A stretch of DNA of 64,000 bases from Spirogloea muscicola (lineage: Eukaryota; Streptophyta; Zygnematophyceae; Spirogloeales; Spirogloeaceae). The DNA is taken from assembly GCA_009602725.1 (NCBI GenBank), contig WELB01000191.1, positions 205,677-269,676 on the forward strand, given 5' to 3'. Within the stretch, counting starts at the first letter, position 1, and each line of letters begins with the position of its first letter. A program made the translations under genes and the position numbers. A model generated the notes under the pieces. It searched no databases, was not told the DNA's origin, and saw only the letters and a program-made list of their open reading frames with translations. Shown piece by piece: positions 1-64,000 of the stretch.

Positions 1-2805
1 GCGCCTGGCGCTGCGCCTCCGCGCCGGCGCCGCCGCGCTGCCCGACCGCGACGGCGCCGCCATGTGGCAGGAGTGAGCTCGCGATGGCTCGCAAGCCCTC
101 CCGCGCTGCGCCTAACGACGGCCTGCCAGCTGCGCTGGCCGCTCGACTGATGGCGGTGGGGGCCGGCATCCTTTGGCGGCACCTGCAGGCGCGCGGCGGG
201 CCTGCACCAAGACCTGGTCGCCGTCACGGCGCTGTGCCTGCAGCGCGAGAGCCAGGTGGTGGCTGCGCCGGGCCCCTCACTCGCGCCTGCCCAGCCGGTC
301 GCCGTCGAGGCCCATCAGTCCTCGTGGCCTGATCGGAGTCCGCAGCGGAGGCTGATGGGCCTGCTGCACCGATCACATCGGGGTCAGGGCTCTGGGGTTA
401 TGAGGAGCTCCGACCGCCGTCGGCCTCTCTCACTGATGGCCGCTGCTCGAGCCGTGCCGCTCTTCTGAGCCCCGCGCGCGGCGAGCCCTCTGGTGCAGAC
501 CAGCGAAGACTTCTGGGCCGGCATCGTGCAGCTCCTGGTGAGGCGCCACTCTCCCCCTGCCCCCGCACAGTGCACCCTTGTCGACAAGAGCTGGAGCTGC
601 CTGCTGGGGCTGGCGAGCCTGCTTGAAGTAGCCCCCCTGTTGCTGAGGCGGCCTCCGAAGGCCGTTCCGTCTTCCGCAAGCAGTATGTGGGCGCGGAGGA
701 GCACCGCATGATGGAGAGCGAGGTGGAGCAGGCACGTCTGCAGGCCACGTCGGTGGCCGAGCAGCAGTCGCGCGCGGAGGCAGCCCTTGAAGCAGCAGTG
801 GGTGGCCTGCCCAGCTCAATGCCTTCCGTCATGGACGTGGCACTGACAATCTCATGAAAGTGATTGAGCTTTTGGAGTGGGGGTTGCACAGCGCAGAGTC
901 GCTTGCAGGGTAGCTGGGCACGACGCCCTTTGACGGGTGCTCTCTTTGCTGTTACAGAGGCCGCTGACTGCGATCGTACCCCCATTTGGTCCTGTTGCTC
1001 AAGCAGCTCCAGCAGAAAGATGCGGCCGCAAAGGAGGTGCTTGAGCTGCGCACTCGTGCGGTCGTGCAGCAGCAGGACATACGGCGCCGCGATGAAGACG
1101 CTCAGTGAGTGGTGGCTCTCAGCTGGCTTGTCTGAGCTCCCTGTTATAATCAGCGCTGTTGACGGACGAAGCCGCAGCTCCTACACAAATGTCAACACCT
1201 TCTTGCCGGGAGTGACACTGATACTAGCGTGTGCGCTTGGTGGTGGCCGGCAGGGACCTTGTGCAGCAGCTCCAGGTGGCGGTCAGGGAGCGCGACCAGC
1301 TACGCAGTCAGAAAGACAACCTGGCAGAGAAGAGCGCTCGATACGCGCAAATACTGGAGCGACAAGTGAGCTGCATGGCAGCACAGTATTACCTGTGGAT
1401 CAGTGACAATCTTCAGCACTTCCGTCGGCATTTTTGCAAATCCGTATCAGCAGCATGCTCAGCATGGACTGAACTGCAGGCACACCATGTGTTGCGCTCT
1501 CTGTCTCACCATGAGTGCACGCGCCATGCAGGCAACCGTGATCGGGCAGTTGATGGAGCAGAGTGAGGATAATGTGAAGGAGCGTGACGATGCTGTACAG
1601 ACGCTGCGGCAAGTTGATGAGGACAATCGTACTCTGCGCTTCAACGTTGGCAAGCACAGCCAGGTTGACTGCAGCAACCATTAGAGGGCATCTTGTACAT
1701 TACGTCAGTGGCATGATGCAAGACCCTTCCGTGGAAGTGGAACTGACATCGAGGCTTGCAGTTGTCCTGTGGCTCAAAGCTCGACATTCGGCGCCTCATT
1801 GGCACAGGTGATTGAGAAGCTGATAGAGGTCAACGCAGAGATGATGGAGGCCGCCAATCGCTACAGCAGCCAGCTCCGGCTGCACAGAAGTCAGCATCAA
1901 CAACCAGACGAGGTTGAGGCAGCAACGGCTGGTGACGAGCCCGATGTTGAGCTGACAAAGTCTGTGGAGGCTGGGTGCTTGCTAGCCTCACTGCCTGAGT
2001 TCCAAGACGACTCTCGGAGGTCAAGCGGAGTGCTTCAGAAGGCATCAGGTGAATATGACGAGCAGCTACAGACAACCAGTGGTCACAATGGTGAAGGCGG
2101 GCAGCCTTGGAGCCCAGTCAAGTCAACATTGCCAGACAAGCACCCAGCTCTGCACGACCTCAGATTGCAGGAGGTGGCACTGGAAGGTGCTCAAGTCAAG
2201 CCAAAGGATCCACCAATATTGGTAAGTGAGGAACACCAAAAAGTGCCGTTAGGCTATGGGAGGGTCGTGCATCAAGCTGCAGTGAGCTCTGAGAATGCGG
2301 CACGAGCTTCTCTACTGTCTGGTCATTGAGCAGTTGCTTTGCAAATGCAAATCAGGGCGTGAACTGCTGGTCAGGGCACATTGCAGCGGCACGACTTCGT
2401 GGCTGGCACCGCCAGGGGTTGCTGATGAGATGGTACTGTGTGCCTTTGCATCTGTACTCTGGGCAGAAAAATTACATATACTGTGTTGGAGACCTCTTAC
2501 TGCCACTTCTGTTGCTGCAGGAGCCTGAAGGGCAGGAGGACACCATCGAGAGGCCGAGCAGGAGGCCAATCGTGTGGACCTCTGACATGCTGCCCTTGGC
2601 AAACAGAGGGACGGTGCAAGCGGAAGCTTCAGTTGCAGGCTTGCCGGCATCTGCAGCAGAGGCGGACGACGAGCCTGTACCTGTCTCAGCAGGCAGGCAG
2701 AACTTGCTCACACTCGCACTTGCCGCTGAAGTGGCAATAACATGCGTGTTTAGGTTACATGCTGCATGCAATGAATGGTCAGCTTGTGCACCATCTGAAA
2801 CGTGA
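1..2805 (+). CDS. Coiled-coil protein, 3' part of a spliced gene (5' end outside window)
   Basis: I do not recognise the family. Several exons can be followed by GT-AG borders: about 190-258, 499-537, 683-800 (ending in EQQSRAEAALEAA), 957-1107, about 1230-1365 (VRERDQLRSQKDNLAEKSAR), 1530-1680, 1810-2220 and 2521-2805. The joint from 2220 (donor gtaagt) to 2521 (acceptor ctgcag) keeps phase, and the last exon ends in a TGA at 2803-2805. The middle exons are rich in Glu, Gln, Arg and Leu with heptad-like spacing, which points to a long coiled coil. The last two exons are acidic, Ser/Pro-rich and probably disordered. The first exons are GC-rich like other gene 5' regions here. A structural or tethering role is only a guess from the coiled coil. 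Exact borders of the first four exons are uncertain. Confidence 0.6.
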
Positions 2806-4357
2806 ACCTGCTGGCAGGTGGCGGCGAGCCACATGGATTGCTTGGGAACGTTCGAGGCAGGGCCAGAGGGCTGCTGAGTTATGTTGCAGGTGCAGACAGG
2901 GCAATACCTATTGTAACTGTCGGACCTAACCACATTGAATATACAACCAATTGAAGGCTCTTTAAGTGGTGGCATCTTAGTGGCATCCTGGGAAATGAGC
3001 AAGCATCTACTGTGATGGGGAGCACACCAGCGAGGGACACACCAGCGGGGGAGAGGGGGTGGGAGAGTGGAGGTGCAGGTAAGGGGGGCGGCTTCGATGT
3101 AGCTCAAGCATGGGTCTGTTGTTTTGGAAGATCTTAGCAATTTGCCTTGTGCCATGCTTGCATCTAATACTTACACATAAGCTGCCGTAGGGGGAAGGTG
3201 TGCGCAATGTATCTCGAAAGTGGCACAGTACGGGCTAGTGTTTGCTGGTTCTTGTTGTTGCTGTTGTTTGTGTGCTATTTGTGAGCAGCAATGACAACCT
3301 GATGAATTGCTTGATACTGCCAACAACATTTATGGGCACCGGCAGACCAAGGATAATAGGCTAAGACACTTTTATGGTACAACCTTAATGCTGAAAATCA
3401 AGCAAGCAGAAGTGATTGAAGATAGGACAAACTTAAGTTAGTGCTTGCCTATTGCATGAGCAAGACAGCCAGCAACTTTAAGGCTCAGCTCTGTCGAAGA
3501 GAGATACATACCAAAATCTTCAACCTCCTGATGCGCATAAGCAAAAGCTTGCAGACTATCACAGGTCATGAGTGACCCTGCTCTTCTGCTTTTTTGTCTG
3601 AGGTCACATCCATGCCTTGCCTCAAAGCTGTCATAGCCAAGTGCATCTCGAAACGCCAGCTGCAATGGAATTGCTGCCAAACTCTAACCAGTGGGGATAG
3701 CTGCCGCAACAGCCAAATGCAATCATCATTACAAGTAGCATGTGAAAGGTAGACGGCTTATTTTCTCATTGAGATGAATTGGGAGAGGACTGTGTTGTCA
3801 CTGTGAAATTATTACTGCAGCATTGAGTTATATATTGCCAGGCAAGATGCAGCAGTAAGACTTGAAGCAACAACAGCATTCGTGCTCATGCAACCGTGGA
3901 GAAGCAATCCACTGACTGGAGCTGCTGTGATGCTTTCCAAGAATTTCATCGACTCAAAGACACACCAGCTATTTAAGAAGCTGACCTTCCGCAGCTGCTT
4001 GCACGTCGCAAGTCCAAGTTGGTTGCAGCAAGACTCTCCTTACAGCAAAGCTTGTTTGCAGCTCATCAGGGTGCACGTAGGCCTTGTACTTCTCTGCGTA
4101 GAATAGGAGAACAGGTCAGCAAAGCTTCGCGGAGATCGTCTTTAGCCTTTCTCTTCAGCTCTGCAGCTGTAGCCCAGCCTGTCCATTGGTGCCCCTGATG
4201 TAATCAGAGGCCTTGCGCACCACGCCTCACAACTCAGGATTTCTGAGACCTGATATGAAGCCAAGCATCTGCTCTGATGATTGACTGGGACTTGCCTTTG
4301 GATCCTGTGAGGGGGTGGCTGACAGCATCTCCAGACAGCAGCAGCTTGCAGTGCCGC
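2806..4357. other. Intergenic, with unassigned minus-strand exon candidates
   Basis: No complete gene is seen. On the minus strand between about 4240 and 4020 there are short open pieces that look coding: VVRKASDYIRGTNGQ, then AAELKRKAKDDLREA, then KYKAYVHPDELQTSFA before a gtaagg donor. Minus 3680-3438 is another 80-residue open frame. They could be a small separate gene or an alternative 3' extension of the thioredoxin-fold gene whose stop lies at 4358. I could not join them in frame with confidence. Confidence 0.3.
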
Positions 4358-5753
4358 TCAGGAAGTACCACCACCACCACCAATGCCATGCTTCTTCAAG
4401 AATTCCCGGAAGCCGTAAGCACTCACATCATAAGTGAACTGCCACAATTGACCTATGTCTTGGTTAGGAAACATTTCAGAGATTGCAGATGTCCAGGAGC
4501 AGTGAGAAAAGGCTGCTGCTGATGCCAACTGCTCCCTTTTCCAGCCCTCACAAACATGTAGTTCTGACCTGGGCAAGCTAATATGATCAATTGCGAGCCT
4601 GCCGCGCTGAGCAGGCCACTTAAGGTGCAGGATGCTAAAGAGGTACCGGCATCACGCTGACTTGGTACTTTGAGATAGAAGCTGGTCCTTCCTGCAGATG
4701 TTCAGCTTTCTGCAAGCCAACGTGCCCGCGAGCACGATGGATCACATCCACAGTACAGCTGCAGAGAGGTGGGGAAATTCGGATGCAGGAAATGTCCAAC
4801 TGACAGTGTGAGACTGGATCTTGCACCTCTTGGGAGCTGAGGAATATCTCAATAAAAGGGTAGTCAGTTCTCTCTCGAGCGATACAAAAACCCGGATACT
4901 TTGGGCACTCGACCTGCAGATTTGGGACTCCAACAGCAGCTTGCATCATCTCAATCAATCTCAAGTTGCAAAAGACCTCTACTGAAGGTGTTGTGTACCT
5001 CTGCATTAGCAGCTACACATTGTTTTACTACAGTGACCTCCATCCACCATGGAGATTGCAGCACTGATTGGGCACACCACAGATGCACGAGGCTAATACC
5101 CGAGGTATAAACCCCTGGTTTCAAGAGGGAATCACAGAACCAACTATACTCAGTGCGTCCGTAGTGCTCCTCCGCCTCAAATTGGCAACTTGATCTCACA
5201 GCGAGATTATTGGCAGAACATGTGGCTTGCTGGTCCTCCTCACCCGCATAAAGCGGACATGCGGATGCCACTCCGCTGCTGCATCCTCGAGGGCCTGATC
5301 CAGCACCCGCGTGTGGGCACACCTGCAGGCATTTGGCCCAGCCACTGCTAGGGCTTACCTTCGTCTGAAGTAGATATGCAAGTGGCCTCACGCAAGCCAG
5401 AGACTCTGGTTTGCCATACAGCCAGGAGGTCGGCTGAGGCTGGCAGCGAACTTACCGTAGTGTGAAGGCGACGACCACTGGACTGCCCTGTTGCAGAAGG
5501 TCCACGAATTGGCGCTCCGACTGGAAGTTGTACACGGCGCTGTCCCGCCGCTGCTTGGGGTACCCGGTGTGATATCTACGGTGCACGAGAGTGAGAGCAA
5601 CAAAGGTTCGTCGAGGCAGGCCGAATGAAGACGGAGTTGCCAGCAGCGTCCGTGCAACAGCAGGCATGCAGGTGGGCCGCGACGCAGCGGCGCCAGGGAA
5701 AGGGCAGGGCCTCACTGGCAGGCGCGGCGCAGGGCGTGCAGCAGGTCCGCCAT
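4358..5753 (-). CDS. Thioredoxin-fold protein without a CxxC motif, six exons
   Basis: Six exons join in frame on the minus strand: 5753-5716, 5575-5456, 5322-5244, 4913-4827, 4709-4647 and 4438-4358. The product is about 155 residues. After a short N-terminus (MADLLHALRRACQ) it has the thioredoxin-like strand PVVVAFTLRCAHTRVLDQAL, then HVRFMRVECPKYPGFC, YPFIEIFLSS and the end SAYGFREFLKKHGI with a Gly-rich tail. The usual active-site CGPC is replaced by RCAH, so ordinary dithiol oxidoreductase activity is unlikely; a binding or redox-sensing role is inference. Plants have similar small thioredoxin-superfamily proteins with this C-terminus. An alternative start at 5667 reads through the first intron in the same frame. 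The 5' UTR abuts a LINE-derived repeat at 5804-5845. Confidence 0.72.
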
Positions 5754-5803
5754 GGCGGCGAGACAGCGGCAGCGGGAGTGGGGGGAGATGGCGAGCTGCT
5801 GGT

Positions 5804-5845
5804 GCTGCTGATATTAAAAGAGCGGCTGTGAAAAAAGCGAGCGGA
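5804..5845 (-). repeat. Copy of the TTTYAAYATCAGCAGC LINE-associated motif
   Basis: The minus strand reads TCACAGCCGCTCTTT followed by TAATATCAGCAGC. The same string with one or two changes occurs at 27663-27686 (minus), 27995-28018, 31960-31983 and 61783-61806. This copy lies about 50 bases upstream of the start codon of the thioredoxin-fold gene and so may be part of its promoter or 5' UTR. Confidence 0.7.
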
Positions 5846-5939
5846 GGAACGGTTCTGGAGGCCCGCCAGAGTTGGGCGTGAGCGCAAATGCAACGGAGAG
5901 CGCTACGTGATGGTGGAGCGACCGACCTCATGCCGATTC

Positions 5940-6400
5940 CACGCCCATCGCTGTGGATGAAAAGTGAGGCCAAGCCGAGCCGATAAATGTCCATGCCAAA
6001 TGCAAAGAAGTGCAAGGAAGGGGATCACACGGAGCGAAAAGGAGAGGAGAAGTGCGCGCCCATAGAGAAGAAGGGCTGGCAAAGCCAGCCCAAAAAAGAA
6101 TGGGGACAATGTCCAAAGCCAAAGAAAGAGGAGCCGGAGAAAGGACTACACTACAAAACACTGCAGAAACACTGCGAAAAGCCCTACTTTGACAGAGTCT
6201 AAGCAAGGCAAAGCGGCAGGGGCTTGATGCCCACGAGTAGCTCATGAGAATGAGACAGGCCAACGTGGGGTGTCGGAGTACTGCCACAAAAACCTGTGGC
6301 CTCTCTAAGGGCTCGTCCAGCATGCCGATCATGAGCCAGGGCCTGCAAGCGCTGAGAGCCGCATCCTGTAGCGCGCCAGGCTGACCTGTGGGTGTACAAC
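5940..6400 (-). mobile_element. LINE 3' fragment, tail subfamily B
   Basis: Minus 6370-6220 encodes a decayed version of the LINE C-terminus (LQALAHDRHAGRALREATGF; other copies read ALHLRAGRALAAASGF). It is followed by a 3' tail at 6185-6060. That tail is about 93 percent identical by eye to 59596-59720 on the plus strand, including the perfect stem-loop GGGCTGGC-TTT-GCCAGCCC at 6073-6091. The 5' part of the element is missing, as usual for target-primed insertion. Confidence 0.75.
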
Positions 6401-7547
6401 CTGGCGGCGGACTAATTGAATGTATGTGGCCTGGTTGTCACGAACCGTGCGAAGGCCCAGCATTGGCTATATTGCAGGCCACCCGCAAGAGCAGAGCGAA
6501 TGAATACTGTAACGGGCCAGACCCAGAGCGGACAGGGTACCCCGCAGAGTGTGACACCCGTCCGGTTCCCAGTACTCATGGGCATTGTCTGTTACATCAT
6601 TCGCTAAGCGCTGGCTACTGATTATCGGTTAGGCCTATCCGTTACAACACATACAACCCGCTGCAGTCACATTCTACCACAGCTATTGTCATTATGCCTG
6701 GCAAAGGTCATCGGCTTTAAATCTTACGACTTGCCAGCCTGGATTTTGCACGTCAGGATGTGCACTTGGCAGAGATGGACTTGCTGGCAGAGATGGACTT
6801 GCTGGCAGTACTTCTCTTGTTCTTGCGCCGCCGCATGCCAGCATGTCTGCTGCATGCTCAGGCCCATACTGTGCACCAAAAAGTTGGGCGAGCTCTACTA
6901 TCTGGGCTGGCTATCTGCAGCCCCTGCCTTACAGGAAGAGCTGTTGTGTTTCGCCCCCTTTGGATGAGCTTGCTTTCTACATTCCATGACATCCGGCAAG
7001 GGGGGATCGGGAACCTGCTATTGCAAACCAGGCAATGACCAGCAACCTCTGCGTGCTGACGCAAGGCTGTGGAGTGGGTAGCAGCAGCAGTAGCAGCAGG
7101 CATCCTACGTCTCACAGATGTACTTGCCATTATCCTTGGCCGCAAATGTGTTTCCCTTCTTCTTGCCTGACCTCTCTCGACCTTCATGTCCTTAAAAGAA
7201 AAATCTCTGTTCCTCAGGCCGCAGTGGGCCGTGGAAGGCCAGCCCAAGAAGAGTGGCAGAGGAGAAGCTGTTGTGCAGTGTTGGGCAGAAGAAGAAAAGA
7301 GGCAGCCACGCTTGATTTGCGTGCGATGCTCAGAGCTAACAGAAAGCGGAGTTAAGGGCCCATGGAGTACCGTAGTCAATGATGACGTGGAGATAGAGAT
7401 GACTTGGAAAAAGGAGCACAAACCCTTGACCCTAAAACCTAAAACGAAGGCTTCATCACAACAGCGCTGCAAGTAAGAGCTGGCAGTGCGTGAAATACAT
7501 AGGCAGCTGGATCCTGTCATGCTACAGTGGCCTCTGGAAAAACGAAT
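6401..7547. other. Intergenic; mostly unassigned, one possible LINE tail
   Basis: No convincing gene. Minus 7250-7225 reads GGGCTGGCCTTCCACGGCCC, a diverged copy of the LINE tail hairpin. An 18-base unit containing gagatggacttgctggca is repeated twice near 6770-6805. A short telomere-like stretch (ccctaaaacctaaaacg) lies at 7430-7446. The long minus-strand open frame at 7520-6858 is low in recognisable motifs and probably fortuitous. Confidence 0.4.
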
Positions 7548-7673
7548 GAAGTCCAGCCCACTTCAGAAATAAGAACCAACCACAAGGCGCCCCGAAAAAC
7601 AACCACAAGGCGCCCCTAAACCCTAAACGAAGGAAGTCCAGCCCACTTCAGCAATAAGAACCAACCACAAGGC
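7548..7673. repeat. Direct duplication of about 41 bases bracketing telomere-like repeats
   Basis: A unit beginning gaagtccagcccacttcag and ending accaaccacaaggc is present at 7548-7589 and again at 7633-7673 with about one mismatch. Between the copies lie a third partial unit (aaccacaaggcgcccc) and the telomere-type string cccctaaaccctaaacga (7613-7629). This looks like a short local duplication or repair scar. Confidence 0.7.
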
Positions 7674-8198
7674 AACCGAAAGTGAGCGCTGTGCTTGACC
7701 TGCACAACCTCGTAAGCAAATTCCAATGCGCTAGCTCTCTAGCACACATCTTTTCACCGAGCAAATCGCTGAGGGTGCAATTACTGCAAGGCTCGCTGCT
7801 CCTGCTGACATTGGCTGGCTGAAATTGATTAGTAAGTGAACCCACCATCTGCTACCGCACAGAACCGCAGCTCAAGCACAGTATGCAGCTTAAACTAATG
7901 TCTTATGAATTTCCATGGCCTATTGGGAGACTGTGGCCTGGGAGTATGGCCTTCAAGGTAACGACTGCACCTCCCATCTTGCTTCTGTCAGTCAACCCAT
8001 TGTTGAAGGTGGACTGCAGTGCAGAGCAAGCCCTACGCCAGGCCAACTTTGCCCCCCCCCTCTCTCTCTGGCCTCGGCGCCTGAGACTTCAGCCTACCTT
8101 CATGACACCAAACGAGAAGTGTTGCTGCATTTGCATCTGTTGTCGTCCTTCACTCTTCTTTAGCCTCTGGCTGCTGCTCCTAAGTCTCGTCCGGGTGC
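7674..8198. other. Intergenic, nothing recognised
   Basis: An open frame at 7883-8434 runs into the LINE tail further on and has no recognisable domain. No RNA gene or repeat is visible here apart from a run of C at 8051-8060. Confidence 0.4.
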
Positions 8199-8480
8199 CT
8201 CATGTCAGCCTCGTCAGGCCCCGCAATCGCTGCTTAGCTCGTAATTTGGCCCCTTCGAACCTCGTCAAATTTTTGCGGGCTGGCTTCTCACAGCCCTTGC
8301 CCCCATTGGGAGAGCCACTTCTTCCTCATTTCCAGCTGCGGCTGCTAAGTCGGGGTTACGCCGCCGGTTACCCCGCCATGCGCTGTAGTCTCTTGCATTG
8401 CTGTGTGCTTCGGCCCTTTGTTCATTCTTTCTGAGCTGGCCACTCACAGCACCCGACCTTTTGGGAGAGTCATGCTACGG
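8199..8480 (+). mobile_element. Two successive LINE 3' tails
   Basis: 8199-8330 matches the tail module seen at 59140-59260 and 61300-61415: GCTTAGCTCGTA, then CCCCTTCGAACC, then the hairpin GGGCTG (8278-8283) with CAGCCC (8291-8296) and CCCCCATTGGGAGAGCCAC. From 8338 a second tail of another subfamily follows. It has a decayed stop region, TTGCATTGCTGTGTG, GTTCATTCTTTCTGAGCTGG and TTTTGGGAGAG. Only 3' ends are present. Confidence 0.75.
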
Positions 8481-8929
8481 TGGCTAAGGTGACAATGTGA
8501 CATTAGTACACACGGCGAGCACATGCAAATGCGACAGGCTAAGTTGGGGAGCCGGAGCGCCGCCACGGCAAGCCGGTGGCTTTAAGCTAGAAAGGCGTCT
8601 CACCAACTAAGGTGGCCGAAAGTCAGAAAGATTAGCTCGCCGGCAAGAAAGCCCTCCCAAAGAGGGCTCTCCCAAAGAGAAACAGCTCCTCCAACTGTGC
8701 GGCAATGACCTGTGAGAGGCCAGCCCAAACAAACAGCACTTCCAATCTACGTCAATGGCTGTGAAAGGAATGGACACGGTTTGATAGGGCCGGAAGCAGT
8801 GAACACCAGCCCGAATAGATTGACAAGGTCCGGAGGGGCCGAAAAGCGCCGAAACGCAAGCAAGGAATGCACAAGGACAGGTGGACAAGGTCCAAAAGGA
8901 GGCTGCTGCTGCACTCCGATGCGCGGCGC
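8481..8929 (-). mobile_element. Decayed LINE tail fragments
   Basis: Minus-strand copies of the tail signature are seen at 8735-8700 (GGGCTGGCCTCTCACAGG) and as remnants of TGTCCATTCCTTTCACAGCC near 8780-8755. The rest of the stretch is not recognised. Confidence is limited by divergence. Confidence 0.5.
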
Positions 8930-9320
8930 GCCGGGGCGGCGCGGGGACAGGGGGGCGCTGTTACGAGGCGGGGACGTGGCGGGCTGCGGACGGGGGGAAG
9001 GGTTGCGAGGCCGCTGGCTGGTGTGGCGGAGCAAGGCCCCGGGCCTGAGGGCGACGCGGGCGGACCCCACGTCCGCCGTCAAAGATGCCGCGCCCCGATG
9101 CCGCCAGCGTGGCGTCCCCCGTGGCCTGCCGGTGGGGGCGTTGGGGTCGCCAAGTTGGCACTGGTCTTCCATGTGGCGCGGCCTTGGCGGCCACGTCGGA
9201 CGTGACGTGTGCCCCGGCCCCCCGGACTTTGGGGGAGTGGGGAAGGGGGCCCTCAGCCGCGCCGCCCCGCCGCCTGCGCCGCATCTCGCGCCCCCCGCTC
9301 CGCTGCCCCTGGCGGCTGCA
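8930..9320. other. GC-rich island without an assignable gene
   Basis: This stretch is much richer in G+C and CpG than the repeats on either side and resembles the GC-rich first exons of real genes elsewhere in the window. Several long open frames exist on both strands, as expected in high GC, and none shows a domain I recognise. It may be a gene 5' end cut off by LINE insertions, a GC-rich element 5' end, or simply a GC island. Confidence 0.4.
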
Positions 9321-9354
9321 CCTGGCTGGCTTTCAGAGTATAGGGGGAGGGGCC

Positions 9355-10015
9355 TGGAAAAGTGGCTCTCCCAATGGGGGCAAGGGCTGTGAAAAGCCAG
9401 CCCGAAAAAGAATTTACAAAGGTTCGAAGGGGCCAAATGATGGAGGGGCCTAAGAAGCGCTAAGCAGCTACTAAGGGGCCTGAAGATGCTATGTCGGAAC
9501 AGGGGAGGATGGAGCACTCAGTAGTTACGAGTGAGGAGCCTCAAAATCCGACTGACTAGCTGACGGGAGAGGCAGCCCAGAAAAGAATGAACAAAGGACG
9601 AGAAGGGACCGGGGGATGCACGAAGGAAAACAAGCACAGAAAAATTCTAATTGCAAGCGCGGCCAGATTAACTGGTGGCTGGGAGAGGCCAGCCCAAAGG
9701 AATGGACAAGGTCTGAAGGAGCCGGAGTGCTAATGAAGAAGTGGGTCTCCCAATGGGGGCAAGGGCTGTGAGAAGCCAGCCCGGAAAGAATTGACAAGGT
9801 TCGAAGGGGCCAGACTACGAGCTAAGCAGCGACTGCGGGGCCTGAAGAGGCTATGGCAGAACGGGGGAGGATGGACCACTTAGTAGTTACGAGTGAGGAG
9901 CCTCACATCCGACAGACTAGCTGCCGGTAAACTATCCCCCTGACGAAAGCTAATGACTAAGACAGCAGCAAGCGGACTCTTAGTAACCTCTAGTCAGTAG
10001 ATGCAAGTCCGAATA
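9355..10015 (-). mobile_element. Tandem series of LINE 3' ends
   Basis: Read on the minus strand, at least four 3' ends follow one another. 10015-9985 encodes SDLHLLTRGY-stop. 9935-9740 carries the C-terminal SDVRLLTRNY-like end, the CCATCCTCCCCCGTTCTGCC tail and the hairpin (CAGCCC 9777-9782, GGGCTG 9763-9768). 9725-9655 carries the variant GCTGGCCTCTCCCAGCCACC. 9540-9355 is a second full tail with its hairpin at 9384-9403. The arrangement suggests repeated insertion of 5'-truncated copies next to older ends. Confidence 0.78.
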
Positions 10016-10264
10016 GCTAGCAGGCGGAAAAGACGTCGCCGGGGGACGGCAGGCTGCGCGCGGAGCGACCCGCGCGGGTGCGGAAGAAGATGGTTTCAGA
10101 GGTCCGTTCGGCCCGCTTGGGCCATCGTCCGCTCCTTGTCACGCCAGCGGTCGCAGCCCCCGCCTCCCGCAACGACGACTTTCCCCCCTCCCCGCGTCCA
10201 GCTCCCGCGCCGCCGCCGCCGGCGCCAAGGCCCTCCGCCTCGCCGCCCCCGCCTCGGCGCCGCC

Positions 10265-10265
10265 N
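10265..10265. other. Single ambiguous base (N), likely assembly join
   Basis: A lone N sits in a GC-rich tract 14 bases upstream of the cupredoxin start codon. The sequence and length at this point, and therefore the promoter and 5' UTR, cannot be trusted. Confidence 0.8.
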
Positions 10266-10278
10266 CGACCCCGCCGCC

Positions 10279-11596
10279 ATGGCGCCGTCCCGGGCGCCCC
10301 TGGCGCTGGCCCTCGTCCTGGTACTGGCGGCCGCCGCTGGTGCGCCCCCCCTGCCCCTACTCTGCTCACCTGCTGCTGCCTCACCTGCCCCCGCGGCACC
10401 TGTGCCCAGCCTTGCCAGTGCCCACTGCACCGTAGTCCTCATTGGTAAGCGGCAACACGAGCCGACAGCCTTCGATTCTCTGCCACGACCGGCATCTTAA
10501 CTTGCCGGGCCCGCTTTGACTGGAGCATCTGGCAGCTGCTCGTGTGTACCGTGCGCCTCCGTTGTCTCACGGCCTTTGTCTGGAGCTTCTGCAGGCGCCC
10601 AGAAGGCGCCCGCAGCCCTGGTGAGGAAGTTCAAGGGATACAAGCCAGGCAAAGTCGTGACCAAGTGCACCCTGCCCTGGGCGCTCCCGACCTTGAACGG
10701 CATCACTACAATCGAGGCAGGCACGACGTGCACGTGGCACTGGACGGACGATAAAGAGCACTGCGTGGATGGTATGACTTACTGCTTCCAGCCTGCTGAG
10801 CATGGATACAATGGTTCGCATCCTTGGCGTCAGAGTGGCGCTGCAAAGGGCCTGGCAGTTAGCCGTCACGCTTAAGGGCAGCAATGGCAAGATCAAGATG
10901 ACACTGAGGACCTCCTCCTGGCCGACCTCGATCTGCATTTCCTGAGCTCCTTGGCTGGTCCTCTTCCATGCACAGGATTCAACGCACCAGCTGGGAAGGA
11001 GCCGTACAGCCACGACGTGACTGGCTTCGGGTCGGACGGACTTTCTGGTCTAGGCGTTACGTACTCCTATACGTTCCTGAACCCAGGTTTCTACCCCTAT
11101 GATTGCTGCATGCACTTGCTGAGGATGACGGGCGCCATCCTCGTCGTTCCCAAGGGCAAAAGCAAGAGTATAGGTAAGCTGAGTTTCTCTAAGCAAGCAT
11201 GTAGACCCGAGCTTAGAGATGATGCCTTTTCAGCTGAGCTGCTTCTGTCGCCTCTGCATGGTGTCACTTTGTCATCCTCAAGCGCTCAGGTCCAGCATAT
11301 GTGGGCCTGACCTTATGTCATCTGCATTCTGTTTGTTCCACTCCACAGCACCTCCCACCAAGGCTCCTCCAAAAAGAACTGCTGGGAAGCAGAAGAAGAA
11401 CGCAGGCAAGTCTACAAGTGGCAGTTGTGCTCCTGCCTGCAATGGGCGGTGCTACGGGACCAATCACTGTGGTGGCACATGTCCATTTCCAAAGAGTCCC
11501 AGCAACACCAAAGTGACCTGTACTACATGCTGCCACAAATATCAGACTGATCCGAAACTTGCAGCTGACTGCTACAAGTCCTGTCGAGGATTATAG
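10279..11596 (+). CDS. Secreted cupredoxin (plastocyanin-like) with cysteine-rich C-terminal tail
   Basis: Four exons join in frame: 10279-10339, 10595-10771, 10976-11173 and 11349-11596. All introns are GT-AG. Residues 1-22 form a signal peptide (MAPSRAPLALALVLVLAAAA). The copper site is visible: His in YSHDV, then YPYDCCMHLLRMTGAILVV, giving Cys, His and a Met axial ligand as in type 1 copper proteins. This predicts an electron-transfer or copper-binding protein in the secretory pathway or thylakoid lumen. After a Lys/Pro/Ala linker comes a tail of about 55 residues with 10-11 cysteines (CAPACNGRCYGTNHCGGTC, then CTTCCHKYQ), not usual for plastocyanin or phytocyanin. It may be a disulfide-rich wall- or metal-binding module; that is inference. 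The Cys-x2-His-x3-Met spacing differs from plastocyanin, which has x4. Confidence 0.8.
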
Positions 11597-12959
11597 TAAC
11601 ACGGGTCGACAACCTCTATGCTCCCCGCTCAGTATTCCGCCCTAAGTCCCTGGCAACCTGACTGTAGGCAACGTGCCTACATTCTTATTCAAGCTTGGCA
11701 GATCATACATCTAGCTCGTCAACATCAAAGCCCGACAATGCATCTGCGAGCAGCCACGTCCACCTTGCATGCGACCAATTTCGCTGAGACTAGCCAGTTT
11801 GATGGATCTGGTAAAGATCACAATCGCAGTCTCAGCATGAGGTAGCTTCAAAGCGGCCTCTGACAATTCTGTGCTTGATACCTTTGAAGCAACAGCAAGT
11901 GAGTTATGCACTCAATTCATGGATTGCTAGTAAAGGCAACCGACGAAGAGTGCCAGCTCGTTGAACTGTAGCAAGAAGTCAACAGGCAGTATCAAGCGGA
12001 AAAATTGAAGTGTGCACAAATCAAGCTCATTAGTCAGTCATCAAGCTTTGATCACTACATGATCAGCAGCTTGTCCACATTGCAACAGACTCGTCATTAT
12101 GTGTGCAAGCAATCCTACATACTGCTGGCTTTTGCCCACCTGATGGTGTCAGATCTAGACCTTTGGAAGCGACCTCAGATGAGGCTGAGCTATGACCAGC
12201 TCAGCTTAAGCGGCTGCGTCACGTTAGCCTGCAGGGGTTGCATGTGTCAGTCAGCACTTGGGCAGCCTGAGCACAGGCACCTCACCTCACATACTACCAC
12301 ATACTCCCTCGTGTACTGGGCTTCAAACCAAAACCCTAAAGCACCGGACATGTAGATTCTGTAGCAGATCGCACCGCTGCTAGCCAACGCCGCAGGCTGG
12401 CAGAAGAGGAGGCCGTGCTAGGTCTGAGCTAGCTTGAAGCTCCTCAGTCATTTGCCGCACCTGCTTCTTTCTGTTGATGCAGCATGCGCAACTTGCCAGG
12501 TTCGCAAGCATTTCATTTTCTTATGGCCACCTCACTGCTTGTCGTCCCTGATCAAAGCCATAGCTTTGGTCGGGCTCGAACAGGCCCACCGTGGTAGCTG
12601 CTTGTGAGCTGGGTTATCTGCTGGTTGGAGTCTCAACAAAAACACTTATTGGTCAATCAAGCCGACCGCCCATGCTTTTGCAATGACCCGTCTCGCCTAC
12701 TGGTTATATGGAGGAGTATATCGATGCAGTCCAGCAATAAACAATAACAGTCATGCTCGCGTTTCGCCAGATTCTAAGAACCTCGACATTGGCCTCTCAT
12801 GACGGTATCATTAACCCCCGAAGTTGGGGCTTCCCACAAGGTAAAGAAGCTTATATGAGTACGATAGTGGTCCTTGCTGCTATATTGTCTCGCTCCAGCA
12901 TTTACGGCCTTTTGCAGTGCCCCTGCGGGCAGGCGGCCTGTGGCTGCTGCTTCTGATAG
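11597..12959. other. Intergenic, nothing recognised
   Basis: This is presumed 3' UTR of the cupredoxin gene followed by moderately AT-rich spacer. Open frames at 11618-11845 and 12005-12355 show no domain, signal peptide or splice context that I could support. Confidence 0.4.
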
Positions 12960-13310
12960 ACGCTATGGTGCACTCTTCGGCTTTGGCTGCACGCTACTCT
13001 GACTTGCAATTGCTAGCCAGGGGGCTTTTAGCTCCCGTTCATCGTAGCCACTTGCGCAGCGGTGTGGTTCAGCTCTTTCCAGCCCGCCCCTTCGGACCTT
13101 GTCCATTCTATAAATGAGTGGGTGCCTCTTTTCCAGCTGCAAGTTACTCCGACTTGCGGCTGCTGACTCGGGCTTACTTTAGCTCCCGTTCGTTGTAGTG
13201 TTCTGCATTGCTGCGTGGTTTTGGCGCCTTTCGGCCCTTCAGACCTTGTTCATTCTTTCTGGGCTGGCCTACAACCCTCACCCCCTTCGGAAGAGCTCAC
13301 TTCCCTTCTT
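12960..13310 (+). mobile_element. Two LINE 3' ends in tandem
   Basis: 12985-13120 encodes YSDLQLLARG (the family end is SDLRLLTRGY-stop) followed by AGCTCCCGTTCATCGTAG and CCTTGTCCATTC. 13135-13310 repeats the same order: SYSDLRLLTRAY, AGCTCCCGTTCGTTGTAG, CTGCATTGCTGCGTGG, CCTTGTTCATTCTTTCTGGG, then the tail with AAGAGCTCACTTCC. Both copies are 5'-truncated and in the same orientation. Confidence 0.75.
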
Positions 13311-13339
13311 TTTATCAGCCCTCCGCCCCATTTAAAAAT

Positions 13340-13410
13340 CACTTGGTAACCTCTAGTCAGGAGCCGCAAGTCGAAAAGACTAGCCGCCGGAAAGCAATCG
13401 CCTTAAGGAG
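13340..13410 (-). mobile_element. LINE C-terminal end fragment
   Basis: The minus strand reads DLRLLTRGY across 13380-13350, preceded by bases matching the upstream coding portion (GGCGGCTAGTCTTTTCG). The TGA/TAA expected after Tyr is mutated. It lies tail to tail with the plus-strand copy ending at about 13310. Confidence 0.65.
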
Positions 13411-13427
13411 AACCACCTTCCTTTGGA

Positions 13428-13493
13428 AGAAAATTTCGTGTATTTGAAACAAACGAAGGCCAAATGGCCAAATACAAAGGCAAGCACATCTAA
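13428..13493 (+). repeat. Second copy of a 64-base short insertion sequence
   Basis: The stretch TATTTGAAACAAACGAAGGC ... TACAAAGGCAAGCACATCTAA matches 61485-61548 at roughly 85 percent. At 61.5 kb the unit is flanked by a perfect 16-base direct repeat; here I see no clear flanking duplication, which fits an older copy. Confidence 0.6.
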
Positions 13494-14170
13494 AGACCTA
13501 CATAACCTACAGCAGATTGACCCGCTCAGTAACCACGGGTCAAAACATAAAGGTCACTCATCGATGCCTGGATACTAGATGTCAGATACGAAGCCCTTCT
13601 GCCACCAAGTAGCTCGCCCAGCTTCCTAGTGCAAAGCATTAGCCTGAGCACGCAGCAAACAGGCCGAAACGCAACTCCTCATCTCAAGAACGACAGATAT
13701 GCAGCTGGCAAGCCCATCTCAGCCGGAAACACTCTGCAGGTCGTGTGTAGCCTAGATTGGCAATATTTTGAAGGAGAGTGTGGAAACAAGGACCCAGACA
13801 GCCAAAGATGTCGACTGCCGCTGGCAGGAGCTGATCGCATTGGGGGTAATCGGGGTAGTGCTGCAGCTTTCTTTGTTCTGCACCGGCCACTGCGTGGCCA
13901 GCGATAAGAGCTGCTTTGGAAAAGCTGCTTCCTCTTTCACCGCGCGCTCTTTCACAGCCGTCGCCCCCCATTTGGGAGACCTTATCTTCCTCTTGTAACA
14001 ACTCTCCCTTCTGTAAGGCAATCGCTGTGGGAGGCCAGCCCAAACGAATGTACAAGGTGTAAAAGGAAGAAAGGGCCGGACGGCCCAAAAGCACAAAACT
14101 ACTCTCCGTGACTTGTGCAAGTGGGCGGTCAATGATTGTTAGTAAGCAAGTGCAGATCAGAATAACTGTG
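13494..14170 (-). mobile_element. LINE 3' end fragment plus unassigned sequence
   Basis: Minus 14165-14120 encodes YSDLHLLTNNH-stop, the family C-terminal peptide. Minus 14060-14020 has CTTGTACATTCGTTTGGGCTGGCCTCCCACAGC, a diverged tail (shown here only as its order: CATTC, GGGCTGG, CACAGC). 13494-13900 is not recognised. Confidence 0.6.
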
Positions 14171-14339
14171 CTGTAAACATGCACCTTGCCCTTCTTGGAA
14201 GGCACACGGCTGGCCTCCACTGCAGCATGGCACCGAGAAGGAAGTGAGCTCTTCAAAGGACAACATCGACAGGGCGTTCGGTGCTCGGTGGCTCGAGCTC
14301 CTGCACCCGCTAACGCGCAGCATTGTGTCCCGACGTTAA

Positions 14340-14580
14340 CACGCGGAGCAGGCCGATCTCAACGCGGCAGGCTCTCTCACCCAGGTGTATCGCATGCGCC
14401 TGTTAGCATTGCTGCAGCGGTCAATGGCACGCACGTTGCATCTGCCTGCCGGTCGCGCTTTGGCTGCAGCCTCTGGCTATAGACAGGGGACTTGTTACCT
14501 GGAGATCAATTTCTCTGACCTCCGGCTGCTCAACAGGGGCTACTGAGCTCCCATTCGCCGTAGTCTTCTCGCAAAGAAGC
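14340..14580 (+). mobile_element. LINE C-terminal fragment with intact end
   Basis: The frame reads LNAAGSLTQVYRMRLLALLQ, then ARTLHLPAGRALAAASGY, then FSDLRLLNRGY and a TGA at about 14542-14544. This aligns over some 60 residues with the end of the large LINE at 31730-31890. The tail AGCTCCCATTCGCCGTAG follows. The copy is truncated at its 5' side. Confidence 0.8.
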
Positions 14581-14880
14581 AAGCGCGGCCAGATTAACTG
14601 GTGGCTGGGAGAGGCCAGCCCAAAGGAATGGACAAGGACAAGGTCGCATAGTGGTGTGGTTTTGTCGCCTTAAGGCCATTGGACCTTGTTCATTCTTTCT
14701 GGGCTTTTCACAACCCCGCCCCCTTGTAAGAGCTAACTTCCTCCAAAGAAGGACCAATCCTTGTCGGGCTGGCTTTAACAGATCTCGCCCCCTGTCGGAG
14801 AGCCATCATCTTTGGGCTGGCCTCTCACATTGCCTAATATTGGAAGAGCTGTTTCTTTCATTCAGAAGAAAAAGAAGAAG
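14579..14880. mobile_element. LINE tails in opposite orientations
   Basis: Minus 14640-14579 is nearly identical to minus 9695-9653 and 59100-59060 (GCGCGGCCAGATTAACTGG and GGCTGGGAGAGGCCAGCCC on the plus strand). Plus 14675-14735 and 14765-14870 carry CCTTGTTCATTCTTTCTGGG, CGCCCCCTTGTAAGAGC and TTTGGGCTGGCCTCTCACA. These are stacked tail remnants with no coding part. Confidence 0.65.
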
Positions 14881-15214
14881 GTGGCTCTCCTGAAGGGGGC
14901 GAGGGCTGTGAATAGCCACACCGAAAAGAACTGACAAGGTCCGAAGGGGCCAAAAAGCGTTATTTCAAAAAGCGTTCCAGTAGGATAAGCACTTAACAAG
15001 CTCTGATGAGGAGCCGCAAATCAGAGAGACTAGCAGCCGTAAAGAAGAACAGCGTTTGCAAATTGACTGGTGGCTGTGAGAGGCCAGCCCAAAAGAATGG
15101 AAAGCGACCCCCCTGACGAAAGCCAAAGGCTTCAGCTAGAGCACGACCGGCACGCAGATACAAGACGTGGGCCGTGGACCGCTGGAGTGAGGTGGAGAGG
15201 CGCATATGTGCCAC
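14881..15214 (-). mobile_element. LINE C-terminal region and tail
   Basis: Read on the minus strand: MRLSTSLQRSTAHVLYLRAG and RALAEAFGFRQGG, then a foreign tail piece with GGCTGGCCTCTCACAGCCACC (split copy at 15105-15060), then AASLSDLRLLIRAC and a tail with hairpin remnants at 14915-14935. The interruption in the middle of the conserved C-terminus shows insertion of one tail into another copy. Confidence 0.7.
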
Positions 15215-15259
15215 ACAGGGAAAAGAGAGAAGACGCTTCCATTAGTAGAGGGCCATGGC

Positions 15260-15510
15260 TGTGATAGAGAAGTGGCTCTCCCAATGGAGGCAAGGGCTGT
15301 GAGAAGCCAGCCCGAAAAGAATGACAAAGTTCGAGGGGGCCAAACTACGAAGGGGCCAGAAGCGCAGTCTCAAAACTGTGAAAGGCCAGCCCAGAACAGA
15401 CACTGCAGAATTAAAAGGGGCCAGAGGAAGCGCTAATACACTGTGACTCAAGTGGTCACGTGCCGGAAAAGCCGGAAAGCCAGCCCAACAAGAAAGAACG
15501 AGTTCGATAT
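15260..15510 (-). mobile_element. Stacked LINE tails
   Basis: Minus 15360-15260 is a full tail module with GGCCCCCTCGAAC, hairpin CAGCCC (15308-15313) and GGGCTG (15294-15299), and CCATTGGGAGAGCCACTTC. Two further partial tails occur at 15410-15370 and 15505-15470. No coding segment is attached. Confidence 0.7.
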
Positions 15511-15539
15511 TACAGCTCTGCCAATCTACGGCAACGGCT

Positions 15540-15805
15540 GTAAGAGAAGTGGCTCACCCAATAGGGGCAAGGGCTGTGAAAAGGCAGCCCGAAAAGAATT
15601 GACAAAGGTGTGAAGGGGCCAAGTGACGGAGGGGCCTAAAGCGCTAGGTCAGAAAGGGTGGAGGATGGACCACTCAATAGCTACGACTGAGGAGCCTCAA
15701 ATCCGACAGACTAGCTGCCGGAAATCAAACCCCCTGACGAAAGCCAGAGGCTGCAGCCAGAGCACGACCAGCACGCAGATGCAAGGCGTGGGACATGGAC
15801 AGGCG
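15540..15805 (-). mobile_element. LINE C-terminal fragment with tail
   Basis: Minus 15800-15715 encodes SHALHLRAGRALAAASGFRQ and the start of the terminal segment. It continues into GGATTTGAGGCTCCTCAGTC, TGGTCCATCCTCCACCC and the hairpin (CAGCCC 15585-15590, GGGCTG 15571-15576). The coding part is identical in order to the copy at 58900-59052. Confidence 0.75.
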
Positions 15806-15809
15806 TGGG

Positions 15810-16110
15810 ACCTTGTCCATTCCTTTGAGCTGGCCTCTCACAGCCACCAGTCAATTTGGTTGCGCTATTTTCTGACATGCTATTCCGATTTGCAATTACT
15901 GACTAGAGGTTACTGAGAGCCCCCTTGCTGCCGTCTTAGCACTTCGTGCCTTGCTTTCTGCGCCATCTGGCTCCTTCAGACATCGTCCATTCCTTTGGGC
16001 TGGCCTCTCACAGCCACCAGTCCATTTGGCAGCGCTGTTTCTGACATGGACCGCTGGAGGGAGGCCAGCCCAAGGGAACGTACAAGGTCTGCAAGGAAGT
16101 GCTTCGCCCA
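15810..16110 (+). mobile_element. LINE 3' ends
   Basis: Tail pieces at 15815-15860 and 15985-16030 share GGCTGGCCTCTCACAGCCAC. Between them 15880-15916 encodes YSDLQLLTRGY-stop followed by GAGCCCCCTTGCTGCCGTC. A short minus-strand tail (GGCCAGCCCAAGGGAACG on plus) lies at 16060-16085. Confidence 0.7.
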
Positions 16111-16496
16111 TAGAGAAGGTCTGGAAGGGCAAGGAGCCAAGAAAGAGAAGTGCGCTCTCGTCTCAGAAGCGCGCCTCGCCTTTCATGGCCTTGTCATGGG
16201 CAGCAAGTACATGGCTGGCCCTCACAGCAGCGTCGGCAAGCCCCTCGTCTGCTGCGGGCGAGCTCGGCGTGTCGGCAGTGCGGCGCTGGACCGGAGGGGC
16301 ATGAAGCTGCAGGGCAGCGCCCCGTGAGCCCGGGGGTGGCGCAGCTGGCCTGCCGAGAGCCACGCCCCTCCTGCCGCGGCCCCCCCCCCCCGCGACGGCG
16401 GGGCCCCACTTGGCTGTGACACCGCCGCTCTCCCACACGGCGCCTCCGCCGCGCGCTGCTGGCAGCCTCAACGTGGGGCCGCAGCCTGCCGCCGGC

Positions 16497-19400
16497 ATGG
16501 CCAGCGCGAGGCCGGCCACGCCTCCTCCCGGCGGTGAGGCCGCCGCTGCTCCAGCCTTCTGCCGCGCAATGCTGCTGGCCCTCGGGCTTCTGGGCATGCT
16601 GCAGCGCCCGCCTGGGCGCTGAGGGCCGTGGCGTCACAGCCCTGCCACTGCCTGTGGCTTGCCTGGGCCCCCGGGGAGCCGGCGCCTCACGGCCTGCTGG
16701 GAGCCAGCCCTGACAGGCGCGACGAGCGCTGCGGGCCTGCGCAGGCGGAGGGGAGGTCGACATCAGCCAGGTGCTGCTGGATGCGCGCACGCGGTGGCTC
16801 AAGCCCGCGGAGGTGTGCAACATCCTGCTCAAGGCCGACATCTACGGCTTCCAGCTCAACCTGGAGCCGCCCACCAAACCCCCAGGTCTTGCCCCAACCT
16901 TGCCGAGCACACCTTGCCGAGCCCTGCCTCCCATCCATTGCCAGCCTCGCTGCGAGGCACCTCTGACCTGCGCCGACAGCTGGACGCTATCCTCTGTGTG
17001 CAGGCGGATCGCTCTACCTGTTCGACAGGAAGCTTGTGCGCTACTTCCGCAAGGACGGCCACAATTGGCGCAAGAAGAAGGACGGCAAGACCGTGCGCGA
17101 GGCGCACGAGAAGCTCAAAGTAAGGCCGCCGCTCTTGAGGCACTGGCCTCATCGCACACACCCAAGGGGAGCGTGTCATTGTCGATTAGTGACACTTAAG
17201 CTCTGCGGTGCAAGCTTGATGTAGCATTGTCTGATTGCTGCTATACCACTTTCTGTGCACCAAGAGCAACTGGATTGATTGCACCAGTGGGGCTATGCTG
17301 CTCTGCCGGTGGCTTGGCCTGCAGGCGGGCAGCGTCGACATACTGCACTGCTATTATGCTCACTCGGAAGAGGACGATCACTTCCAGCGACGCTGCTATT
17401 GGCTGCTTGATGGGTAGGCCGCCACCTCGGCACCCGCCTGTGCACACTGGACTAGCAGGGTGCAGCTGCCTGGCTGGCGCTGGCCAGCGTCCTCACGCAC
17501 ATCGGAGGTCGATGACTTACTCACGTATGCATGTTCTTGCATCTGTGCTTAGACAGGAAGAACGAGAATCTGGTGCTGGTCCACTACCGCCACGTCCCCG
17601 ATGTGAGATTTCTGGCATCCGCCCTTGCACCATCCCATGGGCTGACTTGCATAGGAGAGCTGAAGCTCAGGGCTCACCCGTGCCACTGCGAGAGCCATGG
17701 CAGTGTACGTGCCAGGTTGCAGCAGGCCACTGTCTGTGAAGAGGGTCACAACCTCACTGCTGCTCCAACCTTGTGCTGCCTGCTTCGCAGTTCCAAAGCC
17801 GTACAGCGGCTGCCACGCCGTCACCCAAAGGCAGCACCCCGACTTCCCCCGCCACGATCAGCCCGCTCTCAGATGCTGCAGCCCCGTCGCCCACCTCCCG
17901 CCCTGATTCGCCGGAGGACTCGCCGTCCGTCAGCCTGGAGCGCTCCACTTCACAGGAATCGGAGCTGTCGTCCTCATCCTATCAGCACGGGAGCTGCGCT
18001 GCAGGCTGTCAGCAGCTGCCTCCTGCTCCAACTGCTGAGGTGGAGGAGGATGGCATGGACGAGGGCGTTTCACCAGAGCCCCCAACGCTGTTGCTAAGAA
18101 GGCAGCCGTCCTCGCTTCTGGAGCAGCAGCTCCGCCAAGTGCTGCCGCTCCAGGCCTTCCGACCTCCATCAAACCAACAGCTGGGAGAGGCCGGTGTTCC
18201 ACCTGCCGCTGCGGGAATGGTAGAGCCATCGCGGCAAGGCTGGAAGCAGGGTCCTGGCCAGAAGCAGGGGCTCTTGCCAGGTAGCGTGTTCAAGAGTCCG
18301 GCCATGCAGGACTCTGCTGCAAACCACACCTCTTCCAACAAGCGACAGTGGCAGCAACTGCCACCTGTCAAGCAAGAGTCAGATCCTCCAAGTAGTTCAA
18401 TCTTGACACTCAAGGACTCCAGCAGGGCGCCCGCAGGTCAGGCCTGGGCAATCAGCGACAGCGACGCAGTGCCGCAGGAGCCTGTGCTTGCAACACCTTC
18501 AGCTCCTTTGAGTGTGCTGCCTCCCCATCAGCAGCAGCAGCAGCAGGAACAGAGAAAGCCGCAGCAGCTGCAGCAGGAGCAGGAGCGGCAAGAGCAGCAG
18601 AGTGACCAGCAGCTTGAGAGGCAGCAACTCCGGATTGGTAACGACAGAACATAGTCATCATTTGTCCCACTCTACGTTGCTCAGCGAAGCATGCTCACGC
18701 TGGCTGCAGCTAATACAGCTCTTTGTATCTCCATGGAGGTTGCTGAATCGCTGAGAACTTGCATCATTCTGTCGAGAAAAATATGTCTACTTGATCAGCT
18801 GATGCGCCTCAACGTAACGAGCTGCGGGGCTTACTGGTCAGGTCCAGAAGCATCCTCGGAGCTTGGCGGTCTTCCTTTTTCAACAATGCAAGACCTGATG
18901 CCAGAGCAAGGGCTAATGGAGGCATCACAATCATCATTCTTCACATGGCCTCCATTGCTTGGGGACAGCCCTGATGGCCCATCAGAGGGTTGGCCTTCGG
19001 CGCAGCTCAGCGTAGAATCGGATTCCTCTTTTGCCACTCGTGTGGGCCTGTCGGACAGCGCACAAACTCAGGTGTGGACAAGGAGGGCTGCATACTCTGC
19101 TCGAGCATCAAGCCAAGGTCGTGTACTTCCATATGCCAACCAAAGGCTTAGCGTGAGAGACATGCTGCTGATTGTTGCCTGGTCACGTGTCACAGGTTCC
19201 TGATGCCTCTGCTATGATGAGCAATCAGATGCCGCCAGAAGGAGCTCAAGCAGCCACTGAGCAGCAAGAGATGCTGGTAGGGGCTCACATGGGAGCTTGA
19301 CTTCATGCTGACATTCTAACCTCATCAATCATGTACCCTCGGAACAGCATCTTCCTCACGTGTGCTGTCAGGAGGTTATCAACCTGACACTTAGGTCACT

Positions 19401-22114
19401 TTGACGAAGGGAGGATTTGCTGCTGTGTTCGTTCATTCCGTTGCTCAAAAGCATTGCGACTTGGTACAGATGGTATGTTGAGTGTGAAAACACATCATAC
19501 CACAAGTCTGCCACACGTTCTTGAGGAAGGATGATTGCACGCAGTCAATCGGAGAAGAACATGCTTGTTCCTGCAGGAAGGGCAGGTGGACGATGGTGCA
19601 GGGGACGTGTCGGTGGCTGACATCCTTGAGGAAGTCCATGACGACAACGATGACGGGTTCTCTCAAAGGCACCCACTTGCCCACTTCAGCAAGCTCGACA
19701 GCTTCGGGCAGTGGGTGAACGAGCACTACCAAGCTGATGAGCGAGGCAGTGCAGAGAGGATGCGCAGCACTTCCGGGAGTCCGCTGCGTGACACACCAGA
19801 GGACATCACGCCTGCCAGCAGCGAAGAAGGAGACGTGCCAGCAGAGAGAGGCTATTCTGAGGATGGATCAGAGCCTCCAGGCAGCACAGCAGTCAACATG
19901 CAAGTCGAGCAAGCCGCACATGCACCAGCTTATGCTGAGAAGCAGCTTTTCAATATAACGGACTACTGCCCGTCTTCAAGCCACACCGGCGAGGACAGAA
20001 CTGTAAGGAAGCTTCCGAGCCACCTTATGTGCCAGCAGCAGGCCTTGGTCTTCACCACACAGAGGTCTTGGCAGCTGTATGACATGTGTGCCTGCTAGCT
20101 ACTCTACTCTGATCAAGCGTGCCTTCTCTCCTTCTGGCAGGTGGTGATGACAGGCCAAATGCTGGATGCTGTAGGTGCAGCGCCTGTGTCAAGGGCATGG
20201 TTCTGCCGCTTTGGGCTCGATGAGGTGCCTGCTGAGTTGCTACAAGATGGTTGCTCGTTGAGGTGCCAAGCACCACCTCAGGCAGCGGTGGGATGCGTGG
20301 CCCTCTGCGTCACTTGCGGGGATGGTCGAGCAGTCAGTCAGGTCGTGACATTCGAGTACCTGTCGGAGCGCACTAGAAAGACGGCTGAGGCTAACATTGC
20401 ATCAGCCTTAGCTTCCGGTGTCATCACAGACTCCGAGGCCCTCCAGTTGCGATTGTTACGAATGGTTCTGGGGGGTAGTGAGGAGGACGGGGCTTGGGAC
20501 TGGTTGGATACACTCCTCCAGGGCAGTGGCCGGAGGCTTTGCCAAGAGCCAGATGTTGTACAGGAGCAGATGTGGAAGTTGTTACTGAGGCAGGAGCTGC
20601 ACAACTGGGTGAAGACCGACGCCACTGCCGCAGGCAGGCTTGACAAAGGAGGGCAGTGCAGCCTGCACTTGGCGGCCGCCCTTGGATACGAGTGGGCGAT
20701 TCCTGTCCTCCTGAGCTCTTGCTCAGACGTCGATGTCAAGGATAGGGATGGCCGTACTCCTCTTCACTGGGCGGCAGCGCATGGCCGGTCAGTTTCTGAC
20801 GCCGTCCACATATCTGCAAGTGCAAGGATGTCTATTGTGGATTTCAGTAGGAGGCAGATGTGCCCTGGACAGCCGGGGTTCTTGTAGGTTTGTTCCGAGA
20901 AACTGTCAACACTAACGTACATTCTGTACAACCCAGGGTGACGGCCATACTCCACTATACAACCCTTTGATCCGCACACATCAGGCTGATGCTGCTTTTC
21001 TGAACCTCCAGGGAGCGCGTGGTTGTCACCCTTTTGGCGGCAGGGGCAGCTCCAGCTTTGCTGGCAGGGCCTCCAAGTCTTGAGCAGCCACGAGGGCAAA
21101 CACCAGCTGACCTAGCGGCAGCAGGCGGTCACGAAGGCATTGCTGCGTACTTGGCAGAGATGGCTTTGAATCGCTCTCTGTCTAACATGACATTGCGAGA
21201 CTCAGCAAGCCGCAGTGCAGCAGTGGCCGCTGGGGATGCGGCCGTTGCTGCTGCCAAGGCAGGGGCTTCCTCGAGCGAGTCCAGGCAGGAGCTGGAGGCG
21301 TCACTTCGTGCAGTCCGAAATGCTGCAGAAGCAGCTGCCCTGATACAAGAGGCCTACAAGCAGGAGAATGGTGGCGAGCTGGCCATGCAACTCGCTGAGC
21401 AGCAGATTAAGGCTCTAGCAGCAGCACGGCGAATCCAGACGGCCTATCGTGGACATCGGCAACAGAAGGTCCATCGGCAGAAGCTGCAGCACACTGCTGC
21501 CACCCGCATCCAGCGGCGGTATCGAGGGTGGCGTGGCCGCCGAGACTTCCTCCAACTGCGACAGAGAATCATCCGGCTCCAGGTGCTCGGCCATCCACTG
21601 CTGTTGGAGCAGAAGCAGGCTCCAGCTCCATTGCATGCTAGAGTGGTGTCCGAGGAAAGTGACTCACAGTGCAGGGGCGACAACTCTCGATTTGTGACAG
21701 GCACGGGTCAAAGGGAAGTTGCAGCGCGAGAAGTACCAGAAGATCCAGTGGTCAGTGGGCGTGCTGCAGAAGGCGATCATTCGCTGGCGTCAGCGTCGCC
21801 CTCTTCAACTCACAGGACAAGAGGGCTTCGGAGCTGAGGCGGCAGACAGTCACGTAGGTGGTGCAGCAGCCACTACCCCTGAAGAGGCCTGGCGAGAAGC
21901 TGGGGGACCCAATGCCGATGCTGCTTTAGAGGCTGCGGTGACTCGAGTACAGGCCATAGTACGCTCCAAGCAGGCGCGCGCCCAGTACGACCGCATGAGA
22001 CATGCCCATGTTGAGGCCCAGGTGAGCGACAGGCCACCTCCTTTCTGGCTGACACTTGCAGCTTCCTGCATGCCAATGCATGATACGCAACGTGCAGCGC
22101 ATGTATCACAATAA
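16497..22114 (+). CDS. CAMTA: CAMTA family calmodulin-binding transcription activator
   Basis: Nuclear Ca2+/calmodulin-responsive transcription factor. Early exons join cleanly: 16497-16533, 16745-16885, 17004-17119, 17325-17413, 17557-17602, 17791-18637, 18842-19071, about 19195-19275 and 19575-20002. They are followed by 20141-20787, 21013-21582 and 21693 to the stop. The CG-1 DNA-binding domain is complete: LLDARTRWLKPAEVCNIL, RYFRKDGHNWRKKKDGKTV, ILHCYYAHSEEDDHFQRRC and LVLVHYRHVPD. A long Ser/Pro/Gln linker with polyglutamine follows. The TIG domain starts at 20141 (VVMTGQMLDAVG). Ankyrin repeats include GQCSLHLAAALGYEW and GRTPLHWAAAHGR. IQ motifs include AARRIQTAYRGHRQQ, ATRIQRRYRGWRGRRDF and VTRVQAIVRSKQARAQYDRM. 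The CAMTA signature YQKIQWSVGVLQKAIIRWR is present. The start gives MASARPATPPPGGGGEVDIS in phase with CG-1. The final stop at 22112-22114 is less certain, because a gtgagc donor lies at about 22021. Confidence 0.9.
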
Positions 22115-23399
22115 GCTGCCTGCAGCTTGTTGAGAAAGTCTCCTAGAGTGGCAGGTGGAATACAAGAGGTCGGGCAGTGGTGCTTTGGGCAGCAGGAATA
22201 GTCGCAGCACTGCAGGGCACGTTGGTGAAGGCTGAAATTGGTGATTGCACTACCATCACGAGGACGTAGGTATCCATTCCCCAATGCACATAAATGTTTT
22301 CCTCCTTACAAATAGACAGACCCCCACACCACTTTACAGGCTTGCACGTCCTTCAGGCATCCTAATGACATTGATGCAGGGGGCTGTGACACCGTGTACA
22401 GACAGGACAGACACCATCTCTTGAGTATTCTTTTCATTAGCTGCTCGTGCCCGTGTGGCTGTGTGCCTGGGAGCATTGCAACCAGGCCGTAAAGACCCCG
22501 GCAGGGGTCAAGGTCTAGGTGGTGCAGCAGGCTGGGAGGTGTGCATATTGCCATCCTGAGACAATAGCTGTTGACTAGCTGGGGCTCGAGGGCTGCTCTG
22601 CATCTAGCCAGACAGGGGTCCAGTGTTTCAGAATGATGAGAAGCACTGGCAAGGGTCAGCACTGGCAAGAATTACTTCTTATTATGACATCCATTCTTAC
22701 AGTCATCAAAGTGCACTGTCACACCGAAAGGCACATCCGGAGCAGGGTCCCCACGGCCAAGCCAGCTCACCATTCATCCTCAACCAGAGGACGCACTCCC
22801 GTAGAGGCACTCAGTGATGCCATTATTAAGCAGCTGCGTTTCAGCTCAGCAGCCAGCCTGTCATTGTTATCCTACACTAGTAAAATTGATAAAGAAGTCA
22901 CCTCTCCCATGCCCGTCCTCTCTCTACTATATTCCTTAGTGACCAGTTGCTCAAGTCCATTCTCCTCTTGTAGGTTCGCATGGAGGCACTTCTACAGGTC
23001 CATTTTCTCAGGCGCAAATCGTGTAGGAGGTTGAAGGCGTCTGCACGGACACGGACCCCGTAGGCGGCAGGCCTGATATTGGGTAATGCACGTACTCAAA
23101 TGTAGCTGTGAGTAGGTGACTCATAGCCTGTCACTCCATTGTCTGATATCCCGGTCCCTCTTATTTGAGAAGCTGCCTTATATGTGACTACTGTCAGAAT
23201 ATTTTCCCTGCCCTGCGCCAGCATGCGGAGGGGTGCAGGAGAAGCCAGGGGGCCAGCAGCACAGGCTGGAGTGCCAGTCTGGCGGGCACCAGCGGTGTTG
23301 TGGAGGGGCCGTGAAGGCCACCAGCCAACTTTAAACAGAGATGAGCAGAACGAGTGAGCTGCACTACAAGGGGTCAGCAGCTGCCTGCCTGGGAAGAAG
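22115..23399. other. Intergenic
   Basis: This is the presumed 3' UTR of CAMTA and spacer. No domain-bearing frame, RNA gene or clear repeat was found. A small open frame at 22633-23034 has no recognisable features. Confidence 0.4.
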
Positions 23400-23560
23400 G
23401 AAGGTCTTTCTATACGGGAGCAACAGCTGTGAAAAGGCCAGCCCAGTAAGGAATGGACACGGTCCGAAGGGGCCCGAACGTGCTGAAGCACAACGCTATG
23501 CAAGTGTCTAATACAGATGGTGCTCAATAGCCCCTAGTCAGCAGCCGCAAGCTGAGAACA
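23400..23560 (-). mobile_element. LINE 3' end
   Basis: On the minus strand the family end SLRLLTRGY-stop is encoded at about 23550-23523. It is followed by a tail with CCTTCGGACCGTGTCCATTC, then TGGGCTGGCCTTTTCACAGC at about 23445-23425. Upstream coding sequence is not recognisable. Confidence 0.7.
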
Positions 23561-23939
23561 TACCACCATGGCGAAACTGAGAGATAGCAGCCAAAGCGCG
23601 GCCTGCCGGCAAGTGCACTGCCTGCAAAAGCCTGGGAATACTGGAGCAAGACTGGAAGATGCATGCTGGAAACCTGAGTGAGCTATGCAGCAGCACAGAA
23701 GCCGGGCTGCTCCTTGCTATCCTTGACGTCCACTTATTGCATGCCGTGCAAGCTGCTGCAGTAGGTCCAGCCACCAAGGCCTTGATGGCCAATGGACGTT
23801 GTTTGCTGCTCAAAAAAGTAAGTCACCAGCAGGGTGGTCCGCATACTTGTGCTCCTTGACGCTCGCAGCCTTGCCGACCGCGTGCCCCGCCTCCTCCAGT
23901 TGTTTGGCTGGTTTTGTGCGGTGCGATGGAGTCTGTGCT
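23561..23939. other. Unassigned sequence
   Basis: A minus-strand open frame at 23813-23538 and plus frames here show no recognised domain. The stretch may be older LINE sequence beyond recognition. Confidence 0.3.
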
Positions 23940-24790
23940 TATGATGTCAGCAATGATGTGGGGGGGGGGGCCTCCAGGGGGTCGGCCCCCCCGCATGTCG
24001 AGACGACTGTCTGCCCCAGCTGAATTGGCATGACGAAAGCGTTCTCAATGACGGTGTGACCAGCCCAGCCTCCAAGAAGAAACAGCAAGGCGCCAAACAT
24101 ACTATTGTGGAGTAGGTCGTCTGTGCCAGTCCGCTCCTCTCGTGCGCAAGGTGGAGTATGTGTGCAAGCAACTCGGCAGCGTCGGCACTGCATGCTCCAC
24201 ATCATTATTCCACCTCATCAACGAGGCAGGGCCGATGTTGACCGAGGAGGCGGTGAATGGCCGTCTGGATGATCTCGTTCAGCATCTGAGCCGTGTGGAT
24301 TGGTAGCGCCGTCAACCACGCCAGCGTCCCTGAGAAGATACAGGAAACAATCACGCGCGCCCAGGTAAGTAGTCCTTTGGAAGGAGCTCCACAGCCGAGC
24401 CGAAGGCTGCCTTCTCCACCTCCGCCATGTAGCACGCTTGGGCTTGCAGGTCAGGGGTATGCGCGAGGTTCGCACACGGAACTGACCGCTGCACCAGGTC
24501 GGAATGAGGGCCGCCTGGAAAGGCTAGTGTGCGGATCTTCAGGTCCGCTGCCGCCTGCTCCAGCGAGCACCGGCCATGCAGGATGAACAGCTGTAACACG
24601 GGACCGGCGACCTGCGCCCAGCTGCCCAGGTACGCTGCCCGGAAGCCGCAAGTAACGGCCATAGAGATGGAAATCCGCATGCATTACACCAGGGCCAGGG
24701 AGCCCACGGTGTTGAAGTCAGCCAGCTCCCCGCGCCGCTGGCGGAACACCGCGAGGTCGCGCAAGCTGGTGCAATAGGTCGAGCCACGGA
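23940..24790 (-). mobile_element. Degenerate LINE fragment (thumb to endonuclease region)
   Basis: Read on the minus strand, 24680-24560 encodes FRAAYLGSWAQVAGPVLQLF (PAYLGCWAQV in the large LINE). Minus 24190-23960 encodes CAREERTGTDDLLHNSMFG and then AFVMPIQLGQT, aligning with CAKGSERTGSHNLLRDAMYG and GVMPVQLRNG. The order agrees with the large copy at 30750-31400. The frame is broken several times. A run of 10 G at about 23958 and C-rich strings occur near the end. Confidence 0.7.
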
Positions 24791-24824
24791 GCCTCAAACG
24801 GGCCCACGCCGATGGCTGGTGTGG

Positions 24825-25055
24825 CAGACTCATCCTCCACCGGATGATAAGCGTACTCCGTATGTTTGCCTCAGGCTACTGCGTGTCCTGCTGTCAAGGC
24901 TGAGGACACCAGATAGGAGCACTGGTGACCACATCCGCAATGAGGTGTGGCCCCCGCCTGGCGTGGTGGCCACCAGGTCGACTTGCCGGGTGCGTAGACC
25001 GTCAGCCCTCATCTGGATGGGCATGACGGATGTGTTGTCGACGGCCAAATCATTC
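24825..25055 (-). mobile_element. LINE endonuclease fragment, separate copy
   Basis: Minus 25048-24950 encodes VDNTSVMPIQMRADGLRTRQ followed by VDLVATTPGGG. This is the start of the restriction-like endonuclease as in the large LINE (VMPVQLRNGVPRTRRVDLV). It lies upstream of the fragment at 24790-23940, which contains an earlier part of the protein, so the two must be different insertions or a rearranged copy. Confidence 0.7.
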
Positions 25056-25490
25056 CCGCCTCCACGGAGATGCCGACGCTTGGGTTTCCGGAGGACGTCA
25101 CGCCCGCTCGCCTCCGTGTGCCGCCAGCTCCGCTACACCGGTCCCCCGTTCTCCGCACTCCACACTCGCACTGCAGCACCCCCGGGCAGGGCGGAGGCAC
25201 CCCGCCTGTGGCCCGAGGCTGTGGAGGAACGAGGCGCACGGCGGGCAACGAGGAGAGAGGGAGGCCAAGCACGCCCGGCCCATTGAGGATAGGGGCTGGA
25301 GAAGGCCAGGCCGGAAGGGAGAAGGCACCAAGGAGGAACCTCGGCAGCTACGGCGCACACTCTCCGTAACCCCTGCCACGCAGCCGCAGGTCCGAGACAC
25401 TGGGCGGCGGCTTGTGAGCACGGCCGCGGGCTCTCGCCGCGCAAGCCCCGCCCGCCCTCCGCCACCCGCGCTGGCCGCCCCGCCCCGCCC
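25056..25490. other. GC-rich upstream region of the next gene
   Basis: High GC, with long open frames on both strands as expected by chance. It probably contains the promoter and 5' UTR of the gene starting at about 25491. No motif was assigned. Confidence 0.4.
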
Positions 25491-27068
25491 ATGCTGCGCC
25501 GCGACGAGNGAGGGTTGCCGGGCGACGAGCCCTTCGGCGCCGGCAGCCCGGCTCCGCGCGTCAGCTCCTGCCGCGGCTGTCTCTACTTCTCCCGAGCCAT
25601 GCGCGACGCTGGAGGCGTGCCGCTCTGCCTCGGCCTCCGGACATCCGCCCGTGAGTGCCAACCGACCACGGCGCACCGGAAGCTCCTGTGCCGTTGCGGT
25701 GGAGCAGCGAGACAGTGGCGTAATCATGCAGGTCGGTTGGGTGCTCGGCAGCGGGGACGCTGGTCGCACGAGAGGAGGAGGGCGGCGAGCAGCAGCGCAC
25801 GGTGTCGGAGTTCCAGTACGCCTGCGTTGGCTATTCGGTCTACAACACGACTCGGCGAGCAGCCGCTCCCCCTCGGGTGCCTGGCAGCCCACCTGTAGAT
25901 GCGAGCGAGCTCCCGCTGTGCACCGGCCTGGAGGTGCGTGGCACACCAAGGCTATGTCCCTCCTGGTGGGCACTCCGCTGCCCTGCCCAGCGACTTGGTG
26001 TGTTGCGCACCTTTGAGTCTGATGTCAAAGGTCAGCGCGTCGTGAGGCGCTGGGGGTGTCGTGTTGCTAGCCTTCAGGTGTGCTTAGCCTGCCATGGGTG
26101 GAACTGACTGCTGGCTGCTTGTCCTTCTGCAGCTCCTGGTGGACAGGAAGCTAGACGACGATCGTCATCGAGTACCAGTATCACGGAGCGCTGAGGATGA
26201 CCCTAGCACAAGTACATCCGAGCAAGGTAAGAAGCTCAGTGGTATTCCTCCTCTGTAAACCCAGGGGTACACAAGCACCACCAGGGTAGAAGTACCACAT
26301 TGGCAGAAAAGTGGGTGATTCATGTCTGGTACTGTTGAGGGAGAAGAGGTTAGGTCTGCGTTGCATATCAGTGTGGCAGTGTGTATTGCTGCGTCAACAA
26401 GGCAGAGCAACTCGGCGGTGTAGTTCCTGCATGTGGGTGCAGACGTGCTGGACTACTTGCCAATCTTCTCACTTGTACTACTTGCTTATGTTGTCTCGCT
26501 GATGGTGTGGCTGCAGAGTCTAAGCCTCTCATTCTCCCTCGGCCAGCTTCTCCACCCATGCGGCCTGCGCTACCGGGAATTGGCAACGTGTCCAGAGACG
26601 AATTCTTGACGAGGCAAGAACCTCAAATGTGCTGTTGTTTTTGCTCAATGTCTGCCCACTGTTGTGCTGCACGATGAGCCCGAGTAAGTAAGGCTGGATG
26701 GCCGCTCAGTGACAAGAGCTGCCCCAGGTAGCACATAGATGGTGATGAATGATCGTGTCCAGAGTGAAAGAATTGTGAAGCATGTCCAGTCAGACAGCCC
26801 GGCACCATGGAGATGCTGGCTTTGTCGCAGGAGAGAAATAGTGTCGCGCCTTAGCATGTTGACGTGCTTGTGGCAGATAGCCAAGGAAGGCTGGAGTACC
26901 TTTCTATATGAGGGCATGAAGTCGTTATTGATCTCGTCTCGGTGTGACAGGTTTGTGAGGTCGGCCGGGCTGATCGCCAACAAGATGGCCAGCAACTTGA
27001 GCCGGGCAGCTGGGGCCGTGAAGGCAGGTATCGAGCACATATATTCGGATCGAGGAGAGCCAAAATGA
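25491..27068 (+). CDS. Plant/green-algal conserved protein of unknown function (GCLYFS...PLCLGL family)
   Basis: Five exons join in frame: about 25491-25650, 25752-25933, 26133-26226, 26517-26613 and 26951-27068. The first part reads SSCRGCLYFSRAMRDAGGVP then LCLGL. It is followed by VSEFQYACVGYSVYN, ELPLCTGLELLVDRKLDDDR, NVSRDEFLTRFVRSAGLIAN and a basic end closing IEHIYSDRGEPK. This order matches a land-plant family with CKGCLYYSS...CIGISR, ACVGYSVFLD and a conserved C-terminus, which I believe is catalogued as DUF8204; no function is known. The intron after 26613 has a GC donor (gcaaga) rather than GT, and only this choice keeps the conserved DEFLTRFVRSAG in frame. The start is insecure because an N lies at 25509. 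Confidence 0.75.
25509..25509. other. Single N inside the first exon, likely assembly join
   Basis: The lone N sits between two copies of GCGACGAG (about 25501-25508 and 25521-25528), in GC-rich sequence about 18 bases after the proposed start codon. Bases may be missing or duplicated here. Confidence 0.75.
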
Positions 27069-27662
27069 CCACGGTGCTGGGGCGAGGGTCCGGCATTGCC
27101 CGAGCCACAGGCTGCAACTCTGTGTCCCCAGCAACTATTGAGTAGTCAGCTTTGGGTGCAGTGTGATGTATGCTGTACATATGCACGGCTGTTGCTTTGC
27201 TGCAGCCGTGCACAGCCTCCAGTCACCAGTCACAATGGAAGCGCCTTTTCCTTTGCTGCGCGGACTTTATCCAGCCCAACAGCTCAGAGAACCCAGCACA
27301 GCAGAACCACACTGCATGACGGGTTCACCAGGGTCACGGTATGTTGTGGTGGCCCTAAACCCTAAACCCTAAACCCCTAAACCAGCTGGCAAGTCGAGCT
27401 GAGACAGGCGTCAGCCTGAGCAGAGCCCCGCTGCTGATGTTCTCCTGGCAAGCTTTTCCACCCGACGAAAGCTCGTCATTGCCGAGCTCGTCATCAAGCG
27501 AGCTTCTTCAGCAATGGCACGCAACGCGCCACTGTGCTACTCGTAATCATGAGTGCTACTCGTGTTCATGAGCCACTCTTCCACTTCTTGTTGGGTGCCA
27601 GAAGGTGCTAAGATTGATTCCTGAGTTCCGCACTGCTGGGTTGAGCAAAAACAAAGAACAAC
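27069..27662. other. Intergenic with an interstitial telomere repeat
   Basis: This is 3' flank of the preceding gene. Apart from the telomere-type array at 27353-27383, listed separately, no gene, RNA or repeat was recognised. Confidence 0.4.
27353..27383 (+). repeat. Interstitial telomere-type repeat (CCCTAAA)n
   Basis: Four head-to-tail units of the plant and green-algal telomere heptamer: three exact CCCTAAA and one CCCCTAAA. It sits 31 bases long in the middle of an intergenic region about 300 bases from a LINE 3' end. Possible origins are telomere healing, double-strand break repair or LINE activity; the sequence alone does not decide. Confidence 0.85.
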
Positions 27663-27860
27663 GCGGCTGCTGATGTCAGAGTAGCGGCTGGAGAAGCCAG
27701 CGAGGTCCATACAAAGGGTGTTCACGATCGGAGCCACAGGCTGGGCAGTCAGGGCGCTCTTAGTGCCCCCAGTTGTCCGTCGTAGGAAGTCAGATGAGCT
27801 GAGGGGAGGAAGAGCAAATCCGCAGACGGGGCTGCCCGCTGCGTCAGGTCGGGGTGGGCC
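27663..27860 (-). mobile_element. Inverted LINE 3' end, same subfamily as the large LINE
   Basis: The minus strand from about 27845 reads GFALPPLSSSDFLRRTTGG, against GVALPPLSSSDFLLLTRGY at the end of the large LINE. It continues through the same 3' UTR: ACTAAGAGCGCCCTG, GGCTCCG, GAACACC, GCTGGCTT, then CATCAGCAGCCGC at 27663. It lies in opposite orientation to the large LINE and about 150 bases upstream of it. Confidence 0.8.
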
Positions 27861-27994
27861 GCTAGGAGCACACCGCGGGCCGAGCGGAGGGCCAGAACTA
27901 AGACGAGGGCAGCAAGCCACTTGGTTCTCCTGGCAGCTGCGGCCTCGGGACCCGGGGACCCGCGACCACCAGGAGCCCAGCTTCTCCGACCTGC

Positions 27995-28018
27995 CGCTCT
28001 TTCAATATCAGCAGCCGC
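27995..28018 (+). repeat. TTTYAAYATCAGCAGC motif copy at the LINE 5' side
   Basis: Matches the motif found in the LINE 3' UTR at 31960-31983 with one mismatch. Its place just upstream of the large LINE could mean that this LINE landed beside an older LINE tail, or that the element carries the motif at both ends. Confidence 0.6.
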
Positions 28019-28019
28019 A

Positions 28020-31000
28020 TTTTCATTCTCGCCTGCGAAGGCACGGCGCGCACCTGCGCGGCGCGCTCCTCGGAGCTCGCCGCGCAGAGTGCCGTCCGCA
28101 GAGCGACTCCCAGCTGGTGGGGTCCCTCATGCCACGCCGTGCGCTGCGGCGGCCATGGCGGTGGCGAGGGAGGATACGGCACCTAGGCAGCTTGCACAGC
28201 CTCGTGCGGGGGACATGGGTCCGGCTGCCCAGCTCACAAGCTGGCTCGGCCGGCTGCGTTCTAACCCTCGGCTCACTTGTGCCGGGGAGGAAAGCGCACT
28301 GGCGGCCAGCACGAGAGCAGTGCACCGGAGCTCCAGGAGCTGCGGCGCTACGCGCTCATCCCGGGCCCCACCAGGCCCAGGGATGGACGAGGCGGCTGTC
28401 CCGACCACGGCCCATACACCATCCGAGATTGCTGTGGAGGACAACATGGAGAGGGGCACAGGACCTCCTCACCCAGTATCCTCTCCCACTGCTTCTCATG
28501 CTGCTCTACTTACGGGCTTCGAGCCCTACCCACAACCAACGCCGTGCACCTCTCCCGCGTCTGCAGGGCAGGCGGCTTCCGCAAACCCTCCTCCATCTTG
28601 GAGGGGAGGTCGCCGCAGCGGAGGAGCCAGGCGGCGCTTGGAAGTGGTTGTCGCCATGGGTTAGGCGAGTGGTGGCAGTGGGGCAAGTGATGCTGACGGG
28701 CCCGTGGCTGGCGATGCCGCTGTATCAGCTGCACCTGGGGAAGGGGAGCAGGGCCAAGAGGACCTCCGGCCCCCTGCGGAGGCAACCTCTTGCCCGCCTG
28801 TGGAGCTCCGCTGCCAGCTCTGCCGGCGGCTCTGTGCCACCAAGGCGGGTCTGAGCACGCACGAGCGGGCCTGCGTGCGTTCTGCTAACAGACAGGCGCA
28901 GCAGGCAGAGGCATCCGCCACTGCTCGGGCTCGCAGAGCCCCTTCAAGAGGGCGATGCCAACACCACCACCAGGGCCTTCGGTAGAACACTGGCGGTGGG
29001 CGGAGAGCGTGGACGTCTCCGAGATCCTGCGGACGACCAACTCGCAGCTCTTACAACACATCCCGTATTGGGCCCGGCCTCACATACGGCGAGCCCTTCG
29101 GCCTCTCCTGACACGTCTGGCTCGTGACAGCGAGGATGAGGCTGCATGGGCTGTGTTTGTGTTGTTTCCGTGACTTTTGCTTGGTGGCCTGCCGCAGGGG
29201 AAGGCAGGTCGCAAGGAGCTGCTGCTGCGCCTCCACCTTTTTGAAGGTGGGGCGTGGCAGCTGCTACTTGCAAGGCACCAAGCGGCTGCGCAACTCGCGC
29301 AAGCCAACTATTGGCCCACCACATCGGAATCTGATATCAAGGAGGCGGGCAAGCGACGTGCCATCCGATTCGGGCGGGCCGGCGACCTTGCCAGGGCTGC
29401 CCAAGCCTTGGAGCCCTCCACACCAGCACCGCATGATGCGGCAACCCTGGCCGCACTAGAGCAGCTCCATCCTCCGGACCCGTGTGATTTTGAGACATGG
29501 ATGGAGAGCTTTACGCCTGCTCAACCAGTGGACTTGGACCCGGCAGTCTTCCGTCCGGCAACTGTGAGCAGCCGCAAGGCAGTCGCCGGGGGTCCATCTG
29601 CCATGCTCTTTGAGCACTTGCGGGAGTTGTATGGGGAGGACGACTCGGAGGATTTCGACCTGTTGCATAGGGGGCCCGCAACATGTTGCGCGTGGACACC
29701 TCACCCATCGTGTAGGCGCAGTCCTTTGCACAAGTAATCTCATTGCTTTGCTGAAGGAGAACGGCGGAGTGCGTCCCATCTCGATGGGGAGGTTCTGGCG
29801 GGCCTCGTGGAGCGCACCCTAATCATGCAGATCCAGGACGATGCCCAGGCGCACTTCCATCCCCACCACTTTGGAGCTGGGATGCGTGCCGGCGCTGAGA
29901 CCCTGGTGCACGGGGTACGCGCGGCAATGGATGTCAACCCCCATTGGCTGGCCTTGAGCGTGGACGTACGTAATGCTTTCAACTCCGTGGATCAGCAGGT
30001 TATTGCCGAGGAGCTAAGGCAGTACTTTCCCACCCTCCTTCCTCACTTCCGATGCATGTATGGCTCGCCCCCTGCATTGTTGTGGGGGCAAGGGAATTCT
30101 TTGGCTGTTCTGCAGTCAAAGACGGGGACACGGTAAGGTGATCCCATGGGTGGTTTTCTCTTCGCTCTGGCGCATCACCGTGCTTTGCGCAACACAGCGA
30201 GCGCTCACCCTGGCGTTCTCCTCCCGAATTATGCGGATGATACTATGCTCCTCGGCTCCCCAGAGGAGGTGCTGCGAGCTTTCGGCACGCTTCAGCACCA
30301 GCTCCAGCTCATCGGGCTTGGGCTAAGTACTGCCAAGTGCTCTGCCTGGTCCCCCAACGGCATCCCTCTTGCCCTCCTTCCCTCCTTGCCAACATCTTGT
30401 CAGACGCCAGAGGGTGGCTTGAGGATCTTGGGAGTGCCTGTAGGGGACCCGTCTTTCTCGGAGGGTGCTGTCCTTGCTCGTCTCAAAGAAAACATGCAGG
30501 TCCTGCTAGAGCTCCCCACCCTCGGGGACTCTCAGTTGGCAGTGGCCATTTTGACCAGGAGTGTGGCACAGCGGCCATGTTACCTCCTAAGAACGGTCCC
30601 ACCTTCGGTTACAGTGGATGAGGTCTATGAATCCATAGATGTCAAGCTCCAACGATGCCTTGCTGACATGATTGCTCACCCACTCCTAGAGCAGTCCCCA
30701 GCAGCACTGGTGCAATGTACGCTGCCCATACGTCACGGTGGGCTTGGTTGTCGCCCCTTGGTCCGCTTGTGCAGACCAGCGTACCTTGGCTGCTGGGCTC
30801 AGGTGACTTCGTCCATATCTGGACGATTCCTCCTTGGGCAACAACGTGGTTCAGGGGAGTCTGCCTTTCCAAGTGACTCTCAAAGCATGCCAACAGGACC
30901 TCTTTGCCGCGTACCCGCCTCTGGTAAATGAGCCTGTTAGTTTTGCTGCCTGGGCTGACGTTTCTGATGTTAAGGCTCAATCGCGGTTTTCCCGTGCTGC

Positions 31001-31985
31001 AGACACGTAACTATCTGGAGCATCTCCGGAGTCTCCTCCAAGGAGATGCTCGAGGCCAGGCTCGGCTCCTATCTGTTTCGTCTCTGGGAGCGTCTGAGTG
31101 GCTCCGCGCTTCTGCATGCAGGCTTGCGGATGGAAAATGCTTTGTTTTGCGATTCTATGCGCCGCCGTCTTGGCTTACCCTGTGCTTGGCAGGGGTGACC
31201 CAATGTGAATGTGGGCTTATTAATCATGATGCATTGCTCATGGGTGATCATATGCTCAGGTGTGCCAAAGGCAGTGAGCGCACGGGCTCCCACAACCTCC
31301 TACGGGATGCGATGTATGGCATTGTCAAGGAGGCGGGATATCAAGTGGCATTGGAGAGCACCGGGGTGATGCCCGTCCAACTCCGCAACGGGGTCCCTCG
31401 GACGAGGCGTGTCGATCTGGTTGGCGTCCCCCTGGGAGGTGGCAAGCGGCTCCTCATGGACGTCGTCCTCACCGACAGCTTCCGGAAGAAGGGCCCCATA
31501 ACTTCTGAGACCGGCTATGCCGTGAAGGTGGCCGAACAGAAGAAGTTGCAGAAGTACAAGGACCACCCGGATGGTTATACCTTTTACCCCCTGGCCATGG
31601 ACATCCACGTGTGTTACGGGGGTCGGTGGTCCTCGTTACTTTCGCTGCTGGCATCTCAAGCTGACCAGCGGCGCCGGGAACAGGGTGCAGCACTTCCTGG
31701 AGGCTCCGTGCCTTTGGGTCTTGTGTCCTGCTACCGCATGCGATTGTCCATGTCCCTCCAGCGCTCCCAAGCGCTTGCTTTGCACCGCCGCGCCGGTCGC
31801 GCCCTTGCAGCAGCCTCTGGCTTGCGCGGCGGGGTTGCTCTTCCTCCCCTCAGCTCATCTGACTTCCTACTGCTGACCCGGGGGTACTAAGAGCGCCCTG
31901 TCTGCCTAGCCGGTGGCTCCGTCAAGAACACCTGTATGCATCTGGCTGGCTTTCACAGCCGCTCTTTCAACATCAGCAGCCGCCT
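28020..31985 (+). mobile_element. Non-LTR retrotransposon (LINE) with restriction-like endonuclease, most complete copy
   Basis: Domains in order: an N-terminal zinc finger CQLCRRLCATKAGLSTHERAC-type (Cys-x2-Cys-x12-His-x3-Cys) at about 28815-28875; a linker at 28955-29700; a reverse transcriptase with VDVRNAFNSVDQQVI and the catalytic YADD at 30230-30241; a thumb GGLGCRPLVRL and AYLGCWAQV; a knuckle CECG...HMLRC at 31202-31262; a PD-(D/E)xK-type endonuclease RTRRVDLVG...LLMDVVLTD at about 31400-31475; and a conserved tail RMRLSMSLQRS, RRAGRALAAASG and DFLLLTRGY before the TAA at 31888-31890. The single-ORF layout with zinc finger and C-terminal restriction-like endonuclease places it near the R2/NeSL/CRE type rather than L1. 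The frame is interrupted at least four times (stops near 29173, 29737 and 30136 and a shift near 30930), so the copy is not functional as read. The 5' limit is uncertain. Confidence 0.85.
31960..31983 (+). repeat. TTTYAAYATCAGCAGC motif in the LINE 3' UTR
   Basis: Follows the hairpin-like GGCTGGCTTTCACAGCC (31943-31960) at the LINE 3' end. Sequence after about 31984 no longer matches the other copy of this tail at 27663, so this is close to the true 3' terminus. Confidence 0.65.
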
Positions 31986-32055
31986 CCGCTCTAGCGGCTG
32001 CTTAGCTGTCTTAGCAGTGCTGCGCTTTGCAGCTGCAGCTGCAGGCCCCCCCCCA

Positions 32056-32073
32056 NCGACGCTCTTCCGATCT
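32056..32073. other. N followed by Illumina adapter sequence (assembly artefact)
   Basis: Directly after the N at 32056, bases 32057-32073 read CGACGCTCTTCCGATCT. This is identical to the last 17 bases of the standard Illumina read 1 adapter. A run of C precedes the N. The sequence here is a false join; the distance and content between the LINE and the VPS13 start codon are not reliable. Confidence 0.93.
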
Positions 32074-32104
32074 GGGAGGCCGGCGGCGGCGGCCGCACGC
32101 AGCC

Positions 32105-35100
32105 ATGTTCGAGGCGCATGTGAGCGTGCCCCCCCGCCGCCCCGGCTGCACAGCCGGGCCGTCGGGCACCGGCCGCAGCCCCGCACTCACGACCGTGCCG
32201 TTTGCATAACTGGGGCTCCCGCCGCGGGCCGCAGGTCCTGTACCTGCTGCGCCGCTACTTGGGGGAGTATGTCCGCGGCCTGTCAGCTGAGGCCCTCAGG
32301 ATCAGCGTCTGGAAAGGCGAGCGACGGCCTTGCGCTCGCCCTCCGGCTTCGCACTGCATGAATCTGCGCTGCCACAGCTGCCCGCACGCCTCCCGCCTTG
32401 CTCGGCCCCTCTCTGCGACCCGCCTGGGCCGGGCATGAGACTGGGCATGGCAGAAGAGACTGCGGCTGGACTCGTGCATTGACGTGGCAGCTGCCTGGAC
32501 AGCGCTGTTGGAGGTGAGGCTCTATCTGTAGGTCCAGCGGACCAATTGTGCCTCCTGACTGTGCGGTGGGTGTGGGGGAGCGTGGTACAGGGGACGTGGT
32601 CCTCAACAACCTGCAGCTCAAGGCGGAGGCCCTCAACTCGCTGCAGCTCCCGATCACCGTCAAGGCCGGCTTCCTGGGCTCAGTCCGCCTCAAGGTCTGC
32701 CCACTGCATCTTCTCACCGAGCAGCCAGAGGGGAAGGCTGCGGCTCGCGGTCAACGCAGTTGGGGCGGTCGAGGACGCAGATTGAGCGTGCTCCTACTGG
32801 TCTGGGCCCTTGGCCCATTCGTAGGTGCCCTGGAACCGCCTCGGGCAGGACCCTGTCATTGTGCTCCTCGACCGCATCTTCATCCTCGCGGAGCCAGTCT
32901 CCGATGACTTCGCCTACCAAGTGAGTGCGATCGAAGCATAGGGTTGAGGGAGTCACTGTGGTGCCGACTGTAAGAGAGGCCCAGCCAGGGCCACTTGAAC
33001 TTAGGAATCTGAGCTCTTGTCTCATAGCAGGTAGCTCTTTCCAGTTGCTCCACTATTCTCTCTCCCCTGAATTGCTTCTTCCAATACTACACTCCTCTCC
33101 ACGCCACTCTCCGTGGGGCCCCTCCATGCTGGAATACCCTCGTAAAGGTCATCTTTCCTGATGTGGTTATCCTCTGCACAAGCTCCCTTTCTGAAACAGA
33201 ATCTAAGAGACGTTCTGAGAGTCTGCCGGCAGCACAAGAACGTGCTGTCGCTTCCTGCTCTATCTGTGCTCGCTGTTGGCCATCAATGCCTGCCCTTGAC
33301 TATAGCTCTGGCTTGGCCTGTGCGCTCGTGCACAGGGCCAGACCCAGGAGCAGCAATTGGAGGCCAAACGGAGGAGGCTAGAGGTTTGCGCTTGCCTCCA
33401 ATCATTAGGCTATCTGTCTTGTCAACCTTCTGGCAGCAGCTGGTACCATTCCGCCGTGCCGTTTCGTCACCACAGAGAAACCCTCCTCCCTTGACCGGGG
33501 TGCCTTGGTGGCATTCAGGAATCGGAGATTGCACTTTTGAAAGCCAAGGATAAGAGTAGCAACCCAGCTGACCAGGTATATCCGCAATTGCTCCTGACCA
33601 TCTTACTCTTGATTGTGAAATCAGTACAAGGAGAAGAGGTCCCAAGAGAAAGAAGGTCATTAGCCCACTCGGGTTTCCCTCTGCTCTTTTGTGCATACTT
33701 GCTGCTCCTTGACCAGGGCTAGTGGTGTTGGCAGGCTCCGGAAACCAGCTCCTGGCTTGGTTCACTGATCGCTACCGTGGTGGGCAATCTCAAAATATCC
33801 ATCACCAATGTCCACATCCGCTATGAGGACACACTCAGGTCCTACTGCTCATCGCAGCGTCATTGCTTACCTGCAACACACCGCTGTACACAGAATATGT
33901 GGCCTTGTCATGCAGATGGTTTGCTGCCTGTGAGCAATTGCTGAAGAAGTTAGAGGTTGTTAATGGGCTGCAGCAATGTGAGCCGCCCATTCTGCATGGG
34001 GTTCATGCTGGCGAAGCTGGCAGCCGTCACCGTCGATGACGATGGCCACGAAACCTTCGCAACGAGCAGCGCTCTTGAGCGCCTCCGAAAGGTAAGCTGA
34101 GCATGTTCAGACAGCCTCCTGCAGGCTGGCTTCAAGCAGCTCTCACAGCACCCTTGTGCAGCTTCCATTCGCCTCTTTGGCAGCAGCTGAAGAAGGATGA
34201 CTGGTACTAATCTGTCTACGAGTCTTTCCACAGGCTGTACAATTGGAGAGGTTGGCCGTGTATCATGACACAGATTGCAAGCCCTGGCAAGTCGAGAAAA
34301 GCTGGGATGCCATGTCTCCTTCTGAGTGGAGTGAGGTTAGTTACACCCTCGTCTGTGCAATCCCAACTTTCTCTGAGTGAACCCTGCAAGACGCCCAACC
34401 AAGCAGAGCAGCGCACTGACATCCAAGTGCCTGCAGATGTTTGAGCCAGGTATCAAGGACGATGTCCCAGACAGTGATACGCTTGATGATGCAAGAGACA
34501 ACAATATGCAAAAGACACAGCCAAGGCAGTACCTGCTGCATCCTGTGCATGCCAGCATGCGCTACTTGCGATTGGGCAAGAACGAGAAGCGAGAGCCAGA
34601 TGTGCCCCTCCAGACCGCCTCCCTCGACCTTGATGACGTCACGCTGGCAATCTCAGAGGTACTTCTCTTGCTTGACACAAGGCAGTAGTCACAGGCAACA
34701 GTCTAGGGGCCTTCAAGTTGGCAGGTCTGATTGTCGAGCCCATAACTTTGATAAAGGAGAGGCACAAGCAGCTGAGTAGTGCACCGAAACAACACCTCGG
34801 AGAGCTTGATTCAGCCGGGATGCAGAAGTTTTGGACCGACATGTAACCACCATTGTTTTGCAACATTGGACTTGCACTTGGGCTGCTAATTACTGAGCCT
34901 CTGCACTTTAGATCACTGCTGACAAGTCACTCTTTCACTCCTTCCTGGTCTTTATAGTCACCTACATTACAGTGTCCGCTGATCAATTGAGACGAGCAAG
35001 TCGTGGCAAGGCTTGACTGATGAGAGTTTCGGCGCTTGTTTTGACAACAACAGAGTCAGTACTGCGATGGCATTAAGCTCGCAGCCCGCTTCTCTGTGTA

Positions 35101-38100
35101 TCGCACACGCCTTGAATTTGCCCAACTCCGCCCTGCAGCCCGTGTAAGTGCAAGTCCTGCTGCTTGGTGGCAGTTCGCCAGCAACGCCGTGCTACAACAA
35201 CAACAACGGCTTCGGTATGCTGGACAAGCTTCTGTATAAGAGACGCGCTTTCAGAAACCCAGTGTGCAGATTGTGTGCACCAGTGGATGTAATTGTCAGC
35301 AGTCTGCTCATTTGGCTACGTACATGCTCTGCCCTTTGCATCACCTCTTCTGAGGTACTTGTCAGCGGGTAATTGAGAAATATGCGTGTTGTGAATCGTG
35401 AACCTCTTTGCATGTATTGCTTCTTATCAAGTACTTGAATTTGTTGACCAGGCATCGGATGTCCTGGCCTGCTATTTTTAGCATGTGCTCAAAGAGGCGC
35501 TCATACGTGGAGCTTTACATTGCATGCCTGAAGCAAGGCCCAAAGGCCGACACAAGTGCCATCCAGAACCTCGAAGCAGAGCTTGACCCAGAAGTCATTC
35601 TGCTTTGGAGGTCAGTAGCTCTGCCCTTGGACTGCTGTGGCAGCCCTCAGGGGTGCGCTTATTTCGAAATCGAAATGCTGAGCAGCAACCTTTGCAATTG
35701 TGGCCAACACAAGATCTGTAGAATCTTCCAGAGCCTGGAGGTTGTCCCATGCTCTTATATTGCGCATGCAACTGCAACCCCCTCCAGGATGCTGGCCCAT
35801 GCACATGTCGAGCGAGCAAAGTCCAGGGAGTCAGCTGCTGAGCGGGAACGCTTGAGGAAAAGTGCGTGGTGGTCCTTTGGCTGGTACGACTACGCCTGAC
35901 TCCTCAAAATACCCTTTGTCTTGGCAGCAGAACAGGATTGGTTCGCTTTGCAGTCTTAGCTCACAGAATATCATTGCTGATTGGTCGTTGGAATCCAATC
36001 TGGTCACTTGTGGGCAGGGGTACTGGCCAGCAGCAGCAACAGCAGCAGCATATGGAGGACGAGGCGCCTGGTAACCTAAGCCAGGAGGAGTGGAGCAAGA
36101 TCAACGAGCTGATGAGCTACACGCCCGATGAAGTTGCGGCTGGGGGCCCCACCAAAGAGGAAGCCCCAAACATGCAGCAAGTTGCTGTGGACATCACGAT
36201 GCAGCGCAATACTGCACAGATCTTGGATTGCAACGGGGCGGACATTCTGAACGGCTCCTTTGTGTCTCTCAATCTGGCTTTGATTCTCTATCCGAAGACC
36301 GTGCATGCAAAAGTCACTCTTCAGTCCTATGATTTATCCTCTCCGGAGGGGACTTTAATTCAGGTGGACCGGTCTTGCTCCCGTGCTTTTTGTACGCTTG
36401 TCCTATTTATGTATGAAGTGTGCCTCAATGTGAGTACTGGTTGGGGCAAGATGTACTTACTGTGTCACAGTGGAAGAGCATGTGAGGGGTACACCAATTT
36501 AAGGATAACCCTGTTGCAACAAAGTGCGTTTCTGACTTGACAGAGGGAACCTTAAAGATGCTACGGCATTGCTCACCGCTTTAGAACGAGGCTTGATGTC
36601 ATCCCTTGGCGTTTTCTACTGCAGAGTGTACATAGAGCAGGGCGCGAAGCTGCACTGGCCGCAACTTTTGTACAACATCCGCTTGGTCAGCAGCTTGATT
36701 GGATGCTCACGGCAACCATGTCCCCTTGTCATGTCAATGTAGGCAACTTTGTCCCTCAAGCTTGACTTCCACAGCAGGTCATAGCACAGGACCCCTCCTC
36801 GTCTTGCCTTTCTGTATTCACATTCGCTCTACCTGTAAGACTTGGACTTGTTACTCACGAAGCACCATTTGCTTGTTGGCCCAAGATTTGGAGAAGTAGC
36901 GCAGATAGATTCTTCAAGTTCTTGAAGAGCGGCCAAGAGGCCAGCCCCAGCCTCGTCCTTGAGACAGCTGCTGCTGTACAGGTAAAGGACATCCCATTCA
37001 TGTAAAGAGAGTGAAAGAGCAGCGCAATACGCGTAGATCCTAGTGGGATGATACCTCAAAGTCTGGTCTGGGCAGCATATGGTCTGGGAAGGAAGCATCA
37101 CACTGGGTGCCATGCATGAAGACCAATGCTGCAGGGTTGCAGGGCACAACAACTGACATTGGCATCTTGATGAGGCGAGCAGAGTCAATTGGAGGCAGTC
37201 CGTAAGCAGGCGCAAGAGCAGCTGCAGTTGGTCCTCCAAGAACGCAGCCGGTTGGTACAGTATAGCACCCCGCTCTGACTGCCCATGCTGCAACCGTTCA
37301 GCAGATTTGTGGCAGTGCATCGTGTGCTGCCAACTGACTAGTTCGTTCAGTATTGTGTAGGTTTTCTTTGGACTTGGACCTGGATGCCCCCAAGGTCACG
37401 ATCCCAGTTTTGGAAGCAGGGGGCGACAGATGCAGTACACAGCTCTTGGTTGACCTCGGTCATTTTCGGCTACAGACAGAACCGGTACTGCAGTATGTGC
37501 TGTCATTCTCTGCTTAGATTTGTTGAACGAGTTTTGCAGGGACACTGAAGAGATCAAGCTGCACCTGTGCAGGAAGGGAGTGGCCAGGATGAAGACGGCA
37601 ACAGCCGGCTGTACATGCGACTCCGGTTGGAAGGCAGCGACATATCTGCTTTTCTTGCTGATGGTGCTTATGATTGGGTCAACCCTCCTGAATTGGCGGG
37701 GATGCAAGTTGCGGCTAAAGGTGCAAGCACCGAGGACGGCAACAGTATCACAGGCCGGACGACGCCAATCATACTTCCTGTTTTAGATCGCTGCTCCATG
37801 TCCGTTGCATTACATCAGGTAAATGAAAGGGAGCTGATGATGATGATGATGTCTTCCACTCTGTTTGTGCTGTTGAAGTACCTGCCTGCTTCTGTGCACA
37901 GTTGAGAGGGCTTGCTGATGCCTGACTGCAAGTGTGCAGATCCTGGTTGAGCACGCATCGCTGCCGGCCACTCGAGTGGGCATGCGGGTGCCCCAGCTTG
38001 GCTTCCACTTTTCGCCTGCACGCTACCGAAGGCTGATGGCCGTAGTGTCCGCTCTGAGCTCGGCGGCAGATCCAGAGAGCTCGACCTCCTCTTCCATGAT

Positions 38101-41100
38101 GGAGCACCCTCAGCAGGATGCTGCATGGAAGCAGAAAGCAGACCTGTCGAGCGATCTATCTGTGCTGACTTGGACGGTGAGTGCCTTCTTAAGCCAGAGC
38201 ACTCTGAGGGGGAATGGCTGCCGTTGCTGTAAAAACTGTTCATTGGTCCCACTAGCCCCTCACAAGTCACTGCTGACTTGTCTGCTTGTGTATGCATCTG
38301 GTACATCCTGGTATGTTGTTTGGCCATAAAGGATGCACATGTAGCAACAGCAGGGATGTGATTACCCTGCACATTCAGATACTTTCCCTCCCGCATGATC
38401 TGCAGGGCCTAGGTAACAAGGTGGCCGAGTGGCAACCTCGATGGTGTGTACTAGCAAGTATCTACTTCTATGTTCTGGAACACGAACCTTCTTCGACATA
38501 CTTGCAGTATGTCAGGTAAGTGTTGTGTACATTGCCAACAGAACCACACTGCCCCAAAGCATCCTCATTTATCATGGCAGGTCTTAGATCTACCACCCAC
38601 CCTATGTGATTGCTATGCCCCTGAGTCCAAGAAGAAGAGCAGGAGAGCAGAGCTAGTAGTCATTTGACTGAGCTGTCCTGTGCACAGCTTGGTCGGCAAG
38701 CAAATCGTCGAAGTCCCACCAGAGTTTATTGGCGGTTCGCAGCATGTGCTGGCCATCACAGCACGAGGATCCGACGTCTCCAAGGTTATCATGACTAAGA
38801 TTTGCGTGAAACCACTTGAAGAAGCATGAGTAGTTGGATGCAGCAAGCACAGGTCACACACGGCGGCTATGACCAAGTGTAAGCAGCAGTAGGAAGAGCC
38901 TACTTGACTGCTTAACTGGGACTGTGCAGATCCATGAATCAAGACAAGCAGTAATCTTGCAAGCCAAGGACAAGGATGTCAAGGACACCTGGTTGGACCA
39001 GCTGACAAACGCCGTCTACCGGACCTCTGTACTTTTCGTGTGCCACATGTTTTGGTATTGACTTGTTCACATGTTGTTAGGTCTTGGAGATGATCAGGAG
39101 TCAGGTGTTGAGGTCCCGAGTGTCAGCATATTGGTTGAGCTTATACTCCAAGTCCTCTGAGCTTCTCCATTTGATTGAGGCTTGACGCTTGTCTGACCTC
39201 GTTCTGAAATGTCCTGCAGGCACGTGCCGCTGTAGCAGGCCTCGGAGACGATCAAGAAGCAGAAAGTCCAGGAGGCGCAGATACACGCGTGGAAGAAAGT
39301 GGTGCGCAAGCAGGTCAAGCAGATGCTGGCAGTCAGCAACAGCTTTTTGTGATTGGAGTCCTGGATGAGCTCAAGCTTTCGCTCAGTACAAAGGTGAGCA
39401 TTTGTCCCGGAGTAAGTGCATACCTCGTTTTTCATATTTTACAAGGCACTTGCAGTGGAGTTCATTGCCAGTCCCAGGAGGATTCAGGCCATCTCACAAT
39501 GCCACACGCTGTGCTAGTCCGTTCCTGGTGGCATTGACAATTGGTCAGGATGTCTAAGCATGCCGAGAAGTCTGCTTTACCCAAGTTGCATTGGGCATCC
39601 ATTATACAAAGGCTGCTTCAACATGATGACCATTTCCCTTTCTGTGCACCATAAGAGTTCATTCTCAACAGTCGAAGTAGTGGTACCTGCTCCTATCCTG
39701 GCTTGCAGAAACAGACTGCAAAGGATCACGAAGATGCCAAGGACCTTGAAGAGGTAGCTCTTCTCGAGTTGCGAGCAAGCACAGCAAAGGTTCATCCACC
39801 CCTCAAAGCACCCTGCGATGCGAAAATTGTGTTATCGTGCATTGCCAGCAAAACGGATGTCTGCACCTGCAAGGAGGTGGATGAGTCTGAACGGGAGCTG
39901 GGGTGGGGTAGGTGGAGTTTGAGCAACGGCTCTATGATCTCTCTCTGGCGGTGGCACTCAGGGCTCTTCAAATTGAGGACTTGCTTTCTGGATCCATTGC
40001 TCCTTCTTGCCGACACATGGTTCGGTCTGCTTCTCTGTCGGAGCAGTCAGCAGCGGCCTCTCCTGACGATCTTGACGGTGGAGCAAGGCATCCGGTCCCT
40101 GTAGCTGATGATGCGGAGGAGATAGATGACGATGACAGCTTCGCAGATGCCGTGGAAGAGCTTCCAGGATCACCGGACTCCATATCAGCTACCCCAAAGA
40201 GACGAGTGCAGCCTAGACAGGGCGTAGAACCCAAGGAGCAGCAGGTCATGGTTGCTCTTGATGCACCTTCGTTTGAGGGCGCGGGAGGGCTACTTCACTT
40301 AGCAAATGCACCCTCCAAATCCAGCAACTTTGTGATCATGCAGCTTAGTATGCTAGGGTCCAAGTCTCCAGACTATGACAACACAGACATGCAGATGTTT
40401 ATCCGCATGACCACCTTGGAGCTCAACTGCAACCGACCTACTCTTGTCGCACTCATGGAATTTGGAGCTCATCTCACCCTAGACAATATTGCACAAGACG
40501 TGAATGAGCCTGGCCGAGCAGAGGCAGCCACAGTAGAAGAGCCAGAGGCAGGTCAGGTGGCAGCACCAGACACCAAGAATGTTGTGGCTGGGCTCCTAGG
40601 CAGGGGCAAGACCCGTACTACGTTCCGCCTGCTCATGGATATGGAGAGTGCACATGTAGCACTCAATTTGGAAGATGGCTCTCAGCTGGCAACCTTGGCT
40701 GAAGAGAACCTTCACCTTGACATCCGGGTCTGTGAAATCTCTTTCTCTGTCTTGATTGAGGCACCTGTCCTTTTACGGCAGAATGTACTCCTGGACATGA
40801 CTTCCATGCTTGTGGCACGCTTCATTTGTTCTATGCTTTTGATCCTCTGCAGCTTCGAAGTCTTTGCACAAGTTTCAGCTGTTACAGCTTCGTGGCTCCC
40901 TCAGAGGTCACATTTTCAAGGTCCGCATGGTTGTTACTTTGCAGCTCCACCCCATGTCGATGGCTGTCAATGTGGGACTTGGAAATCTGCGCATATGCGA
41001 CTCACGGCTGGGCAGTGATCACCAGTGGGGATACATGTGCAACATTCGCGACCCAAATTCATCGTCACTTGTCTCGGTATGTGTGTCACCCTTTGGGATG

Positions 41101-44100
41101 AACTCGCATGAGGGTTTCAACATGTGATTGTGTGAGGTAACCTGCAGTTTGAAGACAGGCATGTCATCAATCAGTCAGCCACAGCAACTTACCCTCGAAT
41201 TCTACTGATTGGTGGAAGTTGCTCCGCAAATTGCTCCACATCAAGTTGCTCCACGACTTTGCATAAATGTCAAGCTTGTCCGCTGTTTCTGCTGGTGGTC
41301 TTGCCAGATCGAGTTTCTGAGCTTTAGCAAGGACGATGACGATTACAAGGGCTCTGAATACAGTCTAAGTGGAAGACTATCAGCTGTCCGCATTATCTTT
41401 CTGTACCGCTTCATTCAGGAGGTTACCAGCATCCCTTACTCTGTCCATTGATATTGACAAGCTCCCAGTATTCAACATGCAATCCTTTCAATAAGCCCTT
41501 GTGCTAGCTGCTCCTCAATTGCCAACCAGTTTTGCTGGACGAATCGTTTGTGCAGTTGGCAACATACTTTTCTGCCTTGGCAACGCCCACAGCTGGCCAG
41601 GTTGTGTCTGTCTTGGATCCAGTGGGTGGCTTTGAGCGACTCATTCAACAGTCAGACATGGCTGGCCAACCTGGCTTGTCGCTGGACTTCAAGCTTGACA
41701 GCCCGCTCATTGTCATGCCCCGAGATTCAAACGCACATGAGTGAGTTGCAATGTACAGCACCCTGCCTTGCTTTTATTCTTGAGTTTGTCCCACTGCTTG
41801 TTGTCCTAGCTACAGGCTGAGGCCTCACAATCATATGGCATGTTATAGTCTTCTTGCCGTTCACCTGTGGCACTTATTTGCTGCGCAGAGTGTATTTATT
41901 CTAGAACTTCTTGGGCTATCACTGCATGCTTTGTGCATGCTTCAAGTGTATGCTTCACCCTAGTGTGCTTTCCTTCTGTGAGCAGCTACATCCAGCTTAA
42001 CGTGGGTACCATGAAAGTCTCCAATGCTGTGAGCTGGCGTGGTGGAAATAGCGAGGATCCAACATCAGTCCATCTTGACACAATCTACATTTATGTAAGC
42101 TTTGGGTTGTGTCTATCGACCTCCTGTCTGACAGAAAATGGCATTGCCGTGTGAGGCTTGCTGAAGCATGCTACCTCAGGCCAGTTGCTGTACGCTGAGC
42201 ACAAGCCAGGAGTTTTAAATCATGGCATCCGTATACATAAGCGTATACATAAGCTTGCAGCTCAATGCAGATGACTGTTTTGTAACGTGCTCCTCGCCTG
42301 CTCCTGATGGCCCAGAATCAAGATCTGAACCTGTTGGTGGGAGTGAATGGCAAGGAGAGCAAGCCCATGATGCAGAATGTGGCTGCACTTTCAGTAACTG
42401 TGCGCCGGCCGCTGAGAGATTTATTCAAACGGGTGCCATCCCTTGATGTGGATATTCAGGTCCTGCCCTTTGGGACCTCTTCCACGCTGTTATAATTTCT
42501 GCTTAGGTTCTGCCTCTCACTGACTGCCTCCCTTTCAGTTGCTATTGCTGTGTGCTGCAAGCCAGTGGTGGCTGCTCCCTCATGAGGAGATTATTTGCAT
42601 GTGCGCAGGTGAAGAGCCTTGGTCTGGTGATGTCAGAAAGAGAGTACGGCATTGTGACCTCTTGCGCAGGTGCCAATATGAGTGAGACTCCCAACTTGCC
42701 GGACGACTTTCGTGCAGACTGGCAACTGCCACTCAGCGAAAACAAGAGCAGACCTGCTCCGGCAAGCAGCGCTCAGAAAGCAGCAAGCCAAGTTGCGGTT
42801 CCTGACACGGCCAGTCCTGCAACAAGCATGCGGGTGGTGGTGAATGTGATGCAAGCAGACTTGGAGCTGTACCTGGACATTGAGCGAGAGGCTTCGCTAG
42901 CACGTATGCAGGTCAAGGGCCTCTGGGTAGAGTACCGAACAACATCGGCTGGAGAGATGGGGGTCCTTCTGACGATCCCAACCCTCAGCGTTGAAGATAT
43001 GCGAGCAGGCACCAAGCCAGAAATGCGCCTCATGATGGGTTCCATAACGGATACTGACCGCTGGCCAGGTGCGGCTGCCCTGAAGCAAAGCCGGGAAGAG
43101 GGCAATGCAGAATTGTGCTGTCCCCTGACAATGGTTGTGATGGATGTGCGCTTCAAGCCCACCTCCCAGGCAGTGGTGATACGCATCCAGCGACCTCGAG
43201 TGCTAGTTGTCCTAGACTTCCTGCTTGCAGTTGGAGAATTCTTTGTGCCTTCTCTTGGATTGGTTGGCGGCGGCCGCGGCGGCAGCAGCACATCAGATCC
43301 TTTGAGTGGGCCAGTTGGGCACATCCAGCTCACAGGAGCCAGTCACAAGCAGCACAAGGAGATTGAGTGGCTCTCGCCAGACCGGCAGTTTGTTGCAGAT
43401 GCACCCGATGTGGACAACTATGAATACGATGGCCAAAAGAATACGCTTGAGCTGCTGGAGCATTCTGATGGACCCGTCCTTTCCTCTGCTCCAAGCTCGC
43501 CCTTGATTGTCGTGGGCCATGGCAAGACGTTGCGGTTCAGAAACATCCGCATTCTGGTCATGCCTTTCCCCATCTATGTCTCATGCCCCAATGTAGCTTA
43601 TAGGCACAGGAGAGGGAGGCAGCTACCCAATTGTGGCACTGTGATATTAAGCAGCAGCCTCCTGTACTATTGCTGCAGGGTGGAGCACATCTGTGGGCCT
43701 GTGTGAAGCTTGGAAGCAACAGTCGATACATGGCGCTCAGGGAAGATAATGTGGAGCTGTTGGAAACTGCAAGCACACACCCTGATGGTGCAGAGATCGA
43801 CTCTCCACTCGCTGTCAACAAGCAGGGCACAGAAGCTTCAGCTTCAAGCATCACCTCCACCGAGCCGTCATCTGCAAAAAGCACAGATCAGGAGTCTGCC
43901 AACTTTGTCTTTGATCTGCAGGTGCTTTTGTCATGTGCCCTCTACTTCTAACATACAATGAGAGCCCATATTTGTGGTTGACATGCTAATGTTGTATGTG
44001 GCCCCCAGCGCAAATGAGTCGCAGCAGGTTTCACCACGTGGCTTCACATACTGGCCTTGTCTCTACTGCTTGCAAGTATTGCTTAGTGCTTTCGTTACTT

Positions 44101-47100
44101 ACGTGATATTCTGCCAGTCTGATGCCACTGGGTTGATCTTACACAGGCAGTAGCCCCCGAGCTCACCTTCTATGATGGCACCAAGTGGCCTGTCAGCAGT
44201 GGCATACATCCTGATCGCCTTCTCCGGTCACGCTTAGACCTGAATGTCACGTGAGTCTGCATGCATGATCTTGCTGATGATTGTCATGCCATCACCCAGA
44301 TGTGTGTGGATGCTGAAGTATGTCCTGTGTGCTGAAAGGGAGAGTCTGACTGCCTGGCCATGGCTGTGCAGGCTGGCTATGAAGGGTACCGAGCGGTGGA
44401 TGGTGGGGCATGGGAAGGGCTTTGTGATTGAGGCTTCCTCTGGGTCGAGCATCCTGGAGCCGCTGAACGTGATGCTGGAGTACTCGCTTATGCAGGGCAC
44501 TACCACGATGGCGCTCAATGTTTCTGATGTGGCCGTCCGACTGTCCTTTTCCGCGCTCCGCTTACTTCTGCGCCTTCAAGCTGATCTCCTGGCAACTTTC
44601 CACGTGGGAGGCGATTTGCTTGTCACCCACTGTCGGCAATTTGATCGCATCTATTTGAGTACAAGTGGTGAGCCTGCTGACCTCTCCTGTGATCTAAAAT
44701 AGTGATATTGGAAATTCATTGATATACTGCTCTGCTGATATATTGAGCTCGCTCTGCAGCAGATCATGGTGGAACTCTCAAGCAACCAATTGCAATATGG
44801 CGTCCCAGGCCCCCCCCAGGCTATGCCATCGTCAGCCACTGTGCAACTTCTGGGTAGGAAGCTTCTCTTATATTGGTCGAGCATTTCAGCCACCTTGGTT
44901 GCTGTAGGCCCTTGTCAAGGGCAATCAGCCTTCTCTCAATTGCCATCCAATATGCTCACCCAGCATGACGTCGCCTGCTCTGCTGGCCGTCTTGCTGTCA
45001 GGAGCGGCCCCCCTTCTCAGGCCGTTGTCGCGGTGAGCACAAGCTTTGGTCGTGTGAAGAAGCCTGTGAAGTACGACAAGGTCTGGGCCACTGCTGAGGC
45101 TGGAGACCAGATGTGCACCTTCTGGCTACCAGTGCCTCCGAGGGGGTACGCAGCACTGGGCTGCATAGGCCAGAAAGGGCAGCAGCCACCCCCAATCAAT
45201 GCTGTCTGCTGTGTGCGTGAGGACCTGCTGTCAACAGCTACTTTCAGCGACTGCATAACCTTCCTGCCACCGAGCTCGACTGTGTGAGTGCTGCGCTTCA
45301 AGCCCCTCTTCTGGTTGACAAGCATGTGCACCTCCTTCCCTTCTTGATCATCAACCACAGCATGAGCAGTATGCATGACTTTGCGACCCCTGCTTGTGTA
45401 ATACAGAGGGGATAAAGGAGCGAGCATATGGAGGGTGGAAAACTCGGTTGGCTCCTTCTTGGTGCAGGCAAATCTAGACCCACCTGCCAGAGTTCGTGCC
45501 AGAGACATTGTTGCCACGTTTGCAGGCCAACTTTCACCAGTTGCTGGGGTGACAGAGGAGGAGAGTGCCCCATTGCCTACGTCGAGACCAGACCCTGTGT
45601 CAACGAGTGGGAGGTCCTTGGACCGGAGGTCCGCCACTTTCACATCATCTTCACGGCAAGGTGGTCGACAGTACAGCAGCACTCCCAATTTTGAGCGCGT
45701 ATGGTGGGACGAAGGCACAACAGCAGGCCTTGCTGGGCGCCATGTCTCCATCTGGCGTCCACAAGCGCCGGCTGGCTACTCTATCCTTGGGGACTGTGCA
45801 GTGGATGGGTAAGCACCCCCCGTGGCTGTCACTGCACGAACTGTTTTGCATGCAAGGCGTGTGCCTAAATTTCCACGTTTGTTGGTTTTATGCAACAGCT
45901 ATGAGCCACCCAGCTTGGGCCTCGTGGTGCGAGACGATGACAGCGGGGCTGTTGCCAAGCCACTCCGCTTCCAACTTAGGGCCGAGTTGCGGGGGTTGAG
46001 GGGACTTGAGGACTGCTGCTTTTGGTTCCCTGTGGCTCCACCAGGCTATGTCGCTCTCGGCTGCGTGGGTGCCAGGGGCTTGCAGCCTCCTGCAGTAGAC
46101 TGCTGCCGCTGCCTTCGCATGGATCTTGCTAGCCAGGGCACGTTTGCTACGCGGGCTCTGTGGTCTTTACTGCTCACGTCATCGAGCAGCAAGGCAGGCG
46201 TTGCTTCGGCATGCACCGTCTGGACGGTTGAAAATCCGGCTAAAACCTTCATCTGCCGAGCTGACAACAAGAAGCCACCATGGCGCATGGCCTACAGCTT
46301 GGCAGAAGTAGGAAAGAAGAAGCTGCCCGACAATGTGAATGCAGAATTCAAGATCGGTCGCATCTCCTGCACTGTTCTCGATGATCTCAGCGGTCTGGTG
46401 AGTGCCTCAGCACCATCATTCTACTCGTTGCAGGTGAAGATGCCGGTGGTACTCACATCTTTACGGAGAATGCCATTCTACTGTGTCCATGTTGGAGCAG
46501 TCAGTGGTCCAGGCCACCGTCTGTTGACACCGTCTGTGATGGTGCCTGTCTGCAGACAACACCAGTGGTTGATTTGACGGTTACGGCTCTCAATGTGGCT
46601 GCCCATGGACGACCGGAGGCCGTGAATGCAGTTGCCGTGACGTCCTTGGCTGCGTCCACTTTCAATACGCAGTTAGACACATGGGAGCCCTTGCTGGAGC
46701 CCTTTGAGGGCATCTTCAAGTAAGCCGCCTCCTACCATGACTCCTCACTGCTGGTCGTGCCTCCCTCACTACGTGCAAGCTTCTGAGCATGAGCTTTTCC
46801 AGGTACGAGTCCAACCACGGCGGATCTGAGGCGGCTCTCAAGGCTGGCACACAAGTCCGCATTGCAGCAAGCAGCATTGTCAACCTCAACCTCACCGCAG
46901 CCAACACTGAGTCCCTCACAAATGCTGCTCTGGGCTGGCATAAGGCCTCTGAGCTAGAGCAGACTGCTCGAATCAACATTCAGCTGGTAAGAAGTCCCTG
47001 CTCCCAGCCCTGCAATTATCTGCCACTAGGGCTTCTTGACACAGAGCTGACTTTGCCCGTGACTTTTGTGATCTTTGCAGGGGGCAGCTAAGGTGGAGCA

Positions 47101-50100
47101 ACCAGGGGATGAGCAAGCACCGGCGCTGGATCAGAAAGAGGGGACTTGTATCATTCTGGACAATGCGCTAGGGTGTGCCATGTATGCACAAACAGCTGCA
47201 GATGGCTTCTCTGCTGTGGTGACACTGGCAGCTGGAGAGGCCACTGTGCTCCAGATTCCCCCGCAGCGCTACCCGGGCCTTGTCACTGATGACCTACTGA
47301 CATCAACCTCCTCAGCATACCTTCCCCGTCACTTCGTTGCTGCGCACGTCTTTGGCGCCCAGGTGAGAGATTCTATGCCACGTAGCAGGTTGCATCACAT
47401 AAGAAGTTGCAACTGTGCATGGGTTGAAATCCCCAATCTCACATGGGTGCAGGACTTGCCGGTGCTCGATGACCTGAGCATACCTGAGTATCTCTGCGCA
47501 TTGAGGCTTGTGACTACAACTGGGACCGAAGCAGATGCTTCTCAGCAGAAGATCATGCCGCAGAGTGCACGATCTCGAAGCGTGCAGCCGTCAGATACCA
47601 ATGAGACTCTCAAGAAAGGCCTCTGCTCAGTTGCTTGGAATGAGATCTTTGTCTTTGAGATACCACCTGAGGTCAGTCCATCTTGTCTGCCTTCATCCTT
47701 ATGCTCATGTGCTTGACGATTGGCATGCTTGTTTTCATGTTCTCCGCAAGCCGTACAACTGAGGTTTCTTTGCTAGCTTGCAGGGCACAGCAAGATTGGA
47801 GTTGGTCATCATCAATCAGGCTGGCAATGCAGGCACAGGTGCCATTAGCTGGCAGGCGCAGACAGAGTGCATGATGACTTCCTCAATAAGCATTGAGTGC
47901 GGTAGGCGCCTCCCTAGTTGGCTGGTTAGCAAGCTGAGCGTGGGCTCCTTGTACTCACAAATGTCTCGGGCAATGTGGCAGGCACACCAGTCGGAAGCCT
48001 AGCTGTACCCATTTCTGCGGGGGACCCCAGTAAGGATGGGGTACAAGAGGGGGAGTATGAGCTTAGGCCGCTGCCCAAGCAGGTGACGATGGCAGTGTGT
48101 TTCATTGGGTCGCTTGATGCACGGCAGGCATGTTAGATGAGGCAGATATTGCACATATTGCAGTAGCCGAGTCATACTTCTTTTCCTCTTCAAGTAGAAC
48201 TGTGACAAATAAAGAGACTGCATGCTGAGCTTGACAGAAACTTCCAAGAACCATGGATGCAGGGAGAAACGGCAGCAAGCAGTGTCGAGTTGGGTACCAT
48301 GCGGCTGGGTATCTGCCACTTCACGACTGCAGGGCAGGCACAAGATGTGCAGCGCGCTATTGCTGAAGCTCAGCAAGCAGGCTTTGCGGCGCACACGGGA
48401 GCCACATCTGTGCAGATTTCAGATTCACCAGAAGGGCCATGGACTGGCATACGGTGGCTGCAGAGCACAGGAACCCGCATCGTTCCACGCAGGGTTGGCC
48501 GACGTGGGCTAGCTGTGGAAGTGCTTTCCCTGTCCTCCGAGCGCCTGGGGGCCGGTACTCATGCTCGTCTCCGCTCCCTGGCCACTCTAGTGAACAACTG
48601 CGCTGTGCCCCTGGAAGCACGCTGCTGGCCGAGGGCCTTGCTCGACGAGGCAGGGCCTGCCGGTGAGGCAGCGCAGCGAGGGAGCACAACTCTGGTGGCG
48701 GAGGAGGTATTTGAGAATCAGCGGTATCAGCCGGTAGCAGGGTGGGGCTCCTCTTGGCCTGGCCACCTGCTGCCAATGGATCCTCCGCGATGGACCTCAG
48801 CTGACGGCTCCAAGTCCTCTCAGGTCAGGCTTCTATCTGCTGATGCAACGTGACTGGACAGTCCAGTTGACGGGCTCCAAGGACGCTATCTTCGCTGCCG
48901 CTGCTTACTCCAGACCTGGGCGCTGGGATTCACATGCAGGAGTTTGTGGAGCCGGCACTGGTCGCAGGTTGGTCTTGGGCATCAGACTGGTGTGTGGACA
49001 AGCCTGGCAACGTTGACCCTGACGGCTGGGCATACGGCTCCGACTTCAGCCAGATAGGGACTCAGTGGCCGCCAAGGTCTTCCACCGCTGGGCAGAAGAG
49101 TGCATTCGACTTTGTCCGCCGCCGGCGATGGACGCGGCTCCGAGCTCCCAAGGGCGGAGAGCAGGGGAGGGACGGGCCCTTGGCAGGCGGCTCACGGCAC
49201 CTCTATGTGGGCGTCGTGGAGCCGGGCAAGTCCCAGCCGCTTCCGTGGGACAGCCTGGCACCCGGCTCTGACCTCTGCCTGCAGCTGAGGCCCCACGCTT
49301 GGCCTGGCCAGCCAGCCTTGCACAAGTGGGGCCGCTCAGTGCCCCAGCATCCCGTTTCTGAGGCAGCTGCCTTCATGCTTGGCGACCTTGGTTGCACAGA
49401 GGAGCTGGTGCTCTGTGAGGCCATTGGAGGGCGGGGAAGAGACTCGTTCTGGCTCAGTGTCGAGGCAGTGAGCAGCCTGCTACATGGGGAGAGTGGGGTC
49501 ATGATGGCTGCTGAGGACTGGCGGATCGTAGCTGCTGCGCCGTTGCGAGTGGAGAACTGGCTCCCATGTCGTGCAGAGTACACACTGTGGGAGAAGCCTT
49601 CCCGTTCTCCACCAGCATCTCGCCAACGAGCCATCGCCGAGTCAGGGGCGACCATACAGTGTCACTCTATCGACGTCCGTCGTCCTACCCTGCTGACGTG
49701 GCTACCGCAGGGTGGCTGGAAGCCAGAAAAGGTGAGAAATAGCAACAGCTGCCTGTGCCAGTGCTACAATATGTCAACACTGTGCATACCATCCCATTCC
49801 ATTGGGTGCTTGGCTGGTGCAGGAAGCTGTGCTCATCTCGGATCCCACTGCTGGAGAGGACCTTCCCACTGGCTTCATGATGACCAACTCTGCCAGCAAG
49901 AGGTGTGCAGCAGATGTCAAACCTTGACTTGGGCCCATGCCCAGCATGCGCTTCTGGGCATGGGCCCAGCCAGTCGAATGCAGTCGAATGTCTGAAAAGT
50001 CCTTCAGCCTGGGACTCGTCAGACTTGGACCCCTTAGCAGCCGACCCTTCTGAGTGCAGGCAGCTCAGGGTGAGCGTGGAGCACGACACCGGCAAGTCTG

Positions 50101-53100
50101 ACGTGTCAGCGAAAGTTGTGCGTCTCTTCGTATCTTACTGGTTGAAGAACGACGCCAATCTGCCTCTGGCCTATCGGCTCGTGGAAATTGAGGCGTCTGC
50201 TGCAAAGCCTGAGGAGGAGGGGGGACTGGGAAAGTGGTTGCCAAGGTCGTCCTCTGCCAGCAAGCGCGGTGGTCAGCGAAGCATGCCAGCTCCCCTGCAA
50301 GCACACAAGGTGCTGCGAGCTCTAGAAAGCATCGAGGACACACCTCCCGGGCAGCCAGCCATGCTCTCCTTGCCCCAGCTGGACCGAGTTGGACTCTCGG
50401 TTGCTCTCACCTCCTCAGGCGTCTTCTCTTCTGCTATCTGCTTCAAGTCCTTTGAGGATCAGGTGCATACCTCACTACCTTGTGCAGTCGAATGTATGCT
50501 GCATGTCAAGTATCTCAGCTCAACCAGATCAAAGCATTGACAGCTCCAAGATGCAGTGTCAGGTCTAAGTGCAAGGGCAGCAAACACAGTCCTGATATCT
50601 GACGTCATGCTGTGCAGATGCAACGCGTGGACATGAAAGCAGTGGACCAACATGGTGCTTTCTTCAAGCTGACTGGCTGGCTTGACATGTCCTCCCTCGG
50701 CTTTGAGAGAACCAAGGTGCGAGGCCTTATGCAAGATGCACATTGACTGCAAGCAGGTGCAAAGATGTGTGCTTCTGTAACTGTCATCTGACAGCTCGTG
50801 TGCTGATGATGGTGCAGGTCGTACGCATCCAGCCTCACACATTGTTGACAAATAGGCTTGGAAGGCGCATGCACCTCCGGCAGGCCAATGTTGGAGCACA
50901 TGCCGAAGTCCTACAGCCTGGGGATCTAGCCAAGCCCTTCCTTTGGCCCTCCATTTGGGAGCCGGAACTTCTGCAGGTCACTCTCAAGCCCAAGCCCTCC
51001 TGGCTTATCCTGCCACACGTCCTTATGCAGGGGCTGGTGAGTGTTCAGATGTGCTTACAAGGCCGACAATGGCATGCAGATCCAAGTCGATGATTATGAA
51101 TGGAGCAAGCCTTTCAGCACTGATGTGGAAGGCATCATGCACATCTACATGAAGAGCAGCAAACCGAATTGCGACCAGCAGTTGATAGTGCGCGCCGAGG
51201 TGCGGAATGGAGTCGACAGTTCCCGTTTCCTTGTCGTCTTCCGACGGCCATCCTCATCTGGACCCTATAGGTATGATTTGATTGTGAGTCAAGTATATAT
51301 TCGGGTCAGCTATACCGCAGGCTTGTCACTCACTAGCTCAATAGCACTGTCTGCGCCAGCCTTGCTGGGTTGACATTCGTTGCTGGACAGAGGCCTTCAC
51401 GGGGTGATTGCTTGGCAACAGTCTTGAAGCTGAGGATGCATTGTGCAAGGATGGAAAGCAGTGGCACACAGTATGCTTGGTTGCCCCTTGGCCGTGCCAT
51501 AACAGAGAAGTGGCCAATCGTATAATGGTGCATGCATCCCGCATTGTCAGCTGCACTAGTATTCTTGCACAAGGCGCCTCCCAGTGCCGGTCATGCTCAC
51601 AAAACAGCTATTGTGGCATTGGTATTCAAGATTCTCGGTTGGCGGGTGCTTGTTGCCAGGATTGAGAACAGGACAGCAATGCTGCCCTTGAGAGTGCGGC
51701 AGGCTGGCCCAAGGGACAGTACCTGGCTGCTGCTGCAGCCAGGCAGCAGTGCTTCCTTCGCATGGGAAGCCCTGCAGTCCTCCCGGTTGCTGGAGGTCAT
51801 GGTGGAAGGTGCATCAGCAGAGAGTGCCAGCACCTTCGACATCACTGAGCCCGGGGACCACAAGCCGGCGGTCACCCCCTCAGGCGCTGTAGCAGCGATC
51901 CACGTGCTTGTTGCTCAGGAGCTTCTGGGTCTCACTGTTGCATGCATCTGTGACTGGCATCCCGGTGACGCTATGGAAGGGGCACTTGCACTGACCTCGT
52001 CGCTACAGGAAGAAGTGTCTGCTTCCACCAGAATGCAGCAGGCGGCTGAGGCAGCCGCAGACGAGAGCAGCGAGAACCAGTTTCACATCCAGCTCCATCT
52101 GGAGGATTTTGGTCTGTCAGTTGTCAATCACACGCCTCAGGAGCTGCTCTACGTGTCCATGCAGACAGCCATATTCTCCTACTCGACTGGACTTGGGTCT
52201 GGCATCAGCAGGTGCATCGCCTGCTGAGATGTGCAGAGTCTTTGTTGAACTGACGCTAGCGTCGGGTGTACAGTGTCTTACTCTCCCAATTTGTCAACTA
52301 GGGTCTGTTACGTTGCAAGTTCCCTATCAATGGTGCCTCCTGCCTCCTAGATGGACACTGACTGGCAACCATTGCCTGCCAGTCGTGCCATTCTCACCTA
52401 GTTGTGCCATTCACAACTGGGTTGTGGATGCACTGCAGGCTCAAACTACGCATTGGACACATTCAAGTCGACAACCAGCTAGCATCTACACCGATGCCCG
52501 TACTCTTGGCACCAATCAGTCCTGCAAATCAGAGGCCAGAGTTCGTCGTCAAATTTGTTGTTGCCATACAGGACACTGGAGCAGCTGACGAGCAGAGCTT
52601 TCCATATATCAGTCTTCAGGTAACTTGTCTCAGCTGGCATGCATCTCAGCAGATTGCGCAAGAGAGGCTGCTGCATTGCACACGCAGTTGTAAGTCCAAA
52701 CAGTTTTGCTACGTGTACTCCTAGTTTCTCAGACGTCATGTCAGATGTCATGTATGTTGCCTGATAGATAAGCTACTCAGCATATGCCAGTCAATGTAGC
52801 GCCAGAAGTATCTTGTATTTGGCTAGTCGGGCAGCTAAGTCTCATGAGCCTGTAGTGCAGCTGGTCTTGTAGCTCTCTCCTCTGAAGCTGCTTGGTGCAG
52901 GAACTCTTCACTTGCCCAACTGACGCTGCTGATGCCATGCAGTTGCCAAGCGAAGCGTGGTTGATAAGCATCCATGAGCCAATCATATGGCGGCTTCATG
53001 ACCTTATGCGTCCCCTTAACTTTTCCCGCCTGACTTCACACGAGGAAGAGACGACTGCTGTTGCAGTGGATCCCCATGTCCGAATTGGGTATGCTTTCAG

Positions 53101-56100
53101 TCAACAACTGGACAGGCTTCTGCTGCAGGGAACTTCCCCACCTTCATGCAGTGACCAACATGACTTGTGCACTTCTTCAGGTTGCTGAATCTATCAGAAG
53201 GACGGCTCAAAGTGACATTGTCCATGGCCCCATCCCAACGGCCACGGGATGTGCTTGGTGTCTATTCAACCCTTATTACCTCCTTGGGGAACACCGATGA
53301 GATGCCGGTAAGAATCCGATGCAATAAATGTTGTGATAGCCACCGGTGCAACTCCACCTGTTGCCCTTCATGTACACTCTTTGCGAGCAGTCTTCTGAAA
53401 GTTTCCAAGAGTCTTACCTTCACACACCCTGTCCAGATACGTATCACGCCGCGGACGGTGGAGAATACGTACATGCGAAAGAGCCAGATGATGACTTGTG
53501 CCCTGGAGAGTGTCCGAAATGACCTGCTGAGTCAGCCGTTCCAGCTTCTATCGGGAGTTGACATTCTCGGGAATGCCAGCAGCGCCCTTGGCCACATGAG
53601 CAAGGGCGTGGCGGCACTGTCAATGGACAAGCAGTTCATCCGAAGCCGTCAGCACCAGGTATTGGCTCATGATAGTGGGCCCTCCTAGACGTATGTGTAC
53701 TCTAGCGAGGTGAGGTGGGGACCCATCTCCTGGTCGTGCACTTGTGTAAAGCCTGAAGACAGCTCTCATTTTCTTCCAGCGTCTTTCTTGCAGGAAAGTA
53801 AAGCCACAGTGGAGGGTCTGGGAGATGGCTTGCGCGAGGGCGGAGAGGCCCTGGCCAAGGGTCTGTTCAGGGGGGTCACGGGTATCCTGACGAAGCCGCT
53901 GGAAGGTGCTAAGAGCAGGGGCGTGGAAGGGTTTGTGACTGGCGTGGGGAAAGGCATCATTGGAGCTGCAGCACAGCCTGCTTCTGGCGTGCTCGACCTG
54001 CTCTCCAAGACCACCGACGGCATGAATGCTAGCCGCCTCCGCTTGGCAGCTGCATTCACATATGAGCAGGAGCTGTCGCGGCGGCGCTTGCCCCGAGCCA
54101 TCTCTGGGGACAATGTGCTGCGTCCATACGACGACTACAAGGCCCGCGGTCAAGTGCGTCCTCTGATGCTTGCTGTCTCCTGCTGTTTGTCCTGCTGATC
54201 AACCTGAGTGCTTGTTGTCAAGGCATGACATGCTCCATGGCAGCCTGTGGCCCTGCTGATAGTTTACTTTGTCCAATCAATCATTTGCCGGGCCGCAGGG
54301 TACTTGTCATCTGCCGTGCTTGAGCTTTGGTGCCTGTCGTTGCCTCAGTCGGGTATTGTTGCCAATCACTGCTACAAGTGGTGCGTGGCTGGCAGATCAT
54401 TCTTCAACTGGCCGAGCGTGGGGTTTTTGGGGACATTGATCTGTTTCGTGAGCGCGGAAAGTTTGCAGTCACTGATGCCTATGAGGATCACTTCAACCTG
54501 CCAAAGGGTCACAGTCTCATGCTCACAAATCGCCGTGTCATGATGCTGCAGGTAAGCTCCTTGCACTCCAGACGTAGCTGCGTCTGCTGGAGGCCTGACC
54601 TGGGTGATGAATTGCTGACACGTCTTGTCCTTGCTCTGCAGCACCCGAGCGGCATGGTTGTGGCTAAAAAGGCAGACCTTCTGAAGGAGCCTTGCACCAT
54701 AGTGTGGGACATAACGTGGGACGACCTGATGACAGTGGAGCTGGTGCATGGCAAGGATGACCCGCCAGAGTCCCCGCCGACGCGCCTACTTCTCCACCTG
54801 CGAGACTGGTCCCAGGATACACGCATCTTCGACACCAAAGAGATTGCGCGCCTGGTCAAGTGCCACCCCGGCACAAACCAGGCGATGGCTGTCAAGGATG
54901 CAATCCGGCAAGCCATGCAAGTCTATGGTAAAGACAGGTCTTCGACGGCAGTCAAGGTAAGCATCATAACAGCGGCCCTTTATTTCCTGCGGGCTGTTGC
55001 ATAGCTTGGCTGTGCCCGTGCCCGTTGACTCACTTGAGGCGGCCTCATGTGGCTCTTATGCATGCCACAGATGAGAGCAGTGCAGAAGCCGTATACTGGA
55101 GCAGGCGCTGGAGCTGCATCGGGAGCAGCCTTGGGCCTCCTGGCCGGTCCAGCTGCACCGCTAGCTGTGCCAGTCATGGCCACGTTCGGTGCGCTAGTTG
55201 GAGGAGCCGGGCAGGTGATGCTGGAGGCTGACAGTGCCGATACCTCACCTGCTCATCAGCAGCCGCTCTCCCGCAAGTTGGCGATCCAGGATGCAACCGT
55301 GCCCTTGCCCATTCGCGAGGATGGCAACACTGCTCAAGCAGGCCGATCGATCAAAGACTTTTCCCTACTCTGGTGGGACAAGGTGCGCCTGCTGTACCAC
55401 AGCATGGGGTGAATCATTCTCCATGGACAGCTTGTTGGCATGTGAGATGATGGCAGTAAGTGAATCAAGTATTGTCACGCCATGCTCCATAAGAGATTGT
55501 GCTACATGCATGTTGCAGGGAGCTGCTTGGAGCAAGAAATTCCCCGTCTCCATTTGGCGAGCTGTGGTCCCCAGAGGGTGAAAATATCTCACAAAACCTC
55601 CGCTCAGGCTTAGCTGGGTAGCCCCTACTGACAAGTACATACCCCGCCAGGCTGCTATCTGGACGCTCATGCGATGGCGAGCAAGCGCAGTGCCTCCTCA
55701 GTAAGCTGTGCACTGCTTTGTGGACCACAGGTATGTCTCGGTGGGTGACATTGCACGCAGTGGTTACGACCCTCCAGAGAAGGGCGTCACTTATCGGGAT
55801 GACCGAGATGGCAGATTCTGTGCCCCGGAAGGCTACAAACTGGTGGGTGCACTGGAGCAACTGCATGCTGAGCATCTTTGAAGAGGAGAATCTGTGCTGC
55901 TCCTTAAAAAGGCAAGGTCTAACAGCGGATATTTTGCAGGTCTGGCGAGACACGGAGAGTGGGGCCCGGGAGCGCGTGACCATCTGGTCCCCCATTCCAC
56001 CCGAAGGCTATGTCTCGCTGGGCGCTGTGGCTGTGGCAGATTACGCTGAGCCCAGCAGGGATGCCGTGGCTTGCGTGCGACAAGACTGTGTAGAGGCAGC

Positions 56101-56254
56101 AAGCCTTGCTCTCACGCTACTTTGGAAGGACCATCAGGGCGCAGCCTTGTGGCAGTGCTCCCTCTGGCAGGTCCTAAATGATGCCCATACCTTCTTGGCC
56201 CGCCGTGACCACCATCGGCCACCGACCGCAAGTGCCTTCACGGTGGCCATCTGA
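32105..56254 (+). CDS. VPS13: VPS13 family bridge-like lipid transfer protein (plant type)
   Basis: Very large spliced gene with dozens of exons for a protein that moves phospholipids between membranes at contact sites. The first exons are 32105-32119 (MFEAH), 32235-32316 (LYLLRRYLGEYVRGLSAEAL, RISVWKG), 32591-32695 (VVLNNLQLKAEALNSLQLP) and 32825-32920 (VPWNRLGQDPVIVLLDRIF). They form a complete chorein N-terminus, followed by NLKISITNVHIRYEDT near 33800. Later parts are a PH domain (38406-39030), a C2 domain (about 47450-47860), an adaptor-binding repeat region (about 49500-52200), RIGHIQVDNQLASTPMPVLL near 52460 and the amphipathic C-terminal region (53800-54150). VPS62-like beta blocks lie at 45040-46400 and at the C-terminus. 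The last exon ends SAFTVAI and TGA. The intron after 32316 uses a GC donor. The start ATG is family-typical but lies 49 bases from an N. Interior exon borders are not all resolved. Confidence 0.9.
38406..39030 (+). other. PH domain segment of VPS13
   Basis: Exons read EWQPRWCVLASIYFYVLEHE, LVGKQIVEVPPEFIGG and AVILQAKDKDVKDTWLDQL. This is the beta-strand and C-terminal helix pattern of a PH domain, including the conserved Trp in the last helix. Plant VPS13 proteins carry a PH domain inserted in the N-terminal half, and this position agrees. It probably gives phosphoinositide or membrane targeting. Confidence 0.75.
45030..46400 (+). other. VPS62-like beta repeats within VPS13
   Basis: Repeated blocks of the form (Cys/Ser)-(x)-(Phe/Ile)-Trp-(x2)-P-x-(G)-Y-x-x-L-G-x-x are seen. 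Examples are CTFWLPVPPRGYAALGCIG, VSIWRPQAPAGYSILGDCA and CFWFPVAPPGYVALGCVG, separated by PP(x)n-C-V-R-x-D segments. The same blocks recur at the C-terminal end (55540-56130: VSIWRAVVPRG, VTIWSPIPPEGYVSLGAVAV). The duplication is characteristic of plant-type VPS13. Confidence 0.7.
47450..47860 (+). other. C2 domain segment of VPS13
   Basis: Exons encode LCALRLVTTTGTEADASQQ and then GLCSVAWNEIFVFEIPPE, followed after an intron by TARLELVIINQAGNAGTG. The W-N-E-x-F-x-F-x-I/V strand followed by L-x-x-x-V is typical of C2 beta sandwiches. The calcium-binding Asp pairs are not obvious, so binding may be calcium independent. Confidence 0.65.
53780..54960 (+). other. VPS13 C-terminal amphipathic region and PH-like end
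   Basis: 53815-54030 encodes Gly-spaced amphipathic helices (GLREGGEALAKGLFRGVTGI, EGFVTGVGKGIIGAAAQPAS) that resemble the lipid-droplet and mitochondrion-binding helices shared with ATG2. Then come LRPYDDYKARGQ, GDIDLFRERGKFAVTDAYED and HSLMLTNRRVMMLQ, the C-terminal PH-like fold. A hydrophobic Gly/Ala segment (GAGAGAASGAALGLLAGPAA) follows near 55110. Confidence 0.75.
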
Positions 56255-57735
56255 CTGCCATGAGCTGGTGGACTCCACCTCTATGCTGCTGTCAAATGAG
56301 GGCAGGTACTGTTTCCGGACCTCTAGTGCAACACTCTCCTTTTCGGGTCGCATAAGTCCACAGAAATGTACAGGACATGACTGAGGATACCCCGAGCTGC
56401 TTAGATCATTCCTTCAATGACTTCCAGTGGCTCAGCAGCCGCTGTTTGTCGTAGTTCAGCCGTTGTCACTGCTGCCATCACCACCGTCTCCGCCGACACT
56501 GCCTCCAGGCAGGCTACCGGTTCCCTGCGCTGCGCCTAGTGCACTTTTGCGGGCATTTTGTCCACAGCTGCGGTGCTACACTGAGCTGCCTGCTGCTGCA
56601 TTTGTTGCAGGCGCTTTCCTGCCGGCTTTCACAACCTGCATGGCTGCTACCACTGCCGACAGTCTGCTTCACCAAGTTGCCGTGCCCACCAGTGTCACTT
56701 TTTGGACCGCCCTGGCGACCTGCCTCAGCAAGTGATGCAGTGCAGCAACCTGGCCAGCCCACATCGTTTCAATAGATAATGGTCGAAGCGGAGCTTGGTG
56801 GAGCAAATTCGTAATCTTAAGTGGAGTTACTCTCAGTCCTAGACAGATCAAGCTGGCATTTGACAGCAGCCAAGATCGTGAACAAGATACCATACCAGAC
56901 TCCAACATTGGGCATTTGTGGATTTAAATTAGGGGGGCCTAGGATGTGCTCCACTCATTTTCCATCTGACCACACTTACTTGCCAAAGTCCTGTCAACAA
57001 TCAAAAGTTGACGAGTTCCAATGACCCACCCACTTGGAGAAGGTCAATAAGGTCAAGTGTGTGCAGCTAAAACAAGCCTCAAGACTGGTCAGGAAGGCCA
57101 ACTACAGGCAGGTCAATTGTCAAAGTTAGAGCATACAGGGGTGATCAGCAGGGGTCAGATTCCTGACTGACCAAGGATCACCAAATAATAACCATCACCA
57201 CAGAAATGGCGACGTCTACTATCAGTGGCTTGGCCATAGCCGCATTAGTCTCAGGCACCCGGCCAGGCAAGTGGCAAAGAGGGTGCTCCGCGCGTCCAAA
57301 CGGCGGGCAGGCAGCTATGCCAGTCAAAGTATGGCATGAGTGAGGCCAGGAGTCTGCAACGAAAACCCCACTTCGCAGCAGTTGCCTCCTCGGCGGGCCT
57401 GGCCTTGCGCGCCCTGTGTTATTGTTGCTCTCAATTTGCATCCCCCTCTCCTGGTCTCACCACACCCAGGCCACTGAGAGGATGACATCTGCGGTGCTCC
57501 AGTACCTCACAAGGAAAATGTGGGTGCCATGCTGGACTGAAGAGCTCGAAGTCAAGTGTTCAAAGGCGTCGGTCACCATAGGGGTGAGTGGATTGGGGCG
57601 AGAAAGGGAGAGGAAGGGAGGCAGGAGGGGAGCAGCCAGAGGGCCGCGCAGGGGCTGCGCAGGGGTGGCTCTACCTCTGGCCCATGGTAGAAGGAATGTT
57701 ACAGAGGGGTGGTGCGGTGCCCCAGAGCGGCCGGC
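56255..57735. other. Intergenic between convergent genes
   Basis: Contains the 3' UTRs of VPS13 and of the minus-strand gene ending at 57736. Open frames at 56427-56735 and 57416-57745 are low in coding character. No repeat or RNA gene was seen. Confidence 0.4.
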
Positions 57736-58503
57736 TCAGACGTAGTACCTGTTGCACACCTTGATCGCACTGTGCAGGTGCACAGGTCGTCGCCGCTCTG
57801 CCTGCAGCTTGAGCCTGAGGAGGTCGGCCACCGGCAGCAGCACTAGGAGCTGGCACCAGTCTGAGCAGTAGCAGCCGCCCTTGGAGAGCTGGCCCAGGAT
57901 GTCGGTCGTCAGGTAGATGCCCAGCGTGTTGCAGGCCTTGACCAGCGGCAGCAGGTCCACCTTCATGTGCCCGTTCACTGCGCGCACGGCCAGAGGGCAG
58001 GCGAGCACACAGCGGTCAGGTCAGGGCGCGCGTGCAGGGAGGGAGGCTGCAGGCGGGGTGGCGAGCGGGCGGGCGCGGCGCAGGGCAGGCGGAGGAGGAG
58101 GCGCACCTCGGAGGCAGAGGCCGAGCCACTGGTCGAGGGGGAGCTTGAGCTTGAGGAGGGCGAGGCGGTCGTAGATGTCGAGCCAGGAGGAGAGCATGTC
58201 GCAGGCGTGCGCGGCCATGTCGAGGGAGAGGCCGAGCTTGATGCAGAGGTCGAGGTGGGCGGTGAAGAGGTCGTAGCAGTGGGTGTGGTAGGTGTGGCAG
58301 AAGTCGAGGACGATGGGCAGGTCGTCGGGCGCGAGGAGCGCGAGGAAGGCCTTGACGAAGCCGCGCGAGCCCTGCGCGGCGACGTCGGCGTCGATCATGG
58401 CGTCGGCGGCGGAGATGATGGTGGCGAGGTCGTGGTCGGGCGCGGGCGCGTGCGGGTCGCGGGGCGCCTCGCCCTTGCAGGTGAGGTACCAGTGCAGCGC
58501 GGC
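57736..58503 (-). CDS. Unrecognised helical protein, 3' two exons, 5' end lost near an N
   Basis: Two minus-strand exons join in phase across a GT-AG intron: 58503-58107 and 57977-57736. The stop TGA is at 57738-57736. The readable product is about 212 residues. The first exon reads ALHWYLTCKGEAPRDP, AAQGSRGFVKAFLALLAPDD, LPIVLDFCHTYHTHCYDLF and LSSWLDIYDRLALLKLKLPL. The second reads HMKVDLLPLVKACNTLGIYL and ends SAIKVCNRYYV. It is Leu-rich and mostly helical, with no signal peptide or catalytic motif that I recognise. The exon probably continues upstream of an acceptor at 58504, and the remaining 5' part runs into a GC-rich tract with an N at 58595, so the start is unknown. It is convergent with VPS13. 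Confidence 0.6.
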
Positions 58504-58594
58504 CTGCGGTGGCGAGGGGCTCCAGCGGCGCCGGAGCAGGCGGAGGCGGCGGCGGGGGGTGGGGGCCGCGGCGGTAGCGGCGGCATGGGAGGCG

Positions 58595-58595
58595 N
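58595..58595. other. Single N, likely assembly join
   Basis: The lone N lies in a very GC-rich tract immediately upstream of the minus-strand gene's first readable exon. The 5' exon or exons of that gene may be missing. Confidence 0.75.
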
Positions 58596-58849
58596 CTATC
58601 CGGGGCGCCGGCGGCCGGTGGCAGCGTGGGGCCCTGGGCCCCGCCGCCGCCCACGTTTAGCCCCCCCCCGGCTTGTCGCCACGCGCGCCCCCGCGGCTCC
58701 CTCCTCCGTGCGCCGGCTCACCCGCAGCTGTCCCAATCCCAGCCCCCGCCCCCTGCTGGGCCCCCCGCCCCCTGCGGCACCAATGAGTGGCTCACGGCTC
58801 ACGGTGGGCTCAGGGTTCCGACCTTGTCCACTCCCTCTCCTCTTCGGGG

Positions 58850-59060
58850 CAAGCTTCTCACCTGCTGGCTCGTGGGCTCAGGCATATCAATCGTGTGCGA
58901 TTGTCCGACTCCCTTTCCTTCCGCGGTCCATGGCCCACGCCTTGCATCTGCGTGCTGGCCGTGCATCTCGCTGCGGCCTCCGGCTTTCGTCACGGGGTTA
59001 GTTTTCCGGCAGCTAGTCTGTCGGATCCGAGGCTCCTCACTCGTAACTACTGAGAGTCAA
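58850..59060 (+). mobile_element. LINE C-terminal fragment
   Basis: Encodes AYQSCAIVRLPFLP in one frame and AHALHLRAGRA then ASGFRHGVSFPAASLSDPRL and LTRNY-stop in others, with the family end at 59050-59052. The upstream part is decayed. It matches the minus copy at 9935-9880 and 15800-15715. Confidence 0.75.
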
Positions 59061-59260
59061 GCGCGGCCAGATTTACTGGTGGCTGGGAGAGGCCGGCCCA
59101 AAAGAATGGAATGAATGGTCCATCCACCCCCGTTCTGCCATAGCCTCTTCAGGCCCCGAAGTCGCTGCTTAGCTCGTACTTTGGCCCCTTCGAACCTTGT
59201 CAATTCTTTTCGGCCTGGCTTCTCAAAGCCCTTGCCCCCATTGGGAGAGCCACTTCTTCT
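59060..59260 (+). mobile_element. LINE tails: a minus remnant then a plus module
   Basis: 59062-59108 is a minus-orientation tail (GCGCGGCCAGATTTACTGG and GGGAGAGGCC on plus). From 59115 a plus tail follows: CCCCCGTTCTGCCATAGCC, CAGGCCCCGAAGTCGCTGC, CCCTTCGAACCTTGTCAATT and CCCCCATTGGGAGAGCCAC. The hairpin in this copy is mutated (GGCCTG...AAAGCCC). Confidence 0.75.
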
Positions 59261-59384
59261 CACCGCCCTCGCCCCCTTGTGGATGGCTTCGCCTACTTCC
59301 CAACAGGAGCGACGGCTGCGAACTCGCCAGCCTGGAAACACCCGCGACCCATCTTTCCGGCCGCCGGGTCTGCCAGGGGCGATG

Positions 59385-59835
59385 CCCGGCTTCAACGCCG
59401 CCGTTTCGCTCGCACAAGTCTTCCGCATGCGCCTGGCCGTATCGCTTCAACGCTCCACTGCCCACGCCGCCCACACGCGAGCAGGCCGTGCTATGGCCGC
59501 CGCCTCTGGGTCTCGGCGGAGTGCCTCTTTCCCTGCAGCGAGCTACTCAGACCTGATGTTGCTCACTTCGTGGGTACTGAGCCTTCCTCTGCATCGTCTA
59601 TTGTGTTCTGCAGTGTTTTATAGTGTAGTCCTTTTTCCGGCTCCTCTTTCTTTGGCTTTGGACATTGTCCATTCTTTTCTGGGCTGGCTTTGCCAGCCCC
59701 TCTTCTCTATGGGCGGGCACTTCTCTCTTTCCCTCATCACCGGCGCTTCCCGGTGGCCCCTTCGTTCGGGCGGCCCCTCCTACTCTGGCCTGCTTTTCAC
59801 AGCCCCTCGCCCCATTTGGATGAGCTTACGCACCA
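59385..59835 (+). mobile_element. LINE 3' end, tail subfamily B
   Basis: Coding part: FNAAVSLAQVFRMRLAVSLQ, RSTAHAAHTRAGRAMAAASG, then FPAASYSDLMLLTSW. The tail at 59596-59720 matches minus 6185-6060. It contains the perfect palindrome GGGCTGGC-TTT-GCCAGCCC at 59681-59699. A further tail piece (GCCTGCTTTTCACAGCCCC, then CCCATTTGGATGAGC) follows at 59785-59825. Confidence 0.78.
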
Positions 59836-61261
59836 GGAGATGACCAACTTACACGGCTGGCGATTGACGTGCACAGGGGCGACTTCGGCAGTCGGTGGCT
59901 GGACCTTTTTGCAGCAGCTTGCACGCAGCTGCGTCTTCTTCACCAGCCACTGCTCTCGCCAATGCTCTCGCCAACGCTCTCGTTTGGAGGAGCTCTGGAG
60001 GAGGGGAGGGTGTGGAGCGTGCAGGGCGGCGCACGGCGGACACTGGGGGTGGGGGAGCTTCGCTGGCGAGGACCATCCCGTCGCTCAGCGTTGGCCCCTT
60101 TCTTCTAAAAATGAGAAAGGACGTGCTTTCCTTCTTCGCCTTCTCTCAACGTGCTCCGGCCTCACAGCCGCCCTGTGTAAGTGCTGACGCGTGAGCACTA
60201 AAGCCATTGCCATCGCCTGACAATGGGAGAGCTGCTAAAACCCCCTCCAGCGGTGCTCTCGTCTTGCTTCCCTGATCCCCTCTGCTAGCCCAGGGCTTCG
60301 CCTTGCAAAGCCCCGGTCTTCGCACTTTGTTCATCTCGTGCATGACTGCTGACGAGGTGAATGGTCAAGCATGCACAGCGCCTTGCCTGCAGAGTACCTT
60401 TATCGGGGCCTTGTCCACTCCTTATATTGGGCTGGGTTTAGGGTCAAAAGAAAAATCGTTAGGGTCAAAGTCATTGCCCCTGTTCAAGAGCTTTCTTTAT
60501 GCGCAAGGCAGACCTCCCCGACTTCGGACACGACAAGACAAATTTACCAAGCACAACAAGCAAGTGCTCCGCGGTAGCCAGCCAATGGTCCCAAGTCAAC
60601 AGCCGCCAGCCCGAGGGACCCGTGGCAGAGAAGGGGATTATGTCTTCTCGAGCCCATCCCTCTCGCCCTGCCCGCTTATGCCAGCAACTCTTGCTCAGCT
60701 GCAGGCTGACCGTCACAGCCTACAGTTCGCTGGGCAAGAAGTGAAACGCGTTTTGCGTGAAACATGGAAGAGAAGTGAGCTCCTTCAAAGGGGGAGAGGG
60801 CTGTGAAAAGTCAGCCCAGATATGGCCAAATGGTTCAAAGGCGGAGAGGCGCTAGACGCACACAGCTATGCAAGCGATGAACAAGGATGAAAAAGGTCTC
60901 CTCAGATCTCTTCAAGGAAGAATTAGCTCTTGCAATTGCTGTGAGACGCCACAGCCAAAGGAACGAACAAGGTGGAAGGGAAGGTCTATAACGAAATCGG
61001 AGTATGAAACGAAAGGTATGAAGGGTCTTGAAATTGGCGAGGGCTGTGATAAAGCCAGCCCACGGACAGTTGACAAGGTCTAAAACCAGCAGGACAGGCA
61101 CTGTTGCCCGTCCTCCTGGTTTCTGACTTGCGGCTGCTAACAGAGGTCTTTCCAAGTGATTAATTTACATGGCACTTGCTTAATTGTGTGGAGCAGCGCC
61201 TTTCGGCCCGATCGGACCTCGTCGATCCTTCTTTTCCTATTTCTGGCTGGCTTTTCACAAG
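59836..61261. other. Mixed spacer with scattered minus-strand LINE tails
   Basis: Clear minus tails are at 60830-60765 (CAAAGGGGGAGAGGGCTGTG and AAAAGTCAGCCC on plus), 60975-60940 and 61080-61030 (GGCGAGGGCTGTGATAAAGC). A plus family end SDLRLLTEVF occurs at 61125-61155. A duplicated string agggtca is present near 60440-60470. The rest is not recognised and no host gene is evident. Confidence 0.5.
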
Positions 61262-61415
61262 TGGTCCATCTAAGTGGTCCATCCTCCCCCGTTCTGCCAT
61301 AGCCTCTTCAGGCCCCGCAGTCGCTGCTTAGCTCGTAGTTTGGCCCCTTCGAACCTTGTCAATTCTTTTCGGGCTGGCTTCTCACAGCCCTTGCCCCCAT
61401 TGGGAGAGCCACTTC
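61262..61415 (+). mobile_element. LINE tail module, well preserved
   Basis: Contains the full module in order: AGTGGTCCATCC, CCCCGTTCTGCCATAGCC, TTAGCTCGTAGTTTGGCCCC, TTCGAACCTTGTCAATTC, hairpin GGGCTG (61371-61376) and CAGCCC (61385-61390), and CCCCCATTGGGAGAGCCAC. It is nearly identical to the minus copy at 9900-9740. Confidence 0.8.
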
Positions 61416-61439
61416 TTCTTTTCACAGCCCTCTCCCCCT

Positions 61440-62190
61440 TTCGACTGGAGGCGAGCGCACTGCTGCCCATGACCTCCTCAGGGAAATCTTCGAGTACTTG
61501 AAATAAACGAAGGCTAAAGTGGCTAAGTACAAAGGCTAGTCCATCTAATGACCTCCTCAGGGACGCCATTCCGGCATTTCCTGGAGGCGGGGTACACTGT
61601 GGCACTGTGCTGAAGTACACGTCCGTCATGCCTATCCTGCAGAAGGTGGGTGAACTGCACACTCGGCGCGTCGACTTGGTAGCCTCCACGCCGGGCGGCG
61701 GCCCGCCCATCATCTCTGACGTTGTTACCACTGATGTGGTGGAACGGTCCAATACGGGGCTTCCTGCCTCGAGGCCTCGAGCCTTTCTTTTAATATCAGC
61801 AGCCGCTTCCGTTTTTTTTTTCTCGAGGGCTGGCCATGCTGCAGCGAACGCCGCTCGCAGCAAGGCGGCGAAGCACGCAGAACCACCCGGCTGAGGACGA
61901 GTCCGTACCCCTGGCCGTAAGTTTGCACGGGGCTCTCGCGTCCCAGTGGCTTGCCAGGCTTCTGTGGCGCGCTGTGTCCCGCAGGCGAGGTGAGCAGGCT
62001 GACTTCACCGCCGCTGGCTCGTTAGCTCAGGTCTATCGCATGCGCCTTTCCATCCCCCTCCGACGGTCGACGCCTTGCACCTGCGTGCTGGCCGTGCTCT
62101 CGCTGCAGCCTCTGGCTTTCGCCAGGGGGATTGCTTTCCGGCTGCTAACCTTTTGGATTTGCGGCTCCGTACTCGTGGTTATTGAGTGAA
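61440..62190 (+). mobile_element. LINE fragment: endonuclease to C-terminus
   Basis: Encodes AAHDLLR at 61464-61481 and, after a short insertion, the endonuclease start YTSVMPILQKVGELHTRRVD and LVASTPGGGPP with ISDVVTTD (61615-61735). Then GHAAANAARSKAAKHAE is followed by FTAAGSLAQVYRMRLSIPLR and a frame-broken C-terminus to about 62186. The motif TTTTAATATCAGCAGC lies at 61788-61803. This is the longest fragment in the right-hand graveyard. Confidence 0.78.
61485..61548 (+). mobile_element. Short insertion (about 64 bases) flanked by a 16-base target duplication
   Basis: The string ATGACCTCCTCAGGGA occurs at 61469-61484 and again at 61548-61563, and it is part of LINE coding sequence (HDLLRD). 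The sequence between the copies, starting AATCTTCGAGTACTTG and ending TAGTCCATCTA, is foreign to the LINE and recurs at 13428-13493. Removing one copy plus the insert would give the uninterrupted family pattern, which is what an insertion with target-site duplication predicts. Its class is unknown. Confidence 0.7.
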
Positions 62191-62204
62191 TCAACCTACC
62201 CATC

Positions 62205-62575
62205 CATCCATCCTACCCCACTTCTGAGCCAACGATTTTGGCCCCTTCGAACCTTGTCAATTCTTTCCGGGCTGGCCTTTCAAAGCCCTTGCCCCCTCTT
62301 GGGAGGGCCACTTCTTTGGAAAAGCCACTTCCTGGGCATCATCAACATGTGAATCTGGCCCCGCCCCGCGGGCTTCGCCCCCATTCACCCCCCTTTTTTC
62401 CCACTCCCCCTTCCCTCATCTCGTGTTTCAGCCTGCTTGCAGCGAGCTCATATCATGCTTTACACCAGAAAGCTGATCGAGCCTTAGCTGGTGGCACAAG
62501 CGCCTGTCATTTGCCGACCGGTCTTCGGGCATCAGTCAGCGTCCTTTACGTGCTGACTCGTGGTTACTGACCGGG
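62205..62575 (+). mobile_element. LINE tail followed by another LINE 3' end
   Basis: 62230-62320 is a tail module (TTGGCCCCTTCGAACCTTG, GGGCTGGCCTTTCAAAGCCC, CTTGGGAGGGCCACTTC). 62450-62570 encodes YHALHQKADRALAGGTSA and ends SVLYVLTRGY with a TGA, the family C-terminus. Confidence 0.72.
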
Positions 62576-64000
62576 TCAGCTTAGCAGCAAGTGATGTAGC
62601 GTTCGGTCCCTAACAGGCAGGGCAGAGGCGAATGCGTCCTTGTTATGACTGAGTGCTTGGGGGTTTGGGGACAACCACCCGCCACGAGGAAGCACTCCGG
62701 CACAGCGGAAGACTTGCCCTGTGGTGCTGCTAAGCAGCAGCGCCACCATATGGGTTGACTTCAATCACCTGCTCACTTTTTGTTAGCTGCTTACGATTGT
62801 GGACCGAGCTGTTAGCTTCGCCCGAACTTGGTCGGGTGGAAGCGTGCCATCTTACTTGATGACAGTTGCGCTTGAGGCAAAGGCCTAGTGGTTTGGGCCT
62901 CACACCAGTCTCCCCTTATTCGGAGGACATTGCATATGAGTCAAGCATCTTCTCTGCACAGCTGCAGCCTCGTCGTCGTTTGCACGTTACACAAAATCGA
63001 CCGGGGGATGTTGAGCAGCAGAATTTCTTGGCTTGTCAAAAGACGGGCAATGCTGCGAGGCTTGTCATCCCGAACAACAATACCGGCCTGGATCAACGGG
63101 AAAAAGTAACGACAGTGGTCATCACCAACTCCGTTCAAGAATATATGTGTGAAACATAGGAAGGACTCCGCGTTCGCTTTGTCATAGCACTCATGGGCCA
63201 GTGCATTCAGAGACTGGTACATGTAGTCACGAACAGCTGGTGATGGTGCTGCGACTTAGCCATGGTGGAGTGTTTGTTACAGTGACTTTTGAGGGCTTCC
63301 AGGTTCCTGCAAATCTCCAGCATCAGAAGATAGTATCTCACAATCCCGAGCTGTAAGGATAGCTGAGCTATGAAAAGGACATTGCTTGAGGCAAGCAGGT
63401 GCATGCTACAGGAGGTGGACTGCCTGATTCGCAGCTGGGCTGTGTGGGCAGCAGCATACTTGTGGGCAATGTGCTCAACGAGGGCTGAAGTGATAGCCGC
63501 ATGAGGAAGCATGTTGACGACAAGGACATAGAGACATGGGAGGGAGGGTGGACCTGCCAGAGGGCAGGAAGGCGATTGGCTGCAAGCAGGTGCAGTGTTT
63601 CGATTACAGGCGCAGATGGTGAGGTGGTGCAGTACAAAGCCAGGCTTGTGGCCAACAGGTTCTCTCAAGATTGAGGTGACTATGACTAGCCATTTGCATC
63701 AGTGAGTAAGTACGCCTCCACCAGAGTGCTGCTCAGCTTGGGTACTTATTCTGATTCGTTGTGAAGGTGTCACCATAGGAGGTTGACCGTCTCCATGTGA
63801 AAGTTGGAAGGACTCCTTCTACAGCAACTTGAGGGCTTTGTCGACTTGCAGGGCCTAGCAAGGTCAGTCACCCGCACAGAGCTTAACGGGCTGGAGAACC
63901 GCCAAGGTGATGAATGTTCAGGGGTAGATGGATTCTTAGGAAGGCAGGGTTTGCCAGAATCACCAGCGACCAGTTTCTGTTTAAGCATGTGGTCGTAGTC
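62576..64000. other. Mostly unassigned, right edge
   Basis: Apart from the candidate minus exon at 62941-63246, no gene is supported. Minus 63510-63270 is open and encodes VEHIAHKYAAAHTAQLRIRQ with splice-like borders, possibly another exon of the same gene. Frames at 63770-63998 on both strands are uncertain. Confidence 0.35.
62941..63246 (-). CDS. Candidate exon of a SET/Rubisco-methyltransferase-like protein
   Basis: After an acceptor-like taagtcgcag at about 63247 the minus strand is open for about 100 residues. It includes MYQSLNALAHECYDKANAES, YFFPLIQAGIVVRDDKPRSI and ARLLTSQEILLLNIPRSILC. The pattern V-V-R-x-(x)n-A-x-x-x-I-x-x-x-E-x-L-L-x-(I/V)-P-R-S-(I/L) resembles the start of SET domains of the Rubisco LSMT family. 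No catalytic motif is visible downstream, where LINE remnants begin, so this may be an exon of a gene whose 3' part is disrupted. Low confidence. Confidence 0.3.
   Translation of the reverse strand, partial: PSPAVRDYMYQSLNALAHECYDKANAESFLCFTHIFLNGVGDDHCRYFFPLIQAGIVVRDDKPRSIARLLTSQEILLLNIPRSILCNVQTTTRLQLCREDA

Follow-up and report, generated by a model that had tools for sequence, protein, structure and literature searches.

Remnants of Illumina adapters are familiar from draft genome assemblies, where they take the form of the 3' parts of the read 1 and read 2 arms, in varying lengths, at the edges of gaps. The adapter scrap that lies beside a VPS13 gene in the assembly of Spirogloea muscicola is an artefact of this known kind; it differs from the described cases in no essential respect, although many of the scraps in this genome are separated from the gap by long A or T pads. 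Errors induced by adapters have also been described for PacBio HiFi assemblies, and PMC8864876 lists among them the errant insertion of an adapter into otherwise collinear sequence (type A) as well as mis-joins (type C). The case considered here resembles the former, except that it involves an Illumina arm at a scaffold gap, and as far as tested it does not belong to the latter. Two further pieces of background bear on the matter. GapFiller, which is named here as one example of a gap-filling program, extends both edges of a gap with k-mers from reads, and closes the gap only if the two extensions meet in an overlap and the resulting length is right (PMC3446322). That short-read assemblies lose GC-rich sequence is established (PMC7757076). 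In the following, we describe the remnant found in a stretch of 64,000 nucleotides (hereafter the window, located in contig C191), and compare it with its counterparts in the whole genome that was searched (153.1 Mb, 471 contigs).

The adapter remnant and its surroundings

Position 32056 of the window, which carries four Ns in all, is a single N that represents a residual scaffold gap. Directly after it, positions 32057 to 32073 of the forward strand read CGACGCTCTTCCGATCT, and all 17 of these bases agree with the Illumina read 1 arm at its insert-side end, as printed in section 23 of PMC12135582. The remnant is the 3' end of the arm with its insert side rightward, so that the adapter faces the gap and the insert lies on the opposite side. 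The expected count of the 17-mer in the window is 9.6e-6, as calculated from the base composition. The shorter 12-mer CTCTTCCGATCT, searched with at most one mismatch allowed, also has one match in the window, which is exact and falls at the adapter site; this count is weak when taken alone, as at least one such match occurred in 16 of 100 shuffles. The initial annotation had recognized the 17 bases after the N as the 3' end of the Illumina read 1 adapter, and both the full identity and the genome-wide recurrence described below bear this out. The 17-mer is an assembly artefact without biology of its own.

To the right of the remnant, 31 bases (32074 to 32104, forward strand) precede the VPS13 start codon, and comparison with the other copies of the gene shows that they are like those of contig C94 from 32080 on. 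Exon 1 of VPS13 (MFEAH; 32105 to 32119, forward strand) starts with the ATG at 32105 and is followed by a GT donor at 32120 and by exon 2 from near 32235, as judged from Pfam and from splice sites placed by eye. The first 91 residues of the protein, likewise spliced by eye, match the Pfam family VPS13_N from profile position 1 (E = 5.1e-37); because the match begins at profile position 1, the start codon is sound, and exon 1 looks intact.

To the left lies a full-length copy of a multi-copy LINE-like (non-LTR) element (28030 to 31983, forward strand, the 3' end being approximate), which is delimited by ends shared with other genomic copies. With the best 40 candidates scored for each end, 37 of 39 other genomic matches start at query position 171, corresponding to window 28030, and 35 of 44 other matches end at query positions 184-188, corresponding to window 31983-31987. 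Two of its four reading frames gave a weak match to RVT_1 (E = 0.0021 and 0.044, both below the Pfam cut-off), and the other two gave none. The corresponding interval on C94 as assembled is without the element, with 168 bases vs 4.2 kb in the window, apart from what the N of C94 may hide. Between the 3' end of the element and the N there are 72 bp (31984 to 32055, forward strand), the last 23-30 bases of which, the C-run end, match C94 upstream of VPS13. Several side observations were made in this part of the window. A 26-bp piece resembling the 3' end of the element (27994-28019) immediately precedes the full-length copy on its 5' side, as if the two were arranged head-to-tail. A 13-base near-repeat (27933-27944 and 32035-32047) was considered as a target-site duplication that would prove the insertion point, and was rejected as such, since its score is low; it is only suggestive. 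Furthermore, a short minisatellite-like stretch at about 18510-18600 matches dozens of sites across the genome.

The remnant therefore lies between the 3' end of the LINE-like element (at about 31983) and the VPS13 start codon (at 32105), where the initial annotation had placed it. The assembled interval from element to ATG measures 121 bases, of which 17 are adapter and one is the N, and the true distance is probably larger. The warning that any promoter, 5' UTR or LINE-to-gene distance taken here would be wrong also holds, since the interval includes the adapter and the N and sequence is probably missing from it.

Adapter scraps at gap edges across the genome

In the genome as a whole, the 16-mer GACGCTCTTCCGATCT has 21 matches, vs 0 for the reversed pattern, and the 13-mer GCTCTTCCGATCT, which is common to both Illumina arms, has 63, vs 0 for the reversed pattern and 4.65 expected from the base composition of the window. 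These counts, together with the expectation for the 17-mer, led us to reject a chance match. That the 17 bases are native genomic sequence which happens to look like an adapter is exceedingly improbable: they touch an N, as do 19 other adapter matches, and C94 was assembled without such bases before its VPS13, although two of the 63 13-mer matches (L032 and L065) do look like products of chance.

Each of the 63 sites of the 13-mer was inspected individually, together with a stretch of its surroundings. At 56 of them an N gap is found on the 5' side of the adapter, always within 150 nt of the insert-side end, and in all 56 the adapter points to the gap and the insert away from it. Within the stretches retrieved, the gap is a single N in 27 cases and longer in 29. 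Twenty of these 56 scraps abut the N directly, in 30 a run of five or more A or T adjoins the adapter, and 6 have other bases there. One scrap (L067) stands at the very end of a contig, and four (L021, L035, L036 and L058) lack an N within the stretch retrieved; L032 and L065 match the 13-mer alone, with no N, and are probably chance matches.

Both arms are represented, read 2 being the best-fitting arm at 34 of the 63 sites and read 1 at 24, with a tie at 5; two of the read 1 assignments (L040 and L063) are based on 14 bases only. The exact adapter at the gap edges is 13-25 nt long; if a slip of one base is allowed, it reaches about 31 nt in L014, L024 and L055. Although the lengths differ, all start from the same insert-side end, which is the pattern that sequencing through short fragments into the adapter should leave. 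Ordinary read-through does not account for the long stretches of A or T, because just 13-25 nt of exact adapter comes before them. The scraps are also unevenly distributed between the strands of the contigs, with 40 of 56 on the minus strand (40:16, p = 0.0018), an excess that random contig orientation does not predict and that a filler starting at the left edge would fit. At L011, L013, L015, L039, L056, L061 and others, an A or T run of about 124 nt separates the scrap from the gap, giving a total of 139-141 nt.

Six pairs of sites share identical first 20 insert bases next to the adapter. All six turned out to consist of paralogous sequences whose aligned parts have 86-100% identity and which carry the adapter at the homologous position in both members. 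This fits the recruitment of the same few adapter-bearing reads to both gaps. Four of the pairs allow a comparison to the left and to the right of the adapter (L010/L012, L036/L058, L047/L062 and L054/L064), and in all four the homology spans both sides; in the other two the alignment ends at the start of the N run. In the pair L036 (C16) and L058 (C137), the same fragment of the read 2 arm is fused at a homologous place with no N nearby, the stretches being 95% identical.

These patterns also bear on the stage at which the adapter entered the assembly. It might have stood at the contig end before scaffolding, and not have come from later gap filling, a variant of the explanation favoured below that would lead to nearly the same outcome at the sequence level and that agrees with the scrap at the very end of a contig. 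We consider it rather unlikely, as the recurrence of the same junction in both members of paralogous pairs looks more like gap filling, and so do the homopolymer pads, which bring 21 of the 56 extensions (adapter plus A/T run) to 128-150 nt.

Sequence order across the gap

The initial annotation regarded the remnant as direct evidence of a false join, that is, of contigs from the LINE side and from the VPS13 side that derive from different places and were wrongly scaffolded. An adapter together with an N does mark an unproven link, mis-joins are one known result of adapter contamination, for PacBio HiFi data at least (PMC8864876), and the LINE-like element has numerous copies, through which links can mislead. 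We therefore compared the window with other copies of the locus. From 32074 on, VPS13 has close copies on C94 (90% identity, from window 32080) and on C173 (88%, from 32128), and a distant copy on C23 (70% at its start). C94 matches window 10714-27870 and 32080-46647 in successive pieces of the same order. On C173, the block at 44.0-46.6 kb of the window is found at 37.9-40.5 kb, the VPS13 start at 51.8-52.3 kb, the block at 21.3-23.4 kb at 68.0-70.1 kb, and that at 16.6-18.6 kb at 72.8-74.7 kb. The neighbours of VPS13 are thus the same, in the same order, on the three scaffolds C191, C94 and C173, each of which has a gap at this place: C94 carries a single N 25 bases before the same VPS13 ATG, and on C173 exon 1 is lost in Ns, within a run of 14.9 kb that starts in intron 1 of VPS13.

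The left edge of the gap agrees with this order. Its last 23-30 bases, including the C run, resemble a point on C94 that lies 117 bp before the N of that contig, with a score of 34 that was reached by 0 of 10,000 GC-matched controls (best control 28), drawn from a pool from which six loci with a VPS13 start or the left flank of the window had been removed and window 27500-32100 excluded. An earlier control, whose pool still contained the C94 region, had yielded 3 scores out of 3,000 that equalled or exceeded the one observed. From the position of this match, and provided that the copies agree in this part, the window would be short of at least some 117 bp; probably, then, at least that much is missing at the gap and 17 foreign bases have been added.

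A false join is therefore very unlikely, and the comparison with C94 and C173 led us to reject it as the leading reading: the adapter at the gap edge shows where the supply of reads ended, and does not imply that the flanking sequences are not true neighbours, and an adapter beside an N is no proof of a false join without a check of synteny. As none of the three close copies (C191, C94 and C173) reads contiguously across the spot, the join is strongly supported but not proven. No N precedes the start of the copy on C23, but this copy is no help for the join, because its upstream side gave just short scattered matches to the window. On the strength of these alignments, the scaffold order across 32056 is most likely correct.

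The segment itself is present in three copies (window 10714-46647, C94:30000-59999 and C173:37860-74725), which are 86-92% identical in the blocks searched, and C23 holds a fourth copy of VPS13. The three copies stem from duplication of the segment or of the whole genome, or they are diverged haplotypes that the assembly kept separate.

Origin of the remnant and GC-rich gene starts

We consider it highly likely that the scrap is an assembly artefact at a scaffold link over the GC-rich start of VPS13 that is itself most likely correct, and that it arose when an extension into the gap ran into adapter. Illumina reads would have covered the GC-rich 5' end of VPS13 only thinly, causing the assembly to break there, and the two sides would then have been scaffolded, most likely in the right order. 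The assembler or a gap filler would have extended from the VPS13 side using a short-insert read, which presumably passed the end of its fragment at 32074 and so contributed 17 bases of the read 1 arm. As the two extensions would not have overlapped, one N would be left as the mark of an unclosed gap.

The other three Ns of the window are single as well, none of the four being assigned to a strand. The N at 10265 is GC-rich in its surroundings and lies 13 bases before an ATG; that at 25509, also GC-rich, lies 18 bases after the A of an ATG, and C94 likewise has a single N near the corresponding place; and that at 58595, which is very GC-rich, lies 10 bases after the A of an ATG. The GC content in 201 bp is 0.82, 0.79, 0.70 and 0.84 at 10265, 25509, 32056 and 58595, respectively, and between 0.02% and 4.7% of the stretches of the window are as GC-rich as these surroundings. 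A broader survey covered 183,251 bases, comprising the window and stretches that had been selected for other purposes (its contig flanks, the C94, C173 and C23 stretches and 19 LINE loci), and found 18 N runs, 10 of them single. Both 100-bp flanks are at or above the 95% GC value of the background (0.71) in 6 of the 10 single Ns, and at least one flank in 9, the single N at L083 having neither; these ten are not independent, as four lie in the window and two on its C94 counterpart. Apart from the one before VPS13, all single Ns of the window are extremely GC-rich and stand within about 20 bases of an ATG.

For the use of this assembly, these results mean that the start codon and first exons of VPS13 are usable, whereas the 121 assembled bases to the LINE-like element are no true distance. 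More generally, the 56 gap edges found here keep adapter scraps of 13-25 exact bases, and the bases adjoining them should not be interpreted as promoter or 5' UTR. In this assembly, a single-N gap may be the sign of a gene start. Since all three close copies have a gap at the VPS13 start, and since the single Ns of the window are GC-rich and beside ATGs, here taken as putative start codons, we tentatively raise the possibility that promoters and 5' UTRs share a GC-rich element refractory to sequencing, such as a C run or a G-quadruplex, and that gene starts might for this reason be systematically absent from the assembly.
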